64,000 nucleotides of DNA from Prostheceraeus crozeri (Eukaryota; Platyhelminthes; Polycladida; Euryleptidae), in assembly GCA_907163375.1 (NCBI GenBank), contig CAJQUW010001420.1:1054001-1118000 (forward strand), read 5' to 3'. The number at the start of each line of letters is the position of its first letter. Position 1 is the first letter of the stretch. The translations under genes and the position numbers were made by a program. Below the pieces are notes generated by a model, which was given only the letters and a program-made list of their open reading frames with translations, did no database searches and had not been told where the DNA came from. Shown piece by piece: positions 1-64,000 of this stretch.

Positions 1-253
1 GTCACTGTTTTGATGTCAACTTTCTCCGTCATACAAAAGTACAGAGACAGCAGTGCATGCAAAGCTTGCAATAGTTGAGGGAATGAACCGTGATAGTGAA
101 AAAAGGATTGTCTTTTCAATCGGTGATTTAGTAGAGAAGACAAGCCTTCCTAGCCTCGATCACACATACACGTCAAAGGTCACATCGGAGACAATAGTAA
201 AATATTAGTTTGTTTGAGAACATTACCTCTTACCCTCACACTAATCGTGTGTG

Positions 254-436
254 ATGGCTCCTCCAAAGCGCATATTAAAATCGAAAGTGTGCTCACATAT
301 TTTGAAGGATGGGGGATTTTCCTGCCTGGTAGAGACTGGAGAAAAACCGTGTGAAGCACACATCAACAAGATGGGAGGAGCCGAGTAGCTTGCATCAAAC
401 TTAAAGCGACATTTGATCAACTTTAATCGAAAATGA
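254..436 (+). pseudogene. BED zinc-finger relic (hAT/ZBED-type transposase N-terminus)
   Basis: An ATG at 254 opens a frame starting MAPPKRILKSKVCSHILKDG and ending SNLKRHLINFNRK. This follows the BED-finger pattern: a basic start, SKV, an aromatic/His position, the Cys region, then SNLxxHL. BED fingers are DNA-binding domains at the N-terminus of hAT transposases and of genes domesticated from them. The copy is broken: a TAG stop sits just before the SNL block, the second metal-binding Cys is not in its usual place, and no transposase follows. The order of motifs is read directly; assignment to hAT is inference from the domain. It could also be a relic of a host ZBED gene. Confidence 0.5.
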
Positions 437-837
437 TTGATAATTGATACATAAATTATCATTAAATGTAGGTTCAGGTAAGTCTATAATGATCGATGAT
501 GTAGGCTACCAGTTTTTTTTTGAAAAAAACTAGGCCATTTATTCTTGACACCCGGAGTCGGATTCCTATCAAAATGATAGGACTCCGCATCCCTGGTTTC
601 CATCCATTGGAGACAGACTTGAAATTCATTGTGACTCCTTTGCTCAATAAAATCCTTCTTAACTGTCTGATTAACCAGCAACATTTAGATTTCAAGAATT
701 ATGTAATGATATAAATGCAACAAAGGATATTTAGTGATTTACTCACTCCACATTCGTTCTCACAGTGTGCAGACTTTTAAACCTGAATTTTGAGGCACGG
801 CACGTCTCATTCGGCATTGAGAAACGCAAATGAGTGG
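437..837. other. Non-coding stretch with a small hairpin
   Basis: No convincing gene. A stem-loop lies at about 555-592: CCTATCA and TGATAGG flank an AAA loop, with outer CGGAGT/ACTCCG. It may be the terminal hairpin of a decayed transposon related to the BED relic just upstream, but I found no matching terminus. Confidence 0.3.
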
Positions 838-1628
838 CCCTAAGGCATGTGTGCGCAACCTTCCACATCTTTCGGACGCCATTTCAAAGGCCGAAATAAT
901 CACGGCCGCACTTAGTATGTGTGCAAACAACTAAGTCAATAGCCAATCCTTATTATATTCCACCACTCAAATTACCTTTCCTTGATGAATGACACAGTGA
1001 AAATCGTATAATGGCCTGCTTCGTAAAGAATGAGTTAGCAAGTTAACCCATATCCGTACGACCGACGGTCAATTTTGACCCGAAAAGATTTTAAGCTTAA
1101 GGTGTTATCAGCACTTGAAAAGTTGAAAGCATGTTTTTGTAAGGGCAACCGAAGGAGAAAGCACTCTACTAAGCTATTGTATTGTAATAATTCATAAAGG
1201 AATCACGAACCATACAAATTTCATTCATTCATCACAGGGCCGGTGATCCAGCAGGCATCCTTATTCAGACCATGGACTTGAAGCTTACGTGCGCGAACAA
1301 TTCGACTAAACTACAATTGTTCCTTTTGTTTCCTTTAGCTTATGACTCTAGTCAAGAATGCACATGAATGCAGCTGCCCTAAAATATTCTATTCATGAGT
1401 TATCGAACTGCTTGAACGCCTTCATCGCGACTGCGGGCGCGCATTTTTCCAAGCAGCATGGGCATAAAGGTGTTCGACAGTTACAAGGTGACTAGTATGC
1501 TACTATAGTGACGATTGTTTTTCGATTGCCTTGAACTTCGGAAACATTTGCAATATACATGTATACAATATTCTTTTTCATTTACTTCTCATTGTCACGG
1601 CCTCAGGTTGCGCACCCCTGCCCTAAGG
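838..1628. mobile_element. Non-autonomous hAT element with 8-bp target duplication
   Basis: The element body is 846-1620 (775 bp). Its left end reads CATGTGTGCGCAACC and the reverse complement of the right end reads CAGGGGTGCGCAACC, 13 of 15 identical. It is flanked on both sides by the same octamer CCCTAAGG (838-845 and 1621-1628). An 8-bp target duplication with CA(G)GG...GCGCAACC ends is diagnostic of hAT transposons. There is no transposase reading frame inside, so it must have been moved by an enzyme encoded elsewhere. Confidence 0.85.
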
Positions 1629-2265
1629 GAACAGTCACCACTAGACTTTTGGAAAATTGCTATCTCTGTCATGCTGACCATTAAATAATAGGAAAATCAT
1701 TGATTCCTCTGCTCTTAGCAGATGATTTTCCATTATCTTGAAGCGCAGCTGACCGCGTGGATGGCCAAAAGTCCTGAGACTCAGAAAAATTTTGTACAGT
1801 ATGTTTTGTATTTTAACTCAAGACAAATATTCAATTCCCATAATTTACGATAATAAGATTGAATCATCACATTTGTTCACTTTCAAAGTCAATTAGGATG
1901 GAAAAATGTTCGCAATTCTCAGAAGATTTCAACTTCATGTGTTTAGATTGAGAGACGCAGAGGCATGTTCATGTTGTCTTCTTTCTAAGGAGCATTTCGG
2001 AGAATATTACAATAACGAGAGCGGTGGAGCAGCAATAATATTTGAATTTATGGAATCACCTACAAACAAGTTTATCACTCAAGTCAATGTGTGTTTACAT
2101 CATTTTCACATTAAAACACAAATTAATGTAAGTAATGACATGCCAAGTGTTGGGACAAGCGATCGATTATTGAAGCGGAATTATCCGGTAGACAGGATAT
2201 ACACAATACACATCGACGTCGAGGTTTTGCACGCATGCTCACGAATCACGCGAGCTTTATGTCGT
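1629..2265. other. Unassigned stretch with one open frame
   Basis: A plus-strand open frame of 122 codons runs from 1906 to 2274. Its product has scattered Cys and His but no domain I recognise, no clear splice sites, and it ends at the border of the next transposon. I treat it as a probable chance frame. Confidence 0.25.
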
Positions 2266-4009
2266 TGTGACTAGGGCTTCCAAATCCCGGACGATTTCTG
2301 ATCCCGGGATCCCGATCGGGATTAGGGGATCAATCCCGGGATCCCGGGATCCCGAAATTTTTTGACAGTTAGTGAATTATTGCGTTAAAAGACATCAGGT
2401 GTTTGTACACGGGCACACCAATGTTCCAAACTCTATTGATCAACATTATACGTGCACATTCACTGTATCCATTTGCTGTATATGTACATGTAAGTAAACT
2501 GACTATTTTCATCAATGTGTAATTTAGACGAAGCACAAGAATGTCATACTCTATACTCCATTGAAAAATTCAGATGACTCAGAAAAATTCTTCATGAAAT
2601 ATATGAACTCTCTGTATTGGAAAATACAAAACATCTTTACAGCTTGATAACAAGATCAACAAGTAGGCTAACAAACGTCAAAGTGAGCATCTAGAAAACT
2701 TAGAGGAAACGAAGGATTACTGTGGGGGAATCTACACTCGATAACTTTAACAAAAATGAATGAAAATAGTGGGCTATCAAATGCATGAGCTCTCTTCCAT
2801 AAAAATTGCAAAACAAGCCAATCAGCATATTTGAAAGTTAGTAAAAACTAGAAACAAAATAAGTCAACAAAATAAAGCTGATGACAATTGCATGTACTGT
2901 ACATACATATCTAGGTGAACGTTCTATAAAAATCTGCTACGGAAAAAACAATAACAACATACATGTAAGCTACTATACACAAGGGTCATGCGCAAATAGT
3001 ATATGATGAGTAGAAGATGAACATTACACATGTACAGACAGTACATTGTACATGTACGTTAAAGGCACTAATTTTAAAAGCAGTCAATGGGCAAATGTGC
3101 ATGTAAATATGTGAAAATCTATAAAATCCCACGAGGACATAGTGAAGCCAGGCGGGAAATGAGTGTATCAGTGTACAGCGGCAAAGTTGACACTAGAGGG
3201 AGCCACGAACTCCTAAGGCGGCAACAGGCGTCCAATTAGCAGAGCTATAATGGGAGTGTATCATTGTTTTGTGTAATACGAACAATGAAAGCGAAATGGG
3301 AAGATAAATTGGCTGCAGCGCCTACAGCTTGTTGACTGTGGTTGACCAGTGACCATCTGAGCTGCAAGTTGGACGTGATTATTGCGCAATGCGGGGCAGC
3401 CGTAGAGCACGTGCTAAGTTTTCTCAGATTCCTATTGACGACACAGTATTACACACAGGCTTTCGAAGCTTTTGCTCGCAAACGCATCCTTTGTGGCGCC
3501 CAAATGTTGTCAATTGCAGACATGAAGGTCTGAATCGCTCATCATAGGGGGCCTAACTAGCTAGATTAATTAATTGAATTGAGACATTCGGAAAATGTTT
3601 CCACAGCCCTAATACATTCTTCTCGTTTTAAAATTATTTCAGTGTATAGGATGGGATTATGCGTCAATAGTTAGCTACATGTAATTGCATGTTGTCTGGA
3701 ATAATGATAGATAGCCGAACCAGCACCTCAAGTCAGTACATGTTCACAATTTCTAGTGTACATTGTAATTGTATACTATTGTACATGTCTGGTGCTAGAC
3801 TTCTCAGACAGTTTTAGATTAGAAAAGTGGGCATTCGGCCACCTACATGTAGGACTACGTCCAATTTTCTATGATTGACTACTTCAACTTGGATTCAGTA
3901 ATCCCGGGATCCCGGACCCCCAATCCCGGGATCCCGACTACCCCTGAAATTGGCTGAATCCCGGGATCTCGGGATCCCGGGATCCCGGGATTGGAAGCCC
4001 TAGTGTGAC
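2266..4009. mobile_element. TIR element with CCCGGGAT-rich ends (hAT-like MITE)
   Basis: The two ends are inverted copies: TAGGGCTTCCAAATCCCGG at 2272 and the reverse complement TAGGGCTTCCAATCCCGGGA at 4003. Both ends continue inward into clusters of GATCCCGGGATCCC palindromes (2283-2357 and 3899-3990). TGTGAC flanks both sides (2266-2271 and 4004-4009), a likely remnant of the target duplication. The interior has no transposase-like frame. The reiterated subterminal GGGATCCC motifs are probably transposase-binding sites. A hAT placement fits the TAGGG termini but is inference. Confidence 0.75.
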
Positions 4010-4693
4010 ATAAAACTGAGACAATTAAATAACACAGATCCGTAAGCATGAATTGTAGAATTCCATTCATTTTCTCGCATTAGAATATACAGAAAATATA
4101 ATTCACAAAAATCTAATTATCAGAAGCTAAATTCAGAAAGATGTGCATGTCAAAAGCATTGATTGGGAAAGCGTTTTTACTGTTACATTTAATAAATCGA
4201 CTTCATCAATTTTGATTATCTGCTATCAAAATTATTTTTAGAGGCTATATTTCGCTTAACAATCTGTAATAATTCAAATTCATATATTACAACATAAACA
4301 TTCAGAAAGTGTCAACCATGAATTTAGACATATGTCGGTGAATACAAGGTACAGCTGTGATCATGAACTTGGTGTGATTGCTGTCTACAGACAAATGACG
4401 AGCAGTTGTTAATTCTGAGGCTGTAACTGTTCTACAAGTCAGATAAGAGGAGTTTTACATACTCAACGTTATGCGACGTTAGTGAGACTGCCCGTAGGAG
4501 CAAGAGAAGATCGTTGACTATGCAACACTTCCGGGTGTCAACAACAGAAATGTGGGGGGGGGGGAGAATGGAAGTACCGTGTAGCTCTGCATTTCAGCCG
4601 ATCGGATCGCTACACTTTTTCTCATCAGGCAATCACGCCTGGGCGACAGTCGATTGCGTTTGAAAAATATACAAGTTACTAAGCCAAACGTCT
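4010..4693. other. Non-coding stretch
   Basis: AT-rich sequence without a convincing gene or terminal repeats. It contains a short poly-G run near 4554-4564. Confidence 0.4.
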
Positions 4694-6154
4694 TACCATC
4701 CTGGTCAAAAGTTTGAACACAAGGCAGTTTTCAATCTTTTTAAACCATATTTTCTAATTTTTTAAAGTAAAGCAAAATTATGTATGCGTAGGTCTCTTGC
4801 TACTAAACGATATTTGTAAGTCGCATATTATAAGTCAAATTTGTATCAGAATTACATGCATTGCATCAGAATAAAATATATTTCATCAAATAATCGATGC
4901 TAATCGATACTTTATAAAACCCGGGTTGACCTTTATTTTAGCTTATTTATGAGACGCGATGGAGCTAACTATAAAGAGAAACGAGCCGAAATTGATTGTT
5001 TAAGAGACCAAGGACTAGCCTACAGAAACATTGCAAGAGACTTAAACGCATCCCTTGGTGCAGTACAACACTCTCTCGATTCAGTGAAAGTCAATCCTTC
5101 GGGAACCGTCGACGATCTGGCTGACCTTGTATCACAACTTGGCAAACTGACAGAATGATTCACAGACTTTGTTAAACCGTTTGCATCGAGTACCTTCATT
5201 CGCTCTCAACTTCCATCTCAGAGTGTCTGTAGCACCAAAACAATTCGCCGTCGCTTGCTAACACAGTTTAATCTTCCTGCCCCGAAATGTCCATCCCGAA
5301 AACCTCGACTTTCAAAGAAAATCATCAAAGATCGAGTTCAGTTCTGTGAAGCTCACCAACATTGGACAAGCGAAGATTGGTGGCAATTCATGTTCTCAAA
5401 TGAGACAGTCGTGAAGCAGTTCAATTATAATGCTCAATTTGTTCGCAGAAATGCAGATTTGATTCTCGCTAGTTCTCCCAAAAGTAAAACAGAGTCCTTC
5501 CATCATGATATGGGGTGCCATTACAGCCAATGGAAGAGCGGGAATATGGCTGATGCCACAAGGTGTAACAATCAATGCCAAAAACAAAGGCCAAAAAGTA
5601 CATTGAAATTCTTTGAGAAAAACTCCCTGCTCACTCGAACCTTTGGAATTGTAGCATATTCCAACACGATGGCGCTCCTTGCCATACGACAAAATGTGTT
5701 GTATCCCTATACTGGAAAAGTGGCCTGGATCAACACCAGACTTAAATTCCATCGAAAATGTGTGGACAACAATGAAATGGAAGATCGCCTCATACAACGC
5801 AACATCTCTCTCGGATCTACGCCAAAAGATTCTCCATATGTGGACTCAAGAAATTACACTGGAATACTGCAGAACATTGGTCGAGAGAATTCCTGCTCGC
5901 ATTTCTGCTGTGTTAAAGGCGAAAGGTCACCTTACTAAATATTGACTGTGTAAATATGATAAATTATGCTATGCCCATGATATTCTGTCAAGGAGTGTTG
6001 GCTGTTCTCATATTTGAACATTTTATATTACTATTTATTTTATTATTTTCATATTTGGCTGTTTATCATACTGTAACAACATGATAAATCGAATAAAATT
6101 CAGAGACTTAATGAAAAATTGCTTTGTATTCAGACTTTTGACCAGGATCGCATA
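4694..6154 (+). mobile_element. Tc1/mariner transposon, degenerate
   Basis: Terminal inverted repeats flank a dead transposase. The left end from 4698 reads ATCCTGGTCAAAAG and the reverse complement of the right end at 6148 reads the same 14 bases. Homology continues inward (GTTTGAACACAAGGCAGTTT against GTCTGAATACAAAGCAATTT). TA dinucleotides lie just outside both ends, as expected for a Tc1/mariner TA target. The total length of about 1.45 kb is normal for the superfamily. Confidence 0.85.
4949..5945 (+). pseudogene. Tc1-like DDE transposase, frameshifted
   Basis: This once encoded a cut-and-paste transposase. The N-terminal helix-turn-helix is read at 4949-5155 (AEIDCLRDQGLAYRNIARDL), interrupted by an in-frame TGA at 5156-5158. 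The same frame resumes with the second HTH and the start of the catalytic core up to WWQFMFSNETVVKQFNYNAQ. Two frame changes follow. SIMIWGAITANGRAG is in one frame, HDGAPCHTTK in another, and WPGSTPDLNSIENVW in the frame of 5679-5945. Of the DDE residues, the first Asp is Asn (FSNET where FSDET is usual); the second Asp (HDGAP) and the Glu (NSIEN) remain. The enzyme is certainly inactive. Confidence 0.85.
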
Positions 6155-7849
6155 TGACTACTATCATTTATTTGCGATCAGATAGAAATGCGATCAGCGA
6201 ACTATCGCTTCCTTTATAGGATTAGCCATAATATGGGAAAGAGTTATAGCAGTTTAAGTCTAACAGTTCATCAAATTACTCCTGTTGTTGAGTGAGTGGG
6301 CGTCCCTACAGATCAACTGTTCCTCGCAGAACGAATTGGCTAAATATAGGAAAGATATTCATTTTCAATCGTTCCTCCTACTCTATGCGTTATTTCCCAC
6401 TCCTCTTTACACAGCTAAGTAGAGGAGTATTATATCCATTCAACACTTATCATTAGCCGGATCATACTATGCACGTTTGTGCTTTTACAGAATAACAGAT
6501 GGTGAATACGTAAAAGTCCTTCAAAAGTATCCCACTTTAATGAATCTTCAAGGGAATAAGCTTTAATATCGTAGATTGGCAAACCAAAAATACATTGTGT
6601 GCGATTTTATCTCATTTTGAATTGACGCAGACATTACATGTAAATTGACTCTCATTATTGACTTGTGATGCATGCTGTCACTTCGTATTGATCAGTGCTA
6701 TCAGCAGCAATCGCAGGTTCAGCGATTAGACAGACTTGTGTCCCTTCTGCTGTGTCCATGGAATTATGCTATTCACAATGAACGGATGTCGTTATTCCTT
6801 TGCAATCGAAATAGATTTTGCCGATAGTTTAAACATGAAGCGATTATCAAGATCAAAAGGGATAAGTTTCGCTCTTCCCAACATGGCAATGCAGAGGAAA
6901 TCGATATCACGTTCAAACACAGCAGATACATTATTTACAATATTGCATGATGTCTCATTTTTGCATCAATTCAGTCGTAGGCATTGTCTCCATCACAATT
7001 TTAGATTTGTTTAAAATCTTATCAACTTAAAATGTATCATCAAGTATCTTCAGAAGCTTGTATATGAGATAATTACATTCAGAAATATAAACCAACAGAA
7101 AATATTCATTCTGATTGTGGGCGACTGTCTTACTGTTCACAAAGACTTCAAATTGACTTAGTTATAATCCAACAGGTCCAGGTCCGATATTCAGCTACTG
7201 ATTTTAACCATAAATTTAAATAGTCCCATATGCTAGAATAGTCGCAAAGCTTATATCTTACAAAGGCTATGAAATGGATTGTTCAGAATGTCTTTCGTCA
7301 GGAACTCTTAGTTCTGTACAGGTGGTTTACGATTACAATGAATTATGTTGCATCGCTAAAGGAAGCATAGCATGAACAGTATAGTCAATAAGGAAAATTG
7401 CTTTAAAGGTGTATTCCGGTCAGTTTTTTAAGTTGGTCCGATCCGTATTAGAGCAGGCGCCAGGGGGATCGAGCATAGACAAGAAGTTTACCAATTTCCT
7501 TGTATGCCACCGTGTAGTATTATGTGGTTAAAGATGCTGGGAACTGACCGACTGGCTGGTTATTAGTAGTTGGTAAACACAAGGGAGCCTATTATGTAGC
7601 ACCCACAACTAGATTAGACCAAAAGGTTGCCGATTGAAACCAATGCCAAATTGTTCCCCATACTTCCCACAATATTGAATGAGCCCTAACAGACGTTTTG
7701 GTAGGTGGGTTGACTTTGACAGACGCTCTCGAATAATCTCGAATGACCTTGAACTGAAAATTGTATAGTGTAGATTTATCTGTAATATTATGTTATATTG
7801 TAATCTTTGATTAATAATAATGCCGTTTTTCTGAATTCTATTTGTATAT
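6155..7849. other. Non-coding stretch
   Basis: No gene or repeat boundary is recognisable. The plus-strand frame at 6736-7014 has no domain signature and is treated as chance. The 137-codon minus-strand frame at 7609-8022 is a shifted reading of the LINE relic next door plus downstream sequence. Confidence 0.4.
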
Positions 7850-8330
7850 CTGTTTCTCATTTTATCTATCCATTTTGTTTCTGTGGAGACAGATGCTTTT
7901 ATGAGACTGGAGTTTGTCGCTCGTCTGGCGAGACCGCGATATGTTGAAGCAGATGACTGGTGCTGCCTATCTCGGTGAAACAGTTGCAGGTTGAGCCTTT
8001 GCCTCCGGAAGGTCAATTCCACTCATCACTGGTAGTGAGTCTGTAGGGGTAGATCCTGTGCCCCTGGGAATCAGCAGCACACAATCATTGAGCTGGGTGT
8101 TGATTGTCCTTCAATGTGCATTTTGTAGCCAGGCTGGTGCGCAGTATTCTGCCGTAGACTAGTGCAGGGCTAGTACTGAGCTTCTCAGAAAGGCAAAGTC
8201 AGTTCCCAACTAGTTGGGTTGTCACAGCTCTCTGTCTAATGAAACACCAAGATACTTCGGGGTTTAGTCGCACGGTGTCCTCTGCCAACACGTTATATCA
8301 GAAGTGCAATTTCATTTTGATGTAAGCATC
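7850..8330 (-). pseudogene. LINE reverse transcriptase C-terminal relic (jockey/CR1-like)
   Basis: Reading the minus strand from about 8320 downward gives PKYLGVSLDREL, then ALVYG, then in a second frame AEYCAPAWLQNAH, INTQLNDC, STPTDSLPVMSGIDLPEAKA. This succession (YLGV.LD, YCAPxW, DxxLN, TPT..LPVL.GI.P) is the conserved C-terminal thumb and tail of ORF2 reverse transcriptases in jockey/CR1-type non-LTR retrotransposons. The copy is truncated, has at least two stops (after DREL and after QNAH) and at least one frameshift. No 3' poly(A) tail or target duplication was identified. Confidence 0.7.
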
Positions 8331-8753
8331 TTGGGTAAAAATTAGAACATCGACATTTTGCAGAATAGTGCCACTAACTCATGTTCATTGATCCATAGTT
8401 CCACAATTTGTAGGAGATTTCGGTTTGAATATCCGGTAACACCGATTTTCAGATTTTTTGCAGCAACCCAGTTTTTTTGAATGAAAATCTAAAAATATCA
8501 AATTTTGTGGTTGTTGAACGATACTCGTATACATTCATGTGAACAAATCAATACCAATTATTTGTCAAGAGGACCAACAAGTTGTTTGATAAATCGAAAA
8601 AAATGATGTTCAACAAGTTGATTTCATAAAATTGCTTGCTGAAAAGTTTTCTCGGAAATCGTTATTCCACGACGTTATTTAACTATTTTTCAACATTGCA
8701 TCAGTCATAATCAAGATAATTGCTTTATATTACATACCTACTTACGCAAAACA
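8331..8753. other. Flank of the BEL insertion with a degenerate satellite-like motif
   Basis: Non-coding. It contains ATCGTTATTCCACGACGTT near 8660, a relative of the ATCGTCATTCCACGAC motif that recurs on the other side of the BEL element (14,556) and at 16.8-17.6 kb. This suggests the retrotransposon landed inside that repeat background. Confidence 0.4.
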
Positions 8754-8935
8754 TGTTGTGGATTCTTGCCGCAAGAGAAACAGAACGACCGTCGATAGCA
8801 AAGCGATGTTTTATTATGATCTGCACATGCACACTGTACAGAGCAAACAGACAATAACAAAGAGCACTAATCGGGTTGTGCGCCGATCGGACAATAGTCT
8901 TTTATTACTCTCGAACAATAGCGAAGTCCGCGACA
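8754..8935 (-). repeat. BEL/Pao 3' LTR
   Basis: 182 bp, TGTCGCGG...CCACAACA in sense orientation. It matches the 14,302-14,483 copy except for two substitutions. Its sense start is fixed by the purine tract immediately upstream (8936-8944). Confidence 0.93.
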
Positions 8936-8944
8936 CTCCCCGAT
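8936..8944 (-). other. Polypurine tract of the BEL element
   Basis: In sense orientation ATCGGGGAG abuts the TG that starts the 3' LTR. This is the usual position of the plus-strand primer for reverse transcription. It is short, but its position is exact. Confidence 0.65.
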
Positions 8945-9069
8945 AATTTTTATAGAAAAAATAGAATATATAGATTTCTGTCTGAATCAGATTTCATATA
9001 GGCATGTGAGAGAATCAATTGAATAAATGTAATGTCTTTTCAAATGACACATAAATGACAGTATGAAAT

Positions 9070-10761
9070 TCATGAAGTTTTATTAAAATTATTCATTGTT
9101 AGATTCAACAGGCACCAACAAACGAATAGGTCTACGTAACATACATACTCTAGCACCCCAACGACTCGAACAACTGCAGAACGAACAAACCCGTTCCTAC
9201 CAACTTTCCACCGGAGTCTGGGTACGTTTTCATCTACCAACAACACCACATCAACTGTTGGTATAGATAAATCTCCATGAGAATTTCTCCAACCCTTTTC
9301 TCTTAAGGAAGTGACGTCGAGTTTCTGCCAAACTTGCCAAAAACGATTTACAAGACTTTGACGATAGCGGTAAGTGTCGTACAAATTGAGATCTACATGT
9401 ACGTTTTGTATAGGAGTTTGCGGGTTCTGAGTAATTCTCTGTAATATCAGGAAATGATTTGGAGTTAGAGCTGTGCCTTCGTTTTCCTCACCGACGTAAG
9501 TAAGAGATCTCGAGTTTAATATTCCCTCGATTTCTATTACTACCGATTCAAGTTCTTCGTAAGACAGGATTGATTTCTTTATTGTCTTCTTCAGCGATAC
9601 CTTTATTTCTCTGACAATTCTTTCGTAGAAACACCCCATCCATGCTGCCCGCTCAACAACAAATTCCCATCTAATACGTTTTGACGATGCATAAATTATC
9701 ACTGCATCTTCTTCTGAAACTGTTTTTAATTTCTTGAATGCTGCTTTGAAATTTCTGCCATTATCTGAGACTATATTCGGAACTCCCCGACGACTCACAA
9801 ACCGTGTCAAGGCTCGACAAAATCCATTTCCTGAGAGGTCCGGCACAAGTTCCAAATGTATGGCCCTCGTAGTAGCACAAACAAAAAGGCAAATATAACA
9901 CTTCCGGCCTTCCTCCCCATTACTGTGGACGTATAACGGGCCACAGTAACCAATTCCTGTTGTAGAGAACGCCCTTGTCTGACTTAAGCGAAAATCAGGA
10001 ATGTCTGGTACAGCGTTTTGAACATAAGGTTGCCCCTCAATCCTCCGACACCAATGACATCTTCGAAGTATCTTCTTTACAATCTGACGTCCCCGTATGA
10101 TCCAAAAGTTCTCTCTGATTTTAGCAAGCGTGGCCGATACACCTCCATGATATATGGACTCATGAGCATCATTTACTATCAATTGAGTAAACGAATCGTT
10201 CCTTGGTAAGAGAATGGGATTATTTGCTTCAGTAGGTAATGACGATGAAACTCTCCCTTTCGATCTTATAATGCCACGATTGTCCAGAAATAATGTCAAA
10301 TCAATACATAGCTTAGTTTTTCGACCTCCTCTCAAATGCTGCATCTCTGACTGAAAATTCAATTCCTGCATTCGTTTAATCCATATACTTTCCGCTTCCT
10401 CTATGTCTGCAGAAGAGAGGTGTGAGTTTGTTGTTTCCTTTTTCGTAAGTCTGATGAATTTTTTTACCAGCGCTGTCACACGAAGTAACTTTTGAAATGA
10501 TGAAAATCTCTTCATTTCTATCACATTATCAATAGCTTCCAAGACAAAGTTCTGATTGGTTGCAAGGTAAGTATGTGACTCTATTTTCTCTTCTGATGTT
10601 GGTAGATCTAACGAAACTTCAGGCCACAAGTTTGAGCTGTCATGTAGGAAGTCTGGTGCATTCCACCATCTTGAATTGTTCAGTAACTGCAAGGGATTTG
10701 TCCCGCGAGATTGCAGATCCGCGATGTTAAGGTACGTATTTCCAATCCACATTTGGCACAT
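9070..10761 (-). pseudogene. BEL/Pao integrase region
   Basis: 563 open codons. The start overlaps the end of the RNase H/connection frame (IADLQSRGTNPLQLLNNSRW, the BEL linker). The zinc-binding HHCC part is visible: HESIYHGG and, further on, RCHWCRR. The catalytic core follows: FSTTGIGYCGPLYV, then RGVPNIVSDNGRNF, then VVERAAWMGCFYERIVREIK, and a C-terminal domain with VLLVDE...PRLRWKVGRN. The first catalytic Asp, normally in the G-(V/I)-D-(Y/F)-x-GP motif, is Gly here (codon GGT); the second Asp and the Glu are present. Integration activity is therefore expected to be lost. It is out of frame with the upstream RT frame. Confidence 0.88.
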
Positions 10762-12333
10762 TACTCCTGATCTCTAACACTGTGTTCTGAATGAAAATTG
10801 TCCATACCTTACTTTCTTTCAGTATCCAAGTCAACGCAGTCTTACTATCGCACCAACAGAAAACTTTGCTATCAGGGAATAATGGTCTCAAATAGTCGAT
10901 CATACGTGACATTAAAAGACATGCTAAAAGTTCCAAGCGTGGTATAGACATAGACTTTATTGGAGCTACCCTTGATTTGGCCAATAGGATCGAACATGTG
11001 ATTGAGCCATCAGTATATTCAGTTCGTAAATATATCACAGAAGAATAAGCAGCGGATGATGCATCGGAAAATGCGTGGATTTGAATTTCTTTGACGATCA
11101 ATGATGGATCGAATAATTTTCTAGGAATCGAAATGGCGAATTGATCAATTTCACTTTTCCATTTTGTCCACTGGTTCGAAGTTTGCTCATCGACAACCTC
11201 ATCCCAGTGTAGTTTTGACTGAGTAAGACGCTGTAAAAGTAACTTTGGCACAATCATAATAGGACAGATAAATCCCAGTGGATCATAGAACTTCGATATT
11301 TCTTGTAGAATCATTCTTTTGGTAACTGAAGAGCACGCTCTCTCTGAATTTCTGTAGTCAATGAAAAACTCATCCTTTTCAAAATCCCAAGAAACACCGA
11401 GAACTGAAGTCAAGGTTGTCTTATTAGAGACGCTTTCGATATTGGCCACGGTTTCTGATTCAGTAAATGACTTTTCTTCTTCAGTATAGGGTTCGCACTG
11501 ATCGGACACAGTACTTGAAACGTTAGGCATATCAGTTGAACCTCTTATATAATCATCGAGTTCCTTCGAATTACTGAACCATTGCCTGAGGTTAAAACCA
11601 CCAGATCGAAATATTTCTTTACTCAGTAAATACATGTGTTTCGCTTCCGAATAAGTGGAACATCCAGTGATTAAATTGTCGACATAAAAGCTCGTCCGAC
11701 GTTTCTCCACAAAATCGTAATGACAACGGCTAAACTTGTGGAGATGTTCCTGCATGACCCGCTCTAAAATAGATGGGCTGCACGTCAACCTGAAAACCAA
11801 AGAGATATGACGATACATTTCCAATTCACCGTGAGAATTGAGCCACAAAAACCAAAGTGCATCTCGATCCGCCTCGCAGATTTTTACTTGAAGGAACGCC
11901 TTCTCGATATCTGCGGTAACACCAATTGCGTGGAAACGAAATTGCATAGAAGAATTGGTATTAAAGGCAAAGTACATGGGCCAGAGCTTAGGCAGTCGTT
12001 GAGTGAAGGTGTTCTTCTATTTTCTCTGCATGAGGCATCGAATACAATTCTTATTCGCGTTGAGGTCGAGCTCGGGCGGATCACAGGACGATGAGCAAGA
12101 TAATGAATCGGTAACGAACTGTTGTTTACATCTACTTTTTCGATAATGCCATTCTTTAACTGCTGCTGAATAATTTTCTGACATTCTTGATTTAGATCAT
12201 CATCTCTTGCTGAATATACAGACGATTTGTATAGACGTTTCAAAGCCACAGAATAATTAGTAGGAAGAGCCAATTGCGACTTAATCTGTTTCCAAGGTAG
12301 AGACACCGTATAATGACCGTCTGAGAACGACAT
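10727..12333 (-). pseudogene. BEL/Pao reverse transcriptase and RNase H region
   Basis: Two overlapping frames (12,333-11,884 and 11,977-10,727) together cover RT and RNase H, so a frameshift lies near 11.93 kb. The first has the RT start, with RIVFDASCRENRRTPSLND. The second has TADIEKAFLQV (first catalytic Asp), SFYVDNLITGCSTYSEA and FNLRQWFSNS. RNase H follows, with HAFSDASSAAYSSVIYLRTE, IPRLELLACLLMSRM and CWCDSKTALTWIL. The family norm at the RT active site is YVDD; here it is YVDN, which should impair or abolish polymerisation unless some lineages tolerate it. A second frameshift separates this frame from integrase at about 10.73-10.76 kb. Confidence 0.88.
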
Positions 12334-12415
12334 TTCTGGAACAAATGAAGATTCCTCATTGAAGGAATTGATTCCTCTCTGAAGGAATAGCGGGTCCCTG
12401 CATTAACCAGCCCAA

Positions 12416-12886
12416 TCAACTGTTAACAGCGACGAGACTACTATCCTTGCCTCTAATTATCTGATTTCCAAAAACGATGTCATAGTACTGGTCAGCACCA
12501 ATCAGCATGCCGATCTCCAAGTGATTGTCCCTTTCATCGTAAAAATCTGCCAAACCTAAATTATCGAACTGACCTAAAGACTTGACGTCGATCGATTGCT
12601 GATTATTGCAAATTACGTCAACCGTATTTGCTGACAAAGTAATAATTTCGTCAGAGTTAATTTTCTTTATTTGAACATCGACTTTTGAAGATATATGATG
12701 AGTTACATCTTTAGACCCAAAGGTATTGACTGACCAGTGTTCCTCAAATCCAGTCGGAATGTAAAAATAATTACATAAATCTTGTCGTATGTATGTTCTC
12801 GAGCTCGCTGTATCCATGATCAATTTTATCAGGATTTCTGATTTGCCGTCTGGAGATAACAGAACAGCCTTAGCAGTGGGAATCAT
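12416..12886 (-). pseudogene. BEL/Pao aspartic protease region
   Basis: The frame reads IPTAKAVLLSPDG..., then LIMDTASSRTYIRQDLC, then LGLADFYDERDN and LIGADQYYDIV, the order of a BEL-type retropepsin followed by the linker to RT. The catalytic triad should be D-(S/T)-G; the Gly is Ala here (MDTASS), which probably inactivates it. It ends in a stop at 12,416 and is followed by about 80 bp that keep no open frame into RT. Confidence 0.75.
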
Positions 12887-14205
12887 AACATGTCAGTTTC
12901 CACCACATGTGGTCATTACATGTCCTGTCTCTTTGACCGAGTCAACATTAACAACTTGAACTGATGCGGAGTTTTTGTCTGATTCATCATTATTACATTC
13001 CACTTTTTGTTTGCATTTAATAATTGTTGGACAGATTGATATATGATGCGATTTACGAGTAGAGCATCTCTTACAACTTTGCTGGAATTTACAGCTCTTG
13101 GCATTGTGATTTTACTTTAGGCATAAAAAGCATAGTTGCTCTTTTTTAATGAACTCAACTCTATCCTCAAGATATTTCAATTTATCACACCAAGATGACT
13201 TTTGTTCGCCAGCGCAAAATACGCATTTCTTCTTTACATATACATTTTCAACGGAAACTTTATCCGAGGTTGTCAGCGCTATAACGGAACCACACTTTTC
13301 GTTGCTAAGCTTGTCAATTGTTTTTGATTTATTTTCAGAATACTTTAGAGGTGATTATTGCTCTTCTATAGCTTCACGAAACTTAATTTCAATTTCAAAA
13401 TCTTTCAAAAAATCCTCAATGGTCTCAATCACGCAACCAAACCGGGAGCACATTGATAACTGAACATTTTTTCATAATTTAGACAATCACTGGCAATACA
13501 ACCCTCTCGTATGAATCACACTCAACGCCTAGCCTGTGTAAACTACGAGTATGGAATTTCAAATTATCGTAATAATGACGCATATGCTCAACATTCTCAG
13601 ATAAACAAGACCCCTCCTGTATAGTACGCAAGTGATCATTAATAGCACTCTGAGGGGACCCAAACCGATCACGCAAAATGTCAACAGCAATACTGAAATT
13701 ACTATCAACTAGGTTCATTCCCGCTATGGCAGCCTTCGCAGTGCCTTTTAGACACGAATGCAAATAAACAAACTTCTGCACTTCAGATAAAGTAGGGTTC
13801 TTTATAACAGCAGTACAAAATATATCATAGAAAGACCGCCATTCCATTTTATTACCTGAGAAGGTAAGTAACTGCAAGTTTGATTGAGGACGATTCAGAA
13901 ACAGTAGCTTTAGACTTTATCATATTATCAATTTCAACCAGAGTAGATTGAATCTTCAACTTATAATTCAAACTTTCCTCTATTTCTGAATCGATCTCAT
14001 CATCCTCACACTCATTTACAATAAGCTGATCAAAATGTTCTAACCTGGTTAAATCACGACTGAGGTTAGTCTTAATAGCTTCCATATGATGAGATGGAAG
14101 TCTATCACTTACACGGTTGATACACTTTGAAACTGCAGTCTGCACGGCTCCTCGTTGCTTCACCAAAGTCGCTTTATCCATCTTGAAATTCGCGAGATTC
14201 TCCAA
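12887..14205 (-). pseudogene. BEL/Pao gag with zinc knuckles, broken
   Basis: The matrix/capsid part is split into two frames. 14,205-13,852 starts MENLANFKMDKATLVKQR. 13,877-13,479 contains LLTFSGNKMEWRSFYDIFCT and YLHSCLKGTAKAAIAG, typical of BEL gag (the LPxFSGD...EWxSFxDxF block). Further down the same strand the nucleocapsid can be read in pieces. It has CVFCAG..., EQLCFLCLK and CKRCSTRKSHHISIC, the Cys/His clusters of BEL zinc knuckles. A TAA interrupts the frame at the EEQ/SPLKYSENKSK junction (about 13.35 kb), and frame changes occur near 13.86 and 13.46 kb. No full Gag can be made from this copy. Confidence 0.8.
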
Positions 14206-14244
14206 TACGTTCTTCCTCTTGTTGACTATGTAGAACGAAATTCA

Positions 14245-14286
14245 TGTTGTGGATTCTTGCCGCAAGAGAAACAGAACGAAATTCAC
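14245..14286 (-). repeat. Duplicated LTR tail inside the BEL leader
   Basis: The last 35 bases of the LTR in sense orientation (copy at 14,245-14,279 against 14,302-14,336) occur a second time just beyond the primer-binding site. The copy is bracketed by GAACGAAATTCA at 14,233-14,244 and 14,275-14,286. It looks like a template-switch product made during reverse transcription. Confidence 0.8.
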
Positions 14287-14287
14287 G

Positions 14288-14301
14288 CACGTTGGGCGCC
14301 A
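14288..14301 (-). other. tRNA-Lys-type primer-binding site
   Basis: In sense orientation TGGCGCCCAACGTG follows the 5' LTR directly. It is complementary to the 3' end, including CCA, of animal tRNA-Lys (the isoacceptor ending ...CACGTTGGGCG). The match stops after 14 bases. This is the start site for minus-strand DNA synthesis. Confidence 0.75.
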
Positions 14302-14483
14302 TGTTGTGGATTCTTGCCGCAAGAGAAACAGAACGACCGTCGATAGCAAAGCGATGTTTTATTATGATCTGCACATGCACACTGTACAGAGCAAACAGAC
14401 AATAACAAAGAGCACTAATCGGGTTGTGCGCCGATCGGGCAATAGTCTTTTATCACTCTCGAACAATAGCGAAGTCCGCGACA
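14302..14483 (-). repeat. BEL/Pao 5' LTR
   Basis: 182 bp with TG...CA ends in sense orientation. The inner boundary is fixed by the adjoining primer-binding site. It is presumed to carry the element's promoter and polyadenylation signals, but I could not single out a TATA box or AATAAA. Confidence 0.93.
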
Positions 14484-15312
14484 ACATGTGTAAAACATGC
14501 TATAGAGCATACCATCAATTCAGGTAGCTGACGCATTTGTCATCAAAAGGAATATCAAAATCGTCATTCCACGGCAAGATAATTATTATCTCGGAATGAT
14601 GCATCATTTTGTAACACCATAAGTGACTTTTTCAGACTCAAATCAGTAAGCCTGCATGAAACTCAAATGACAGTGTACATGCCACAGACGACTGACAAGA
14701 TTAACCGCATGTGTCATATGTGCGCGGAAAGAAATAGCCCATGCGCTCGATATCTTCTAGCTCAATTTTATTCCCTCAATTTCAAGCTGACTATTCATTC
14801 AACTTTACAGGATATTCCAAACTCGTCATAATACCTGTATAACTCTCGTTACCACAAATGCGGTTCAGCTGACTGAAATGGGAAGAAAATTGATCAAATG
14901 AAGACAAAAATGGTCGAAAAAATGCCCACGTGATGATTAAGAAGAGATGTAGGCCTCGCAGGATCGAATCAAAGTCCACTGCGCACGACCGAGGAACATG
15001 TTGATGCAAAGAAGCAGCTAGGAGGCACAGAAATATAAAGAAAGAATCACATGTCTTCGGAATACAGCTGTAGAATTGCAAATTCTGTGGGTTTGCTATT
15101 CCGTCATGAAAGAGTGATCATTTCAATCATTCGCGAGGGATGGATAATTTCACCACAACAGCTGGCGTAATAATATTGTATTTCTTGGAGATTTGATTAA
15201 AACGTTAAAGAGGACGTCCAATTCTATTCTACTTCACTTAGAAAATGCACTTATTTGTTGACCAAATCTCCCGAGTTGACAGAATCTTCAGCAACGAAGA
15301 TTCACAATAATC
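14484..15312. other. Non-coding flank with satellite-like motif
   Basis: Contains AAAATCGTCATTCCACGGCA at about 14,554, one of the degenerate units seen again at 16.8-17.6 kb. No gene was recognised. Confidence 0.4.
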
Positions 15313-15541
15313 AGAATAACAATGTACGAAAATGCTATTGTTCGTGCTAAAGATAATAGATAATATATATATATATATAAATTCCAAAAAAGGTTCCAAG
15401 GAAAACTGAGAAATCTTATTCCCTGACGCGTTTCTGCTCACTCCTAGAGCTTGTCAAAGGGAATGAAATTATATTTAAATCAAACAACATAATACAAAAT
15501 ATGCATGGATATTTTAATGTTCATTCTTATTCAGTGGAGGT

Positions 15542-16005
15542 TTAAGCATAGAAATGAAACTTTTCTTTTTTCTCTCTGTGGTATTTACTGCATTGAGGAG
15601 GCAATTGATATATCGCTGCGGCCATAAATTTTACCTCAACCTCACTAGCACAAGATGCTATGTGCTTGCTTACGTTTAGGATGGCATAATGCGGATGTAA
15701 TATATGTTGCCTATAAATCGTTATTCTCGTCCTAAACATTCCACCAGTTTGGCCGATATAAAACTGATGACAACCTTTGCAAAAAAGAGTTAAGATTCGA
15801 TTTAATATTGAAGGTTCTTAAAACGTTTTGTTACTTTAAAATCGACACTCTCTCCCACAAGCAAGCAATTACAACAGCTACATCTGGGTTCACCACACTT
15901 CGTTATACCGTTTATGATTTCTTTGTTATTTCTGTTTAATATTCTATACAAGTTTTTAGGTTGTTTGTATGCTTTTATAATTCGACTGTTTTTTAAGGAA
16001 TCCAT
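15542..16005 (-). pseudogene. Penelope-like element GIY-YIG endonuclease region
   Basis: The minus strand encodes the PLE linker, ITKCGEPRCSCCNCLLVG, in the frame of 16,005-15,802. After a stop and frame change comes the nuclease: LFCKGCHQFYIGQTGGMFR followed by TRITIYRQHI and SEVEVKFMAAAIYQLPPQC. The YIGQTG..RTR block and the preceding CxxC are the second half of the GIY-YIG motif and its Cys neighbourhood, as in Penelope-type retroelements. The GIY half is poorly preserved. No reverse transcriptase is present in the copy, so it is a 5'-truncated and inactive fragment. Confidence 0.75.
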
Positions 16006-16055
16006 TAATCTTAAAGCCCCTATAGTAGGAGCGATTACCTCATTACTTCATTCTT

Positions 16056-16190
16056 AGTGAGGTTGAGGTAAAATTTATGGCCGCAGCGATATATCAATTG
16101 CCTCCTCAATGCCGTAAATACCACAGAGAGAAAAAAGAAAAGTTTGTCATTTCTATGCTTAAACCTCCACTGAATAAGAATGAACATTAA
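16056..16190 (+). pseudogene. Second PLE C-terminal fragment, opposite orientation
   Basis: The plus strand reads SEVEVKFMAAAIYQLPPQC, continues through KYHREKKEKFVISMLKPPL, and stops at TAA 16,188-16,190. It is the mirror copy of the fragment on the left arm and keeps the frame slightly better: the left copy has a shift at KEKFHFYA. Confidence 0.75.
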
Positions 16191-16247
16191 AATATCCATG
16201 CATATTTTGTATTATGTTGTTTGATTTAAATATAATTTCATTCCCTT

Positions 16248-16283
16248 TGACAAGCTCTAGGAGTGAGCAGAAACGCGTCAGGG
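16248..16283 (+). ncRNA. Degenerate hammerhead-ribozyme-like motif of the PLE (also 15,421-15,457 on minus)
   Basis: Both arms contain GACAAGCTCTAGGAGTGAGC followed by AGAAACGCGTC. Penelope-like elements are known to carry hammerhead ribozymes in their terminal repeats, with a CTGATGA core followed by a short stem and GAAAC. Here GAAAC and flanking helices could form, but the core reads CTAGGAG. If this descends from such a ribozyme it is probably inactive. Assignment rests on position and partial motif only. Confidence 0.35.
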
Positions 16284-16799
16284 AATAAGATTTCTCAGTT
16301 TTCCTTGGAGCCTTTTTTGGAATTTATAATTTTTTCCATTTTGGATTCTACTATTTTATATATATATATATATAGAAAGATGATAAAGATAATCCAATAG
16401 GAAAGGCAATCGCTTTCGTAGTGTATGAGCACGAACAATAGCGCTTTGGTACATTTTGTTATTCTCGTTCCGTACATCGCTTTCATAGTCAAAATCAGCC
16501 AGCTTTCGTACTCTACAGTCTACAGTGTACATGCAAATTGATTTGACTTTCTTTATTCTTTTGATGAGGAATTGCATCGAAGATGTGCAACAAAGTTTCA
16601 TTTTTGATGTATTACGGTATGCTATTTTGCTTGGATACACAGTTTGGCATTAATTAACTTTATTCTCTTTAATTTAATGCAGGGTTATACGCCTGCCTAT
16701 AGACAGATCGTGTATTAGACAATCCAGATGATCGTACATGCATCAAAGCAAACTTTCAGCTGATAGCATCATCTGTCGTGTAATCACTTCAATGTTATT

Positions 16800-17580
16800 A
16801 TTGTATAGCGAATTTATGATGAAAAGCTGGGGATTTTTAGGAAACCCAATGACATTATTTTCGTCATTCCACAAGAATAAAAAATCTTCAATCTCTTCAA
16901 AAGTTTAAGTGCCTGACATAATCAACAATATGCATTTGTAAAGAATGGTGTATCATTTGCTGTCCATTAAAAAGTTTCATAGAGAGCTGAATTTTTCAAA
17001 TGACATAATTTTGATGTTCATGAATATTTTGTTGGCCTACAATCAACAGCTTAAGTGGCCATATAGAATCCAAATGCTGTATATCAACGTAAAATCTACC
17101 CTAATGACATCGGTAGTCCTACAATCACTTCAATGTGGTCATGGCAAAACGATATCGCGAGGAAAATAAAGTTGATTTTAGGAAACGCAAAACGTCATTC
17201 CATGACAATTGAAAATCTTCAATTTTTTCAAAAGTTAGAGTGTCAATACTTAGTTGCAAAGGAGGACTCCGGGGCAACATTCATTGTCTTTACTTAAAGA
17301 ATAAGTCTATTATAGGGCAGACTTTTTCAATTGAATGACATGATAAAATTGAGGTGTTTCATTTGCATCATTACACGACAATTGAAGTTTTCTGCCAAAA
17401 TGACAGGTTAGATGGTTCGTTAAACGAAATAATTTTACTTCAGGTTAGACAATATGGGTACATGCTGTCCATGAAAATTTCTGCAAACCATTTCTAAAAG
17501 CATTGGAAGATATCATAATATTCGTGTCAAAATAGGTAAAATGATAAAATCGTCATTCCACGACGATAAAAATGGACAGA
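16800..17580. repeat. Degenerate ~170-bp period repeats
   Basis: Variants of (A)TCGTCATTCCACGACAAT...AAAATCTTCAAT recur at about 16,858, 17,203, 17,370 and 17,545; gaps of about 345, 167 and 175 fit one or two units of roughly 170 bp. A second landmark, TGCTGTCCAT(T/G)AAAA, recurs at 16,961 and 17,464 (about three units). A third, AATGACAT(A/G)AT, recurs at 16,998 and 17,333 (two units). Outlying relatives lie at 8,660 and 14,556. This is an old, diverged tandem array, not a gene. Confidence 0.5.
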
Positions 17581-17599
17581 ACGTTTCACACCGTTCTGT

Positions 17600-19904
17600 A
17601 TTAATACTTTTAAATACGATTTCTATGACATGATGGAGAAGCTAAATGTAGGTAATCTATTGAAGTTACCGAAATACATCAGAATGGCCAATGACATCAG
17701 AACAATAAAGAAATCGGAAGGGTGCTTGTTAGGTGATTAATATTCACATGCATTGTATTGAGAAAGATTATCGACGATCAGTCAAAATCATTTTAGTACT
17801 GATCGAGGACGTCCGGAGCAACAGGTAATTTTGCAAGATTAAAAACGCGTGATGTTACTCTGAATTACAGGCAAATTGAACTTTGATAGTCATTTATTTA
17901 TTTTAAACGATGTAGTGATGATAAACAAGACCTTCTTTCTGCTCGTGACCTCATGTTCAATAAATAATTATGATTATACTTAGCAAATCGAATAGAAAAG
18001 GCGTTTACCAATCTTGATAATTTGATATAACACAAACTTCATATTGCCATTTATGTTATCCAACTAATATCTTGTAACTATCATTTGACATTAATACATC
18101 CATGATGAATGATTATATATTTGCAGGTCATCTCCTTCCAGTGTGACTCATTATTCTATTTCATCTCAGATAATATTTCATTGTCTCATTCTCGAAATTG
18201 TAAATAGATATCATCACAAATTGTCATGTGCATCGTAATCTGTATTCATCCATAATTTGTAATCATCATAATAATCAGCGGGTTTTTATTTTTGAAAAAT
18301 AAGCGTTTCTGACTTCTGCTGTTGAAAGGTCACGTTCAGGTCATAGTTAGTCTGTCTGCTTGATCGGTAAAAGTTGCTGCTAACTGTTTTGCTTGTATTC
18401 ATTTTTAATCGCCATTTTTTTCAGTCACTTATGAGTAAAAAAACATTTACTGACTTGGGAATTCTTTCATATGCAGCAAACTTCTGTCCTTTTTGAACCA
18501 GACACTTGATTGACTTAATCTTTAAGGCAAAGTGTGAATGGCAAACAAACAAGCTGCTTAACTAAATTCTAAAGGTCGGCTTAGTCGAGACGAATTTAGC
18601 GCTTTGCATGTACATCACTTACATAGCTCACTCGGGTTAGGATGGTAGGAAATCGATTGACTTCTACAACGTTTTATCGAGCAGTGCATGGGTTGACCTC
18701 AGCGACGAACTTGAATATTTTGACGATTGTGCATCTCTTAGCTCTTTTCATCGGCACGTTGGTACTTATGGGGCATCGCCCCCCCCTCAGGTTTCACATT
18801 TCTTTAAAATTCGTGAAAATGAATCAATCGTTACAAAACTTTAGTTCCACGTCTGGCAAGGTGTGGTGGGGTAGTGGTCGTGGGAAGATTTCAAATAGCA
18901 GTGAATGAGACGAAGTGGGAGAGAGAACAATGCACACACACGAGTAACAATAACGCGTCCTACAGACGAAGTCAGATCAAGCTGTTGACATCGCTATAGA
19001 CTTCACGTTATCGTCTCTAATACAAAAAGTACTCGTCCAATCTGCATAAATTTTTTCATGTGGGTAGAAAATATAGGTACTTAGTACGTCTGGTTTAAGT
19101 TTGGTGACGATTGATTCATTTTTGCAGATTTTAGACAAATTTGAAAACCGGGGGGGGGGAAATAACCCATAAGTACCGGCGCGTTCCCAAAAGCAGGATG
19201 TTGCCGGTCCGAGAAATCGTGACAGTCATCTTCAGGCATATAACGGAAAACTGCTGTAACCCAAGCGTATCATGTCCCTGATTTAAGCAGTCGAAATAAT
19301 AGTTTGCATGTTAGCAATTTGAATGCAAACAGCATGTTTATTGAATTATTAGGAATTTCATTGCCGGTGAAAGTTACCACTGAATGTCAGAAGATGAGAT
19401 TAGCTGTCTAATTTTCATCGTTCTGGCCTACTGGCCTCCTGGGATCGCAAGATATTGTACACAACAAAGCTTTTAACCTATCAAGTAAATTGATAATTAG
19501 ACCAAGTTTCTACCTCCTAGGAGGTAGCTTTCAACTCCTTAGCAAATGCGTTAGTGCTAGGGAAGGGCTGCACATATGAATGTCATTGTAGGGAAATCTA
19601 AAACACGATCCAATTTTACCGAAAAATGTGTCGCCATTTTACAGCATCTCTTATCCATTGTGATAGTCTGTGAAAAGATGAAGTTTTGAAAAACACATCA
19701 AAAAACTAATATTGTTGAATCTACTTTAGGCTCTTACTTAATTATCAAGCATGACAGCTGAGAGATATCCCGCACTTGGACACTCCCACCTCTTAATTAT
19801 TTTCAGTCACGATTGAGGCAATTCTATGAGCAATGAGTGTAGCTGCAATACTATGAGCACTGCGTATAATAATCATATGCCGGAATCAAACATGATGCAT
19901 GCAC
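17600..19904. other. Long non-coding stretch
   Basis: No coding exon recognised. It contains a perfect 18-bp palindrome CTACCTCCTAGGAGGTAG (about 19,509-19,526) and a run of G at about 19,150. The open frame at 18,642-18,908 lacks any domain signature. Confidence 0.4.
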
Positions 19905-20146
19905 ATTAGAGGTGTGCGAGCCTGACCCGCCCGGGTTCGGTTTGTTTGGACTTCGGGTTGATCGTAAATTCGGGTTTTATTTTCGGATTGTGAATTTATA
20001 ATGCTCGGAAATCTTTAAATGTGCTTGTGTTTTGTTGACTTCCTTAGTAAATATACATGTGCATATACTTCATACATGTATAAGCATACAAAAGTTATGC
20101 ATGTAGGCCTATACATTTACTTATTACATGAATAAATATCATCAAT

Positions 20147-20201
<55 letters not shown>

Positions 20202-20765
20202 CCAACGGTATGCATTCCTAGTTTCATCAGGCTGTATCTTAACTTTTGAAGTGCATATACATGTGTACGCCTAATATTTGAAAAATTATCATATGATGAA
20301 ACTTGAAGCTACACTGCAATACTATGAACCAATTACTATATTAATACATGTATGCTGCATTCAGATGCGACATGCGCATACAGTGATGCATCGAACCGAT
20401 GTAGCTTAGAAATATGTCTCTTTTATCATTATTGTTATCATTGACTACATCCGCATTCGTCAGCGATCTGTAATTTACGTCGAGTTGATTTCAATCTATT
20501 CTGATTAATCGAATTAATGGTGCCAGTCTATTTGTGCACTTCATAAAGACTAAAGACCAAAGTTTGCAAAATTCATTCATCACGGTGCCGAAGAAAAATT
20601 TCATTTTTCAATTAATTTTTTTCGGGGTGTTTTCGAGATTTTAGTATTGGTAAAATTTTCGGATCGGGGTATGTTAAACATTATGGTTACAGTTCGGATT
20701 CTTGCACATAATGCACATATATTCTGTTGACTATTTACATTTTTTGTCAGCCGCACATCCTTGCC
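19905..20765. mobile_element. Possible decayed hAT-like element
   Basis: The left end reads TAGAGGTGTGCGAGCCTGAC followed by CCGCCCGGGTTCGG, and the reverse complement of the right end near 20,755 reads CAAGGATGTGCGGCTGAC. Both sides have subterminal (T)TCGG(G)-rich repeats (19,930-20,000 and 20,620-20,700). hAT ends often look like CAGxGGTGTGCG. I could not find a matching 8-bp target duplication, so the boundaries are tentative. A (TA)n tract lies inside. Confidence 0.4.
20149..20200. repeat. (TA)n microsatellite
   Basis: About 26 uninterrupted TA units. Confidence 0.95.
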
Positions 20766-22539
20766 TGAACAATCAATTCAGTTCATGCACGATCGGCTCA
20801 ATGTGAAAATAGAGCAAGTCGGTATCTCAGTCCTCGTTTCGCAGGATATTTATATCAGTGTTTTTGTCGACGCTTTAAAACCAGTTAATTCAGTAACACG
20901 TACCCTTTATTTTATCGAAACTTGTATGAAAATGGATAAAAGCTTCAGATTATCAATATTGATACAACTATCAAAGCAGAAGTATTGAAAACAACTGCGA
21001 GACAATCAAAAAATTTCACATAAACAATGTTTCGTTTCACAAAGCTTGCGTTGAAACCACAATGAGATCTTTAGCAAATAAGTGATCATTTGAAATGAAG
21101 AAAAGTATAGTGATTATAGATGGAAGCAAAAATATGTAACAGATGTAAACTGAGAAAGTTAAGATCTAACTAAAACTACCTCTTGAATATCAACAAAATT
21201 GATAAAAACGAAAAATTACTGATATACCTTCATATCTGCTGAAAAATCGGACCAAACTGCCCATACACATACAAGATACCGTCCGCTTAAGATATAATTT
21301 ATATACAATGTTTCAGAAGCTTCTGAATTTTATAAATCTGATATCTTTCATTACCATGACAAGAAATATCATCTGTACAATGTCTTTACAAAATATGTTT
21401 TTACAATCGGCGTAAGCAACAGTCGACAAGAAACAATTGTCCAATCTGGTCTGCATATGTAAGATTCTAAAAATATGATATGATAAACAAACAAACATCG
21501 ATATACAATAATAAGTGAAAGACAATTCTAATATCTCAAACAAAAATCATGTCATATGGCAGATCTAATCTTATTAAAACACTCTAAATACTTAAAATAC
21601 ATGTAATAATACTTGATTATGATATGATAATAAAATTGAACACATTTAAAAATTTAATATGAACAAGCAAAATTGATATCACTCGATAAAATTAATACAT
21701 GTAATATAAGTAATTGAAACAAAAATATGTATGCAAAATGCATTCTGTGGATATGAATCATATATGATATTAATGTTATAATGTGTCAATAATACTTTCC
21801 AAGTATGAGTTTGTATAAAAATGATATATATTCCAAATAATATTTATTGCAATTTAATGAATACCGATACCATAGCGTATAGGAGATAATTTTATAACGT
21901 ATTATAATATGGAGACTTATATAATGCATGATATGTGTATAAATATATATCAATAATTAGTAATAGATTCATACCCATGAATCTACTGGGGGAAGGTTAA
22001 CTTTAACAAAAAACATGAGCATACAACATTCTAATTAAAACAACAGTATACGAATACAAAATACGAAAAATGCTTCTGTAATCATGAATTTGCTTTAATA
22101 CTGGCACGATAAATCCACGTTTGATTGCTTGTTTTGTATTAAATGAGTTCACATATATTGTAACACATGTAATGTACGCAGAACTCAGCAAGACATACTA
22201 CGATACGATCGCGAATTTTACAGACTTCGTAACTATTTCTCTCCTATGAACTACCGTTAACTCTGAAACACTGTATAAGTGACTGTTCTCTTATAGGTGA
22301 CTAGTAGCTATAACCTGAAGTAACGCAAACGACAAATTAATCAATTTTGATATGTAATTCTATGATTAAATAATACGGAAATCCATAAATACCATCTGGC
22401 AATTGAGTATGATTGCGAACGACATATACCATGTGAAGTTAACTTAAGCTGATGGACTAATGCATGAGTGAATGTGAATTCTAATGCAAATTATCAACTT
22501 GTTAAAGCGATCTGTAACGAATCTAGAAAACGATCTTGT
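20766..22539. other. AT-rich non-coding stretch
   Basis: Very AT-rich, with short frames only, and no recognisable gene or repeat ends. It may include the 3' untranslated region of the candidate exons immediately to the right. Confidence 0.4.
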
Positions 22540-22896
22540 TCAAAGATGAATGCAGACATGGTCAAAAAAGGAATTTTCAAAATATTCCAAATCGGGAATG
22601 TGACAGGGATTCCCCCAGTCCGCGGAGTCAGTGAAGTTCATACTTGACACTGTCTGAGGATAATAGAAGGATTCACCGAAGTTTGACGAAGTATCAAAAA
22701 GGACGCTGGGAAATCTAGGAGGGCGAGACATAAGTCGAAGAATTGGAGTGAAGTCAAGGTCACCGACCTCGCCTTCCAACACAACCACACAGATTTACGA
22801 GGAAGTTTCTTCGTCGAGGGGAAGTTGGTGAAGGGATCTGCTCCGGTGCAGGATTCGAAGATTCCTTTTTCGGAGAATTGCACGCAGTTGAAATTT
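22540..22896 (-). CDS. Candidate coding exon(s), probably gene 3' end, unassigned
   Basis: On the minus strand a strong splice acceptor (a pyrimidine stretch, ATTTTCAG) ends at 22,897, and the sequence below it is much less AT-rich than its surroundings. Directly after it one frame reads STACNSPKKESSNPAPEQIP and goes on through PSPTSPRRRNFL. It is followed by a possible donor (CTC/GTAAAT). Another frame reads VLEGEVGDLDFTP..., then FDTSSNFGESFYYPQTVSSM and PDLEYFENSFFDHVCIHL before a TGA at 22,540. Internal acceptor-like sites (CCTCCTAG, TTTCCCAG) lie between them. The simplest reading is two short exons of one gene, or one exon with a frame I have not settled. No domain is recognised. Confidence 0.4.
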
Positions 22897-23123
22897 CTGA
22901 AAATAAAAGATGCAAACGTTGACATTTGATGATCACAGTTCTCACAGATTTCGACTCGAAACTTCTTGAAAAGATTGATAGTGGCACGCACGGGAGGTAA
23001 TTGAATTGTCCTTTTAAAATTGAAATAGTACATTTCTTTTATTCATAAGCTAAATTAGATTTAGTATAAATATTCAATTTAATTCAAATGAAAATGGGTA
23101 GTATTTAATTTCAATGAAAATAG

Positions 23124-24071
23124 GGTTCTTTGACGCACCAGAAGCAATGATCTTTTGAAATTTGAAAGTATTATAGAAAGGCATGTTGAAGTTCAGGAAA
23201 ATATAAATAGAGTCTCAAATTTCAAGAATATGCATGACTTCGATGATGGCCTACACTGTAAATCGTAGACCGACAACTATCCTACAAAATTACTGACAAA
23301 ATCAACCGACGATTGTGACCTCCAATATCCTGCGATATCCGACGAATTTTGTAGGTTCTCCAACGACATCAAAACAGATGCTTTGCATGCAAATTAACTA
23401 AACAAAAACTGTTGAATATTGAGTGATTTTTTTCGATTAGTGGTTGCTTGACTTTTGGGCAATCTGTGTTATTGTGTGGCAAAACCATGATTTATTTTGA
23501 GATAGTTTAATTAATTACCTACATTTTTGATAAAATTTGAGCTATACCGATGATAGTAGCATCACAAAGTATTTTCACTCAACAACTTTCTTTCTTTTTT
23601 GAAAATAATGAAATAATATTGTTTTTCAGTCTTTTAGTCTTTCTTTGCACATTTCACAAGATCGATTGAAATTACTAAACCTTTCATTCTATGTCACATT
23701 ATCTCCTGCATATTATCATAGTCCATTATTGCTGTTCATCTATTGAAATTTGTCTTTGAATGAGATTCTTATAATGCTCCGTCACAACCATGCGAAAATT
23801 CTGAATGACTCCTTCGTGTTTCTCTTCTCCATGTTTCTACAGATTTGATCTTCTATCTTGCCTATGATGATGGTTGAGATGTTCTTTCCCTCTTTTTCTT
23901 GCATTTCTTAATGATTTTCCCACAAACTTCACTCTACATTTCTCACATTCAGCACTAGACGTCTTGCCATGGTTGCCATAAGGTCCTCCTCTGCCCGTTA
24001 TACACACAAAACGCTGTTCTTTCTGCTGACACACTTTCTCCTTCTTTTTGCTTTTGATGCGTCAAAGAACC
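23124..24071. mobile_element. ~950-bp element bounded by 22-bp inverted repeats
   Basis: GGTTCTTTGACGCACCAGAA at 23,124 and the reverse complement of 24,071, GGTTCTTTGACGCATCAAAA, match at 18 of 20 and then both read GC. I see no clear target duplication; ATA occurs outside both ends. The element contains one Cys/His-rich reading frame (next entry). The superfamily is unknown to me. Confidence 0.5.
23837..24052 (-). CDS. Cys/His-rich small ORF inside the TIR element
   Basis: A minus-strand frame opens just inside the right inverted repeat and ends at 23,837. It reads KEKVCQQKEQRFVCITGRGG, then GNHGKTSSAECEKCRVKF and GKSLRNARKRGKEHLNHHHR. The C-x2-C with a following H-x3-H-H-H and many Arg/Lys suggests a zinc-binding, nucleic-acid-binding protein. 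The Cys-to-His spacing is longer than in a classical C2H2 finger. There is no ATG in a good context; splicing or a truncated transposase N-terminus are both possible. Function unassigned. Confidence 0.3.
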   Translation of the reverse strand, partial: SKKKEKVCQQKEQRFVCITGRGGPYGNHGKTSSAECEKCRVKFVGKSLRNARKRGKEHLNHHHRQDRRSNL

Positions 24072-27000
24072 ATATTTATATTTAGATTTAAAATACAGAA
24101 ATAAACATATTAAGGAAACATTTTTTGGCAATGCTATCCAAATTCATCTCTGTAGATACCGAGAGAGAGAGAGTAACAAAATAAAATATTCCCTCTTGTC
24201 TGAAGTAAAGCATGAAGCATGCAGGTAGAAGTAGTGTAGGGCGAAACGCAGCGTCTTCTAAGGAATTTATTGCTTACATTGTTCAAGCAAAGTAGAGGAC
24301 ATCTTTGCAACTAATGCAGAAATCATTGGATATTCTACTCAGAATCACAGCAGATATTTAAACAAGTTCTTTGAGTAAAGCAAGTTCTTTTGCAACATAA
24401 CAAGGTACAGTAAAATTAAGGTTCATTACAGCGATTTCAAAAAGCTGTGTTAAACTTTGTCCTTCAGTGGAATATCTTTAAAAAAACGCATGAAGTCGGA
24501 CCGCGTGTTCGTTGCCAAGTGACCTCACTAAAGCTGACGCACAAGTAGGAATGTACGAGAGAACGAAGCAACCGCGAGATGAATACATCACTGCATGATG
24601 ACATGATGCTATATTTGGGAATGCTTGTATAATTCAAGTAATCTAATGTGTATTATGTTATGATATAATGTAAGTACCTGTATAGTATTGTTAATTAGGA
24701 CAATTTTTCTATTCAAACGCGAATCAATAAAAGGTTGAAATCATTCTGATCAATAACCATAAACAATATAATCAATATAAGCATACCAATAGTAAAACAC
24801 AAGCATTATAATATAAGCCTGTTTGCCACATCATCAGTTATATACACGTATATAGTTTCCCACATAATAAAAATCCAGCCGGTGATATATGAGATTTAAT
24901 CTAAGCTTTTAACAAAAGTCAGATGCGTTTGACGTTTCGCCACAAATAATGTTTTTTTGTTCTCATAAACATATTTTATTTCCCTTCACCAAGCAGAAAA
25001 TATCACACAGATTAAAGCAGTCATAATTCCGATTGTACATTTTATTGTTTATCATAGCATATGGTCAGCATTCGCAAGGTTATGCATTAAAAACTTACCA
25101 GTCTTAACAGCAACATGAAAACCTATGAAAATCATTTCTACTGCTGAATTTATGTTTTACAAAATGTGAGTGCATCTACTGCATATTTAAAACCAAAATA
25201 ACACTGATGGACATGTGAAATAATGCTAATTTCCAATGTCATTAACATGTGCATTTGATTTGATTGCGTTTGATATCTATCAAATTTCTATTTTTTTGAT
25301 GATCAACACTAGCTTGCGCATTTTGTATCTGATAGCTGCGATAACAGATACAAAAGCCGTTTGAAGTAGCTCTCATAACATATGTAGTTTCGCTGCTTAA
25401 TCTGACCCATTAATCTGACCCAAATTGAAAATGATTCTCTCAGGAATTAGCAATAAATTATATTCTTATTATTTCTTACATTTCTTCGTTTTCCCTATTT
25501 TCAACTGACAAATAATCGCTATACATCAATTGATTGTCTGCAGGAGCAAGAAGCATTATTTAAGAGAAGAAATCACCACAATATGAAAGAATCTTGTTCA
25601 CTAATTTCGCTAAAACGCACAATGTTGAAGACTATTTGCGGAATTTGCTCAAATTTACTTCCCGATTCCCGCACCAATTCAAGTATATGTTATCATCCGA
25701 CAATCCATGGAGTCGCCTGCTAACAAACATGTGAATTGAATTATTACGCAAACGTGAGTTCAAGCAACACTTCCTCACGGGTGGAAGACTCTAGCAGCAA
25801 TTATGAATAAGAATAGATGAAAGCAAATACAACTCAGAAAGCTCTTAATATTTTCTCTTCAACTTATGCAATGATGGAAGAATTCTCATAATTATATTTG
25901 AAATTTTGTACTTTTGTCCCAATAGATGTTCGCGAATTGAATGGATATTAATAACAATCCCTTGACAGAATTATAACAAGTTTAATCAAAATTACGTATT
26001 CCGGACAGGATTGTTATATTTCAAATCTCAGCTGGCAATTCACTTTCTCAAAGTGTTATTCATCAGGACATTTATGGCAGCTTGCGGTCTGCATACTTGT
26101 TTAGGATAAATGTCGATATGTCTCCTCTCTAAGGTGATGAATCACATCAACTTCTTCAATTCCAGTTCAACTTGCACTTTACGAACGTAATACTCTGACC
26201 ACGCATTTCTTCGAATTTACAGTCTTGATGATACTTCGTTAGCAAACGTCAGTGCAATCTGTGCTGAAGTTCGGTATCAACATCGACAACACGCACACTA
26301 AAAACGTGTTGATAAGTATTTGCATTTGTTTATGTGTGTTTACAAATACATGCAATGATGTTCAATATTTCTCAACGTCGATCTATCTGTCGGATTATAG
26401 TGCAAGCTATTTCTGAAATAAACAGCTACTGCAAAAATAGATGAAAATGAAATTTATTGCTAAAGTAATTCAATATCTCAATTTGTGAAGCAATTAAATC
26501 TTAGTGAGATCGGTAGTGGTAGTGCATCTAAACAATGAGGAATCAGATATCAGAGAAATACAGACAGTTACTTAAAGAGCAAATTAAAAGTTATATAAGT
26601 GAATCAGGCAGTGCACAACTGTCATCATTTGGAGGTAGCGAATCCTCCATCTTAGATTCATGCAAATCAGATTTGTATCTCTCCATCACAAGCGCTTGTA
26701 AAGTGCGCAAATGAGTCTGTTATAAAGTTAACATAGCATCATTACGGGTTTCACGTGATACAGAATACCAACACTGATCATCGCAATAGAGAAGATTCTT
26801 AAAAATAATTGACTATGATATTATGAATGAAAAGGGAATTGTACATTTTTGTATGCAAATATTCAAAAAGGTGGCATGTACCTACAACAATGTCACAAAA
26901 ATGTAGGTCGAATGAAAACTGCGTCTCTGATTAAGTCAACTGCAGCTTCTGAAGTTATACTGCTCGGCTTGGCGCATCTTTGGTTGTTCCGACTGACACA

Positions 27001-30000
27001 ATGTTAACCCTATTTTGCCTGTGGGGTTCTGCAGGTGCCCCCTATACATTTCTTCATATTGATCCATGACTATAATAGCTAGCTACGACTCTAGATTTTT
27101 GTGACTTTTGGGATTTTGCATGTTTTTGATTACCAATTCAACTTTTGTCAAATTTTGGTGATGAGAACCTTGCAATTCTTGACTTTCATGTAAAAGTGCA
27201 TTTTGACATTCGAGAGTATTTGTCAACTTCTTCGAAAAATTTAGCATCTTAATCAATTTGAGTAATTTATAGAACATTGACAAAGTGCAAGTGAAGTTTT
27301 AATCAGCATGTTCATTCATGCATGTCTGCATTCAGGAAATTGTCCCATGAATAATAGCTGTCACTTTAAAATACTACTCATAACAGGCTTATAAGCAAAA
27401 ATGGCAGTTTTATGCTACAAATAGTAGTTCCCAAATATGAAAACGACAGAATGTCATGCTCGCAATATATTTGGTGCATTCATTCATTTGGATGAGTAGT
27501 TCATGTAATTTTTCTGCACGATATGCTCGTATATAGCTAAGATAGTATCCGACTGTTGATAATTTCCATGCAATCTTCAATGCAATCAAACATGCTCCCA
27601 ACATTGTCTTAAGACGCTTTCATGCGATAGTTGATGAAAGTATATCGTTTATCAAAGCGGCCACCGTCAATTTCCAGCAGTTAGGTACCAAACAACATTG
27701 CACTAAAACGATGAGCGACTTGGTAAGAACTTTTGCTTTCCCATTGGATTGTGTTGAACAGAGATTTTGGGACCTATTGAATCACAGGAACATCAAAATC
27801 AGAGGAAGTTTTTCAGCCACCCCCCGAGGGTTTTCAGAGCTCATAACATTTCCGGTGATTTACAATCATGGACAGAAAACCAACCCGCTTTATTAAAGAA
27901 CACGCATGCTAGAAAGAAACCGACCCTGGTTTCCCTTTTGCACGGTCATTTGCAGATGAAGCCGATCAGCTGAATTTCGCACGTTGTTGTTCATAATTAC
28001 TAAACATGATCGGTATGGTTAAACACTGACGAAGGCTTCAATAGAGGATTGAAGAACCAAAAGAACAACACTAGCATGACAGCTATGTATGTCTACTTTC
28101 AAAAATCAATTCCGTACATATCACGAATAGGAAAATAGTGCTACACTTGTAATAACAAAATTCTGAAAAAGCAACATTGAATACCATATAGAGGATTAGA
28201 ATGATCATTTTCCTCTGGAAAAATTTCATTGAATCAATTATTGAGCTATACAATGCGATGAGTAAAATGTGATTTGTTCTTCTGCAAGTCTTCAGGTAAT
28301 TTACAGGCTTCATTGTTAGAAAGCGACAGTCGCAGAGCAAGTTAACTTTCATACATGCATCTAGTCTTTCGCTTCACATCTCCACAAACAAATTTCCGAT
28401 GCCCGTGATATTAGAATAACAGCGGCGAAAATGTATCCTCGAAAATGTTTTTTGATCAAAAAGGAATTTTGTAGGATTATTTCTTGGTAATTTCTGATGC
28501 TGCCATGCCCACCCAGGTAGCGAAGCACAAAACCGAAAGCATTTCTTCTGCAGTCTGACACCCAATATGAATGAGTCACAAACTAATACGCATCATAATT
28601 GGCAGCGATGAAACATCGCTGATATTACGTCTAATGTTATCATACATTTCTGCATGTGAGATGCAAAGTTGATCTACTATCTAAAGTCCAACAGATCTTG
28701 AAGAATAATTTGGGATTAATCAAACATCTGCGTGCAATGGATGTCAATTTCAAATCTTCTTAAGTAAACCAACGTAAACGTAAATGGTGATAATCTGTTC
28801 TTTCAATAATACAGACATCAGAAAACTAAAAGATAACTTGTTGCTTATCACAACTATTGCGCTATGGAAACATAGAATGCGTTTGAACTGACTGCTGAAT
28901 GCATAACAATCCAGTTGCCAAGCCGATACAGAATACTTGACATTCTAATGAACAAAAATGCTATTCATCATTTATCGTTTTCGTTTCCTCAATTTATGTT
29001 GTCTCACGTAGTAATCGGCATTTAGCATTGTTAGTAAAAACTGGAATGAGCTGATACAGAATTCAAATGGGTCTGCATCATTCTTATGACGACAACCTAT
29101 GAAATATAGAATCAACATCAGGAGTAGCGGCGAAATCAGTTTAGAAGGGTTCTAGATAATATCTCAGTCCCACTTACGCAGCATCTGTTCGGTTTATTCC
29201 CGTAGACGTCCCACGTAGATGAAGACCTGGGTAGATCTCAGTCTCTCTCTCCCAATATTCAGTTTAATTAAAGATTTCTTGCCATCATTGCTTGCTACGC
29301 ATCCAATAATATTATCCTCGATTTCAAGACGTTAATGAAATGATCAAATACACTGCGTTATCGGATGGAGCTAATTGATTCTTCAACATGAATCTAGGTG
29401 ATAATTTTCTTCCCTGCAATTATCAAGATTGAAGGTGCTAATCAATATCATATTCCCATTGTCTTACTCCTTCTACCTTTGCATAAAATTACGCAACATT
29501 AACCGAATTTTAATCCAATATCATAGAGAATCTTCATTATCAACAATTATGGATTAAAATCGAAAATTTCGAACTTCCTGTTTGTCACATTCTACTCAAG
29601 GCTTCAGCACAATGCGCAATTCTGTCATGCAGGCAGAGGTTGATTTTTAAAGTGTGAAAACATTGTTGTAAACATAAATGATTTTTGAATTTCTCATTAA
29701 CCATTGCTCCATCCGAATCAATTTCTGTCAATTTCAAGGTAACTACTTCATAAATTAATTAGTTGGGAATCAGAAAATCCAAATTTCACCACCTGAACTC
29801 GGCCGCTTTCTTTTTTTCAAATCTACCCGTCTTGTTTCCAATCGAGAGATCGGATAAATCCGAGGTTTGCCAAGCGCACTCTTCCCTAATCAATAAAATA
29901 AAATCGACAATATTCCCGGAGAAACGGTTTGTGAGTTAATTTGGGAAGCTCAAGCTGTTCCCACTAGCACTGGTAGAGTGGGAACACGGCTCCCGAGAAG

Positions 30001-33000
30001 GCAGAACTGCTAGCACGTAGCAATCGTACAATCTGATGAAAACCACACTACAAGGAAAGCACACGAGAAAACAAGAGAGCGGTGCTCTAGCGGTAGAAGA
30101 TAGCAAGGACAAGAGTGAGAGAAAAATTGAGTTATGTACTTAACGCTTGCTGTTTTAGATAATCTGCTGATGAATGCAAACTATGCATTAGGATCGCTTG
30201 CTAATTCCATAAAGCTCTATGATGAACTTTCAATGATAGCGTCATTAGACAATATTGAACTCAAAGGAAAATTGCATTTGAAAGAGAGGAGCGGAAAATT
30301 TTGAACAGCATTAATTCGCAAACATGCCTCAGAAACATGGATAGCCACCATCATCAACACGTAGAGATGGAATACAATAAAGAGTCAATTTTCATGCAAT
30401 TCCGCAAGCAATGGAAATTCATTAAAGTAGATGTGGCTTTGGTTGAGTATGGTAGTTCAGTATAGTTGGTTCGTGTTGATGAAATACTAAGATGTACAGC
30501 GATTCAGCAATTTTTGTGTATAGTGCTTCAGTCATTATTTTGAAATTGTCTTTTTTCAGTACAAGTTTACGCATTGATATCTCAGATGGTGGTCTACACT
30601 TCAGGTGCTCGTTGATCCAATTCTGTAAATGAGTCGACGAGTGTCCACGCGAAGTAGCTTCCATTGCATAGCGCACAAGTATTTGTATACGAGGGAATAG
30701 CATTTGTCAAAAGGAATCTGTTATCTTTGTATGAGGTTTTGACTTCTCAAAATGGTGGCAAAGACTTTGTGAAAAAGTGATGAAGCGGTAAAAATGACGA
30801 AAAAAGCGACGGTCTGCAGAAAGCTTCGTCAGAAATCTTGTTCCGAGCTGTACTCAAGAGAATCATCAAGATGAATGTTCATGCTCTTCTGATTGCTCAA
30901 CAGTTAGAATAATGGAAAAATAAATGTTTATTTTAGCTTATCGTGTTAAACATTTATTATATAAACTTATAACTGTATTATAACGTGAAACTCCTCCCTG
31001 AAAAGGTTTTCTGATTTATCGGCGATAACTCCTCTAATCTTGCTCCTGTTCTTCTTCAGAAAGAGCATGACAACCAATTACAAACTTATGAGTATATAGT
31101 TTCCTTCTTATGTGCTAATACCCTGTCAATGACATAGGTAGGAAACCAAAATCGTCATTTTAGGGATGGTGGCCACCTGGAAGCTTGTTTATCTAGCTTC
31201 ATCTTTCAGATGTAAAATTGCTTTCCAACAATATGTAATTTATAGACGAAATGATCTGAATAATCGTCGGATAATTCGAGAGATCTCCCCTCCGTCACTC
31301 ATGAAGCACTTATGCGCTTATACATGCAGTTTCCCGTTTTTGAAAAATTGTTGCTTCCTTTTTCCGCATTTGAGCATTTGATGAAGTCTGACATCTCAGT
31401 CGATTGAATATGGATGGCAAAAGTATTAAAAAAGAAACTCCTATCCACAGGTACAATCAATTTGCCTAGTATCACAATACTCTTCAGATTAAGTACTTAA
31501 TCATAGTTTCAAACAGTTCGTTAGGCAGCAATAATAATATATCTTGTGTTTTGTATAATGTATTGAGGGTCAATATTCGCACTATGTGTGAAATTAACAG
31601 TATTGTGTTTCAACTACATTTTACGCTTCTGAAGCCTAGCTTTATTGAGATCGCATGTGATTAATTTCATCCTTTCGATTACTGGCCTGTCAGCGATAAA
31701 CCGTAAGAGTCACAGTCCAAGTCACACCGGCTTGTATTTGATAATTTATGCAAAATCAAGCAAAGAAATTGACGTTGATCGCATTTGCCAAGCATGCATC
31801 CTAAAAGAGTCTGCCACGTATAAACCTACATCCTATCCTACGTGTGAAGGGATCAAATCATGAAAAACATGGTCACCATGTGGTCAATACCATATTTATT
31901 CAAGAACTTCAATATTCTTCAGAGATTTACAAGAGGATGACAAGTCAAGTAAAGAGAAACAATGACAATGTCAGATATTATTCAGTGAGCAAGTTTTAAA
32001 AAGAATCTAACCTCATCCGTATTTTCCATGGTAAGCAAACATGAGAAACTGTGCGCATGCAAAGCAAGACTACAATAGAAGTGAAATGAAACTTTTAAAG
32101 GGAGGGATTCCAAAATTTCGAATCAGTTCAGAGCATCATCAAAGGAACTATTCCATTTTAAATTCCCGTCAAATTAACAGCCCATGAGCTTTCATGTGAC
32201 AGAAAGCCTATCGGTTGGGTCGGCAGGCATAATATGTATCTACTATCTAGAGGAATAGTCAGTACCAGTTGCCAGGACAAAGATGCACTCAAATTTGACT
32301 TGTTGACAAGGAAAGATCTAATTAAAAACAACTGATCAACTTTCAATGGTATAAGAGAAATTTGAAAAGAATATTTGAAATGTTTTGCATTGACTTGATC
32401 TAAGACTGTGGACTTGATGTAGCAATGATGGCTGCTTACTTATAAAATTAATTTTGGCCAACTGTTTGTTTACATAAGTACAGCGGGATCGCAGATGACC
32501 TGTGTCCCAGAGTTAGCGCAGCTTGAATTCATGTTGAATCATTTGGTTGTCTCTCAATCTCTTGATGCATCACGCTCGGATAGTATTGAAATGCAAATTT
32601 GGCAAATACCTACGTGTCACGGTGTGACTTTCACAAATTTCTCAAAGGTTGTGAGGGAACACCTTTCATTTCTTACGCTATTTTTGGCTATTGACTTTAT
32701 AATCAAATGAGAACTTATGGACGAATCAAATAATGCTGTTTTATTACAGTATGTTAGGCACCTAAAATGCGATGTGAAATGTTGCAGACTGCAAATACAT
32801 CAGCAATTTAATGATCAGAGCAGTGTCAGACCAATAATGTCATGCGGAGCCTTCAACGCACTTAGATTTTAGTCAATCTTTTCGAAATTAAGAAGAATCA
32901 TCAAAAAAATGATGTCAATAAATTGTCAAAATAATTGATCTCAATTTTATCATCATGCTATCAATGCATAGAACTAATTCTCTGACAGCCATAATCAACT

Positions 33001-33239
33001 AAGTTTTAATTTTCTTTCAAAGAAAAATCGCCTAAGTCAATAAGATATGCCTTTTAATGGTCTAAACTATTTCCCTATTATTCACAGACTCAGCTATGGA
33101 ATGCATGTCAATAAGCGATCTATTCTGAAGTTGATGTTATAAGTAAGACTTACAGCAGACAGAATAAGCAAGTACATCATGATAGACGTCGTCGATCACC
33201 TGACCGCTTCAATGGTATTGAAATGTCAAAGTATCTTTC
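24072..33239. other. Long non-coding stretch
   Basis: About 9 kb with only short open frames and no protein family I can name. The largest, 30,422-30,703 minus (93 codons, with ATSRGHSSTHLQNWINEHLK), is the only one with a protein-like composition. I could not place it. A short GA repeat lies at about 24,160. It is probably intronic or intergenic. Confidence 0.4.
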
Positions 33240-33375
33240 ATGTATGTATTAAAGTTTGATTCTGATGACTGTAAATATTGTAATTCCTATAATGGGTACT
33301 TCAGTACTGCAAGTATAATTCATTTTTTGCTTGAGTTTGTCCGTCTTAATATACTTTTGAACGTAAATCGTTTGC

Positions 33376-33410
33376 GGCCTCTCTCTCTCTCTCTCTCTCT
33401 CGCTCTCTCG
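33376..33410. repeat. (CT)n microsatellite
   Basis: A run of CT dinucleotides with a single interruption. Confidence 0.9.
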
Positions 33411-34011
33411 GCCACACTCAATTATTTTAGGCATTCACATCACGTTCGATATCTCATGGATGAATTGTAATAACATTTTCATTTATCGTTGCAAATAGTC
33501 AGAGCATAATGACTTCGATACTAATGGTTATGTTTATGAGAATCTAAACACGTCCAGATTTTTTCTATTGACTTTAACGTAATAGTGACGTTAGCGTCAT
33601 TGTTTATTTCAATTTCCCTAATGTCAATTATTGACAAACTGAACTGGAACTGAGAAACTAGCAGCTATGAAATGGTAGTAGCGCAATATAACGTGGGTGG
33701 GTAAAGATTGATCCAAAATTGGGAAATGTCTGCTTCGTTGAATCGTTGAATCGTGTCGAAGGAGATTTTCCAAAAATAGAATTTGCTGTCTCTCTTATCT
33801 GTTGTTGCATTACAGCAGAGGTCTGACTTCACAAAATTTGTTTCGTCTGAGATAGTCTGCATGAAACATTAATTCGAAGTAAATAACACTTGCAATATTA
33901 AAGGGAAATGATATGAAATGTTGCGGCTAAATGATTTCGATAGAAATAGGAACACTAGTGCGTCTGAGCTGTAACTACACTCAGACAACTTTCTAAAAGC
34001 ATCAATACAAT

Positions 34012-34103
34012 TTCAGGACTGGGTGCCCCATAGAGTAGGTATATTAGGTGGAGTAGCAACTCAGCATTTATTAATCCGCAATGTGTAATTCATTAAATGA
34101 AAA
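34012..34103 (+). repeat. Interspersed repeat copy (mate at 51,528-51,620, minus)
   Basis: CATAGAGTAGGTATATTAGG and following sequence through GCATTTATTAA and AATGTGTA recur as the reverse complement at 51.53-51.62 kb with small differences. The family is not recognised. Confidence 0.6.
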
Positions 34104-37100
34104 TGAGTCGAGACCCAGTACCACCTGTGAGATACGCAAAGTTCTACACTTATGGAGAAATAAACACGAATCTGACTGATCATGATAGCAATACAGAATA
34201 AAGAATAGTATTCGACAAATCCGCCATCTCATGTCTATTTTGAGAGGGAATATAGTTTGTTAAACTAACAATTATAAGGGTTACTATTACGAAAAACTCA
34301 GCTTTATTAAATTAACATTATTTTTCATCAGCATGATCATATCACAAGCTGCCACTGAAAGAGCAAACTATCATAATCAATGAAGCTTATCATAATAATG
34401 CCGATGAAAATTGAATTAAAGACATAACATCTCAGCTAAGAAGCACAATGAGATCTCAACTTTTCTGAAGACTTGCATTATAATGTGGTTCATGAAATTT
34501 ACTTGGTCATCAGCTTTATTTCTGTCTAATTAAGATGCTCAATTGTTGGCAAATATTCATTCCTTCTGATATGCAACTTGTTTCATGCTTCTTATAAAGG
34601 GGTTTCATGTCGGTAGCATATAAATTTGCAAAAATTTAGCTTTTTAAAAACTGCTCAAATAATTTTTTGGACGACAGGAAGGTAATCATCGTAAAAAACT
34701 GAACCTTTTTATATAAAAATTTTTACTGTATACAGATATTTTTTTGAGTCGACACTCTAGTCACATATATTTACTCTGTTGGGGGGGGGCAGTCGGTGTA
34801 TCTAAGAAAAATTGATACACGTGCAAAAGACGGCAGGCAAAAGATTTATAAATTAATCAATTTACCAAGATGAAAGCTAATGCAGACCTTTCGCTTGTAC
34901 AACGGAGCCATGCTGCGGGCATTATATTTTTGTGGAATGAAAAGGAGTATTGAAATGACCTAAACTTGAACGCTTATAAACACGCATATTGTTATCCATT
35001 TGTCGTGTTCTTCTTTACGTTCTTAAATGACGGATGGAAATATGCAGCTTTAGATTTTGGTAGTTTTTGATGTAATACAAAGCAGAGCGTATGGAATATA
35101 CGGCATCTGTTTTATAGTTGTATGATACAAGTATATTAGTAATATGCATGATTGGAGACACATTCCACTTGACTTTAAATCTACTGATTCAATTACAAGA
35201 CAGGAAAAGAAGAGATGAATAGGTATTTTTGGCATTTTGTAGTTGTCTTATAATTCGCTCATCAACTTGCAAGTTCTGGCAAGATTTGCATGGTTAGATT
35301 CAACAAATCCTAATTATTTGTTATTTGCTTATCGTCTTCACGATGCTTGTTACACATCGTTTTGAGACACTTCGTTGCAATATTGACAGACATCTGCTTG
35401 ATCGGAGTGTCAGGTATTATTGACTCAGTCAAAACGCATCGTCACAAAGAGATCAGTAACTTGAACTTCAACAACGCAACAACTTTATACAAATATTTTA
35501 TCCATCGTGCAAGTCTAAAAATTTGTGAAATAATATAAGTAACAAATTATATAGAAAATTTTCTTCTAAATGCAACATGTTGAATTTTGATATATAGAAC
35601 CAATTGCAGGCTTATTGATAATGAACATTATTTGGTGGAGACAGTAAGTAAATGAAAACAATTTACATGACAACCTAGGAATATGTGTAAACAATGTGTC
35701 ATTTTAGCTCTAAAGAAAGTATAAAGTGGGTAAAATGTGCAATTTCAAAATAATCATAAATTCAAATTGTTGATAGATATTTAAACATTACAAAGCCTTA
35801 ACCAGTCAATTATAGAGACACTGGCCGTCCCAGCCCCAACCGGCTGTTTCCGAACGCTGGTCCGGCCTCGTCGCCAAAAAACCGACCGGCTCCGACCTTG
35901 GGCATGCCATGTATTAGTTGCAGGGCATCCATGGCATGCTGTTCATGTTGAATGGTTGTGAATCTCCAAACCGCTGGTTTTTACTATAACATCAAATTGT
36001 ATAGCGTGACTTAATCAAATTCATCTAATATAAACCGATATCGTAGCTGAATGTGTACCTCGAGCTTTCTCGGGCGAATTAATTGTCGACTCGGCAGGTG
36101 TCTGACGCATGACATTTAACTTTAAGCGTGATCACACACAATTTCCATGCTCGCATTTCTTTGCATGTATTTCTATATTATGTGATCTAATAGTCTAAAT
36201 ATAATATAAATACTTATATATCGAGATGTACGGATGAAATCTGATTCAATGCAGTGAATAGAAGAACTGCAAAATTGAAATTTTATCTTTTTTCATCTGA
36301 GTTATTCCGAAGGTGATCAGTTAATAGATCGATGTACTTTCAGTTGTTATGTCATAGATGAACGAACTTGTACATTACATAACAAAACAGCAATTATGCA
36401 AATCAAAGCCGCAGAGAAATATTGGAGAGAAATAGATTAATGCTGTAAGATTGCAGTTGCTTTTTGCACACTTTCGACGAATGTGAATATGTATATTACA
36501 ACAATACGTACGGTAAGTACAAATTATTGAACTTCATCTAGATATTCTGAATCATGATCAAAAATGTGAAAAACCATTCCGAATTTCAAACAGAAATAAT
36601 TGCATGTAAAGATTAGCGATCCTACCCGAACCCAACCTGACGCTCATCTTTGCTTGCATGCAAGGGCTCCTTAAATCTCATGAAAATATTTTGGAGTAAA
36701 AATGGAAAAAAGCTCGATAAACCTTCGCTGATGAAAATGGAAAATAATTGTAACTACTCAGAATAACATCCAAATCTACGCACGTTCCGCTTCAGACTTT
36801 CTATAAACTTTTCAGTAATGAGCCATAATCTTTTGATTTTTGATTTTCTCAACCCTATTCTTCGCGGGCTATTTTGAGCTCCCATAATAAGACGGCAGCT
36901 CCTGGAGCAACTCTGAATTTGATGTTCCCAATAAAAAAGTACAACACATGTGGCGTCTGTTCATTCCAGTGGTTGCATCAATTTTCACAAACTCATCTTG
37001 CTACTTTGCCTGTGTGAAGCAAAATACAAAATTTTGAATTTGAATTTGAATAAAAAAACATTTCCAAATTTGACTTGCACTTCTGTTCGAAATATTGATG

Positions 37101-37285
37101 TCTTGAGTATCAGCTGGAAATCGATCGATCACAGATGACTTTGATAAACGACACGATTTGATCAGTTATCGCATGAAGAGAGAGAGAGAGTGAGTATTAT
37201 AATCACGGCAAATTCATGCATGTGACTACAATGTAACATGATAACATTCGAAAAGAAATGAAATAAAAGTAAAAGTAAGAGCAAA
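34104..37285. other. Non-coding stretch
   Basis: AT-rich with no convincing gene. A GC-rich patch at about 35,820-35,915 (CCGGCTGTTTCCGAACGCTG and following) stands out from its surroundings and may be the end of a decayed transposon, but no partner was found. It contains a poly-G run at about 34,781 and a GA repeat at about 37,178. Confidence 0.4.
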
Positions 37286-37699
37286 TCACGAGTGAATGAA
37301 AATCAAAAGTTTCACATAGCTGTTCCACTTGACCTCCATTATGTAATTCCGAATAGCTTCTAAGGCAATTGCTGATTTGTGGTGACAGGCTTGAGCTTTC
37401 GGAGGAATTCTATTCCAAAAACTTGCTCCAAAATAATGGATAGAATTCTTGCCAAACTTAACTGTTCTAAACTTTGGTTGCTCGAAAACGCTTCTGTGAG
37501 ATCACTGTAGAGCCGAACGGAAAATATGCATAAGAGGAATTGGAGCAATACACGATGAATCTATGCATGTACTCACTAGTTTGATTATGTCTTGATCACT
37601 TTTGTACACAGTCCAAAACTTCTCAATAGATCTCATTAAACGACGTAAAGTCAAATACCAACTCTCTATTAAACCGCATGCATTTAAAGATAGTTGCAT
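37286..37699 (-). pseudogene. LINE ORF2 C-terminal relic
   Basis: One minus-strand frame runs from 37,699 to a TGA at 37,286 with a single internal TGA (37,502-37,504). The last part reads EQPKFRTVKFGKNSIHYFGA, SFWNRIPPKAQ, then SAIALEAIRNYI. The pattern (basic residue, T, xGKNSxxYxGxxxWNxIP, then a helical tail) is the conserved C-terminus of many non-LTR retrotransposon reverse transcriptases. Upstream sequence in the frame is not recognisable, and no active-site region is present. It is a second LINE relic, distinct from the one at 7.85-8.33 kb. Confidence 0.6.
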
Positions 37700-38593
37700 G
37701 AAACCGCCTCAACACAATGTTGGGAGTATGCTTGCTTGCATTGAGATAGTTAAGTGGCTCTGAATTCAACCCAGATAAAGATTTTTGAAAACACATGTAA
37801 AGTGCATGTTGTCTGTTATTGCATTACAAATATATCGTGCAGAAATATTACAATAACTGCTCATTCAAATGAATGAATGCACCATATTACGAGGAATAAT
37901 AGTATGTTTTTTTTCACTTGGGAACCACTCTGTAGTATAAAACGGACAATACCACTTATAAACCTGCTATGAACTGTGCTTAAAAGTTATTGCCATTATT
38001 CACAAAATAACTGCATAGATGCATTCATGGACGAACGAACATGTTAATATGTCAATGGTGTGTAAGTGATTTGAACTGGCTTGACTTCTCAAATTTGAAG
38101 TACTTACCCCATCCCGCATGGCTAAAATCAATAGGGTTAAACTAGCAACCATGTGACTTGTCTTTAATGAACATTACAGCTTGCGTCTTGAGAGGAAGAA
38201 TTATCTATCATGTCAGTATGTCTGTTAAAGCATCATTTGTTAATGAGCCTTTCAAGGAACAAAGACTTGTATTTCATATTTCATTATATACAAAGATTAT
38301 ACGCGTAAAATACTGCTTCTGGCAGCGAACTTTCTAGGTTACATTCAACTGTCTTAACCTTCAAAAAATACTTTATTGAATTTCATTCTTGATAGCTTTT
38401 CCACTCATAACTGATGAAACAGATTCAAAAAACACTCAACACTTTTGCAGGACACATGACAAAGATGAGATTTTAGCCATAGCATTGCATTAAGTCTCGA
38501 CCCGGTGGAGTATTTTCCTAAATGATGGGGAGGGCAAATCCCGTGACACCTCCAGATCTTCCAAACTAAACAGAGAATCTACACATTAGGATG
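37700..38593. other. Non-coding stretch
   Basis: No gene or repeat boundary recognised. Confidence 0.4.
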
Positions 38594-39341
38594 GGAGCTA
38601 CAGACACTTTCTTTCTAAATTCGCGCACAAAGGGCTTAATGACATGGATTTGTAGATCTTGAAACGCTGAATACAAAAATCAAATTCTTGAGTGTCACAG
38701 CCAGTCGCTTTCGGTTACAGGGAATGTTAAAGGATTCCCATTGGAATCCAATGGTAAAATTCAAGAAATGTCTATGCATTGTGAAACACTTGGCAATTTT
38801 CGTACATTTTCTTTTGCAGAAAAGAAACTATTTATCAGAATGACATGGAATTTGAAACATGATTGAGTTCAGAACATCAACGTCGATATAAAAGTTGAAA
38901 TGAGTCACATGATTCAGTATTTGATGTCTGAGAGACTCTACAAAATTAGTAAAATTCATGTTTTGACTTAATTTTGGCGATTTTATTCATTTTGTAGAGG
39001 CTCTCAAACATCAAATACTGAATCATGTGACTCACTTCAACTTTTATATCGACGTTAATGTTCTGAACTCAATCATGTTTCAAATTCCATGTCATTCTGA
39101 TAAATAGTTTCTTTTCTGCAAAAGAAAATGTACGAAAATTGCCAAGTGTTTCACAATGCATAGACATTTCTTGAATTTTACCATTGGATTCCAATGGGAA
39201 TCCTTTAACATTCCCTGTAACCGAAAGCGACTGGCTGTGACACTCAAGAATTTGATTTTTGTATTCAGCGTTTCAAGATCTACAAATCCATGCTATTAAA
39301 CCCTTTGTGTGTGAATTTAGGAAGAAACTGTCAGTAGCCCC
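38594..39341. repeat. Near-perfect long inverted repeat (foldback)
   Basis: The left arm (38,594-38,955) and right arm (38,980-39,341) are inverted copies of about 360 bp with a 24-bp spacer. In the central 300 bp I count only three differences, all transitions. Similarity falls toward the outer ends. It has no coding content. A transcript across it would fold into a long double-stranded RNA. It may be a foldback/MITE-type element or a recent inverted duplication; no target duplication was seen. Confidence 0.95.
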
Positions 39342-40053
39342 CAAAGTGTGTGTAATACATTTCTGGTCTGGCAAAATCAGATCTGTCATCCGTCAATGAT
39401 GAATAGCATTTTGAAGTTTGAATTTGTATTCTTTGGAAAATTTGTTTGATTGGCAACATGGTGAATTTGATCATTAGATAGAGTTTTCAATCTGTCACTT
39501 TCGACATGAATTGTGTCATAATGATGAATTTGTATCCTCTCAGAGAAATTTAGATATTGATGTCGAAATGATTGATTGACTGAATAAAACTCAAATAAAG
39601 CACATGAGAATTCATATAATTATGTCTAAATCGTCAATTTATCAATCTCATTTCCAAATTCATTCTAAACAAATAGAAGTGACTTCAACATTGAGTGAAA
39701 AGGATTACATTGATAATCATCACCAAAAAAGTTAATTTTTCGTGAGTGATCAGAAAGATTGCTGAATAATTTTCTTACACATAATTGCTGAAAACACTTA
39801 TACATTTAGCCGGTGAGCGTAGATAAGACATGCAATTCAAACATTCGTGTGCACTCATAAATCATTATGTGAAGTCAATTGATTGACAGATATAGTAATT
39901 TCAAATCAAATTGAAGTAGCCAATACCATCAAATAATATTGAAAATTAAAAAGATAATTTTACAAATGTACTTTTAAGTGAAGGTCATTTATTTTGACTT
40001 TCCGACAAAATGAAAATTATTTTGTCAGCATAAAAGAAATACGTAAAAGGTAT
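39342..40053. other. Non-coding stretch
   Basis: AT-rich, no gene recognised. It lies downstream of the giant exon on the minus strand and is probably intron of that gene. Confidence 0.4.
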
Positions 40054-40055
40054 TA

Positions 40056-40686
40056 GTCCGGCAGCCAGAACGACCTTCTGCAGGGAATAAGACTTTCTCA
40101 GAATGATGGATATCCTGTGCCTACTAAGAATCTGCGCGTCTGCCGAGCTCTAAATAGGTCCTCTTCTTGTCAGACAGGATCAACGAAAAATCCAATGAGA
40201 AGCAAATGGCAGGTTTTAGCAGAAATTAATTTTTTTATGTTTTCTCTTATCAAATGATAAGTATTGACTCTAGAGGCATATTATTTGACATGGAATGTCT
40301 TCAGGTCATTTCCTATCAGACGTTCAGATTTAGCAATTCTCCTACTATCGGCAAGCACCAACATGTTGGCCCACTTTATCCACACTGAACCACATTCTCG
40401 CATACGTCGCCGATCAGAATCATAATAAGACCAAGTGCATGTCTTGCCGAAAATTGTGGCCCTAGTCTTTGTACTATTAAGTTGAAAAGAGTAGACATAA
40501 GCAAATTCATCTCCGCCAAAAGCTGCATTCTGCGTCCCATTGTTTTTTCATCCTGTCTGACATGAAGAGGAACAGACTAAAACTCGGCAGACGCGCGGAT
40601 TCATAGTAGGCACAGGGTGCACATCATTCTGTGAAATTATCATTTTCGTCCTAGTTCCCTGCGAAAATTCATTCTGGCTGCCGGAC
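40056..40686. mobile_element. TA-flanked MITE, copy A
   Basis: 631 bp, ends GTCCGGCAGCCAGAACGA and its inverted copy, flanked by TA on both sides. The arms extend well over 100 bp. The same family occurs at 54,918-55,625 and 62,570-63,291. TA flanks and long TIRs point to Tc1/mariner-type mobilisation; there is no coding capacity. It sits just 145 bp from the splice donor of the giant exon, inside the downstream intron. Confidence 0.9.
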
Positions 40687-40831
40687 TATACGCTCAACGG
40701 TTCAAATTCGTGATTATATTATAAAAAACATGTCTATCATAATCTTATAATCATTTCAACCCTTTGATCAGCTACTCAATGACTAAGGGGCAGAAATACG
40801 ACACCCGTGCGACTGCTGGTACAAAACTCAC

Positions 40832-43800
40832 CTGAAATGGCACAGTCTTCAAAAGTTGCTAGTTGTGGAGCCTCCAAGCAGTGCCATCGGCAGCTGTCAC
40901 CAATGTACCAGGATTCGGAGTAGAATGCTTCATCGTCGATGAAAGGCACGTCGTACAAGTCAGCATCTAGCAGACGACTATCTACTTTTGTAGGAGTTAC
41001 AGAGTCAGGAAAGAGGTGGTCGTCATTCACACATTTTAAGTTCAATTGCTTAGGACAATCTTTGGATTTTGACACTGGAAGCGATAAATGTACGTTGCGG
41101 TCAGAGAGCAGCTTTGTATTTGGAATATTTTCCACTACCTCAGACACTACCGGAGAAACAGAAGATTCGACGGTCGTCTCAACCGTTATTTCAATGCTCG
41201 GTTCGACTTTTTCCTCATTCTTGTTTTCTTTGTCTTCGTTGCACTTTGCTTCATCCTTTTCTGACACCTTTTCTTCAGTTTCAACGTCAGGAGAGTCTTT
41301 CTTTGAATCTGCATCCTTCATGGATTTTGAATCTTTCTTATTCTTCATCTCCTCTTTCTTCTTATCTTCCTTTAGAGAGTCACTCTTCTTAACCTCATTC
41401 TTCTTGTCTTCTTCGAGCGAGCCACTTTTCTTAACTTCCTCTTCCTTTTCCTCCTTGAGGGAGCCACTTTTCTTAACTTCCTCCTCCTTTTCCTCCTTGA
41501 GGGAGTCACTCTCCTTAACTTCTTCCTCCTCGAAGGAGTCACTTTTCTGAACTTCTTCCTTCTCTTTCTCCTTAAGAGAGTCACTTTTCTTAATCTCGAT
41601 CTTCGTTGTCTCTTTTGAAGGTTCCTCCTTTTTATCATCCTTCTTCTTCTCTTGCTTTTGCTTTTTCCTCTTCCTGTTTCTTTTCTTGTTTTTCTTCTGA
41701 TTCCCCTTCTTCTTATTAGGATCTTCTTTAATATCACAGCTTATACCCGCCTCCACAGAAATGGTAGAGTCTCTCTGTGTAGATTCGGCACTCTCTTCTT
41801 CAGCAGGTGTTTTTGCTTTGTCTTTGTCTCCCGAGCATTCAGCGTTATCTTCTTTGTTTACATCAGCTGCGATATCTTCTTCTCGTATCTCTTCTTCTAC
41901 TTTGACTTCTGATGCTTCATCAGGTTTGGCTTGCTCTGATGATGTTTGCTCTTCCTTTTCCTTATCTGAATTAGATTCGTTTGTTTCTTGTACAAAAGTT
42001 TCATGCAAATCCGATTTCGTCCCTTCCACGTTTTCTTCTGATACTGCTTCTGCCATTTCTTCTTCTGTTGCTGCTTTTGTCACTTCTTTTTCTTCCGCCA
42101 CTGTTTCTGTCACTTGTACTTCCGTTACTATTTCTGTTACCTTTTCTTCCTCTTCTCCGGCCGATGAGACACATTCTTCATTCGGCTCCTCGGGACTGTC
42201 CTTCACTTCATCATCCTTGATCGAGGATTCTCTTTTCTCTACAGCTTCAATTTCAAATGAATCAGATTTCCTCTTGTCAAGAGATTTCTCGATTTCACCT
42301 TCATCATTTTCTTTTTTCTTTTCTTTCTTCTTATCTCCCTTCAATGAGTCTTTTTTCTTCTTATCTTTCTTCTTGGATTCTCTTTTCTTTAAATCTTTCG
42401 CCTTCTCTTCTTCCTCTTTCAAATTCAAAGACACTCTTTTCTTTAATTCCTCCACCTTCTCTATATCTTGTTTCAACCTCAAAGATTCTCTTTTCTTTAT
42501 CTCTTTCTTGCTCAATGAATTGGTTTTCTCAGATTCTCCTGAAGATCCTTCACCACTTTTCATCAATGAATCACTCTTTCTTTTTTCTTCTTCGTCATCT
42601 TTCTTCTTGTCTGTTTTCATATATTCCTTCTTTCGTTGTTCTTTCTTTTCTTTTTCATGCAAAGAGTCTCTTTTCTTTAATTCTTTCGCCTTCTCCTCTT
42701 CCTCTTTCAACCTCAAGCTCTCTCTTTTCTTTAATTCTTTCGCCTTCTCCTCTTCCTCTTTCAAATTCAAAGACACTCTTTTCTTTAATTCTTCAGCCTT
42801 CTCTATATCTTGTTTCAACCTCAAAGATTCTCTTTTCTTTATCTCTTTCTTGCTCAATGAATTGGTTTTCTCAGATTCTCCTGAAGATCCTTCACCGCTT
42901 TTCATCAATGAATCACTCTTTCTTTTTTCTTCTTCGTCATCTTTCTTCTTGTCTGTTTTCATATATTCCTTCTTTCGTTGTTCTTTCTTTTCTTTTTCAT
43001 GCAAAGAGTCTCTTTTCTTTAATTCTTTCGCCTTCTCCTCTTCCTCTTTCAACCTCAAGCTCTCTCTTTTCTTTAATTCTTTCGCCTTCTCCTCTTCCTC
43101 TTTCAAATTCAAAGACACTCTTTTCTTTAATTCTTCAGCCTTCTCTATATCTTGTTTCAACCTCAAAGATTCTCTTTTCTTTATCTCTTTCTTGCTCAAT
43201 GAATTGGTTTTCTCAGATTCACCTGAAGATCCTTCCCCGCTTTTCATCAATGAATCACTCTTTCTTTTTTCTTCTTCGTCATCTTTCTGCTTGTCTGTTT
43301 TCATATATTCCTTCTTTCGTTGTTCTTTCTTTTCTTTTTCAAGCAAAGACTTTCTTTTCTTTAATTCTTTCGTCTTCTCCTCTTCCTCTTTCATTCTTAA
43401 AGACTCTCTTTTCTTTAAATCTTCCGCCTTCTCCTTTTGCTCTTTCAACCTCAGGGACACTCTCTTTTTTAATTCTTCAGCCTTATCTATTTCTTCTTTC
43501 AACCTCAAAGATTCTCCTTTCTTTATCTCTTTCTTGCTCAATGAATTTGATTTATCAGATTCTCCTGAAGATCCTTCACCACTTTTCATCAATGAATCAC
43601 TCTTTCTTTTTTCTTCTTCGTCATCTTTCTTCTTGTCTGTTTTCATATATTCCTTCTTTCGTTGTTCTTTCTTTTCTTTTTCATGCAAAGAGTCTCTTTT
43701 CTTTAATTCTTTCGCCTTCTCCTCTTCCTCTTTCAACCTCAAGCTCTCTCTTTTCTTTAATTCTTTCGCCTTCTCCTCTTCCTCTTTCAAATTCAAAGAC

Positions 43801-46800
43801 ACTCTTTTCTTTAATTCTTCAGCCTTCTCTATATCTTGTTTCAACCTCAAAGATTCTCTTTTCTTTATCTCTTTCTTGCTCAATGAATTGGTTTTCTCAG
43901 ATTCACCTGAAGATCCTTCACCGCTTTTCATCAATGAATCACCTCTCTTCAAGCTTTTATCCTTCGGATCACTCTTTCGTTTTTCTTTCTTCTCATCTTT
44001 TTGTTCTTCGTCATCTTCCTTCTTATCTTGTTTCGCACTTTCCTTCTTCCGCTGTTTTTTCTTTTCTTTTTCAAGCGAAGACACTCTTTTCTTTAATTCT
44101 TCCACCCTCTCTATATCTTGTTTCAACCTCAAAGATTCTCTTTTCTTTAACTCTTTCTTGCTCAATGAATCACCTTTCTTTAAGCTTTTATCCTTCGAAT
44201 CACTCTTTCTTTTTTCTTTTTTCTCATCTTTTTCTTCTTCATCTTTTTTCGATCTTCTTCTCTCTAATAGTCGGTCGATTAGTGAATCTCGTTTCTTTAC
44301 TTCCGTCTTCTTTCTCATTACGACAGGTTCAGATGAGTCTTCATCACTTTCTGCTTCTTCCTTTTCATATTTTTCGTCAGCTGTTGCAATTTCTGTTATT
44401 TCCTTCTCAGCAGATGCTTCATACGTTTCTTCAGCTGTCTCTTCATCTGTCTTCACTCCAAACCTCTTTCCTGTAGGTGACTCATCATCAGGGCTCTTAG
44501 CGGATGCCTGGATGTCGTCATCGAGAATCTTTTCGCTAACATCCTCTAGAGATCCATTGCTATTTTCTTCCACTTTCTCCAGAGCAGACTCTTCTTCATT
44601 GAATTCCTTTGGCAACTCGACTTCATCTTCCGTAGCCATTTCTTGAGACTCTCGGTTTACCTTGAGATCATGCTCGGTTGAGTTCGACATTTGCTCAAGG
44701 ATGAAATACTCTGCAGCACTGAGGGCAGTCTCAAAGCTCTTGTCTTCACCCTCATGAGTAGTGTCATCTTCTTTCTTTTCCGACTTCTGTGTTTTCTCAT
44801 CACTCTTCTGTTCCTCAGTCTTCTCTGTGTCCTTTTCTTTCTTCTCACTGCTGTCTTTCTCTTCTTCTTCCTTTCTTTCAGAGTCCTTCTTATCACTTTT
44901 ATTTTTCGATTCTTTATCCTTCTTCTTCTCTCGCTTTGCTTTAGATTTCTTATCGCTTACCTTCCTCTCCTTGCTTTTACCTCTGTCTATCTTCTCATTC
45001 TCTTTCTCACTCAGGCTGTCTTCCATTGCTCTATGATCCTTGCCGTTGGTATGAGGCATAACGGGCATGTTTTCTTCCCCGCTGATTGGCTTGTGCGAGC
45101 CGTTGACCGCTACCTTGACCACCCCGTTGCTCTCCGGTGCCTTCACAGGTTGGTTGCCCATTGCAGAATGTTGTGCTGTATGATAATCACTGTCTTCGAC
45201 GCAGTTGACAGGTGCAGACGGCGATGCGACGTCAGACGTTACGTGTGATTGTGTGTTGTCACAATGAGATGCTTCACGCAGGTTCAACTGAGCGCTTGAA
45301 GCGAAGGAGATTTCGTTATCGTTGTTGCTGGCTGGTTGAAGTTCAAATACAAGAGCAGTATGGGAGGAAGCGTTCCCCATTTCCATTTGACGAGAAAGTT
45401 CCCCTATATCGCTCGATGAACTGTATTCCCCATAGTTCCCTTCTTCCACGGTGCCACAACAATCATTTCTCTCTCTTGCCCAATTTGAATTCTGTCTTGA
45501 TGGGGTCACTGACAGAGTTTTTCTCTCTTCATCTGAGGCTAGCATGTTTTCTCGTGAGCAGCCGGCGTTGAGACTAAAACTGGACGAGGCTTCAGTAGAT
45601 CCGTCTCCCTTGTTCCTAACTCCCATAACACAAATTGCACACGCGTTGTCCATGTCACAGCTGGTTCGGCGTGAGATCTCCGTGAGGGATTGAGCACCTA
45701 GAGGAGCACCTATTGGTTGACCCATTTCGTAGTATGTAATTTCCGCAGCGTATATCTCACTCACACGTGACGCCGAATTGCGTCTAAGGTCAGCATCGTC
45801 GACGACGACACGCCCGAGATCGATACTACGTCGACGAATAGTCGACATGGGGAGACTATAGGCCCGGGAATTGAAGCGACTAGTAGGGAGGTCGTCTACC
45901 GGTGGAGGGCAGTTGTTCGACGCACCGCTAGATTGACGATAAACTTGCATCTCAATTTCGAATGGAGATCGCGAGTCAATAGTTTCAATTTCATCGATGG
46001 TCTCCAACTCTTTGGCTGTGTAGTACGCGGTGTCGGTAGGCAAGGCATACAATCCTTCTCCTTCATCTATTTCCTCTTCCTCTTCCTGCACGGCGGCTTG
46101 CCATTGATGGGTACTGCCCTCCATGATGGTACAGCTTGGCAGTTGGGGCAAAGACATATCGGACTCATCTGCCATCTCTTCATTCAGGAGAGTTGATTGT
46201 TTGACCAACAGACGGGCATCCTTCATTTGAAGCCGCCCCTCCCTCCCTTCCGCCACCTTTCCCTCATCTGCGGACAAGCCGCAGCTGTCTGATCCAGCTA
46301 TCATCTCCTCACCCGATTCAGAAGATATTGAGCGAGTGTCCGGACTGCTGGACGATTGCACGATTTCTCCGACTTCTTCTGGAGATTCGATAGGACTGGC
46401 CGAGGTTTCGGGAACCTCCGGGATAGCCTCAACGACTGCTTCATCCGTCGCTTTTGCAGGCATTGACTCACTGGCAAAGTCCAGTTCTATAGAGTCGTAA
46501 GAATATTTTCTCTCACACTCTGCATTTTGTGGGAAGGCGTCCTCAGTCTCCTCTTCGATAGGAGTACTGACGGTTCGATGGTAGACAAAGGTATCTTCCT
46601 CAGCATCTGAATAATCGCTACGAAATTCTTCCACCAATTCCAAGGAGTCTTGGATCATCAATTTCCCGAATCTGTGCACACTGGGTCGTCTTGGAAAGTC
46701 CATCTCCGTATCTTCAGCTACCGCGGTATCCGAATTGTCATCATCCATGTCTAAAGAATCCTTCGCGAAGGAAGCACCGCTGGCGAGTTTTGGAGGACGC

Positions 46801-47085
46801 GGATGAGACGCACGTCGAGGAGGCGTCTCAGAAGTAAAACTGGTAGCAACGGAGTTGTGGGGTGTCGCAGACTCTGCAGCAGAACTTGGTTTGTTCTCGA
46901 AGCTCGCCGGCTCGATCGACAAGAAATGGGATATCAAGTCAGGATTCTCTTTGCGAAGATCGCCGATCGAAATGAAAGAATATTCGGCGTCCAAGTTCTC
47001 CCAGTTAGTAGCGACACGAAATACTTGTCTTTCTACATTGACATTTGGCAGATCTAGGACTCGGTTGGTCGAAAAATGTTCCCAT
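40832..47085 (-). CDS. Giant internal exon encoding a charged Lys/Glu-repeat protein
   Basis: A 6,254-nt exon with 2,084 uninterrupted codons. The acceptor TTTTTTTATTACAG ends at 47,086 and the donor CATTTCAG/GTGAGT begins at 40,831. No ATG occurs in frame for the first hundred or so codons, so it is an internal exon. The N-terminal part reads EHFSTNRVLDLPNVN, ERQVFRVATNWENLDAEYSF, then is acidic and Ser-rich with Pro and basic Ser sites (STIRRRSIDLG). The second half is a Lys/Glu/Ser-rich region with a 114-aa tandem array and, further on, short EEEVKKSGSLKEEK repeats. It ends in an ordinary segment (SRLLDADLYDVPFIDD, RWHCLEAPQLATFEDCAIS). Predicted: long charged helices, cytoplasmic or nuclear; no signal peptide or membrane segment seen. 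Such giant exons occur in cytoskeletal proteins (MAP1, ankyrins, titin relatives), but I cannot assign a family. Confidence 0.9.
41370..41600 (-). repeat. Short in-frame repeats within the giant exon
   Basis: Four to six units of 13-14 residues of the type EEEVKKSGSLKEEK (about 42 bp each), each with a KKSxSL serine block. They are separate from the 342-bp array and lie C-terminal to it. Confidence 0.85.
42400..43950 (-). repeat. 342-bp (114-aa) in-frame tandem array in the giant exon
   Basis: The landmark GAAGATCC recurs at 42,541, 42,883, 43,225, 43,567 and 43,909, exactly 342 bp apart each time. There are four full units and a partial fifth. Each unit starts SLMKSGEGSSGES, then SLSKKEIKKRESLRLKQDIE, and ends KKEQRKKEYMKT. 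Inside each unit an 18-aa element is repeated (KKRVSLNLKEEEEKAKEL, KKRESLRLKEEEEKAKEL, KKRDSLHEKEKKEQ). The copy between 43,225 and 43,567 is clearly more diverged than the others. Flanking sequence toward 44,170 holds older, partial relatives. Confidence 0.95.
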
Positions 47086-47435
47086 CTGTAATAAAAAAAG
47101 ATGTTCGACAGAGACGAAAAATCGAGGGAGAACTACCGTTAGGAGAACACTGAACATGAAATGCGAGGGGGCATGTTTGTACGTCCAACAATTACGCCAG
47201 CTCGCGTGCTACTGATTCTCTGCATGACAACTGCTTTTACTCAATCTGCTGTTAACATGTTATTCTCTCACACGTAAGCCGGATATTTGAAATTAAAGTA
47301 CCGTTAGTTTGCCAGTCATAAGGAATGAATTGGTAACGAAAATTCTATCAGCTGGCCTCGGCAATTAATTCTGCGCATGCGACACAAAACTTGTGATGAA
47401 GTGCTCATTGAAGTTCCAGTAACCAATAGAGTTCT
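47086..47435. other. Intron 5' of the giant exon
   Basis: Non-coding sequence just upstream of the giant exon on its strand, beginning with the pyrimidine-rich acceptor region. No further exon of the gene was found between here and 54 kb. Confidence 0.5.
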
Positions 47436-47583
47436 CAATTTCAATATCCAATTTAAAGACATTGCTATTTTTCAGACAAATTAGCTGTTGTGATTTTTAC
47501 ATGAATATGCAATTTCAATATCCAATTTAAAGACATTGCTATTTTTCAGACAAATTAGCTGTTGTGATTTTTACATGAATATG
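47436..47583. repeat. Perfect 74-bp tandem duplication
   Basis: Two identical 74-bp units (47,436-47,509 and 47,510-47,583) with no mismatch, so a very recent duplication. It lies in the presumed intron upstream of the giant exon. Confidence 0.97.
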
Positions 47584-48124
47584 CTCTCAGCAGTCGATGG
47601 GAACATGCAGTTTTATCAAATTTGAAATATGTACTGATTCATGCAAGAAGTCCACTTATAAAATTGACACATCAATATTATCATGTGTTTGAGCATGGAT
47701 ATGAGCGCATTGATGTAATAAAGTGAAATAAGTTTTATTGATTGAAGTCATACAATTTCTGTCATATCTCTATGACATAGTGAGAGTGCAGCAAAGACAA
47801 AATATGCCGCTGCATATTTTTGCTGACTATGCCCGTCAAGGAGACTCGGAAATTAAGAAGCATTTTTTAATTACTGTCATTGACCTCAGATTCAGTATTC
47901 TTTATCAGCTAAATAGTACAGATCAACGGTGGATCGTAAATTATGCGAATAGCTAGCACGAAGTTGTGCAGAGTACGAGGTCGTACCTGAAGCTTTCACT
48001 TAACCCCCTCAATTCTCCCTGGAATTCGATGTTTTTAAACGTCCATGTGTTAAAAGTTAGCACATTGTCTTTGCACAGTATAGCATTTATCATAGCCAAA
48101 TATACTATTTCCAAGTGGGATGAT
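47584..48124. other. Non-coding stretch
   Basis: Only short frames, none with a recognisable domain. Confidence 0.4.
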
Positions 48125-48331
48125 CATAATTCTGGTAAACATATTTTCGAAAAAAAACACCACTTGTGATCATAAAACAGTTGAATTTTCGCGAGCTTTC
48201 GACCGCTCTCTGCTGTTTTAATCATGCGATTAATGATCAAGACAGCAGAGAGCGGTCGAAAGCTCGCGAAAATTCAACTGTTTTATGATCACAAGTGGTG
48301 TTTTTTCGAAAATATATTCACCAGAATCATG
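48125..48331. repeat. Inverted repeat with ~95-bp arms
   Basis: The arms at 48,125-48,219 and 48,237-48,331 are nearly identical inverted copies (CACCACTTGTGATCATAAAA ... CGCGAGCTTTCGACCGCTCT) around a short loop. The right arm contains TGATCAAGAC ... GGTCGAAAGCTCGCG, partly like a hammerhead core and stem II. This may be a Penelope-type terminal fragment, but that is weak. Confidence 0.9.
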
Positions 48332-49189
48332 AGTATCTATCATATTCGATATCGAAAAGGGCTTTAATTTAGTTTCTAGAATCCTGAACATTTTATTTGA
48401 TGCTCTGGTGGCTGCTACAGAAATTATATAAAACTATTTGTTCTAATGAATCTCTAATGAACTTATCTAAGACTGAAGTTCATCCTCCTTGACTTTTTGA
48501 CGAAGTTATCGATGACATTATCATGGAAAGAACCTTCTTGTCTCACTTGTAGATTACACGTAAAACTCTCTCAATTGACATTCAGACTTGGGTTTCCACA
48601 CAATCACGGAGAAATCGTCGTATCGACGATTATACGCCTTTGCGTCTTTCAACGCTTCATTTGAGTCTCCGTGAGAGATTCAGAGCTCAAGCTGTCCTCA
48701 ATTTAGGGGGGAAACGATAAATTTTTCCGATTTTCATCAGAGCATTCGCCACTTGCACCATCTATTGAAAAAAGACAAGCTGATCCGGCAGACGCGCAGA
48801 TTTTTAATAGTCAAGAGGTGCTCAATGCATGTGAAAGTTTCAAGTATGACTTCGTTTATTTTAGAGACGCTTATTGTTGATGTCGTTGCTTTTTGTTTTT
48901 AAAAGTTTGAAAACTTAAAACTCCACTGCAGGCTCTTTCTTTTACTTTTTCTTTTGCGAATCTTCATTATTGTTTGAAACAGCAGATCATTCATTGCAAT
49001 AATTTTTTTCCAGAGATATCAGCTAAACGGATGTTTGTTTAATCACTTGACTTTTTATTTCTTAGTAAAAATTACCCACCCCCCACGCCCCCACGCGGTA
49101 TTGTTCTTCCTTTTTTAAAAAACGAGAAAAAGTCAGTAATAAAAAAGGACACACAGTAAATATTTTAATCAAATAGGCATGTCATTATC
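48332..49189. other. Non-coding stretch, probably 3' part of the piggyBac relic at its right edge
   Basis: No gene seen. I looked for the second piggyBac terminus (TTAA plus CCACTTGGC) and did not find it. Contains a C-rich run near 49,077. Confidence 0.35.
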
Positions 49190-49951
49190 TCAGGAACTTT
49201 CTGAATTGTATGCCGTACTTAGAAAATACAGGAAACTCCAAAAATTGCGAGCAGGTCTACTCAGCTGCGTGTGATATATTTTGAAGCATTGCATCACAAA
49301 GTGGAATTTCACACGAATAGCACTGGTAGATCGTCTCCTTCCGAATGTCATTTCGCAACATGCGGTGCACCTTTTCAGAGCCTGTCGTTTCTTTGATGAC
49401 GGGTTAGATGGGACTTTGTCGGGAAAATGACGACCATGCAAACGTGACGGAGTTGGTCCACTGTCAGGACTCCCACGAGCAGAATGAATCGCGAGATTTC
49501 TTTGTGCCTTCATTCCTTTCACGACTTCAAGTTTGAAATCAAAAATATGCAGGTTTGCATCTGCATACAGCTCTTTATAAACCACGAATGAGGTTGTGAT
49601 ACACATATCCACTGAGTAAAAGAAGAAAGTCTTGTATCAATTGATGGATTTTCTGGTTGATCGACATGTCGCAGCCAGTTGATCGGAACGATCCTCTCCG
49701 CCCATTCCGCTTTTCTAGTCAATCACGCATGCTGGTTTAGAAATTCTGTTTCAACTTCTGTCCCACTTGCTGGCTTCTTTCTCATCTGAATTATGCATTG
49801 TCGACAGCATCATTTTCACATCTTGTCCTTCCATATCAGCGCAAGAAGACCAGGATAAGATGCCAATGAATAAAGAAATACTTGTCGAAGTTCCCATTCC
49901 ATTAAAGTTACGCAATACATCGAATTCAGTCGTCATTCTTGTACTAAACAT
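49190..49951 (-). pseudogene. piggyBac transposase C-terminal half
   Basis: Reading the minus strand gives GQDVKMMLSTMHNSDEKEAS, then KPACVID, GMGGEDRSDQLA, SVDMCITTSFVVYKELYADA, SRLHGRHFPDKVP, RCTACC and CFKIYHTQ. These are the late catalytic block (DVxxLSTxH), the YNxxMGGVDxxDQ motif, the INxxIxYKE segment, the LxGRHFP motif and the Cys-rich C-terminal finger of piggyBac transposases. Stops interrupt the frame before NRISKP, after VID and after RKSIN, and the Cys-rich finger is shifted at its middle. The copy is inactive. Confidence 0.75.
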
Positions 49952-49983
49952 TGAATGCCCGCTGGCCAGGCTCTCACTAAAAT

Positions 49984-50143
49984 GCGTATATATACGTCAT
50001 CCGCAACACAGTGGAGCATATAAACATTGAGTGCGTATATATACGTCATCCGTAGCTAAGTGGAACGTACAAACATTGAATGCATATATATACGTCATCC
50101 GCGAGCCAGGCTCTCACTAAAATGCGTATATATACGTCATCCG
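49984..50143. repeat. Four GCGTATATATACGTCATCCG subterminal repeats
   Basis: Copies start at 49,984, 50,033, 50,082 (one change, GCATAT) and 50,124, spaced 49, 49 and 42 bp. Each has an internal near-palindrome GCGTATATATACG(T). They sit just inside the piggyBac terminus and are probably transposase-binding sites. Confidence 0.85.
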
Positions 50144-50158
50144 TAGCCAAGTGGTTAA

Positions 50159-53100
50159 ATGCGAAATGCAACCGAGTGGACTGGTCAAAATTTCTCAGTG
50201 ACTAAAACACATTTAAGCGAACATACGCATATCTTATGCGGATTTCTTTAGAAACATCAGTACAGTCTCCATCATCATAATATACAGGTCTGCCATGATG
50301 TTGAAAATATTCTTCCTAAATACCACTTTGTTATCTGTGCAGATATTCAATCAACAAGCTTAGCTGTCCGCACGACTGCATGATCAACTGATATTTATTA
50401 TGTCCAGTTTGACAGTGAGAAGCCGCAAGCATTTGATAGAGACTTTATTTGCAAACATGTTTATGTAAACAAGCAACCGTCATCAGTGACAACAGAAAAA
50501 GTAAATGACTGAATCATTAATTACTTCATTCGCATTGTCTTATAAATAATCGTGAACAATAACATCCACTTCTTCTATGTTGATTTCATCCAAACCATGT
50601 ACTTGATGCATTCCTGTACGTTATATTTTCCCTGATGATGGCAACTTTTCTGTTTACGAATAAGGCAAATTTTCAAGTTGATGGTGAATATAAAAAATGT
50701 TTTATGAAATGACACATTTGCTACATACATTAATCTCTCTTGGAAAATACCTTGAAGAAATTAGGCCAGAGTAGTGATATACAGGTAGAGTGTAAACTCA
50801 AAAAAGTATCTGTATACAGAGAAAATTTTTATGTGAAAAGATTCAGTTTTTTGAGGAAATTACGTTCCCGTGGTCCAAAAAATTATTTGAGCACTTTTGA
50901 AAAAAGTCAAAATTTGCCAATTTATGTACTACCGACATGACTCTCCTGTATAAGTAGTATGAGACATGTTGGATATATAAGGAATGAATATTTGCTAATA
51001 AGCTTCCCAACTAGGCGGAAATCAAGGTGATTATCAAGGGAATTTCATGAATTGTATTATAATGAAAGTCTTCATGAAAAAGTCGCGATATTATTCGTGC
51101 TTCTTTGGCTGAAATTTCAAGTTTTTAATTCAATGTTCACCGGCATGATTCTATGATTCACTAAATTCATATTTCATTTCTAGAATCTGAATAGTGATGT
51201 GGAACCATTTACATCTTCCAAAGTTAAATGAAGTCATTGTCTTTAATTATGTGATTTTGCTCTGCCAGTGGCAGGTTGCTGCGCCTGTGATGATCACGCT
51301 TAAGAAAATACTCCTGAGGTTGAGCATGAAAGTATAATAGCAACCTGTCGAATTTCTAATTAAACAACTCCAAAGCTGTCATGGCACGGATGATCTGTAA
51401 AATATCATCATTCCTTCTGCATTACAATCATGATCACTCAATTCCGTTGTAATTTCTTCAATACTGCAAAAACTTGCTTATCTCACATTTGATAACTATT
51501 AGCAACGATATCCCCCTTGAGTTCATTTAATAAAATCGAAAGTGTATACACATTAGGGATTTAATAAATGCGGAGTTACCACTCTACCTAATATACCTAC
51601 TCTATGCCCCTAATGTTCTTACTTTTCTATTTGAGTGTGCATCAAATATTTAAGTTTGGCACAAATGTGAGTATTAGAAACGTAATTAGAAATTCACTGT
51701 CATATAATAGTTCTTTTTTTTCGGATCTTTTGGAAATCAATCCGCGTGTATTCTTATTCTTATCCATGAGTCTGTTTAATATGACGTGCAGTGCAATCCG
51801 GCCGTCGAAAGCTCGATCTAAGATTAATACACGAAGATTGATTTTCAGCGGGTGAAGTTCTCCAAAAAAAGAACAGACTTAGATTTCAAACAAATGAATG
51901 ACTTTAAATAAATCTGCAATTATGACAAAGGCGACAAGTTTGAAAAATTTACCGACCTAAGGCAGCAATAATAATAATAGGCTTTAATGCGAAATAACAG
52001 ACGCATTTCATTTACAAAAGTGACATAAGATGACAAAGGACAAAGAAAAGGAAAAATCAGTCACTGTGGATCACTGTTGCTCAGAAAAAGGCACAATGGA
52101 TCATTCGATTGATGAATGTCCTTCCGCTATTTGCACCAGTTGTCTTTCTCTGCAGCCGGTGCAGTCTTGGTCTGAGATTCCCTTGGTGTGGAGCTGCGGG
52201 CGGTAATTGGCGGAATTTCGTCCTAATTTTCGGACTAACCTCCTGTCTATTTTCGCGGCGACTTCATGGATATCCACAGGCTTAGCGCATCAGATAGTAT
52301 GTCGATTTCTTCTAACTAAGATAGAATATGAAAATCATCTTTTATTTTTACAAAAATGGATGGAATAAATTATGCCATTCATCCCTACACTTGAAGTGCC
52401 TTCATTTACTATTCCAATAATAACTGGGAAGTTCTGGGAAAACCTTCCCAGTAAAACACTTTACATGTTGCACACACAACACATTTTATCTGACGAGAAG
52501 TGTCTAGGGTCTAAAAACCAACTTTCGTCCTACAATAAGCTCAGCCGTGAAAGACGTGAAAATAATCAATTGATTGACTTCAATAATTTGTTAACTCAGT
52601 CATTAATCAATTATTATGATAAGTCTTAGTACTTATTTATGTTGTAAACTGCAAGAATTAAGGTCCAACGTAGTTGCATTTAGGTCTACATTATAGCCCA
52701 TGGTGTGAAAAGTAGACATAAAGATGAAAACACAAGTAAAGAAGTTCATGGAAACATTTTAGACATTCCATTATTGATTCACTTCATTAAATAATGCAAC
52801 AACCATTTCACTAAAAAGTGTGAGCATCCAAACGCCCATAAAGTAATGATATATTTTGATCTTCCGTTCCCGCGGAGCAGCATCTTTACCAATGCTTTGC
52901 AATCTGGAGAAAAGGATAGCACTTGATGTGTAGCAATTTTCTATAATGAAAAACTCCAAAATTATCGAAGGACCTGCGCATTTTGAAGCATTTTTACTGA
53001 AAACATTGAAAATTCACTTTGTAAACAGATGTAACCATTGCACATATTGTACATGATCAGTCTCATCATAGCAATTTGGTAAATTTTGACAATTTCTTGG

Positions 53101-53639
53101 AAGAATCTTTAAAACTTGAAATGAGTATTTAGTTGTGAAGATTTCATTCTAAGACTTTTCTGATATTTTTTGTCAAACCTCTCATTAGTTTCATACTATA
53201 GATAGCTTGAGTAGCCTACTGAGTTTGCATGCATCTGACGAAGGTTTCGGACGAAAATTTGTGCCACCCACAGAATTAGATTGTTTAAGCGTATCACTTT
53301 GCTAGATGTGAATGCTAATTCAAAACGATGGCATATGCAGGAACTTACTAAGTGCACAAAAAATGTCAATACCTTGCAGAGAAAAAAAATAGTCGTGCGC
53401 CGCTTGCGGATTGCTGTGAATTTCTTCAAAATGCTACGATTGCCACGATTCCTTCGGATTCGAAGAATTCAGATCATCGCGCAAAAGTTATCTCGATGAT
53501 GTTGGGCCCTCCGATTACTAAAAAACTTAGCAGGCGCACGAAAAACCGTTCACAAACTTATTTATAGAACTTGACATCGACTGTGTCTCTTTGCTGTGTG
53601 ATCCGGTTGATAACAGTCACTGAAATTTAGCACAATTTG
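50159..53639. other. Long non-coding stretch
   Basis: No coding exon I can support. It includes the minus-strand copy (51,528-51,620) of the repeat at 34.0 kb. An AATAATAATA run at about 51,967 next to CTTTAATGCG may be the tail of an old retroposon, but is not assignable. Confidence 0.4.
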
Positions 53640-53805
53640 GCGTGTTTAATGTTGAAATCGCTGCTCATTGTTCGATTTGCTATGCCATTACCTATGATCA
53701 TTATGTCAGCAGATTGTGCCATTTCATTAACGTTGCATGTTCCAATGTTTGCTTTCTAGTCAAACAGAAAAAGAGACGACCTGTCTAATTCGGTGATGCC
53801 ACCTA
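53640..53805 (-). repeat. Interspersed repeat copy (mate at 63,858-64,000, plus)
   Basis: On the minus strand GAATTAGACAGGTCGTCTCT, CTGTTTGACTAG, CAATCTGCTGACATAAT and TTCAACATTAAACACG occur in the same order as at the right edge of the window. At least 140 bp are shared. The family is not recognised. Confidence 0.75.
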
Positions 53806-53986
53806 ATATAAAGCGAACATTTGAGTTCCGCAATAAACCTTATTTTCTTGCAATTTGTAACTCGATGGCTAACGTCATCCATAAACTTGTGTACTGTGAG
53901 CTTATTTAGTCGGCTGAATGTTGCTATTATTATTGGAGAACTAGAAACTTGCCACGACTGACAGAAAAATGAACTGACAGACTTAC

Positions 53987-54259
53987 TCAACGTCACCTGT
54001 TCCTTTGTTAACTACGACAACTTTCCATTCAACTTTTGAGCTAGATTCGAGGCTTGCAAGTAGAGTCCATTCTGTTTTCTCCGGACATGAAAGCGCCACG
54101 TTTTCTTGTGTATTTTGTTCATTTTTCCAAAAGCCCAAAGCTGCACAATCTCCTCTGATCTGAACTTCCATATTTGGGACTTCCGGTATATTGCGAATAA
54201 CGAACTGAACCAAAACACATGAGTTGGCCTCCATGATATCGAAAATTGAGGATTGAAAC
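53987..54259 (-). CDS. First coding exon of a CBM20 (starch/glycogen-binding) gene
   Basis: The exon has an acceptor (CATTTTGCAG at 54,260) in the 5' untranslated region, an ATG at 54,234-54,232, and a donor GA/GTAAGT with the intron starting at 53,986. The 83 coding residues fit a CBM20 domain: VLVQFVIRN, then QIRGDCAALGFWKN, then ALSCPEKTEWTLLA and VEWKVVVVNKGTGDVE. These follow the domain's β-strands with the G(S)CxxLGxW loop and the W/Y-K-x-V strand; the carbohydrate-binding W(E) block should start the next exon. In animals a CBM20 right after the start Met is found in laforin and in GPCPD1, both acting in glycogen or phospholipid metabolism. The short CxALGxW form resembles GPCPD1 slightly more, but one exon cannot decide. 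Later exons were not found to the left. Confidence 0.75.
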
Positions 54260-54375
54260 CTGCAAAATGATCATCAACGATAGAGACATTTTGGATCAGT
54301 TTCATAAACTCTAGGGTCATCGGGTCGGCGAACGTTATCTCATTTTATTCAGTACATTGTAGTGAATCATCATAA

Positions 54376-54600
54376 CCGGCGCTGTGGCCTTGTGGTAGAG
54401 TACTCGCTCTGCGTCCGGCAGACCTTGGTTCAAAGCTTGGTTGGGTCAAACCTAAAACTTCTAAAACAGGTGCACTCTGCATTCTTGCTAAACACTGAGC
54501 ACAAAAGGAATGAGAGTGGGATAATCAACAACTCGTCCATATGGAAGAAAGGTTTCGTGTCTAATGTGCTTCCGAGTATAAACAAGTTTCATTTATTCAC
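54376..54600 (+). mobile_element. tRNA-derived SINE
   Basis: An internal pol III promoter is readable: A box TGGCCTTGTGG (54,384-54,394) and B box GGTTCAAAGC (54,427-54,436) with tRNA-like spacing. These are followed by TTGGGTCAAACC and a body (TTGCTAAACACTGAGCAC, GAATGAGAGTGGG). The pattern is that of SINEs common in invertebrate and deuterostome genomes. It lies just upstream of the CBM20 exon on the opposite strand. Confidence 0.7.
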
Positions 54601-54917
54601 TTAATTTATATTTATGGACAGAATACATGATCTCTTTTTCCATTGATTATATCGATGACAAAGTGTAACAGATCTCTGGCCACCTCTTGAAACCTTTTCA
54701 AGCCAAGGTGCGGGGTGGCTTTTTCATTAGACATCTTTTCAAAGTCATGAATTATGTTATGTCACTGAACTGATGCGGTGTGGAACTTCTGGAAGCGGCA
54801 CAACCAGGACCTGCCGATGCAATTACAATGTCAGTCCGCTCTGTGAGTCATCTGTAAGCAATTTGTTATAAAATTCTTGTGATTTCTCTTCATGTGATTA
54901 AATTAATGCTCCTGCTA

Positions 54918-55625
54918 ATCCAGCAGCCATTGAAAGAGTTTCTGAGGGAGTGAGACCGAAAATGAGACTTCCACATACATAATGTGCACGCTATAGCAAC
55001 TACGAATAGGAGCATCCGCTGAATTCTATCTGGTTCCTCTTCTTGACAGACAGGATCAAGAAAAAACACATAAATCCAATACGAAGCAAATTGAAGTTCG
55101 AAAGTGAGAATTTCTTTGTTTTCTCTGAATAAGTCTAGAGCCACAATTTTTAACATAACCTGTCTTCAGGTCAGTTCGCATCATGTTCAAGCATCTGTCT
55201 CTGAAGCCAAACTTATTCAGATTAAGTAAGCCTCCAAATGTCGCCAAACACATGTTTTGGCCAATTTTGTCCTCATTTAACCATTTTCCCGTATTTATCA
55301 TCGATCAGAAACATGATAAGAATACTTCTCTCATGCAGATGATATAAAAAGACCTTCAGACATTCATTCCATGTCAGTAAGACTTAGACTTAGGTTCTAG
55401 ACTTAGTACTTCTCAGTCAATAAGAGAAAGCATAGAAAATCTCATTTTTGGCGAAAACTTCTATCTGTTTCCTATTGGATTTCCAGGCTTTTTCTTGATC
55501 CTGACAATAAAAGGCAGAACTCTGCAGATGTGCTGATTCTTCGTAGCCATAATAAGGTGCACTTCATTCTGCAGGGTCTCATTTGCGGCCTCGTTCCATG
55601 CAGAAACTAGTTCTGGCTGCCGGAC
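54918..55625. mobile_element. TA-flanked MITE, copy C
   Basis: 708 bp, flanked by TA. The right end (GGCTGCCGGAC) is intact; the left end is mutated (ATCCAGCAGCCATTGAAAGA). Interior blocks such as GACAGGATCAA and CTTCAGGTCA match the other copies. It lies between the CBM20 gene and the upstream gene's last exon. Confidence 0.85.
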
Positions 55626-55738
55626 TATTTCATCTGATCACAAATCTTACTGTGCTTACCATAGAAATTCGAAACTCTGCATCATTGTAGGATCAGAGCA
55701 CCCATGCACACCATAGGCGGTGTCACAAATGCGCGTTG

Positions 55739-55880
55739 TCATGACGACAGTTCCTCAAGAATGGAGCCGGCGGTTTCCTGTGGATTGCATTGCCCGATCA
55801 TGCCTTGCATGCCAGGGTTAGGTAACGGTGTTTCGGTACCACCGATCCTACCCCGGTCCACTGGCATCCTTCGCTTCCCT
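55739..55880 (-). CDS. Candidate 3' terminal coding exon, unassigned
   Basis: After a possible acceptor (TTGAAACAG ending at 55,881) a frame of 46 codons reads GKRRMPVDRGRIGGTE, TPLPNPGMQGMIGQCN, QETAGSILEELSS and ends at TGA (55,739-55,741). Its base composition is far less AT-rich than the neighbourhood, and the product has the Pro/Gly/Met/Gln-rich character seen at the ends of many animal regulatory proteins. The rest of the gene would lie to the right. It is the gene immediately upstream of, and on the same strand as, the CBM20 gene. No homologue is recognised; a transposon origin is not excluded. Confidence 0.4.
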
Positions 55881-58800
55881 CTGTTTCAATGCAAGCTTGG
55901 TTGCACCTTCTGGTCAAAAATTTTAATATTGCTCTTTTTGCTCTATTTTATTTGAAGCAGACGACTTTTGAATCATATTTCCGCATAATGACAGATGGTG
56001 CATTTCCTCTCTGTACATCAGATTATCCTAAGCCCTTCAGCAAAAATGTCATTGAAGTAGCTGTCTCTGAATTCTTTAAATGTACTCCATCTACATCTTT
56101 CTGTAGTTCTCAGTTTCTCAATTTAAAGGTCCTCGAACGTGCATGATTTCGTAGAGAAAGGATGATCAAAGTCAAATCTTTCTCTCCTTTTCGGTTGACC
56201 CTGTTCTCATCTCGTGGGAGGACGTGATCTCCAAGTTTAAATTCTTGCACTCAGGAGTTTCACAGATTGGCATCCACAAACTCTGTGGCACCGTCCTAAA
56301 GGTCTTCTTTTGCTCTGTCATCAGAATACACATTGCATAGGCGTGTTTCCAGAGTAGATTACTGCATATTTTGATGGTTTTCCATCGTCCGCATTAGTTT
56401 CATCTTTAAAGGCTCATAAATACTGCTGTTCGCATCGTTTACAAGTCTCGCCGAAATTACCACACTTTCCTGCTCCGCGAACTTGGTTGGCTTCCTATCC
56501 AGGGAAGTATCTAGCAAAAATCGCCCTAGCTTCTTCTGCCTTCAAGAAAGCACGCCGTGTTGTCTGTCTGCTGCATGAACATCTCTTGCCATTCCTCATT
56601 TCATCGATGTCAGCTGGATACACCTTCCGAACTAGATATTCGAAGACTATGGAGTCAGTCATTGACATATTGTCAAGTTCTACTGATCACCAAGACTTTG
56701 TTTGATCAATACGACCATACTTGTCTTGTAAAAACGTTCGGAATCATGGAACAAAATTTAGCCACCTCTGTTCAGAAGACAATGAGATCAAATGATGTCT
56801 CTACAGAGAATGCGGAATCTCAGAACCGTGCATATGCTATGGTTTTAAGTTTCATATTAGGAAAATAAGACCAAGAGCTCTTTTTCCTATTAAGAGTATA
56901 AGAATAAGATGACAATTTCCGTTCCGAAACTTGCACCAAAGGAAGCAATATTGCAACAGCGGCCCCTTGTCAGTGTACTTTGTATAATGTTTTGAAGGAT
57001 GGCATGACTTCAAAGCCGACGGAATATTGAGTCAACATAAGTTGATTACAATCTTGTGAAATAACTTAAAAAGAGCAGCATAGCTAGTCAATGCTATATT
57101 GTTTTAGAAGCTTGGCCATACCTTTTATTCTAAAAGTTTTCTTTTTTTTGCGAAAAACGCCTCAAAATAACTCTTAGGACTTTTCTCTTTTAAGAGTTAT
57201 TTTTCAGACAGAACTTCCACTGGGTGTGTCATTGAGACCAGCAAAAGAATATCTTGCTTGCCCTCGAAATTGAAGAGCATGTGCATCAGCATCATTTCCA
57301 AACTGCTGCAATAAGAAATCATGCATATACAAAATAACAGGCCAATACAGGCCAATAAGTGAAAAATAATAAGAACAATTAAAGATAATTGCGTACGAGT
57401 GGATGCCGAGTCCATTTTCATAAGAAAGGAAGCCAATTTAATGAATGGGTGCGAGGGGAGGGGTATTTTATCCTTCTTATCATGGTTTTGAATATTTTAT
57501 AGTTTTGTGCTCTTCTTGAAATTCTATCATCAATTTTTCACTTGTACATAGACTTTTGCACAGCCATATAATTTACTTTTTTTAATGTATTTTTAGATGC
57601 TAGGTTAAATAAGATTTCTTTAGGTATTTCCTCCTGTAGTGATAGATATCTGTAAATTTTACATTAGTTAGGGCCTACATTTAAATTTTGTTTATCATGA
57701 TCCTTGATGTTTGTAAAGCCTGATTTGGCTCATTTGTACTTTGTACAAGTAAAAAAAATTATACCTATTTTGAAGCGTTTTTCGCAAAAAAAAGAAAAAA
57801 ATGTTATATTGCGTTATAAATCTTGCAATGCTAAGATATTTATATTCAACGAGCTTCATTTCCTTTAATTTCACTGATATGTCATATTCATAGCATATAT
57901 TCTATTGTGGTATTCATACCTATTACGCTAAACTAGAGAAACATGTATGTTCAAGCTCGTCTATACATATCTATGTCGCACAGACATGCATTGCAATATC
58001 GCTGAATGTAAAACTGATCGAGCAGTTCATTTAATATATCCATGAAGTTTTGAAATAAAAGTATACACTCAAACATGTCCCAAGTGAGATTGTGGTTAAT
58101 TTAACTCAAACTTTAAAATCAATTATTGTTATCAATCATTATTAGATTTTTGTTCTAGTCCACTCTGCTTTCATAAGATCCGTCCAAATCAAGAAACTGC
58201 TTGAGTTATTGGAGCAGTGGATTCGATATCATTGCATCACGGATCACAAGGAACTTCACATTTGTGGTTCAATAACCCGAGCAACCATCTATCGAACCTT
58301 TGTGATATCCTCGATTTCATGCAAAATTGAGAGCCTTTATTGAGAAGTTTTGTGCGAAAAATTGGGTGGATAAGAAGGCTGATCTTTCTAAGAAATCGCA
58401 CAGCAAGAAATGTTGAATCTAGAACCCTTCAAAATTCATCAAAAATTTATGAATTTGACCGTATTCGACAACATGTCTAGGGCAATTTCTAAAAGGAACT
58501 CGGACGCGCAAAACTTCAGGCAGATCATGATGCTTATGAACCGCTACACACCATGATGTAAAGCCAAAACAACGCCAGAAATAAATATAAGCCGCACAAG
58601 AGAGGAACGAGGCTAGATATCGCTGCTTACATCGCTCCAACCAGCTCACAAAAAGTTTTGCTCACCAGCTATGTTATGTCACAAAAATGGAGATAAATGT
58701 ACAGTTTTGCGAAGTAATTCTGAAAACGACGTGAGAGCAGTGGTCAGAGAAGGCTTCAGAAGCAGGTTGGTGAATGACGATAGCAACACTGTGATGAACT

Positions 58801-58973
58801 CAAATTCAAAAGTTCCCGTATGAATTAAAAACGAAATCAGCAGCATGCTGACATTCTCTGTTGCTTGAGTATTGCATGCTCATAATTCATTTTCTCAGAT
58901 TCCTCAGACATGTCTGTTTCTTGTAATGACTAAGGAACATTACTGACTCCACATTTACGCTAAATCATAGAAG
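55881..58973. other. Mostly non-coding stretch
   Basis: Between 56,450 and 56,870 the plus strand is less AT-rich and contains RELGWLPIQ-like sequence (about 56,470-56,510). This recalls the xLHWLPV motif of LINE reverse transcriptases, but stops follow at once and no neighbouring motif supports it. The minus-strand frame at 58,419-58,649 has no recognisable domain. Nothing else was identified. Confidence 0.35.
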
Positions 58974-59040
58974 ATGGCAGAGTGTCAAGCGGGGAAGCCT
59001 AGTAATGAAGTGATGTCCTCAGACTTGGACGATTCAAGAA
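58974..59040 (+). CDS. Candidate first coding exon, unassigned
   Basis: The ATG at 58,974 has an optimal animal context (GAAGATGG: A at -3, G at +4). It opens a frame reading MAECQAGKPSNEVMSSDLDD followed by SR, then a strong splice donor AGAA/GTGAGT at 59,041. An acidic, Ser-rich N-terminus without a signal peptide suggests a cytosolic or nuclear protein. The intron phase is 1. I could not find the next exon in the window. It could be chance, since it is only 67 nt. Confidence 0.4.
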
Positions 59041-59428
59041 GTGAGTTTAGATTTAAAGGGCTAACTCGTTGTGCGTCGATACGGGAGGTTCATTTCAAGA
59101 TAAGTAATTTCCAAATAATTGAAAATATAGAAGTCACTCCCTTCTATTTACGACTTTTTATTCCAATAAGTTACAGAAGTTAAAAAGAAGCACCCTTCAT
59201 AGGTATGTTCTGATATGTTAGATGTCATAAGCTAATTTGGCCATTCCGAACCGTACTGACGTCTGATGAGAACTTGTTGGGCGAAATGCAGCGACTGCGA
59301 CTGCCAAGGAATTTCGTGCCAAATATGTTCAAGTCTGAGGATATTTCTCTGCCTTAAACCTATGCTTGATTTTGTTTGTTGTTTAATTGATTCAAATGTG
59401 TGCACGGAACGGAAACGGTCGTTCCTGT

Positions 59429-59590
59429 CGTAAGCATTGCTGGTGGAGGTTAATTGAAAACTTTCGACTGACTATTCGTGATTTTAAAGGTAAAAAACAA
59501 TGAGTCCTGAGGCATTTGAGCAAATTTTAGAATGACTCACTCAATGCTTGGAAATGACTGACAAAGCTTCCATTATACAATAAATTGCAG
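59429..59590 (+). pseudogene. Possible PIF/Harbinger-type transposase relic
   Basis: Two neighbouring frames read CWWRLIENFRLTIRDFKG and MSPEAFEQILE. Harbinger nucleases and their domesticated relatives (HARBI1) have a WW-containing N-terminal segment, a loosely conserved L..EL...D...F stretch, and then (F/Y)RMSxxxFexLL. The fragment is short, shifted and has stops. No DDE residues are in reach. Confidence 0.35.
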
Positions 59591-59904
59591 TTAATTGGCT
59601 GTGATTAATTGATTGTTCTATACTGCAATTGAACACAGAAGCGTGTGTGAAAATGATGACATGCTGCAGTATCAGTGACTCTCTTCCAGCACCTAATTAT
59701 AGTATTATGGGCCTAATAGCACAAAGTAATAGATAGAAATTTCCGAAAATTTCCTATTTCTTTGCATGATTTTACGAACCATATGCTTTTACATCTCATT
59801 CACGAAGCTAGACAGCAGCTGTATTACGCGTATGTATTATATGGTTGCATTAGATGTATTCTGCGTATCAAGGAGTTTTTTGAGAGTGTCGGCCATACCC
59901 CGTA

Positions 59905-60320
59905 TGATCAATAATATATATATAATATATATATAATAATATATATATAATAATATAATATATACTTGATCAATAAATATGTATTAAAGTTTGCTAAACG
60001 CCTTTCCAAAAGACAATCTGATAAATGGATGTGAGGCGCGTAGGATCCTGCCTCAGTTACAACAATAGCTCAGTTGTTGACACCAAAACAATGGAAACTT
60101 TGTTATTTCACTTAAGAGCACTCAACTAGTCTCTGTGGCTATCGGACATCTGAAGTGTCTGTTTGATGTTTGTGTGCTATATATATATTCCTTCTGTGAA
60201 TGTTGTTAAGTCAGAAATCGGTTGACAAAGATAATCGAAACGTCCCGACACTTGGCTGTTCTCAATTATATATTTTTTATCCCGCAAGGCGTTTAGCAAA
60301 CTTTAATACATATTCTGCTC
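59905..60320. repeat. AT-rich tract and ~30-bp inverted repeat pair
   Basis: TATA-rich repeats at 59,905-59,965 are followed by ATATGTATTAAAGTTTGCTA (about 59,977) whose reverse complement recurs at about 60,289-60,318 (AAGGCGTTTAGCAAACTTTA). The pair brackets about 290 bp and may be the ends of a decayed retroelement. Confidence 0.6.
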
Positions 60321-62567
60321 TGCGTGCTTCATCACAAACTGACTGCTTTCTTGGTTCTACAGAGTATGTTTTACAGCGTATTTTAAGTAACTGTAGTATT
60401 TACTACCACTTATTCAGAAGTAGATGACATTGAATGATACCTGAACGCTTATGTGATGATTTCATTAACATTTTGTTTGAATCAAAGCAGATCGGATCTA
60501 GCTTTTTCGGAAGTTAGTGCTGCAATTTCAAGGAAGCTATTGTTTCAGGGCCCTGCTCTCTGTGTTGTTTTACTGCCCAATCGCTTCTGTCACACAAGGA
60601 ATGTTCGATTGCTGGCGGACCTCATAGGCTCTGCCCCACACATTTTCCTTGATCTTCAATGCCACTTTTTGAGCACAATGATTTTCTTTAAGATAGGGAA
60701 CTGTGTCGATGTTGAGAGATGTAAACTAGGCCTGCTGATGATTCCTGATATTGTATGAAATAGCAGCTATTCAGGTCTGCTTCCATTTTTCAACTGAGAA
60801 TGCAACTCAATATTTAATTATTCCATTTACATTGTGTTTGCAAAAAACAGCATTTATTAACTATTGCAGGCGCACTAACTTAGGCGATTCGCCAGTAGTG
60901 TGTTTAAAGAGATATTTAATGAATGCCCGTCGAAATTTCACTAACTTGCTAATTGCAAATCTTATGTTGATGAAGTACGCTGAGAGCCTGCTGAAATAAA
61001 AATCAGTTATGCTGAATGAATTTAGTGAAGCTAATGCGATCCTATTACCTATATTCGATTTTAAGAGTGAAAATCTTCAAAACGAACTGTGTGAAGCTTA
61101 TGAATGTAAACGCGAAATGCACAACATAAGCCTATAATATTATAGAAGCTTCATGCGACACAGATTCAGCAATTTCCTACAATGTTAATTTTTACTAGAC
61201 CAGGTTATTTCTCCCTCAACTTCGATTATGAATCAATTAGGATTTCATGGTTTCACAATGAGAAACCAGACCTCTAACTTGATTTCGTGCACAAGTACAT
61301 TCTATAGTACTGTTTATGAATGCAGTACTCGTATGAATGGCGGATTGCGGATTCTAATTTGCTCGAAGAATACTTACATCTCTAGAAATTGTCGTGGGGT
61401 TCGCAGGCGTTGACTACTTCTGTCCAGGGCTCAACATTGTTATTGTGGCGCCGGTTAAGTTGAATGAAAGTTAATCTTCGGGGTCAGTGAAGCATGATCT
61501 GAACTACACGCAAATCACGGAATTTCTGACGGATTAAATCTCAGTGACGATTTTGAGACTGACAGAAGTCACATGCGGGTACTGCCCATGGTCGAGGAAG
61601 CTGGAACATTGTCAAACTGACCATAATAGACCTACCAGAGTGTGATTAGATTGGCAGACTTCAGCTCCGAATAGTTTAATACTATGAAATGTCAGTGTTG
61701 TTAAAATTAATGTTTTACATTCAATTCAAGATAAACATTATGGAAGCTGTGTGTGCGACGTAAACTGCTTGCATGTATTCAAAGGTTGAATTTAGCAATT
61801 GTAGATCCTCTCAAGGGTGATAAAAAATATTCCGGAGTATCTTGGTCTTGTTCATGCTGCTAGGTGAATAACTATTGCACAAAAAGTGTTCAAATTATCA
61901 GTTTATCAATACTGCAATGATTGAAAATCAGTTAGCTTTGACAGAAAATGAAATGAAATGTGAGGGAGAATATGATTAATTGAAATTTGACTTTATAAGA
62001 AAGCTAAGCGTGTGATGTTCATTAGTCAAGTTTTCAGATCAGGCACGGAAACCAACCGCCTTCGCGGACATGCCTTGAGTTTAGGCCTGCCTGCATAATG
62101 TTGTCATGCACATTAATAGACATAACATGGGGTCGAGTTTTGATTTTTTGTATATTATTGTACTGAGCTGGTGTATTTCTATAGTATCCTATAAACTGTA
62201 TATGCCTTTCTCGGCAGATGACCCCGAGATGGGTAAGTAATGGCTGTAAATTAAACACAATGATAGCCGACGAGTAGTCTTAACTTATTACTTTCGGAAA
62301 ATGAGTAAGTTCAAAACTCCCCAATCAATTTTCAGTAGTCTATATGATTGACAGTTATTGTATATTTTAATTTTACTTATGGACAACCTAAAATATAATA
62401 GGGGAGGTTTGAATTTACTAATTTTCCGAAAATCACCATGATCTCCCGTCATCTGGTCAATTGAGCCTTTGTAAGTACATGTACAACATCAATCACAGCA
62501 GCCATTTCATAAAGACGAATGCATATCGGATGCAACATACGTGAATGTGCGATAGCCGTGAACTGTA
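60321..62567. other. Non-coding stretch
   Basis: Short frames only (for example 60,453-60,758 plus and 62,034-62,258 minus), with no domain signatures and no convincing splice pairs. Confidence 0.4.
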
Positions 62568-62569
62568 TA

Positions 62570-63291
62570 GTCCGGCAGCCAGAACGAGTTTCTGTAGGAA
62601 ACGAGGCCGAAAGTGAGACTTTCACAGGACGATGTACATCCTATGCCTACTTCGAATCGGCACGTCTGCCGAGTTCTAGTGAGCTCCTCTTCTTGTCAGA
62701 CAAGATCAAAGTAAAACACATGTAAATCTAATCGGACGCATATGCAGTTTTTGACTAAAATGAAATTTTCTATGTTTTCTCTAATTAAACAAAAAGTAAT
62801 AAGCACAGAGTCATAATTTCTTGCATGGAACGTCTTCAGGTCATTTCCTATTATGTGCATGTGATATTATCAAACTTCCGATCGGCGATGTATGCAAGAA
62901 TTTGGTTGAATGTGGATAAAGTTGCCCAAAATGTTTGTGTTTGCCGACATTAAGAGGCTCGCCAAATCTAGATGTGTTTAGCTTTATAGATAGGGGTGCA
63001 TGAAGATGAAAGGAAATAACCTGGAGACATTCAATGCCAAAAATTATGACTCTGTGCTTAGTAATTTTCATTTAATTAGAGAAAACATACAAAATTTCGT
63101 TTTAGTCAAAAACAGCAATATGCGTCCGATTGGATTTACATGTATTTTACTTTGATCTTGTCTGACAAGAAGAGGAACTCACTAGAACTCGGCAGACGTG
63201 CCGATTCGTAGTAGACATAGGGTGTACATCGTCCTGTGAAAGTCTCACTTTCGGCCTCGTTCCCTGCAGAAACTCGTTCTGGCTGCCGGAG
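62570..63291. mobile_element. TA-flanked MITE, copy B
   Basis: 722 bp, ends GTCCGGCAGCCAGAACGAGT and its inverted copy, flanked by TA (62,568-62,569 and 63,292-63,293). It is the best preserved of the three copies: the two halves match for about 250 bp, so it is nearly palindromic. No coding capacity. Confidence 0.92.
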
Positions 63292-63857
63292 TAGTATTGG
63301 CAGTACATTTGATGCATTATCTTCGTTAGATATTATAAAAAACTAATTAATTTCAATTAATTGATTGCCGAAAAATTCCAATTTCCATTTATTGATTCCT
63401 CAGCAATTCAATGCTAATTAATTGAATTAAAAATGCAATTAAATTGCAATCAAGGTTCGTTGATCCCTGGATGTTCCGTCCCCTTTACTGTCTGCATGTA
63501 TACGTGTACCACATAGTGATGTCATAACTCAAGCTTCACTTTCCTCTATATCCGCTTAGCGTCATATTCTCCATCTCTGTTGGGTTAGATGATTTCTCTT
63601 CATGAAATACCTCCAGGTGCTCCATGATTATCATATGTGCTGCACATTTTCACAGTGTATAGGCGTCAACAATTATGACTCATGATAAACATGTATTATG
63701 GATTCATAATATAATTGATAGAATGATATTGCTTGCTCATTTAGTTGATTGATTGTCCACCACCTCCAAATTCAATCATTTCCTTGTTTTGACTTCAATT
63801 TCAACTAATTGATTGATATTTTATGAACACTAAAGAAAATTTCACTTGTGTGACGAC
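63292..63857. other. Non-coding stretch with ATTAATTGAATT-type motifs
   Basis: Contains clustered AATTAATT/CAATTAATTG-type motifs at 63,340-63,450. No gene. Confidence 0.4.
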
Positions 63858-64000
63858 GTTTTGTCACAGAATTAGACAGGTCGTCTCTTCTTCTGTTTGA
63901 CTAGAAGGGAAGAAGTGAAACATGTAATACCTACGAAATGGTACAATCTGCTGACATAATACCATAGAAATAGATCAGCCAGTTCAACATTAAACACGAC
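63858..64000 (+). repeat. Interspersed repeat copy, cut by the window edge
   Basis: Plus-strand counterpart of the repeat at 53,640-53,805. Homology continues to the last bases (TTCAACATTAAACACG), so the repeat extends beyond the window. Confidence 0.75.

Follow-up and report, generated by a model that had tools for sequence, protein, structure and literature searches.

A tandem array lies at 42.4-43.95 kb of the 64,000-nucleotide stretch of Prostheceraeus crozeri DNA that we analyzed (the window), raising the question of what protein carries it and whether its regularly spaced kinase-type sites could have a regulatory role or simply reflect duplication. A preliminary description had noted five landmarks at exact 342-bp spacing, and we confirmed that the array exists in this form. 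TRF reported a 342-bp (114-codon) unit in 4.6 copies on the minus strand (42379-43949), with 94% matches and 0% indels. The five MKSGEGSSGE landmarks, which start on the minus strand at 43931, 43589, 43247, 42905, and 42563, are in frame and give four spacings of 114 codons each. Unit 1 (43590-43931) consists of a hinge, four 18-mers, and a KRKS segment, and units 3 (42906-43247) and 4 (42564-42905) encode the same protein (114/114 residues). Since the DNA of these three units matches at 340-341 of 342 bases, they probably arose by recent duplication. Unit 2 (43248-43589) is diverged, sharing 98/114 residues and 311-313/342 bases with units 1, 3, and 4 and lacking one of the five sites. Unit 5 (42379-42563) is partial, with two 18-mers, KKRES, and then K-rich sequence, and shares 67/114 residues with unit 1. 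The hinge, MKSGEGSSGESEKTNS (43884-43931 in unit 1), is unchanged in units 1, 3, 4, and 5 and carries two changes in unit 2. A shorter pre-array with two 18-mers and KRKSD segments occupies 43950-44288 of the same strand.

The layout of a unit is four 18-mers (72 residues) followed by 42 residues that contain one further site and the hinge. As a result, the 18-residue rhythm previously assigned to the sites holds for the four 18-mers but not for the unit as a whole, in which spacings run 18, 18, 18, 30, and 30 residues (114 in all). When we searched the genome with the array unit at E ≤ 0.001 (138 candidates scored), all 6 matches fell in the one exon that carries the array. DNA matches to the array on contigs C7076 and C10125 (9 of 12 matches) were rejected as low-complexity purine tracts with many frames open on both strands. 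A protein match on C10798 (E 9.6), which adjoins frames judged LINE-like by eye, was also rejected.

With three near-identical units, the copy number or the near-identity itself could be an artefact of assembly. However, the diverged unit 2 separates unit 1 from units 3 and 4, and the array spans just 1.57 kb, while the N50 of the P. crozieri genome reads is given as ~30 kb in the part of the genome report available (PMC9469890). For these reasons, we regard an artefact as most improbable.

The array sits inside a single 6.25-kb minus-strand coding exon (47085-40832; 6254 bp), an open frame with predicted borders tttattacag (acceptor) and CAG|gtgagt (donor). The exon joins in phase to an upstream minus-strand exon (53987-54234; donor GA|gtaagt) that contains most of a CBM20 domain, while the 6254-bp exon supplies the final residues of that domain (WEHFSTNRVLDLP...) and a long tail. 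As the splice sites fit the consensus and the phases match, the two exons are probably spliced at the 53987/47085 junction. Together they encode CBM20 (Pfam PF00686) at 40.1 bits (E 3.3e-10, profile positions 2-89 of 97); the upstream exon alone scored 29 bits against a cut-off of 23.3. We took the Met at 54234, six residues ahead of the CBM20 match, as an assumed start; the open frame reaches back to an acceptor (tttgcag) immediately before it, and a further coding exon may lie upstream.

Membership in CBM20, missed in the preliminary description, is the strongest functional clue, and from it we infer that the protein may bind starch or glycogen. By eye and without an alignment, the CBM20 exon contains ALGFW, and we take the Trp of LGFW to be the conserved glucan-binding residue, going by an LGxW pattern. 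A second CBM20-like exon elsewhere in the genome carries LGDW. In PDB searches with the CBM20 part, STBD1 appeared only at E 0.033-0.062, behind PERK (0.00038-0.0014). The PERK matches (E 0.0014 and 0.00038) are nominally significant, and designed kelch repeats reached 1.4e-8 from six stacked ~5-bit pieces; in both cases the alignment departs from the domain, and we judged these matches to be chance.

The 6254-bp exon contains 2072 open codons, counted from an internal TTG, and Pfam found no domain in it, either whole or as three pieces. The tail begins with an acidic, non-repetitive part (45660-46810, minus strand) containing five RRxS and one RKYS, whose Ser codons begin at 46808, 46682, 46502, 45827, 45776, and 45662. 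A second, short-period repeat of the KKSDSLKEE type, identified from TRF (periods 33, 42, and 75) and the translation, lies at 41361-41593 on the same strand. We did not find the 3′ exon among the 11 minus-strand frames compared with Pfam, which were drawn from 205 frames of at least 40 residues in 1-40834; those that matched were retrotransposon. The segment 26594-26719 is coding-like and has an acceptor; its phase gives no direct fit, and it had no Pfam match.

The basophilic-kinase motif (R/K)(R/K)xS had been proposed as a recurrent feature of the array, and its abundance was borne out. Residues 900-1560 contain 30 such sites, compared to 9.4 ± 2.8 in shuffled sequences, with 0 of 5000 shuffles reaching 30. 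With the array reduced to a single copy, which left 292 residues, 15 sites remained against 4.4 expected (0/5000). The unrepeated first 600 residues of the tail contain five RRxS against 0.28 expected (0/5000). Enrichment was not clear in residues 600-900 (2 sites versus 1.06; 1449/5000) or 1560-2055 (4 versus 1.79; 505/5000), and thus two of the four stretches are enriched. Over all 2055 residues, [RK]RxS followed by a hydrophobic residue occurs 21 times, compared to 0.39 in 300 shuffles. The array motif is mainly K-R-x-S-L: in a table of flanks covering 26 of the 42 sites, K occupies -3 in 26/26 and R -2 in 25/26, and K occupies +4 in 19/26 of the array sites tabulated. Compared to RRxS, the classical PKA motif, it is weaker, and it is presumably about as close to sites of the Aurora or PAK type.

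The 18-mers were compared as 20 copies, 12 of them distinct, leaving out the degenerate unit 5 slots 5.3 and 5.4. K1, K2, S5, and K9 never vary, and R3 is present in 11/12; a basic residue at i-3, Ser at i, and Lys at i+4 are kept in all 12 distinct 18-mers. The array has 27 basic(i-3)-S-basic(i+4) triads (9.3 expected; 0/3000), and 10 remain after collapse to one copy (3.9 expected; 5/3000). The first 600 residues showed no enrichment of the triad (1 versus 0.55). LIR-like motifs were at chance level (4 versus 5.0 expected).

Our crude helix model agreed with the K/E-rich, helix-prone character attributed to the array, with a score of 0.705; 12 shuffles gave 0.446 ± 0.054, and the first 245 residues scored 0.025. 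In one stretch of 82 residues, the placement of charge pairs surpassed that in 1988 of 2000 shuffles. In the model, helices of ~95 residues are separated by Gly/Ser hinges of low helicity, an arrangement that fits better than the single helical spring or bundle suggested before. Overall, the earlier interpretation was partly supported. At 3.6 residues per turn, an 18-mer completes five turns, which in a straight helix would put the serines of the 18-mers on the same face. Could the array helices instead form coiled coils or bundles, so that the protein oligomerises on glycogen? A hydrophobic stripe with a best period of about 3.55-3.6 speaks for this, but hydrophobic residues are few in sequence so rich in E and K. 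The hydrophobic moment of a 72-residue stretch separates periods 3.5 and 3.6 poorly (5.02 versus 5.6) and is compatible with a coiled coil. We consider oligomerisation by this route very unlikely.

We also asked whether the array could have expanded in tandem under little or no selection, within a disordered tail rich in K and E, with a periodicity inherited from duplication and without a specific regulatory role. The regular site spacing is what duplication would produce, three units differ by only 1-2 of 342 bases, and the same exon has other low-complexity repeats. Unit 2 retains 4 of 5 sites, which is unremarkable, since 653 of 2000 neutral simulations (kappa 2) retained at least 4. On the other hand, the 30 base differences between units 1 and 2 cause 16 residue changes, compared to 22.1 under neutrality at kappa 2 (17 of 2000 simulations were as low), a result that weakens to 70/2000 at kappa 4. 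These differences introduce no stop, while 1715 of 2000 neutral simulations had one. Ser was retained at 12/12 positions, with 160 of 2000 simulations doing as well. The site Ser codon is TCT or TCC in 17 of 20 copies and AGC in 3. A pooled dN/dS (NG86) used 7 of the 20 18-mers, and NG86 ignores transition bias. These comparisons give signs of purifying selection on the array. Together with the site enrichment that persists in the collapsed array and, outside the repeats, in the first 600 residues, they make purely neutral expansion somewhat unlikely in our view.

The explanation that we favor, at a probability of roughly 40%, is a CBM20 protein tethered to glycogen whose array of charged helices acts as a phospho-switchable electrostatic switch; glycogen binding, helix formation, phosphorylation, the switch, and its partners are all proposed from sequence. 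The N-terminal CBM20 domain would bind glycogen, and the long tail would be mostly disordered, with the array as a recently expanded part. Each unit would form a highly charged helix of ~95 residues followed by a short Gly/Ser hinge, and KKRxSL(x2)K sites on one helix face could be phosphorylated by a basophilic kinase of the PKA, PKG, Aurora, or PAK type. Residues 900-1560 contain 237 K+R and 180 D+E; with all 30 sites phosphorylated, the net charge of this stretch would fall from about +57 to roughly zero, and the basic(i-3)-pSer-Lys(i+4) triad could give the helices added stiffness. The array could thereby let a glycogen particle bind or release acidic partners, such as its own acidic flanks, microtubules, actin, or membranes. 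A more speculative version, which we hold to be doubtful, is that the glycogen-bound helices can be locked by phosphorylation, with about twenty triads five turns apart on one face of rigid, hinged rods, such that cAMP-type signalling alters the charge and stiffness of the coat of a glycogen particle and natural changes in copy number alter the gain of the switch.

An alternative is that the array is a spacer or cytoskeleton-binding rod, a single alpha-helix as in caldesmon or INCENP, with CBM20 as the glycogen tether and phosphorylation incidental. Its basic net charge, E/K pairing, and helix prediction would suit a rod, and microtubule binding has been reported for the INCENP helix in the part of that study available (PMC4571873). 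However, a rod leaves unexplained both the RRxS excess in the first 600 residues, which are acidic and separate from the array, and the fact that Ser never varies among the 18-mers, and we consider it unlikely.

If our favored explanation of a glycogen-tethered electrostatic switch holds, glycogen binding and a multisite electrostatic and helix-stabilising phospho-switch are combined in one polypeptide, and the array offers a natural 18-residue, five-turn repeat series in which the tuning of charged helices by phosphorylation could be tested. The findings also point to an unusually arranged CBM20 protein in a flatworm-like animal. No protein of such design was among the literature matches listed, as judged by titles and the starts of abstracts.

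Laforin and GPCPD1 also have an N-terminal CBM20, but the Pfam search of the 6254-bp exon, which does not extend to the 3′ exon, found no phosphatase or GDPD domain. The glycogen-targeting subunits of PP1, such as PPP1R3A, combine CBM21 with an RVxF motif, whereas here Pfam identified CBM20 rather than CBM21, and the 6254-bp exon has no RVxF; nonetheless, PPP1R3A resembles the present protein in having a glycogen-binding domain and a long tail with basophilic-kinase sites. STBD1 is a short protein with CBM20 at its C-terminus. The present protein is similar in that it would be a CBM20 glycogen-associated adaptor, but it differs in that more than 2000 residues follow the domain, which is thus not C-terminal. 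The accessible part of one STBD1 study describes an N-terminal hydrophobic stretch and a conserved Trp, W293, corresponding to laforin W32 (PMC4076837).

Caldesmon contains a single alpha-helix domain. As far as the available portions of the sources describe them, such domains in INCENP (PMC4571873) and in designed proteins (PMC5347031) are, like the array, R/E/K-rich and helix-prone with i,i+4 charge pairs; the array differs by adding a Ser-kinase motif every 18 residues and a Gly/Ser hinge every 114. For TACC3, the available part of the report describes an Arg(i-3)-pSer-Lys(i+4) triad that stabilises a helix on phosphorylation (PMC9022996). The array shares with this triad a basic kinase motif and Lys at +4, but it has many sites where TACC3 has one, and Lys replaces Arg at i-3, making the correspondence close rather than exact.

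The minus strand of the window contains an open frame of 2072 codons, counted from an internal TTG from which residues are numbered below. Within it we recovered the 342-bp in-frame repeat and five equally spaced landmarks of the preliminary description: TRF gave a period of 342 bp, 4.6 copies and 94% matches without indels at 42379-43949, and MKSGEGSSGE occurs five times at intervals of exactly 114 codons. Units 1, 3 and 4 encode identical protein, with 1-2 base differences in 342; compared with these, unit 2 has 16 changed residues out of 114, and unit 5 is a partial copy. The 18-residue periodicity proposed within each unit holds in part. The 18-residue elements (18-mers) are present, but since kinase-type sites are spaced 18, 18, 18, 30 and 30 residues apart per unit, the elements fill just 72 of 114 residues. 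Ahead of the array, at 44288-43950, stands a smaller form containing two 18-mers, suggesting that the array grew from a smaller repeat. Searching the 2.05-Gb assembly with an array unit (138 candidates scored), we found six matches at E ≤ 0.001, all inside the exon that carries the array. Elsewhere in the assembly, contigs C7076 and C10125 carry purine-rich tracts of kilobase length with many open frames on both strands, possibly satellite or an assembly product.

The array-bearing exon (the big exon; 47085-40832, minus strand; 6254 bp) has the acceptor tttattacag and the donor CAG/gtgagt. Its splice signals and frame suggest splicing to an upstream exon at 54234-53987 (minus strand, Met at 54234 assumed), whose donor, GA/gtaagt, is in phase with it. 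Joined in this way, the exons contain a CBM20 domain: their N-terminus matches Pfam CBM_20 with E 3.3e-10 and 40.1 bits (cut-off 23.3) over profile positions 2-89 of 97, and in a whole-genome scan the upstream exon by itself exceeded the cut-off with 29 bits. A second CBM20-like exon, on contig C9891, scored 24.6 bits with one TAG within the match. Because the frame is open upstream of the assumed Met as far as an acceptor, an earlier coding exon is possible. Counted from that Met, the two exons comprise 2167 codons plus one base, and at least one more exon must follow downstream. We did not find this 3′ exon among minus-strand frames of at least 40 residues in 1-40834 (11 of 205 run in Pfam). 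A small coding-looking frame at 26594-26719 (minus strand; acceptor ttataacag, ending in a stop) is a possible 3′ exon whose phase is mismatched with the big exon. The big exon had no match in Pfam or PDB, and three pieces of it had none in Pfam. Its inferred upstream intron holds an inverted repeat (48141-48317; 85-nt arms, 92%, 7-nt spacer) and an exact 74-bp tandem duplication (47436-47584).

The window also contains a BEL/Pao retrotransposon (9073-13916, minus strand; Pfam Peptidase_A17 at E 3e-48, integrase zinc-binding, DUF5641 and DUF1759), a Tc1/mariner-like transposase frame (5159-5935, plus strand; HTH_Tnp_Tc3_2, E 1.7e-8) and a long inverted repeat (38592-39343; 364-nt arms, 96% complementary, 24-nt spacer) that looks like a fold-back element. 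On another contig, C6227, a COX1 frame (15936-17282) gives its best fit when AGR is translated as Ser, and it has ATA codons at sites where we take the conserved residue to be Ile, which fits the echinoderm/flatworm mitochondrial code. Mitochondrial genomes known from such animals are shorter than that 100.7-kb contig.

Divergence between units 1 and 2 points to constraint on the protein. Their 30 base differences change 16 residues, while neutral simulations with as many differences, run at kappa 1, 2 and 4, changed 23.3, 22.1 and 20.8, and reached as few as 16 in 1, 17 and 70 of 2000 runs (same order here and below). Unit 2 has no stop; 1834, 1715 and 1447 simulations had one. All 12 serines of unit 1 are kept in unit 2, matched by 136, 160 and 215 simulations. 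Keeping four of the five kinase-type sites, as unit 2 does, is unremarkable (493, 653 and 732 simulations). NG86 ratios, computed on 7 of 20 18-mers and ignoring transition bias, gave an overall value of 0.37, with 0.13 in KKR.SL and 0.51 elsewhere, and point the same way. We compared 20 18-mer copies, of which 12 are distinct, setting aside two degenerate slots in unit 5: K1, K2, S5 and K9 are invariant, and R3 and L6 are each present in 11 of 12. For this Ser, 16 copies use TCT, one uses TCC and three use AGC; between the two codon types lie two or more base changes over which Ser was kept, although the three AGC copies probably derive from one event.

In two of the four stretches counted, kinase-type sites are enriched beyond what duplication would give. 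Residues 900-1560, which include the array, contain 30 (R/K)(R/K)xS sites against 9.4 ± 2.8 in shuffles (0/5000 as high), and counting the array as one copy leaves 15 against 4.4 (0/5000). RRxS also occurs five times in the unrepeated first 600 residues (0.28 expected; 0/5000), and these sites did not originate in the array. Kinase-type sites were not clearly enriched in residues 600-900 (2 versus 1.06) or 1560-2055 (4 versus 1.79).

With 3.6 residues in each turn, 18 residues span five turns, so the 18-mer serines would align along one face of a helix, ~27 Å apart (1.5 Å per residue). In a crude helix-coil model whose parameters were set by hand, mean helicity of the array was 0.705 versus 0.446 ± 0.054 for 12 shuffles; outside it, values were 0.025 and 0.055 (two segments within the first 600 residues), 0.132 (700-900) and 0.146 (1780-2025). 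The model gives each unit one ~95-residue helix, with an interruption at the Gly/Ser hinge GEGSSGE. The arrangement of i+3/i+4 charge pairs in one 82-residue stretch beat 1988 of 2000 shuffles. The hydrophobic moment peaks at ~3.55-3.6, compatible with a coiled coil too.

Residues 900-1560 carry 237 K+R and 180 D+E, about +57, and most of the 100-residue blocks to both sides of them are acidic; phosphorylation of all 30 sites, counted as two negative charges apiece, would lower the net charge to about -3. According to Batchelor and co-workers (PMC9022996), Arg(i-3)-pSer-Lys(i+4) stabilises helix in model peptides and pThr has the contrary effect. Every 18-mer compared has a basic residue at i-3, Ser at i and Lys at i+4. 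Across the 26 tabulated array sites, position -3 is Lys in 26 and position +4 is Lys in 19, a close but inexact match. Basic(i-3)-Ser-basic(i+4) triads number 27 in the array against 9.3 in shuffles, and 10 against 3.9 with the array as a single copy (5/3000); the first 600 residues have one against 0.55. Enriched sites, the predicted charge shift and the near-triad make a phospho-switched glycogen scaffold the most likely working: the protein would bind glycogen through CBM20, and its charged rods, predicted to be helical, would be switched by a putative basophilic kinase, presumably with a partner.

We consider the array a real in-frame repeat showing signs of constraint, inside a probable CBM20 protein. 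Among the entries listed in our searches of open-access literature there was no protein of such design, which is weak evidence of absence. STBD1 has a different layout. The catalytic domain of laforin or GPCPD1 is not seen in the two exons, and the RVxF of PP1 glycogen-targeting subunits is absent from the big exon. The array may be likened in its working to a single alpha-helix domain and is a candidate for one. The design is unusual and its components are known.
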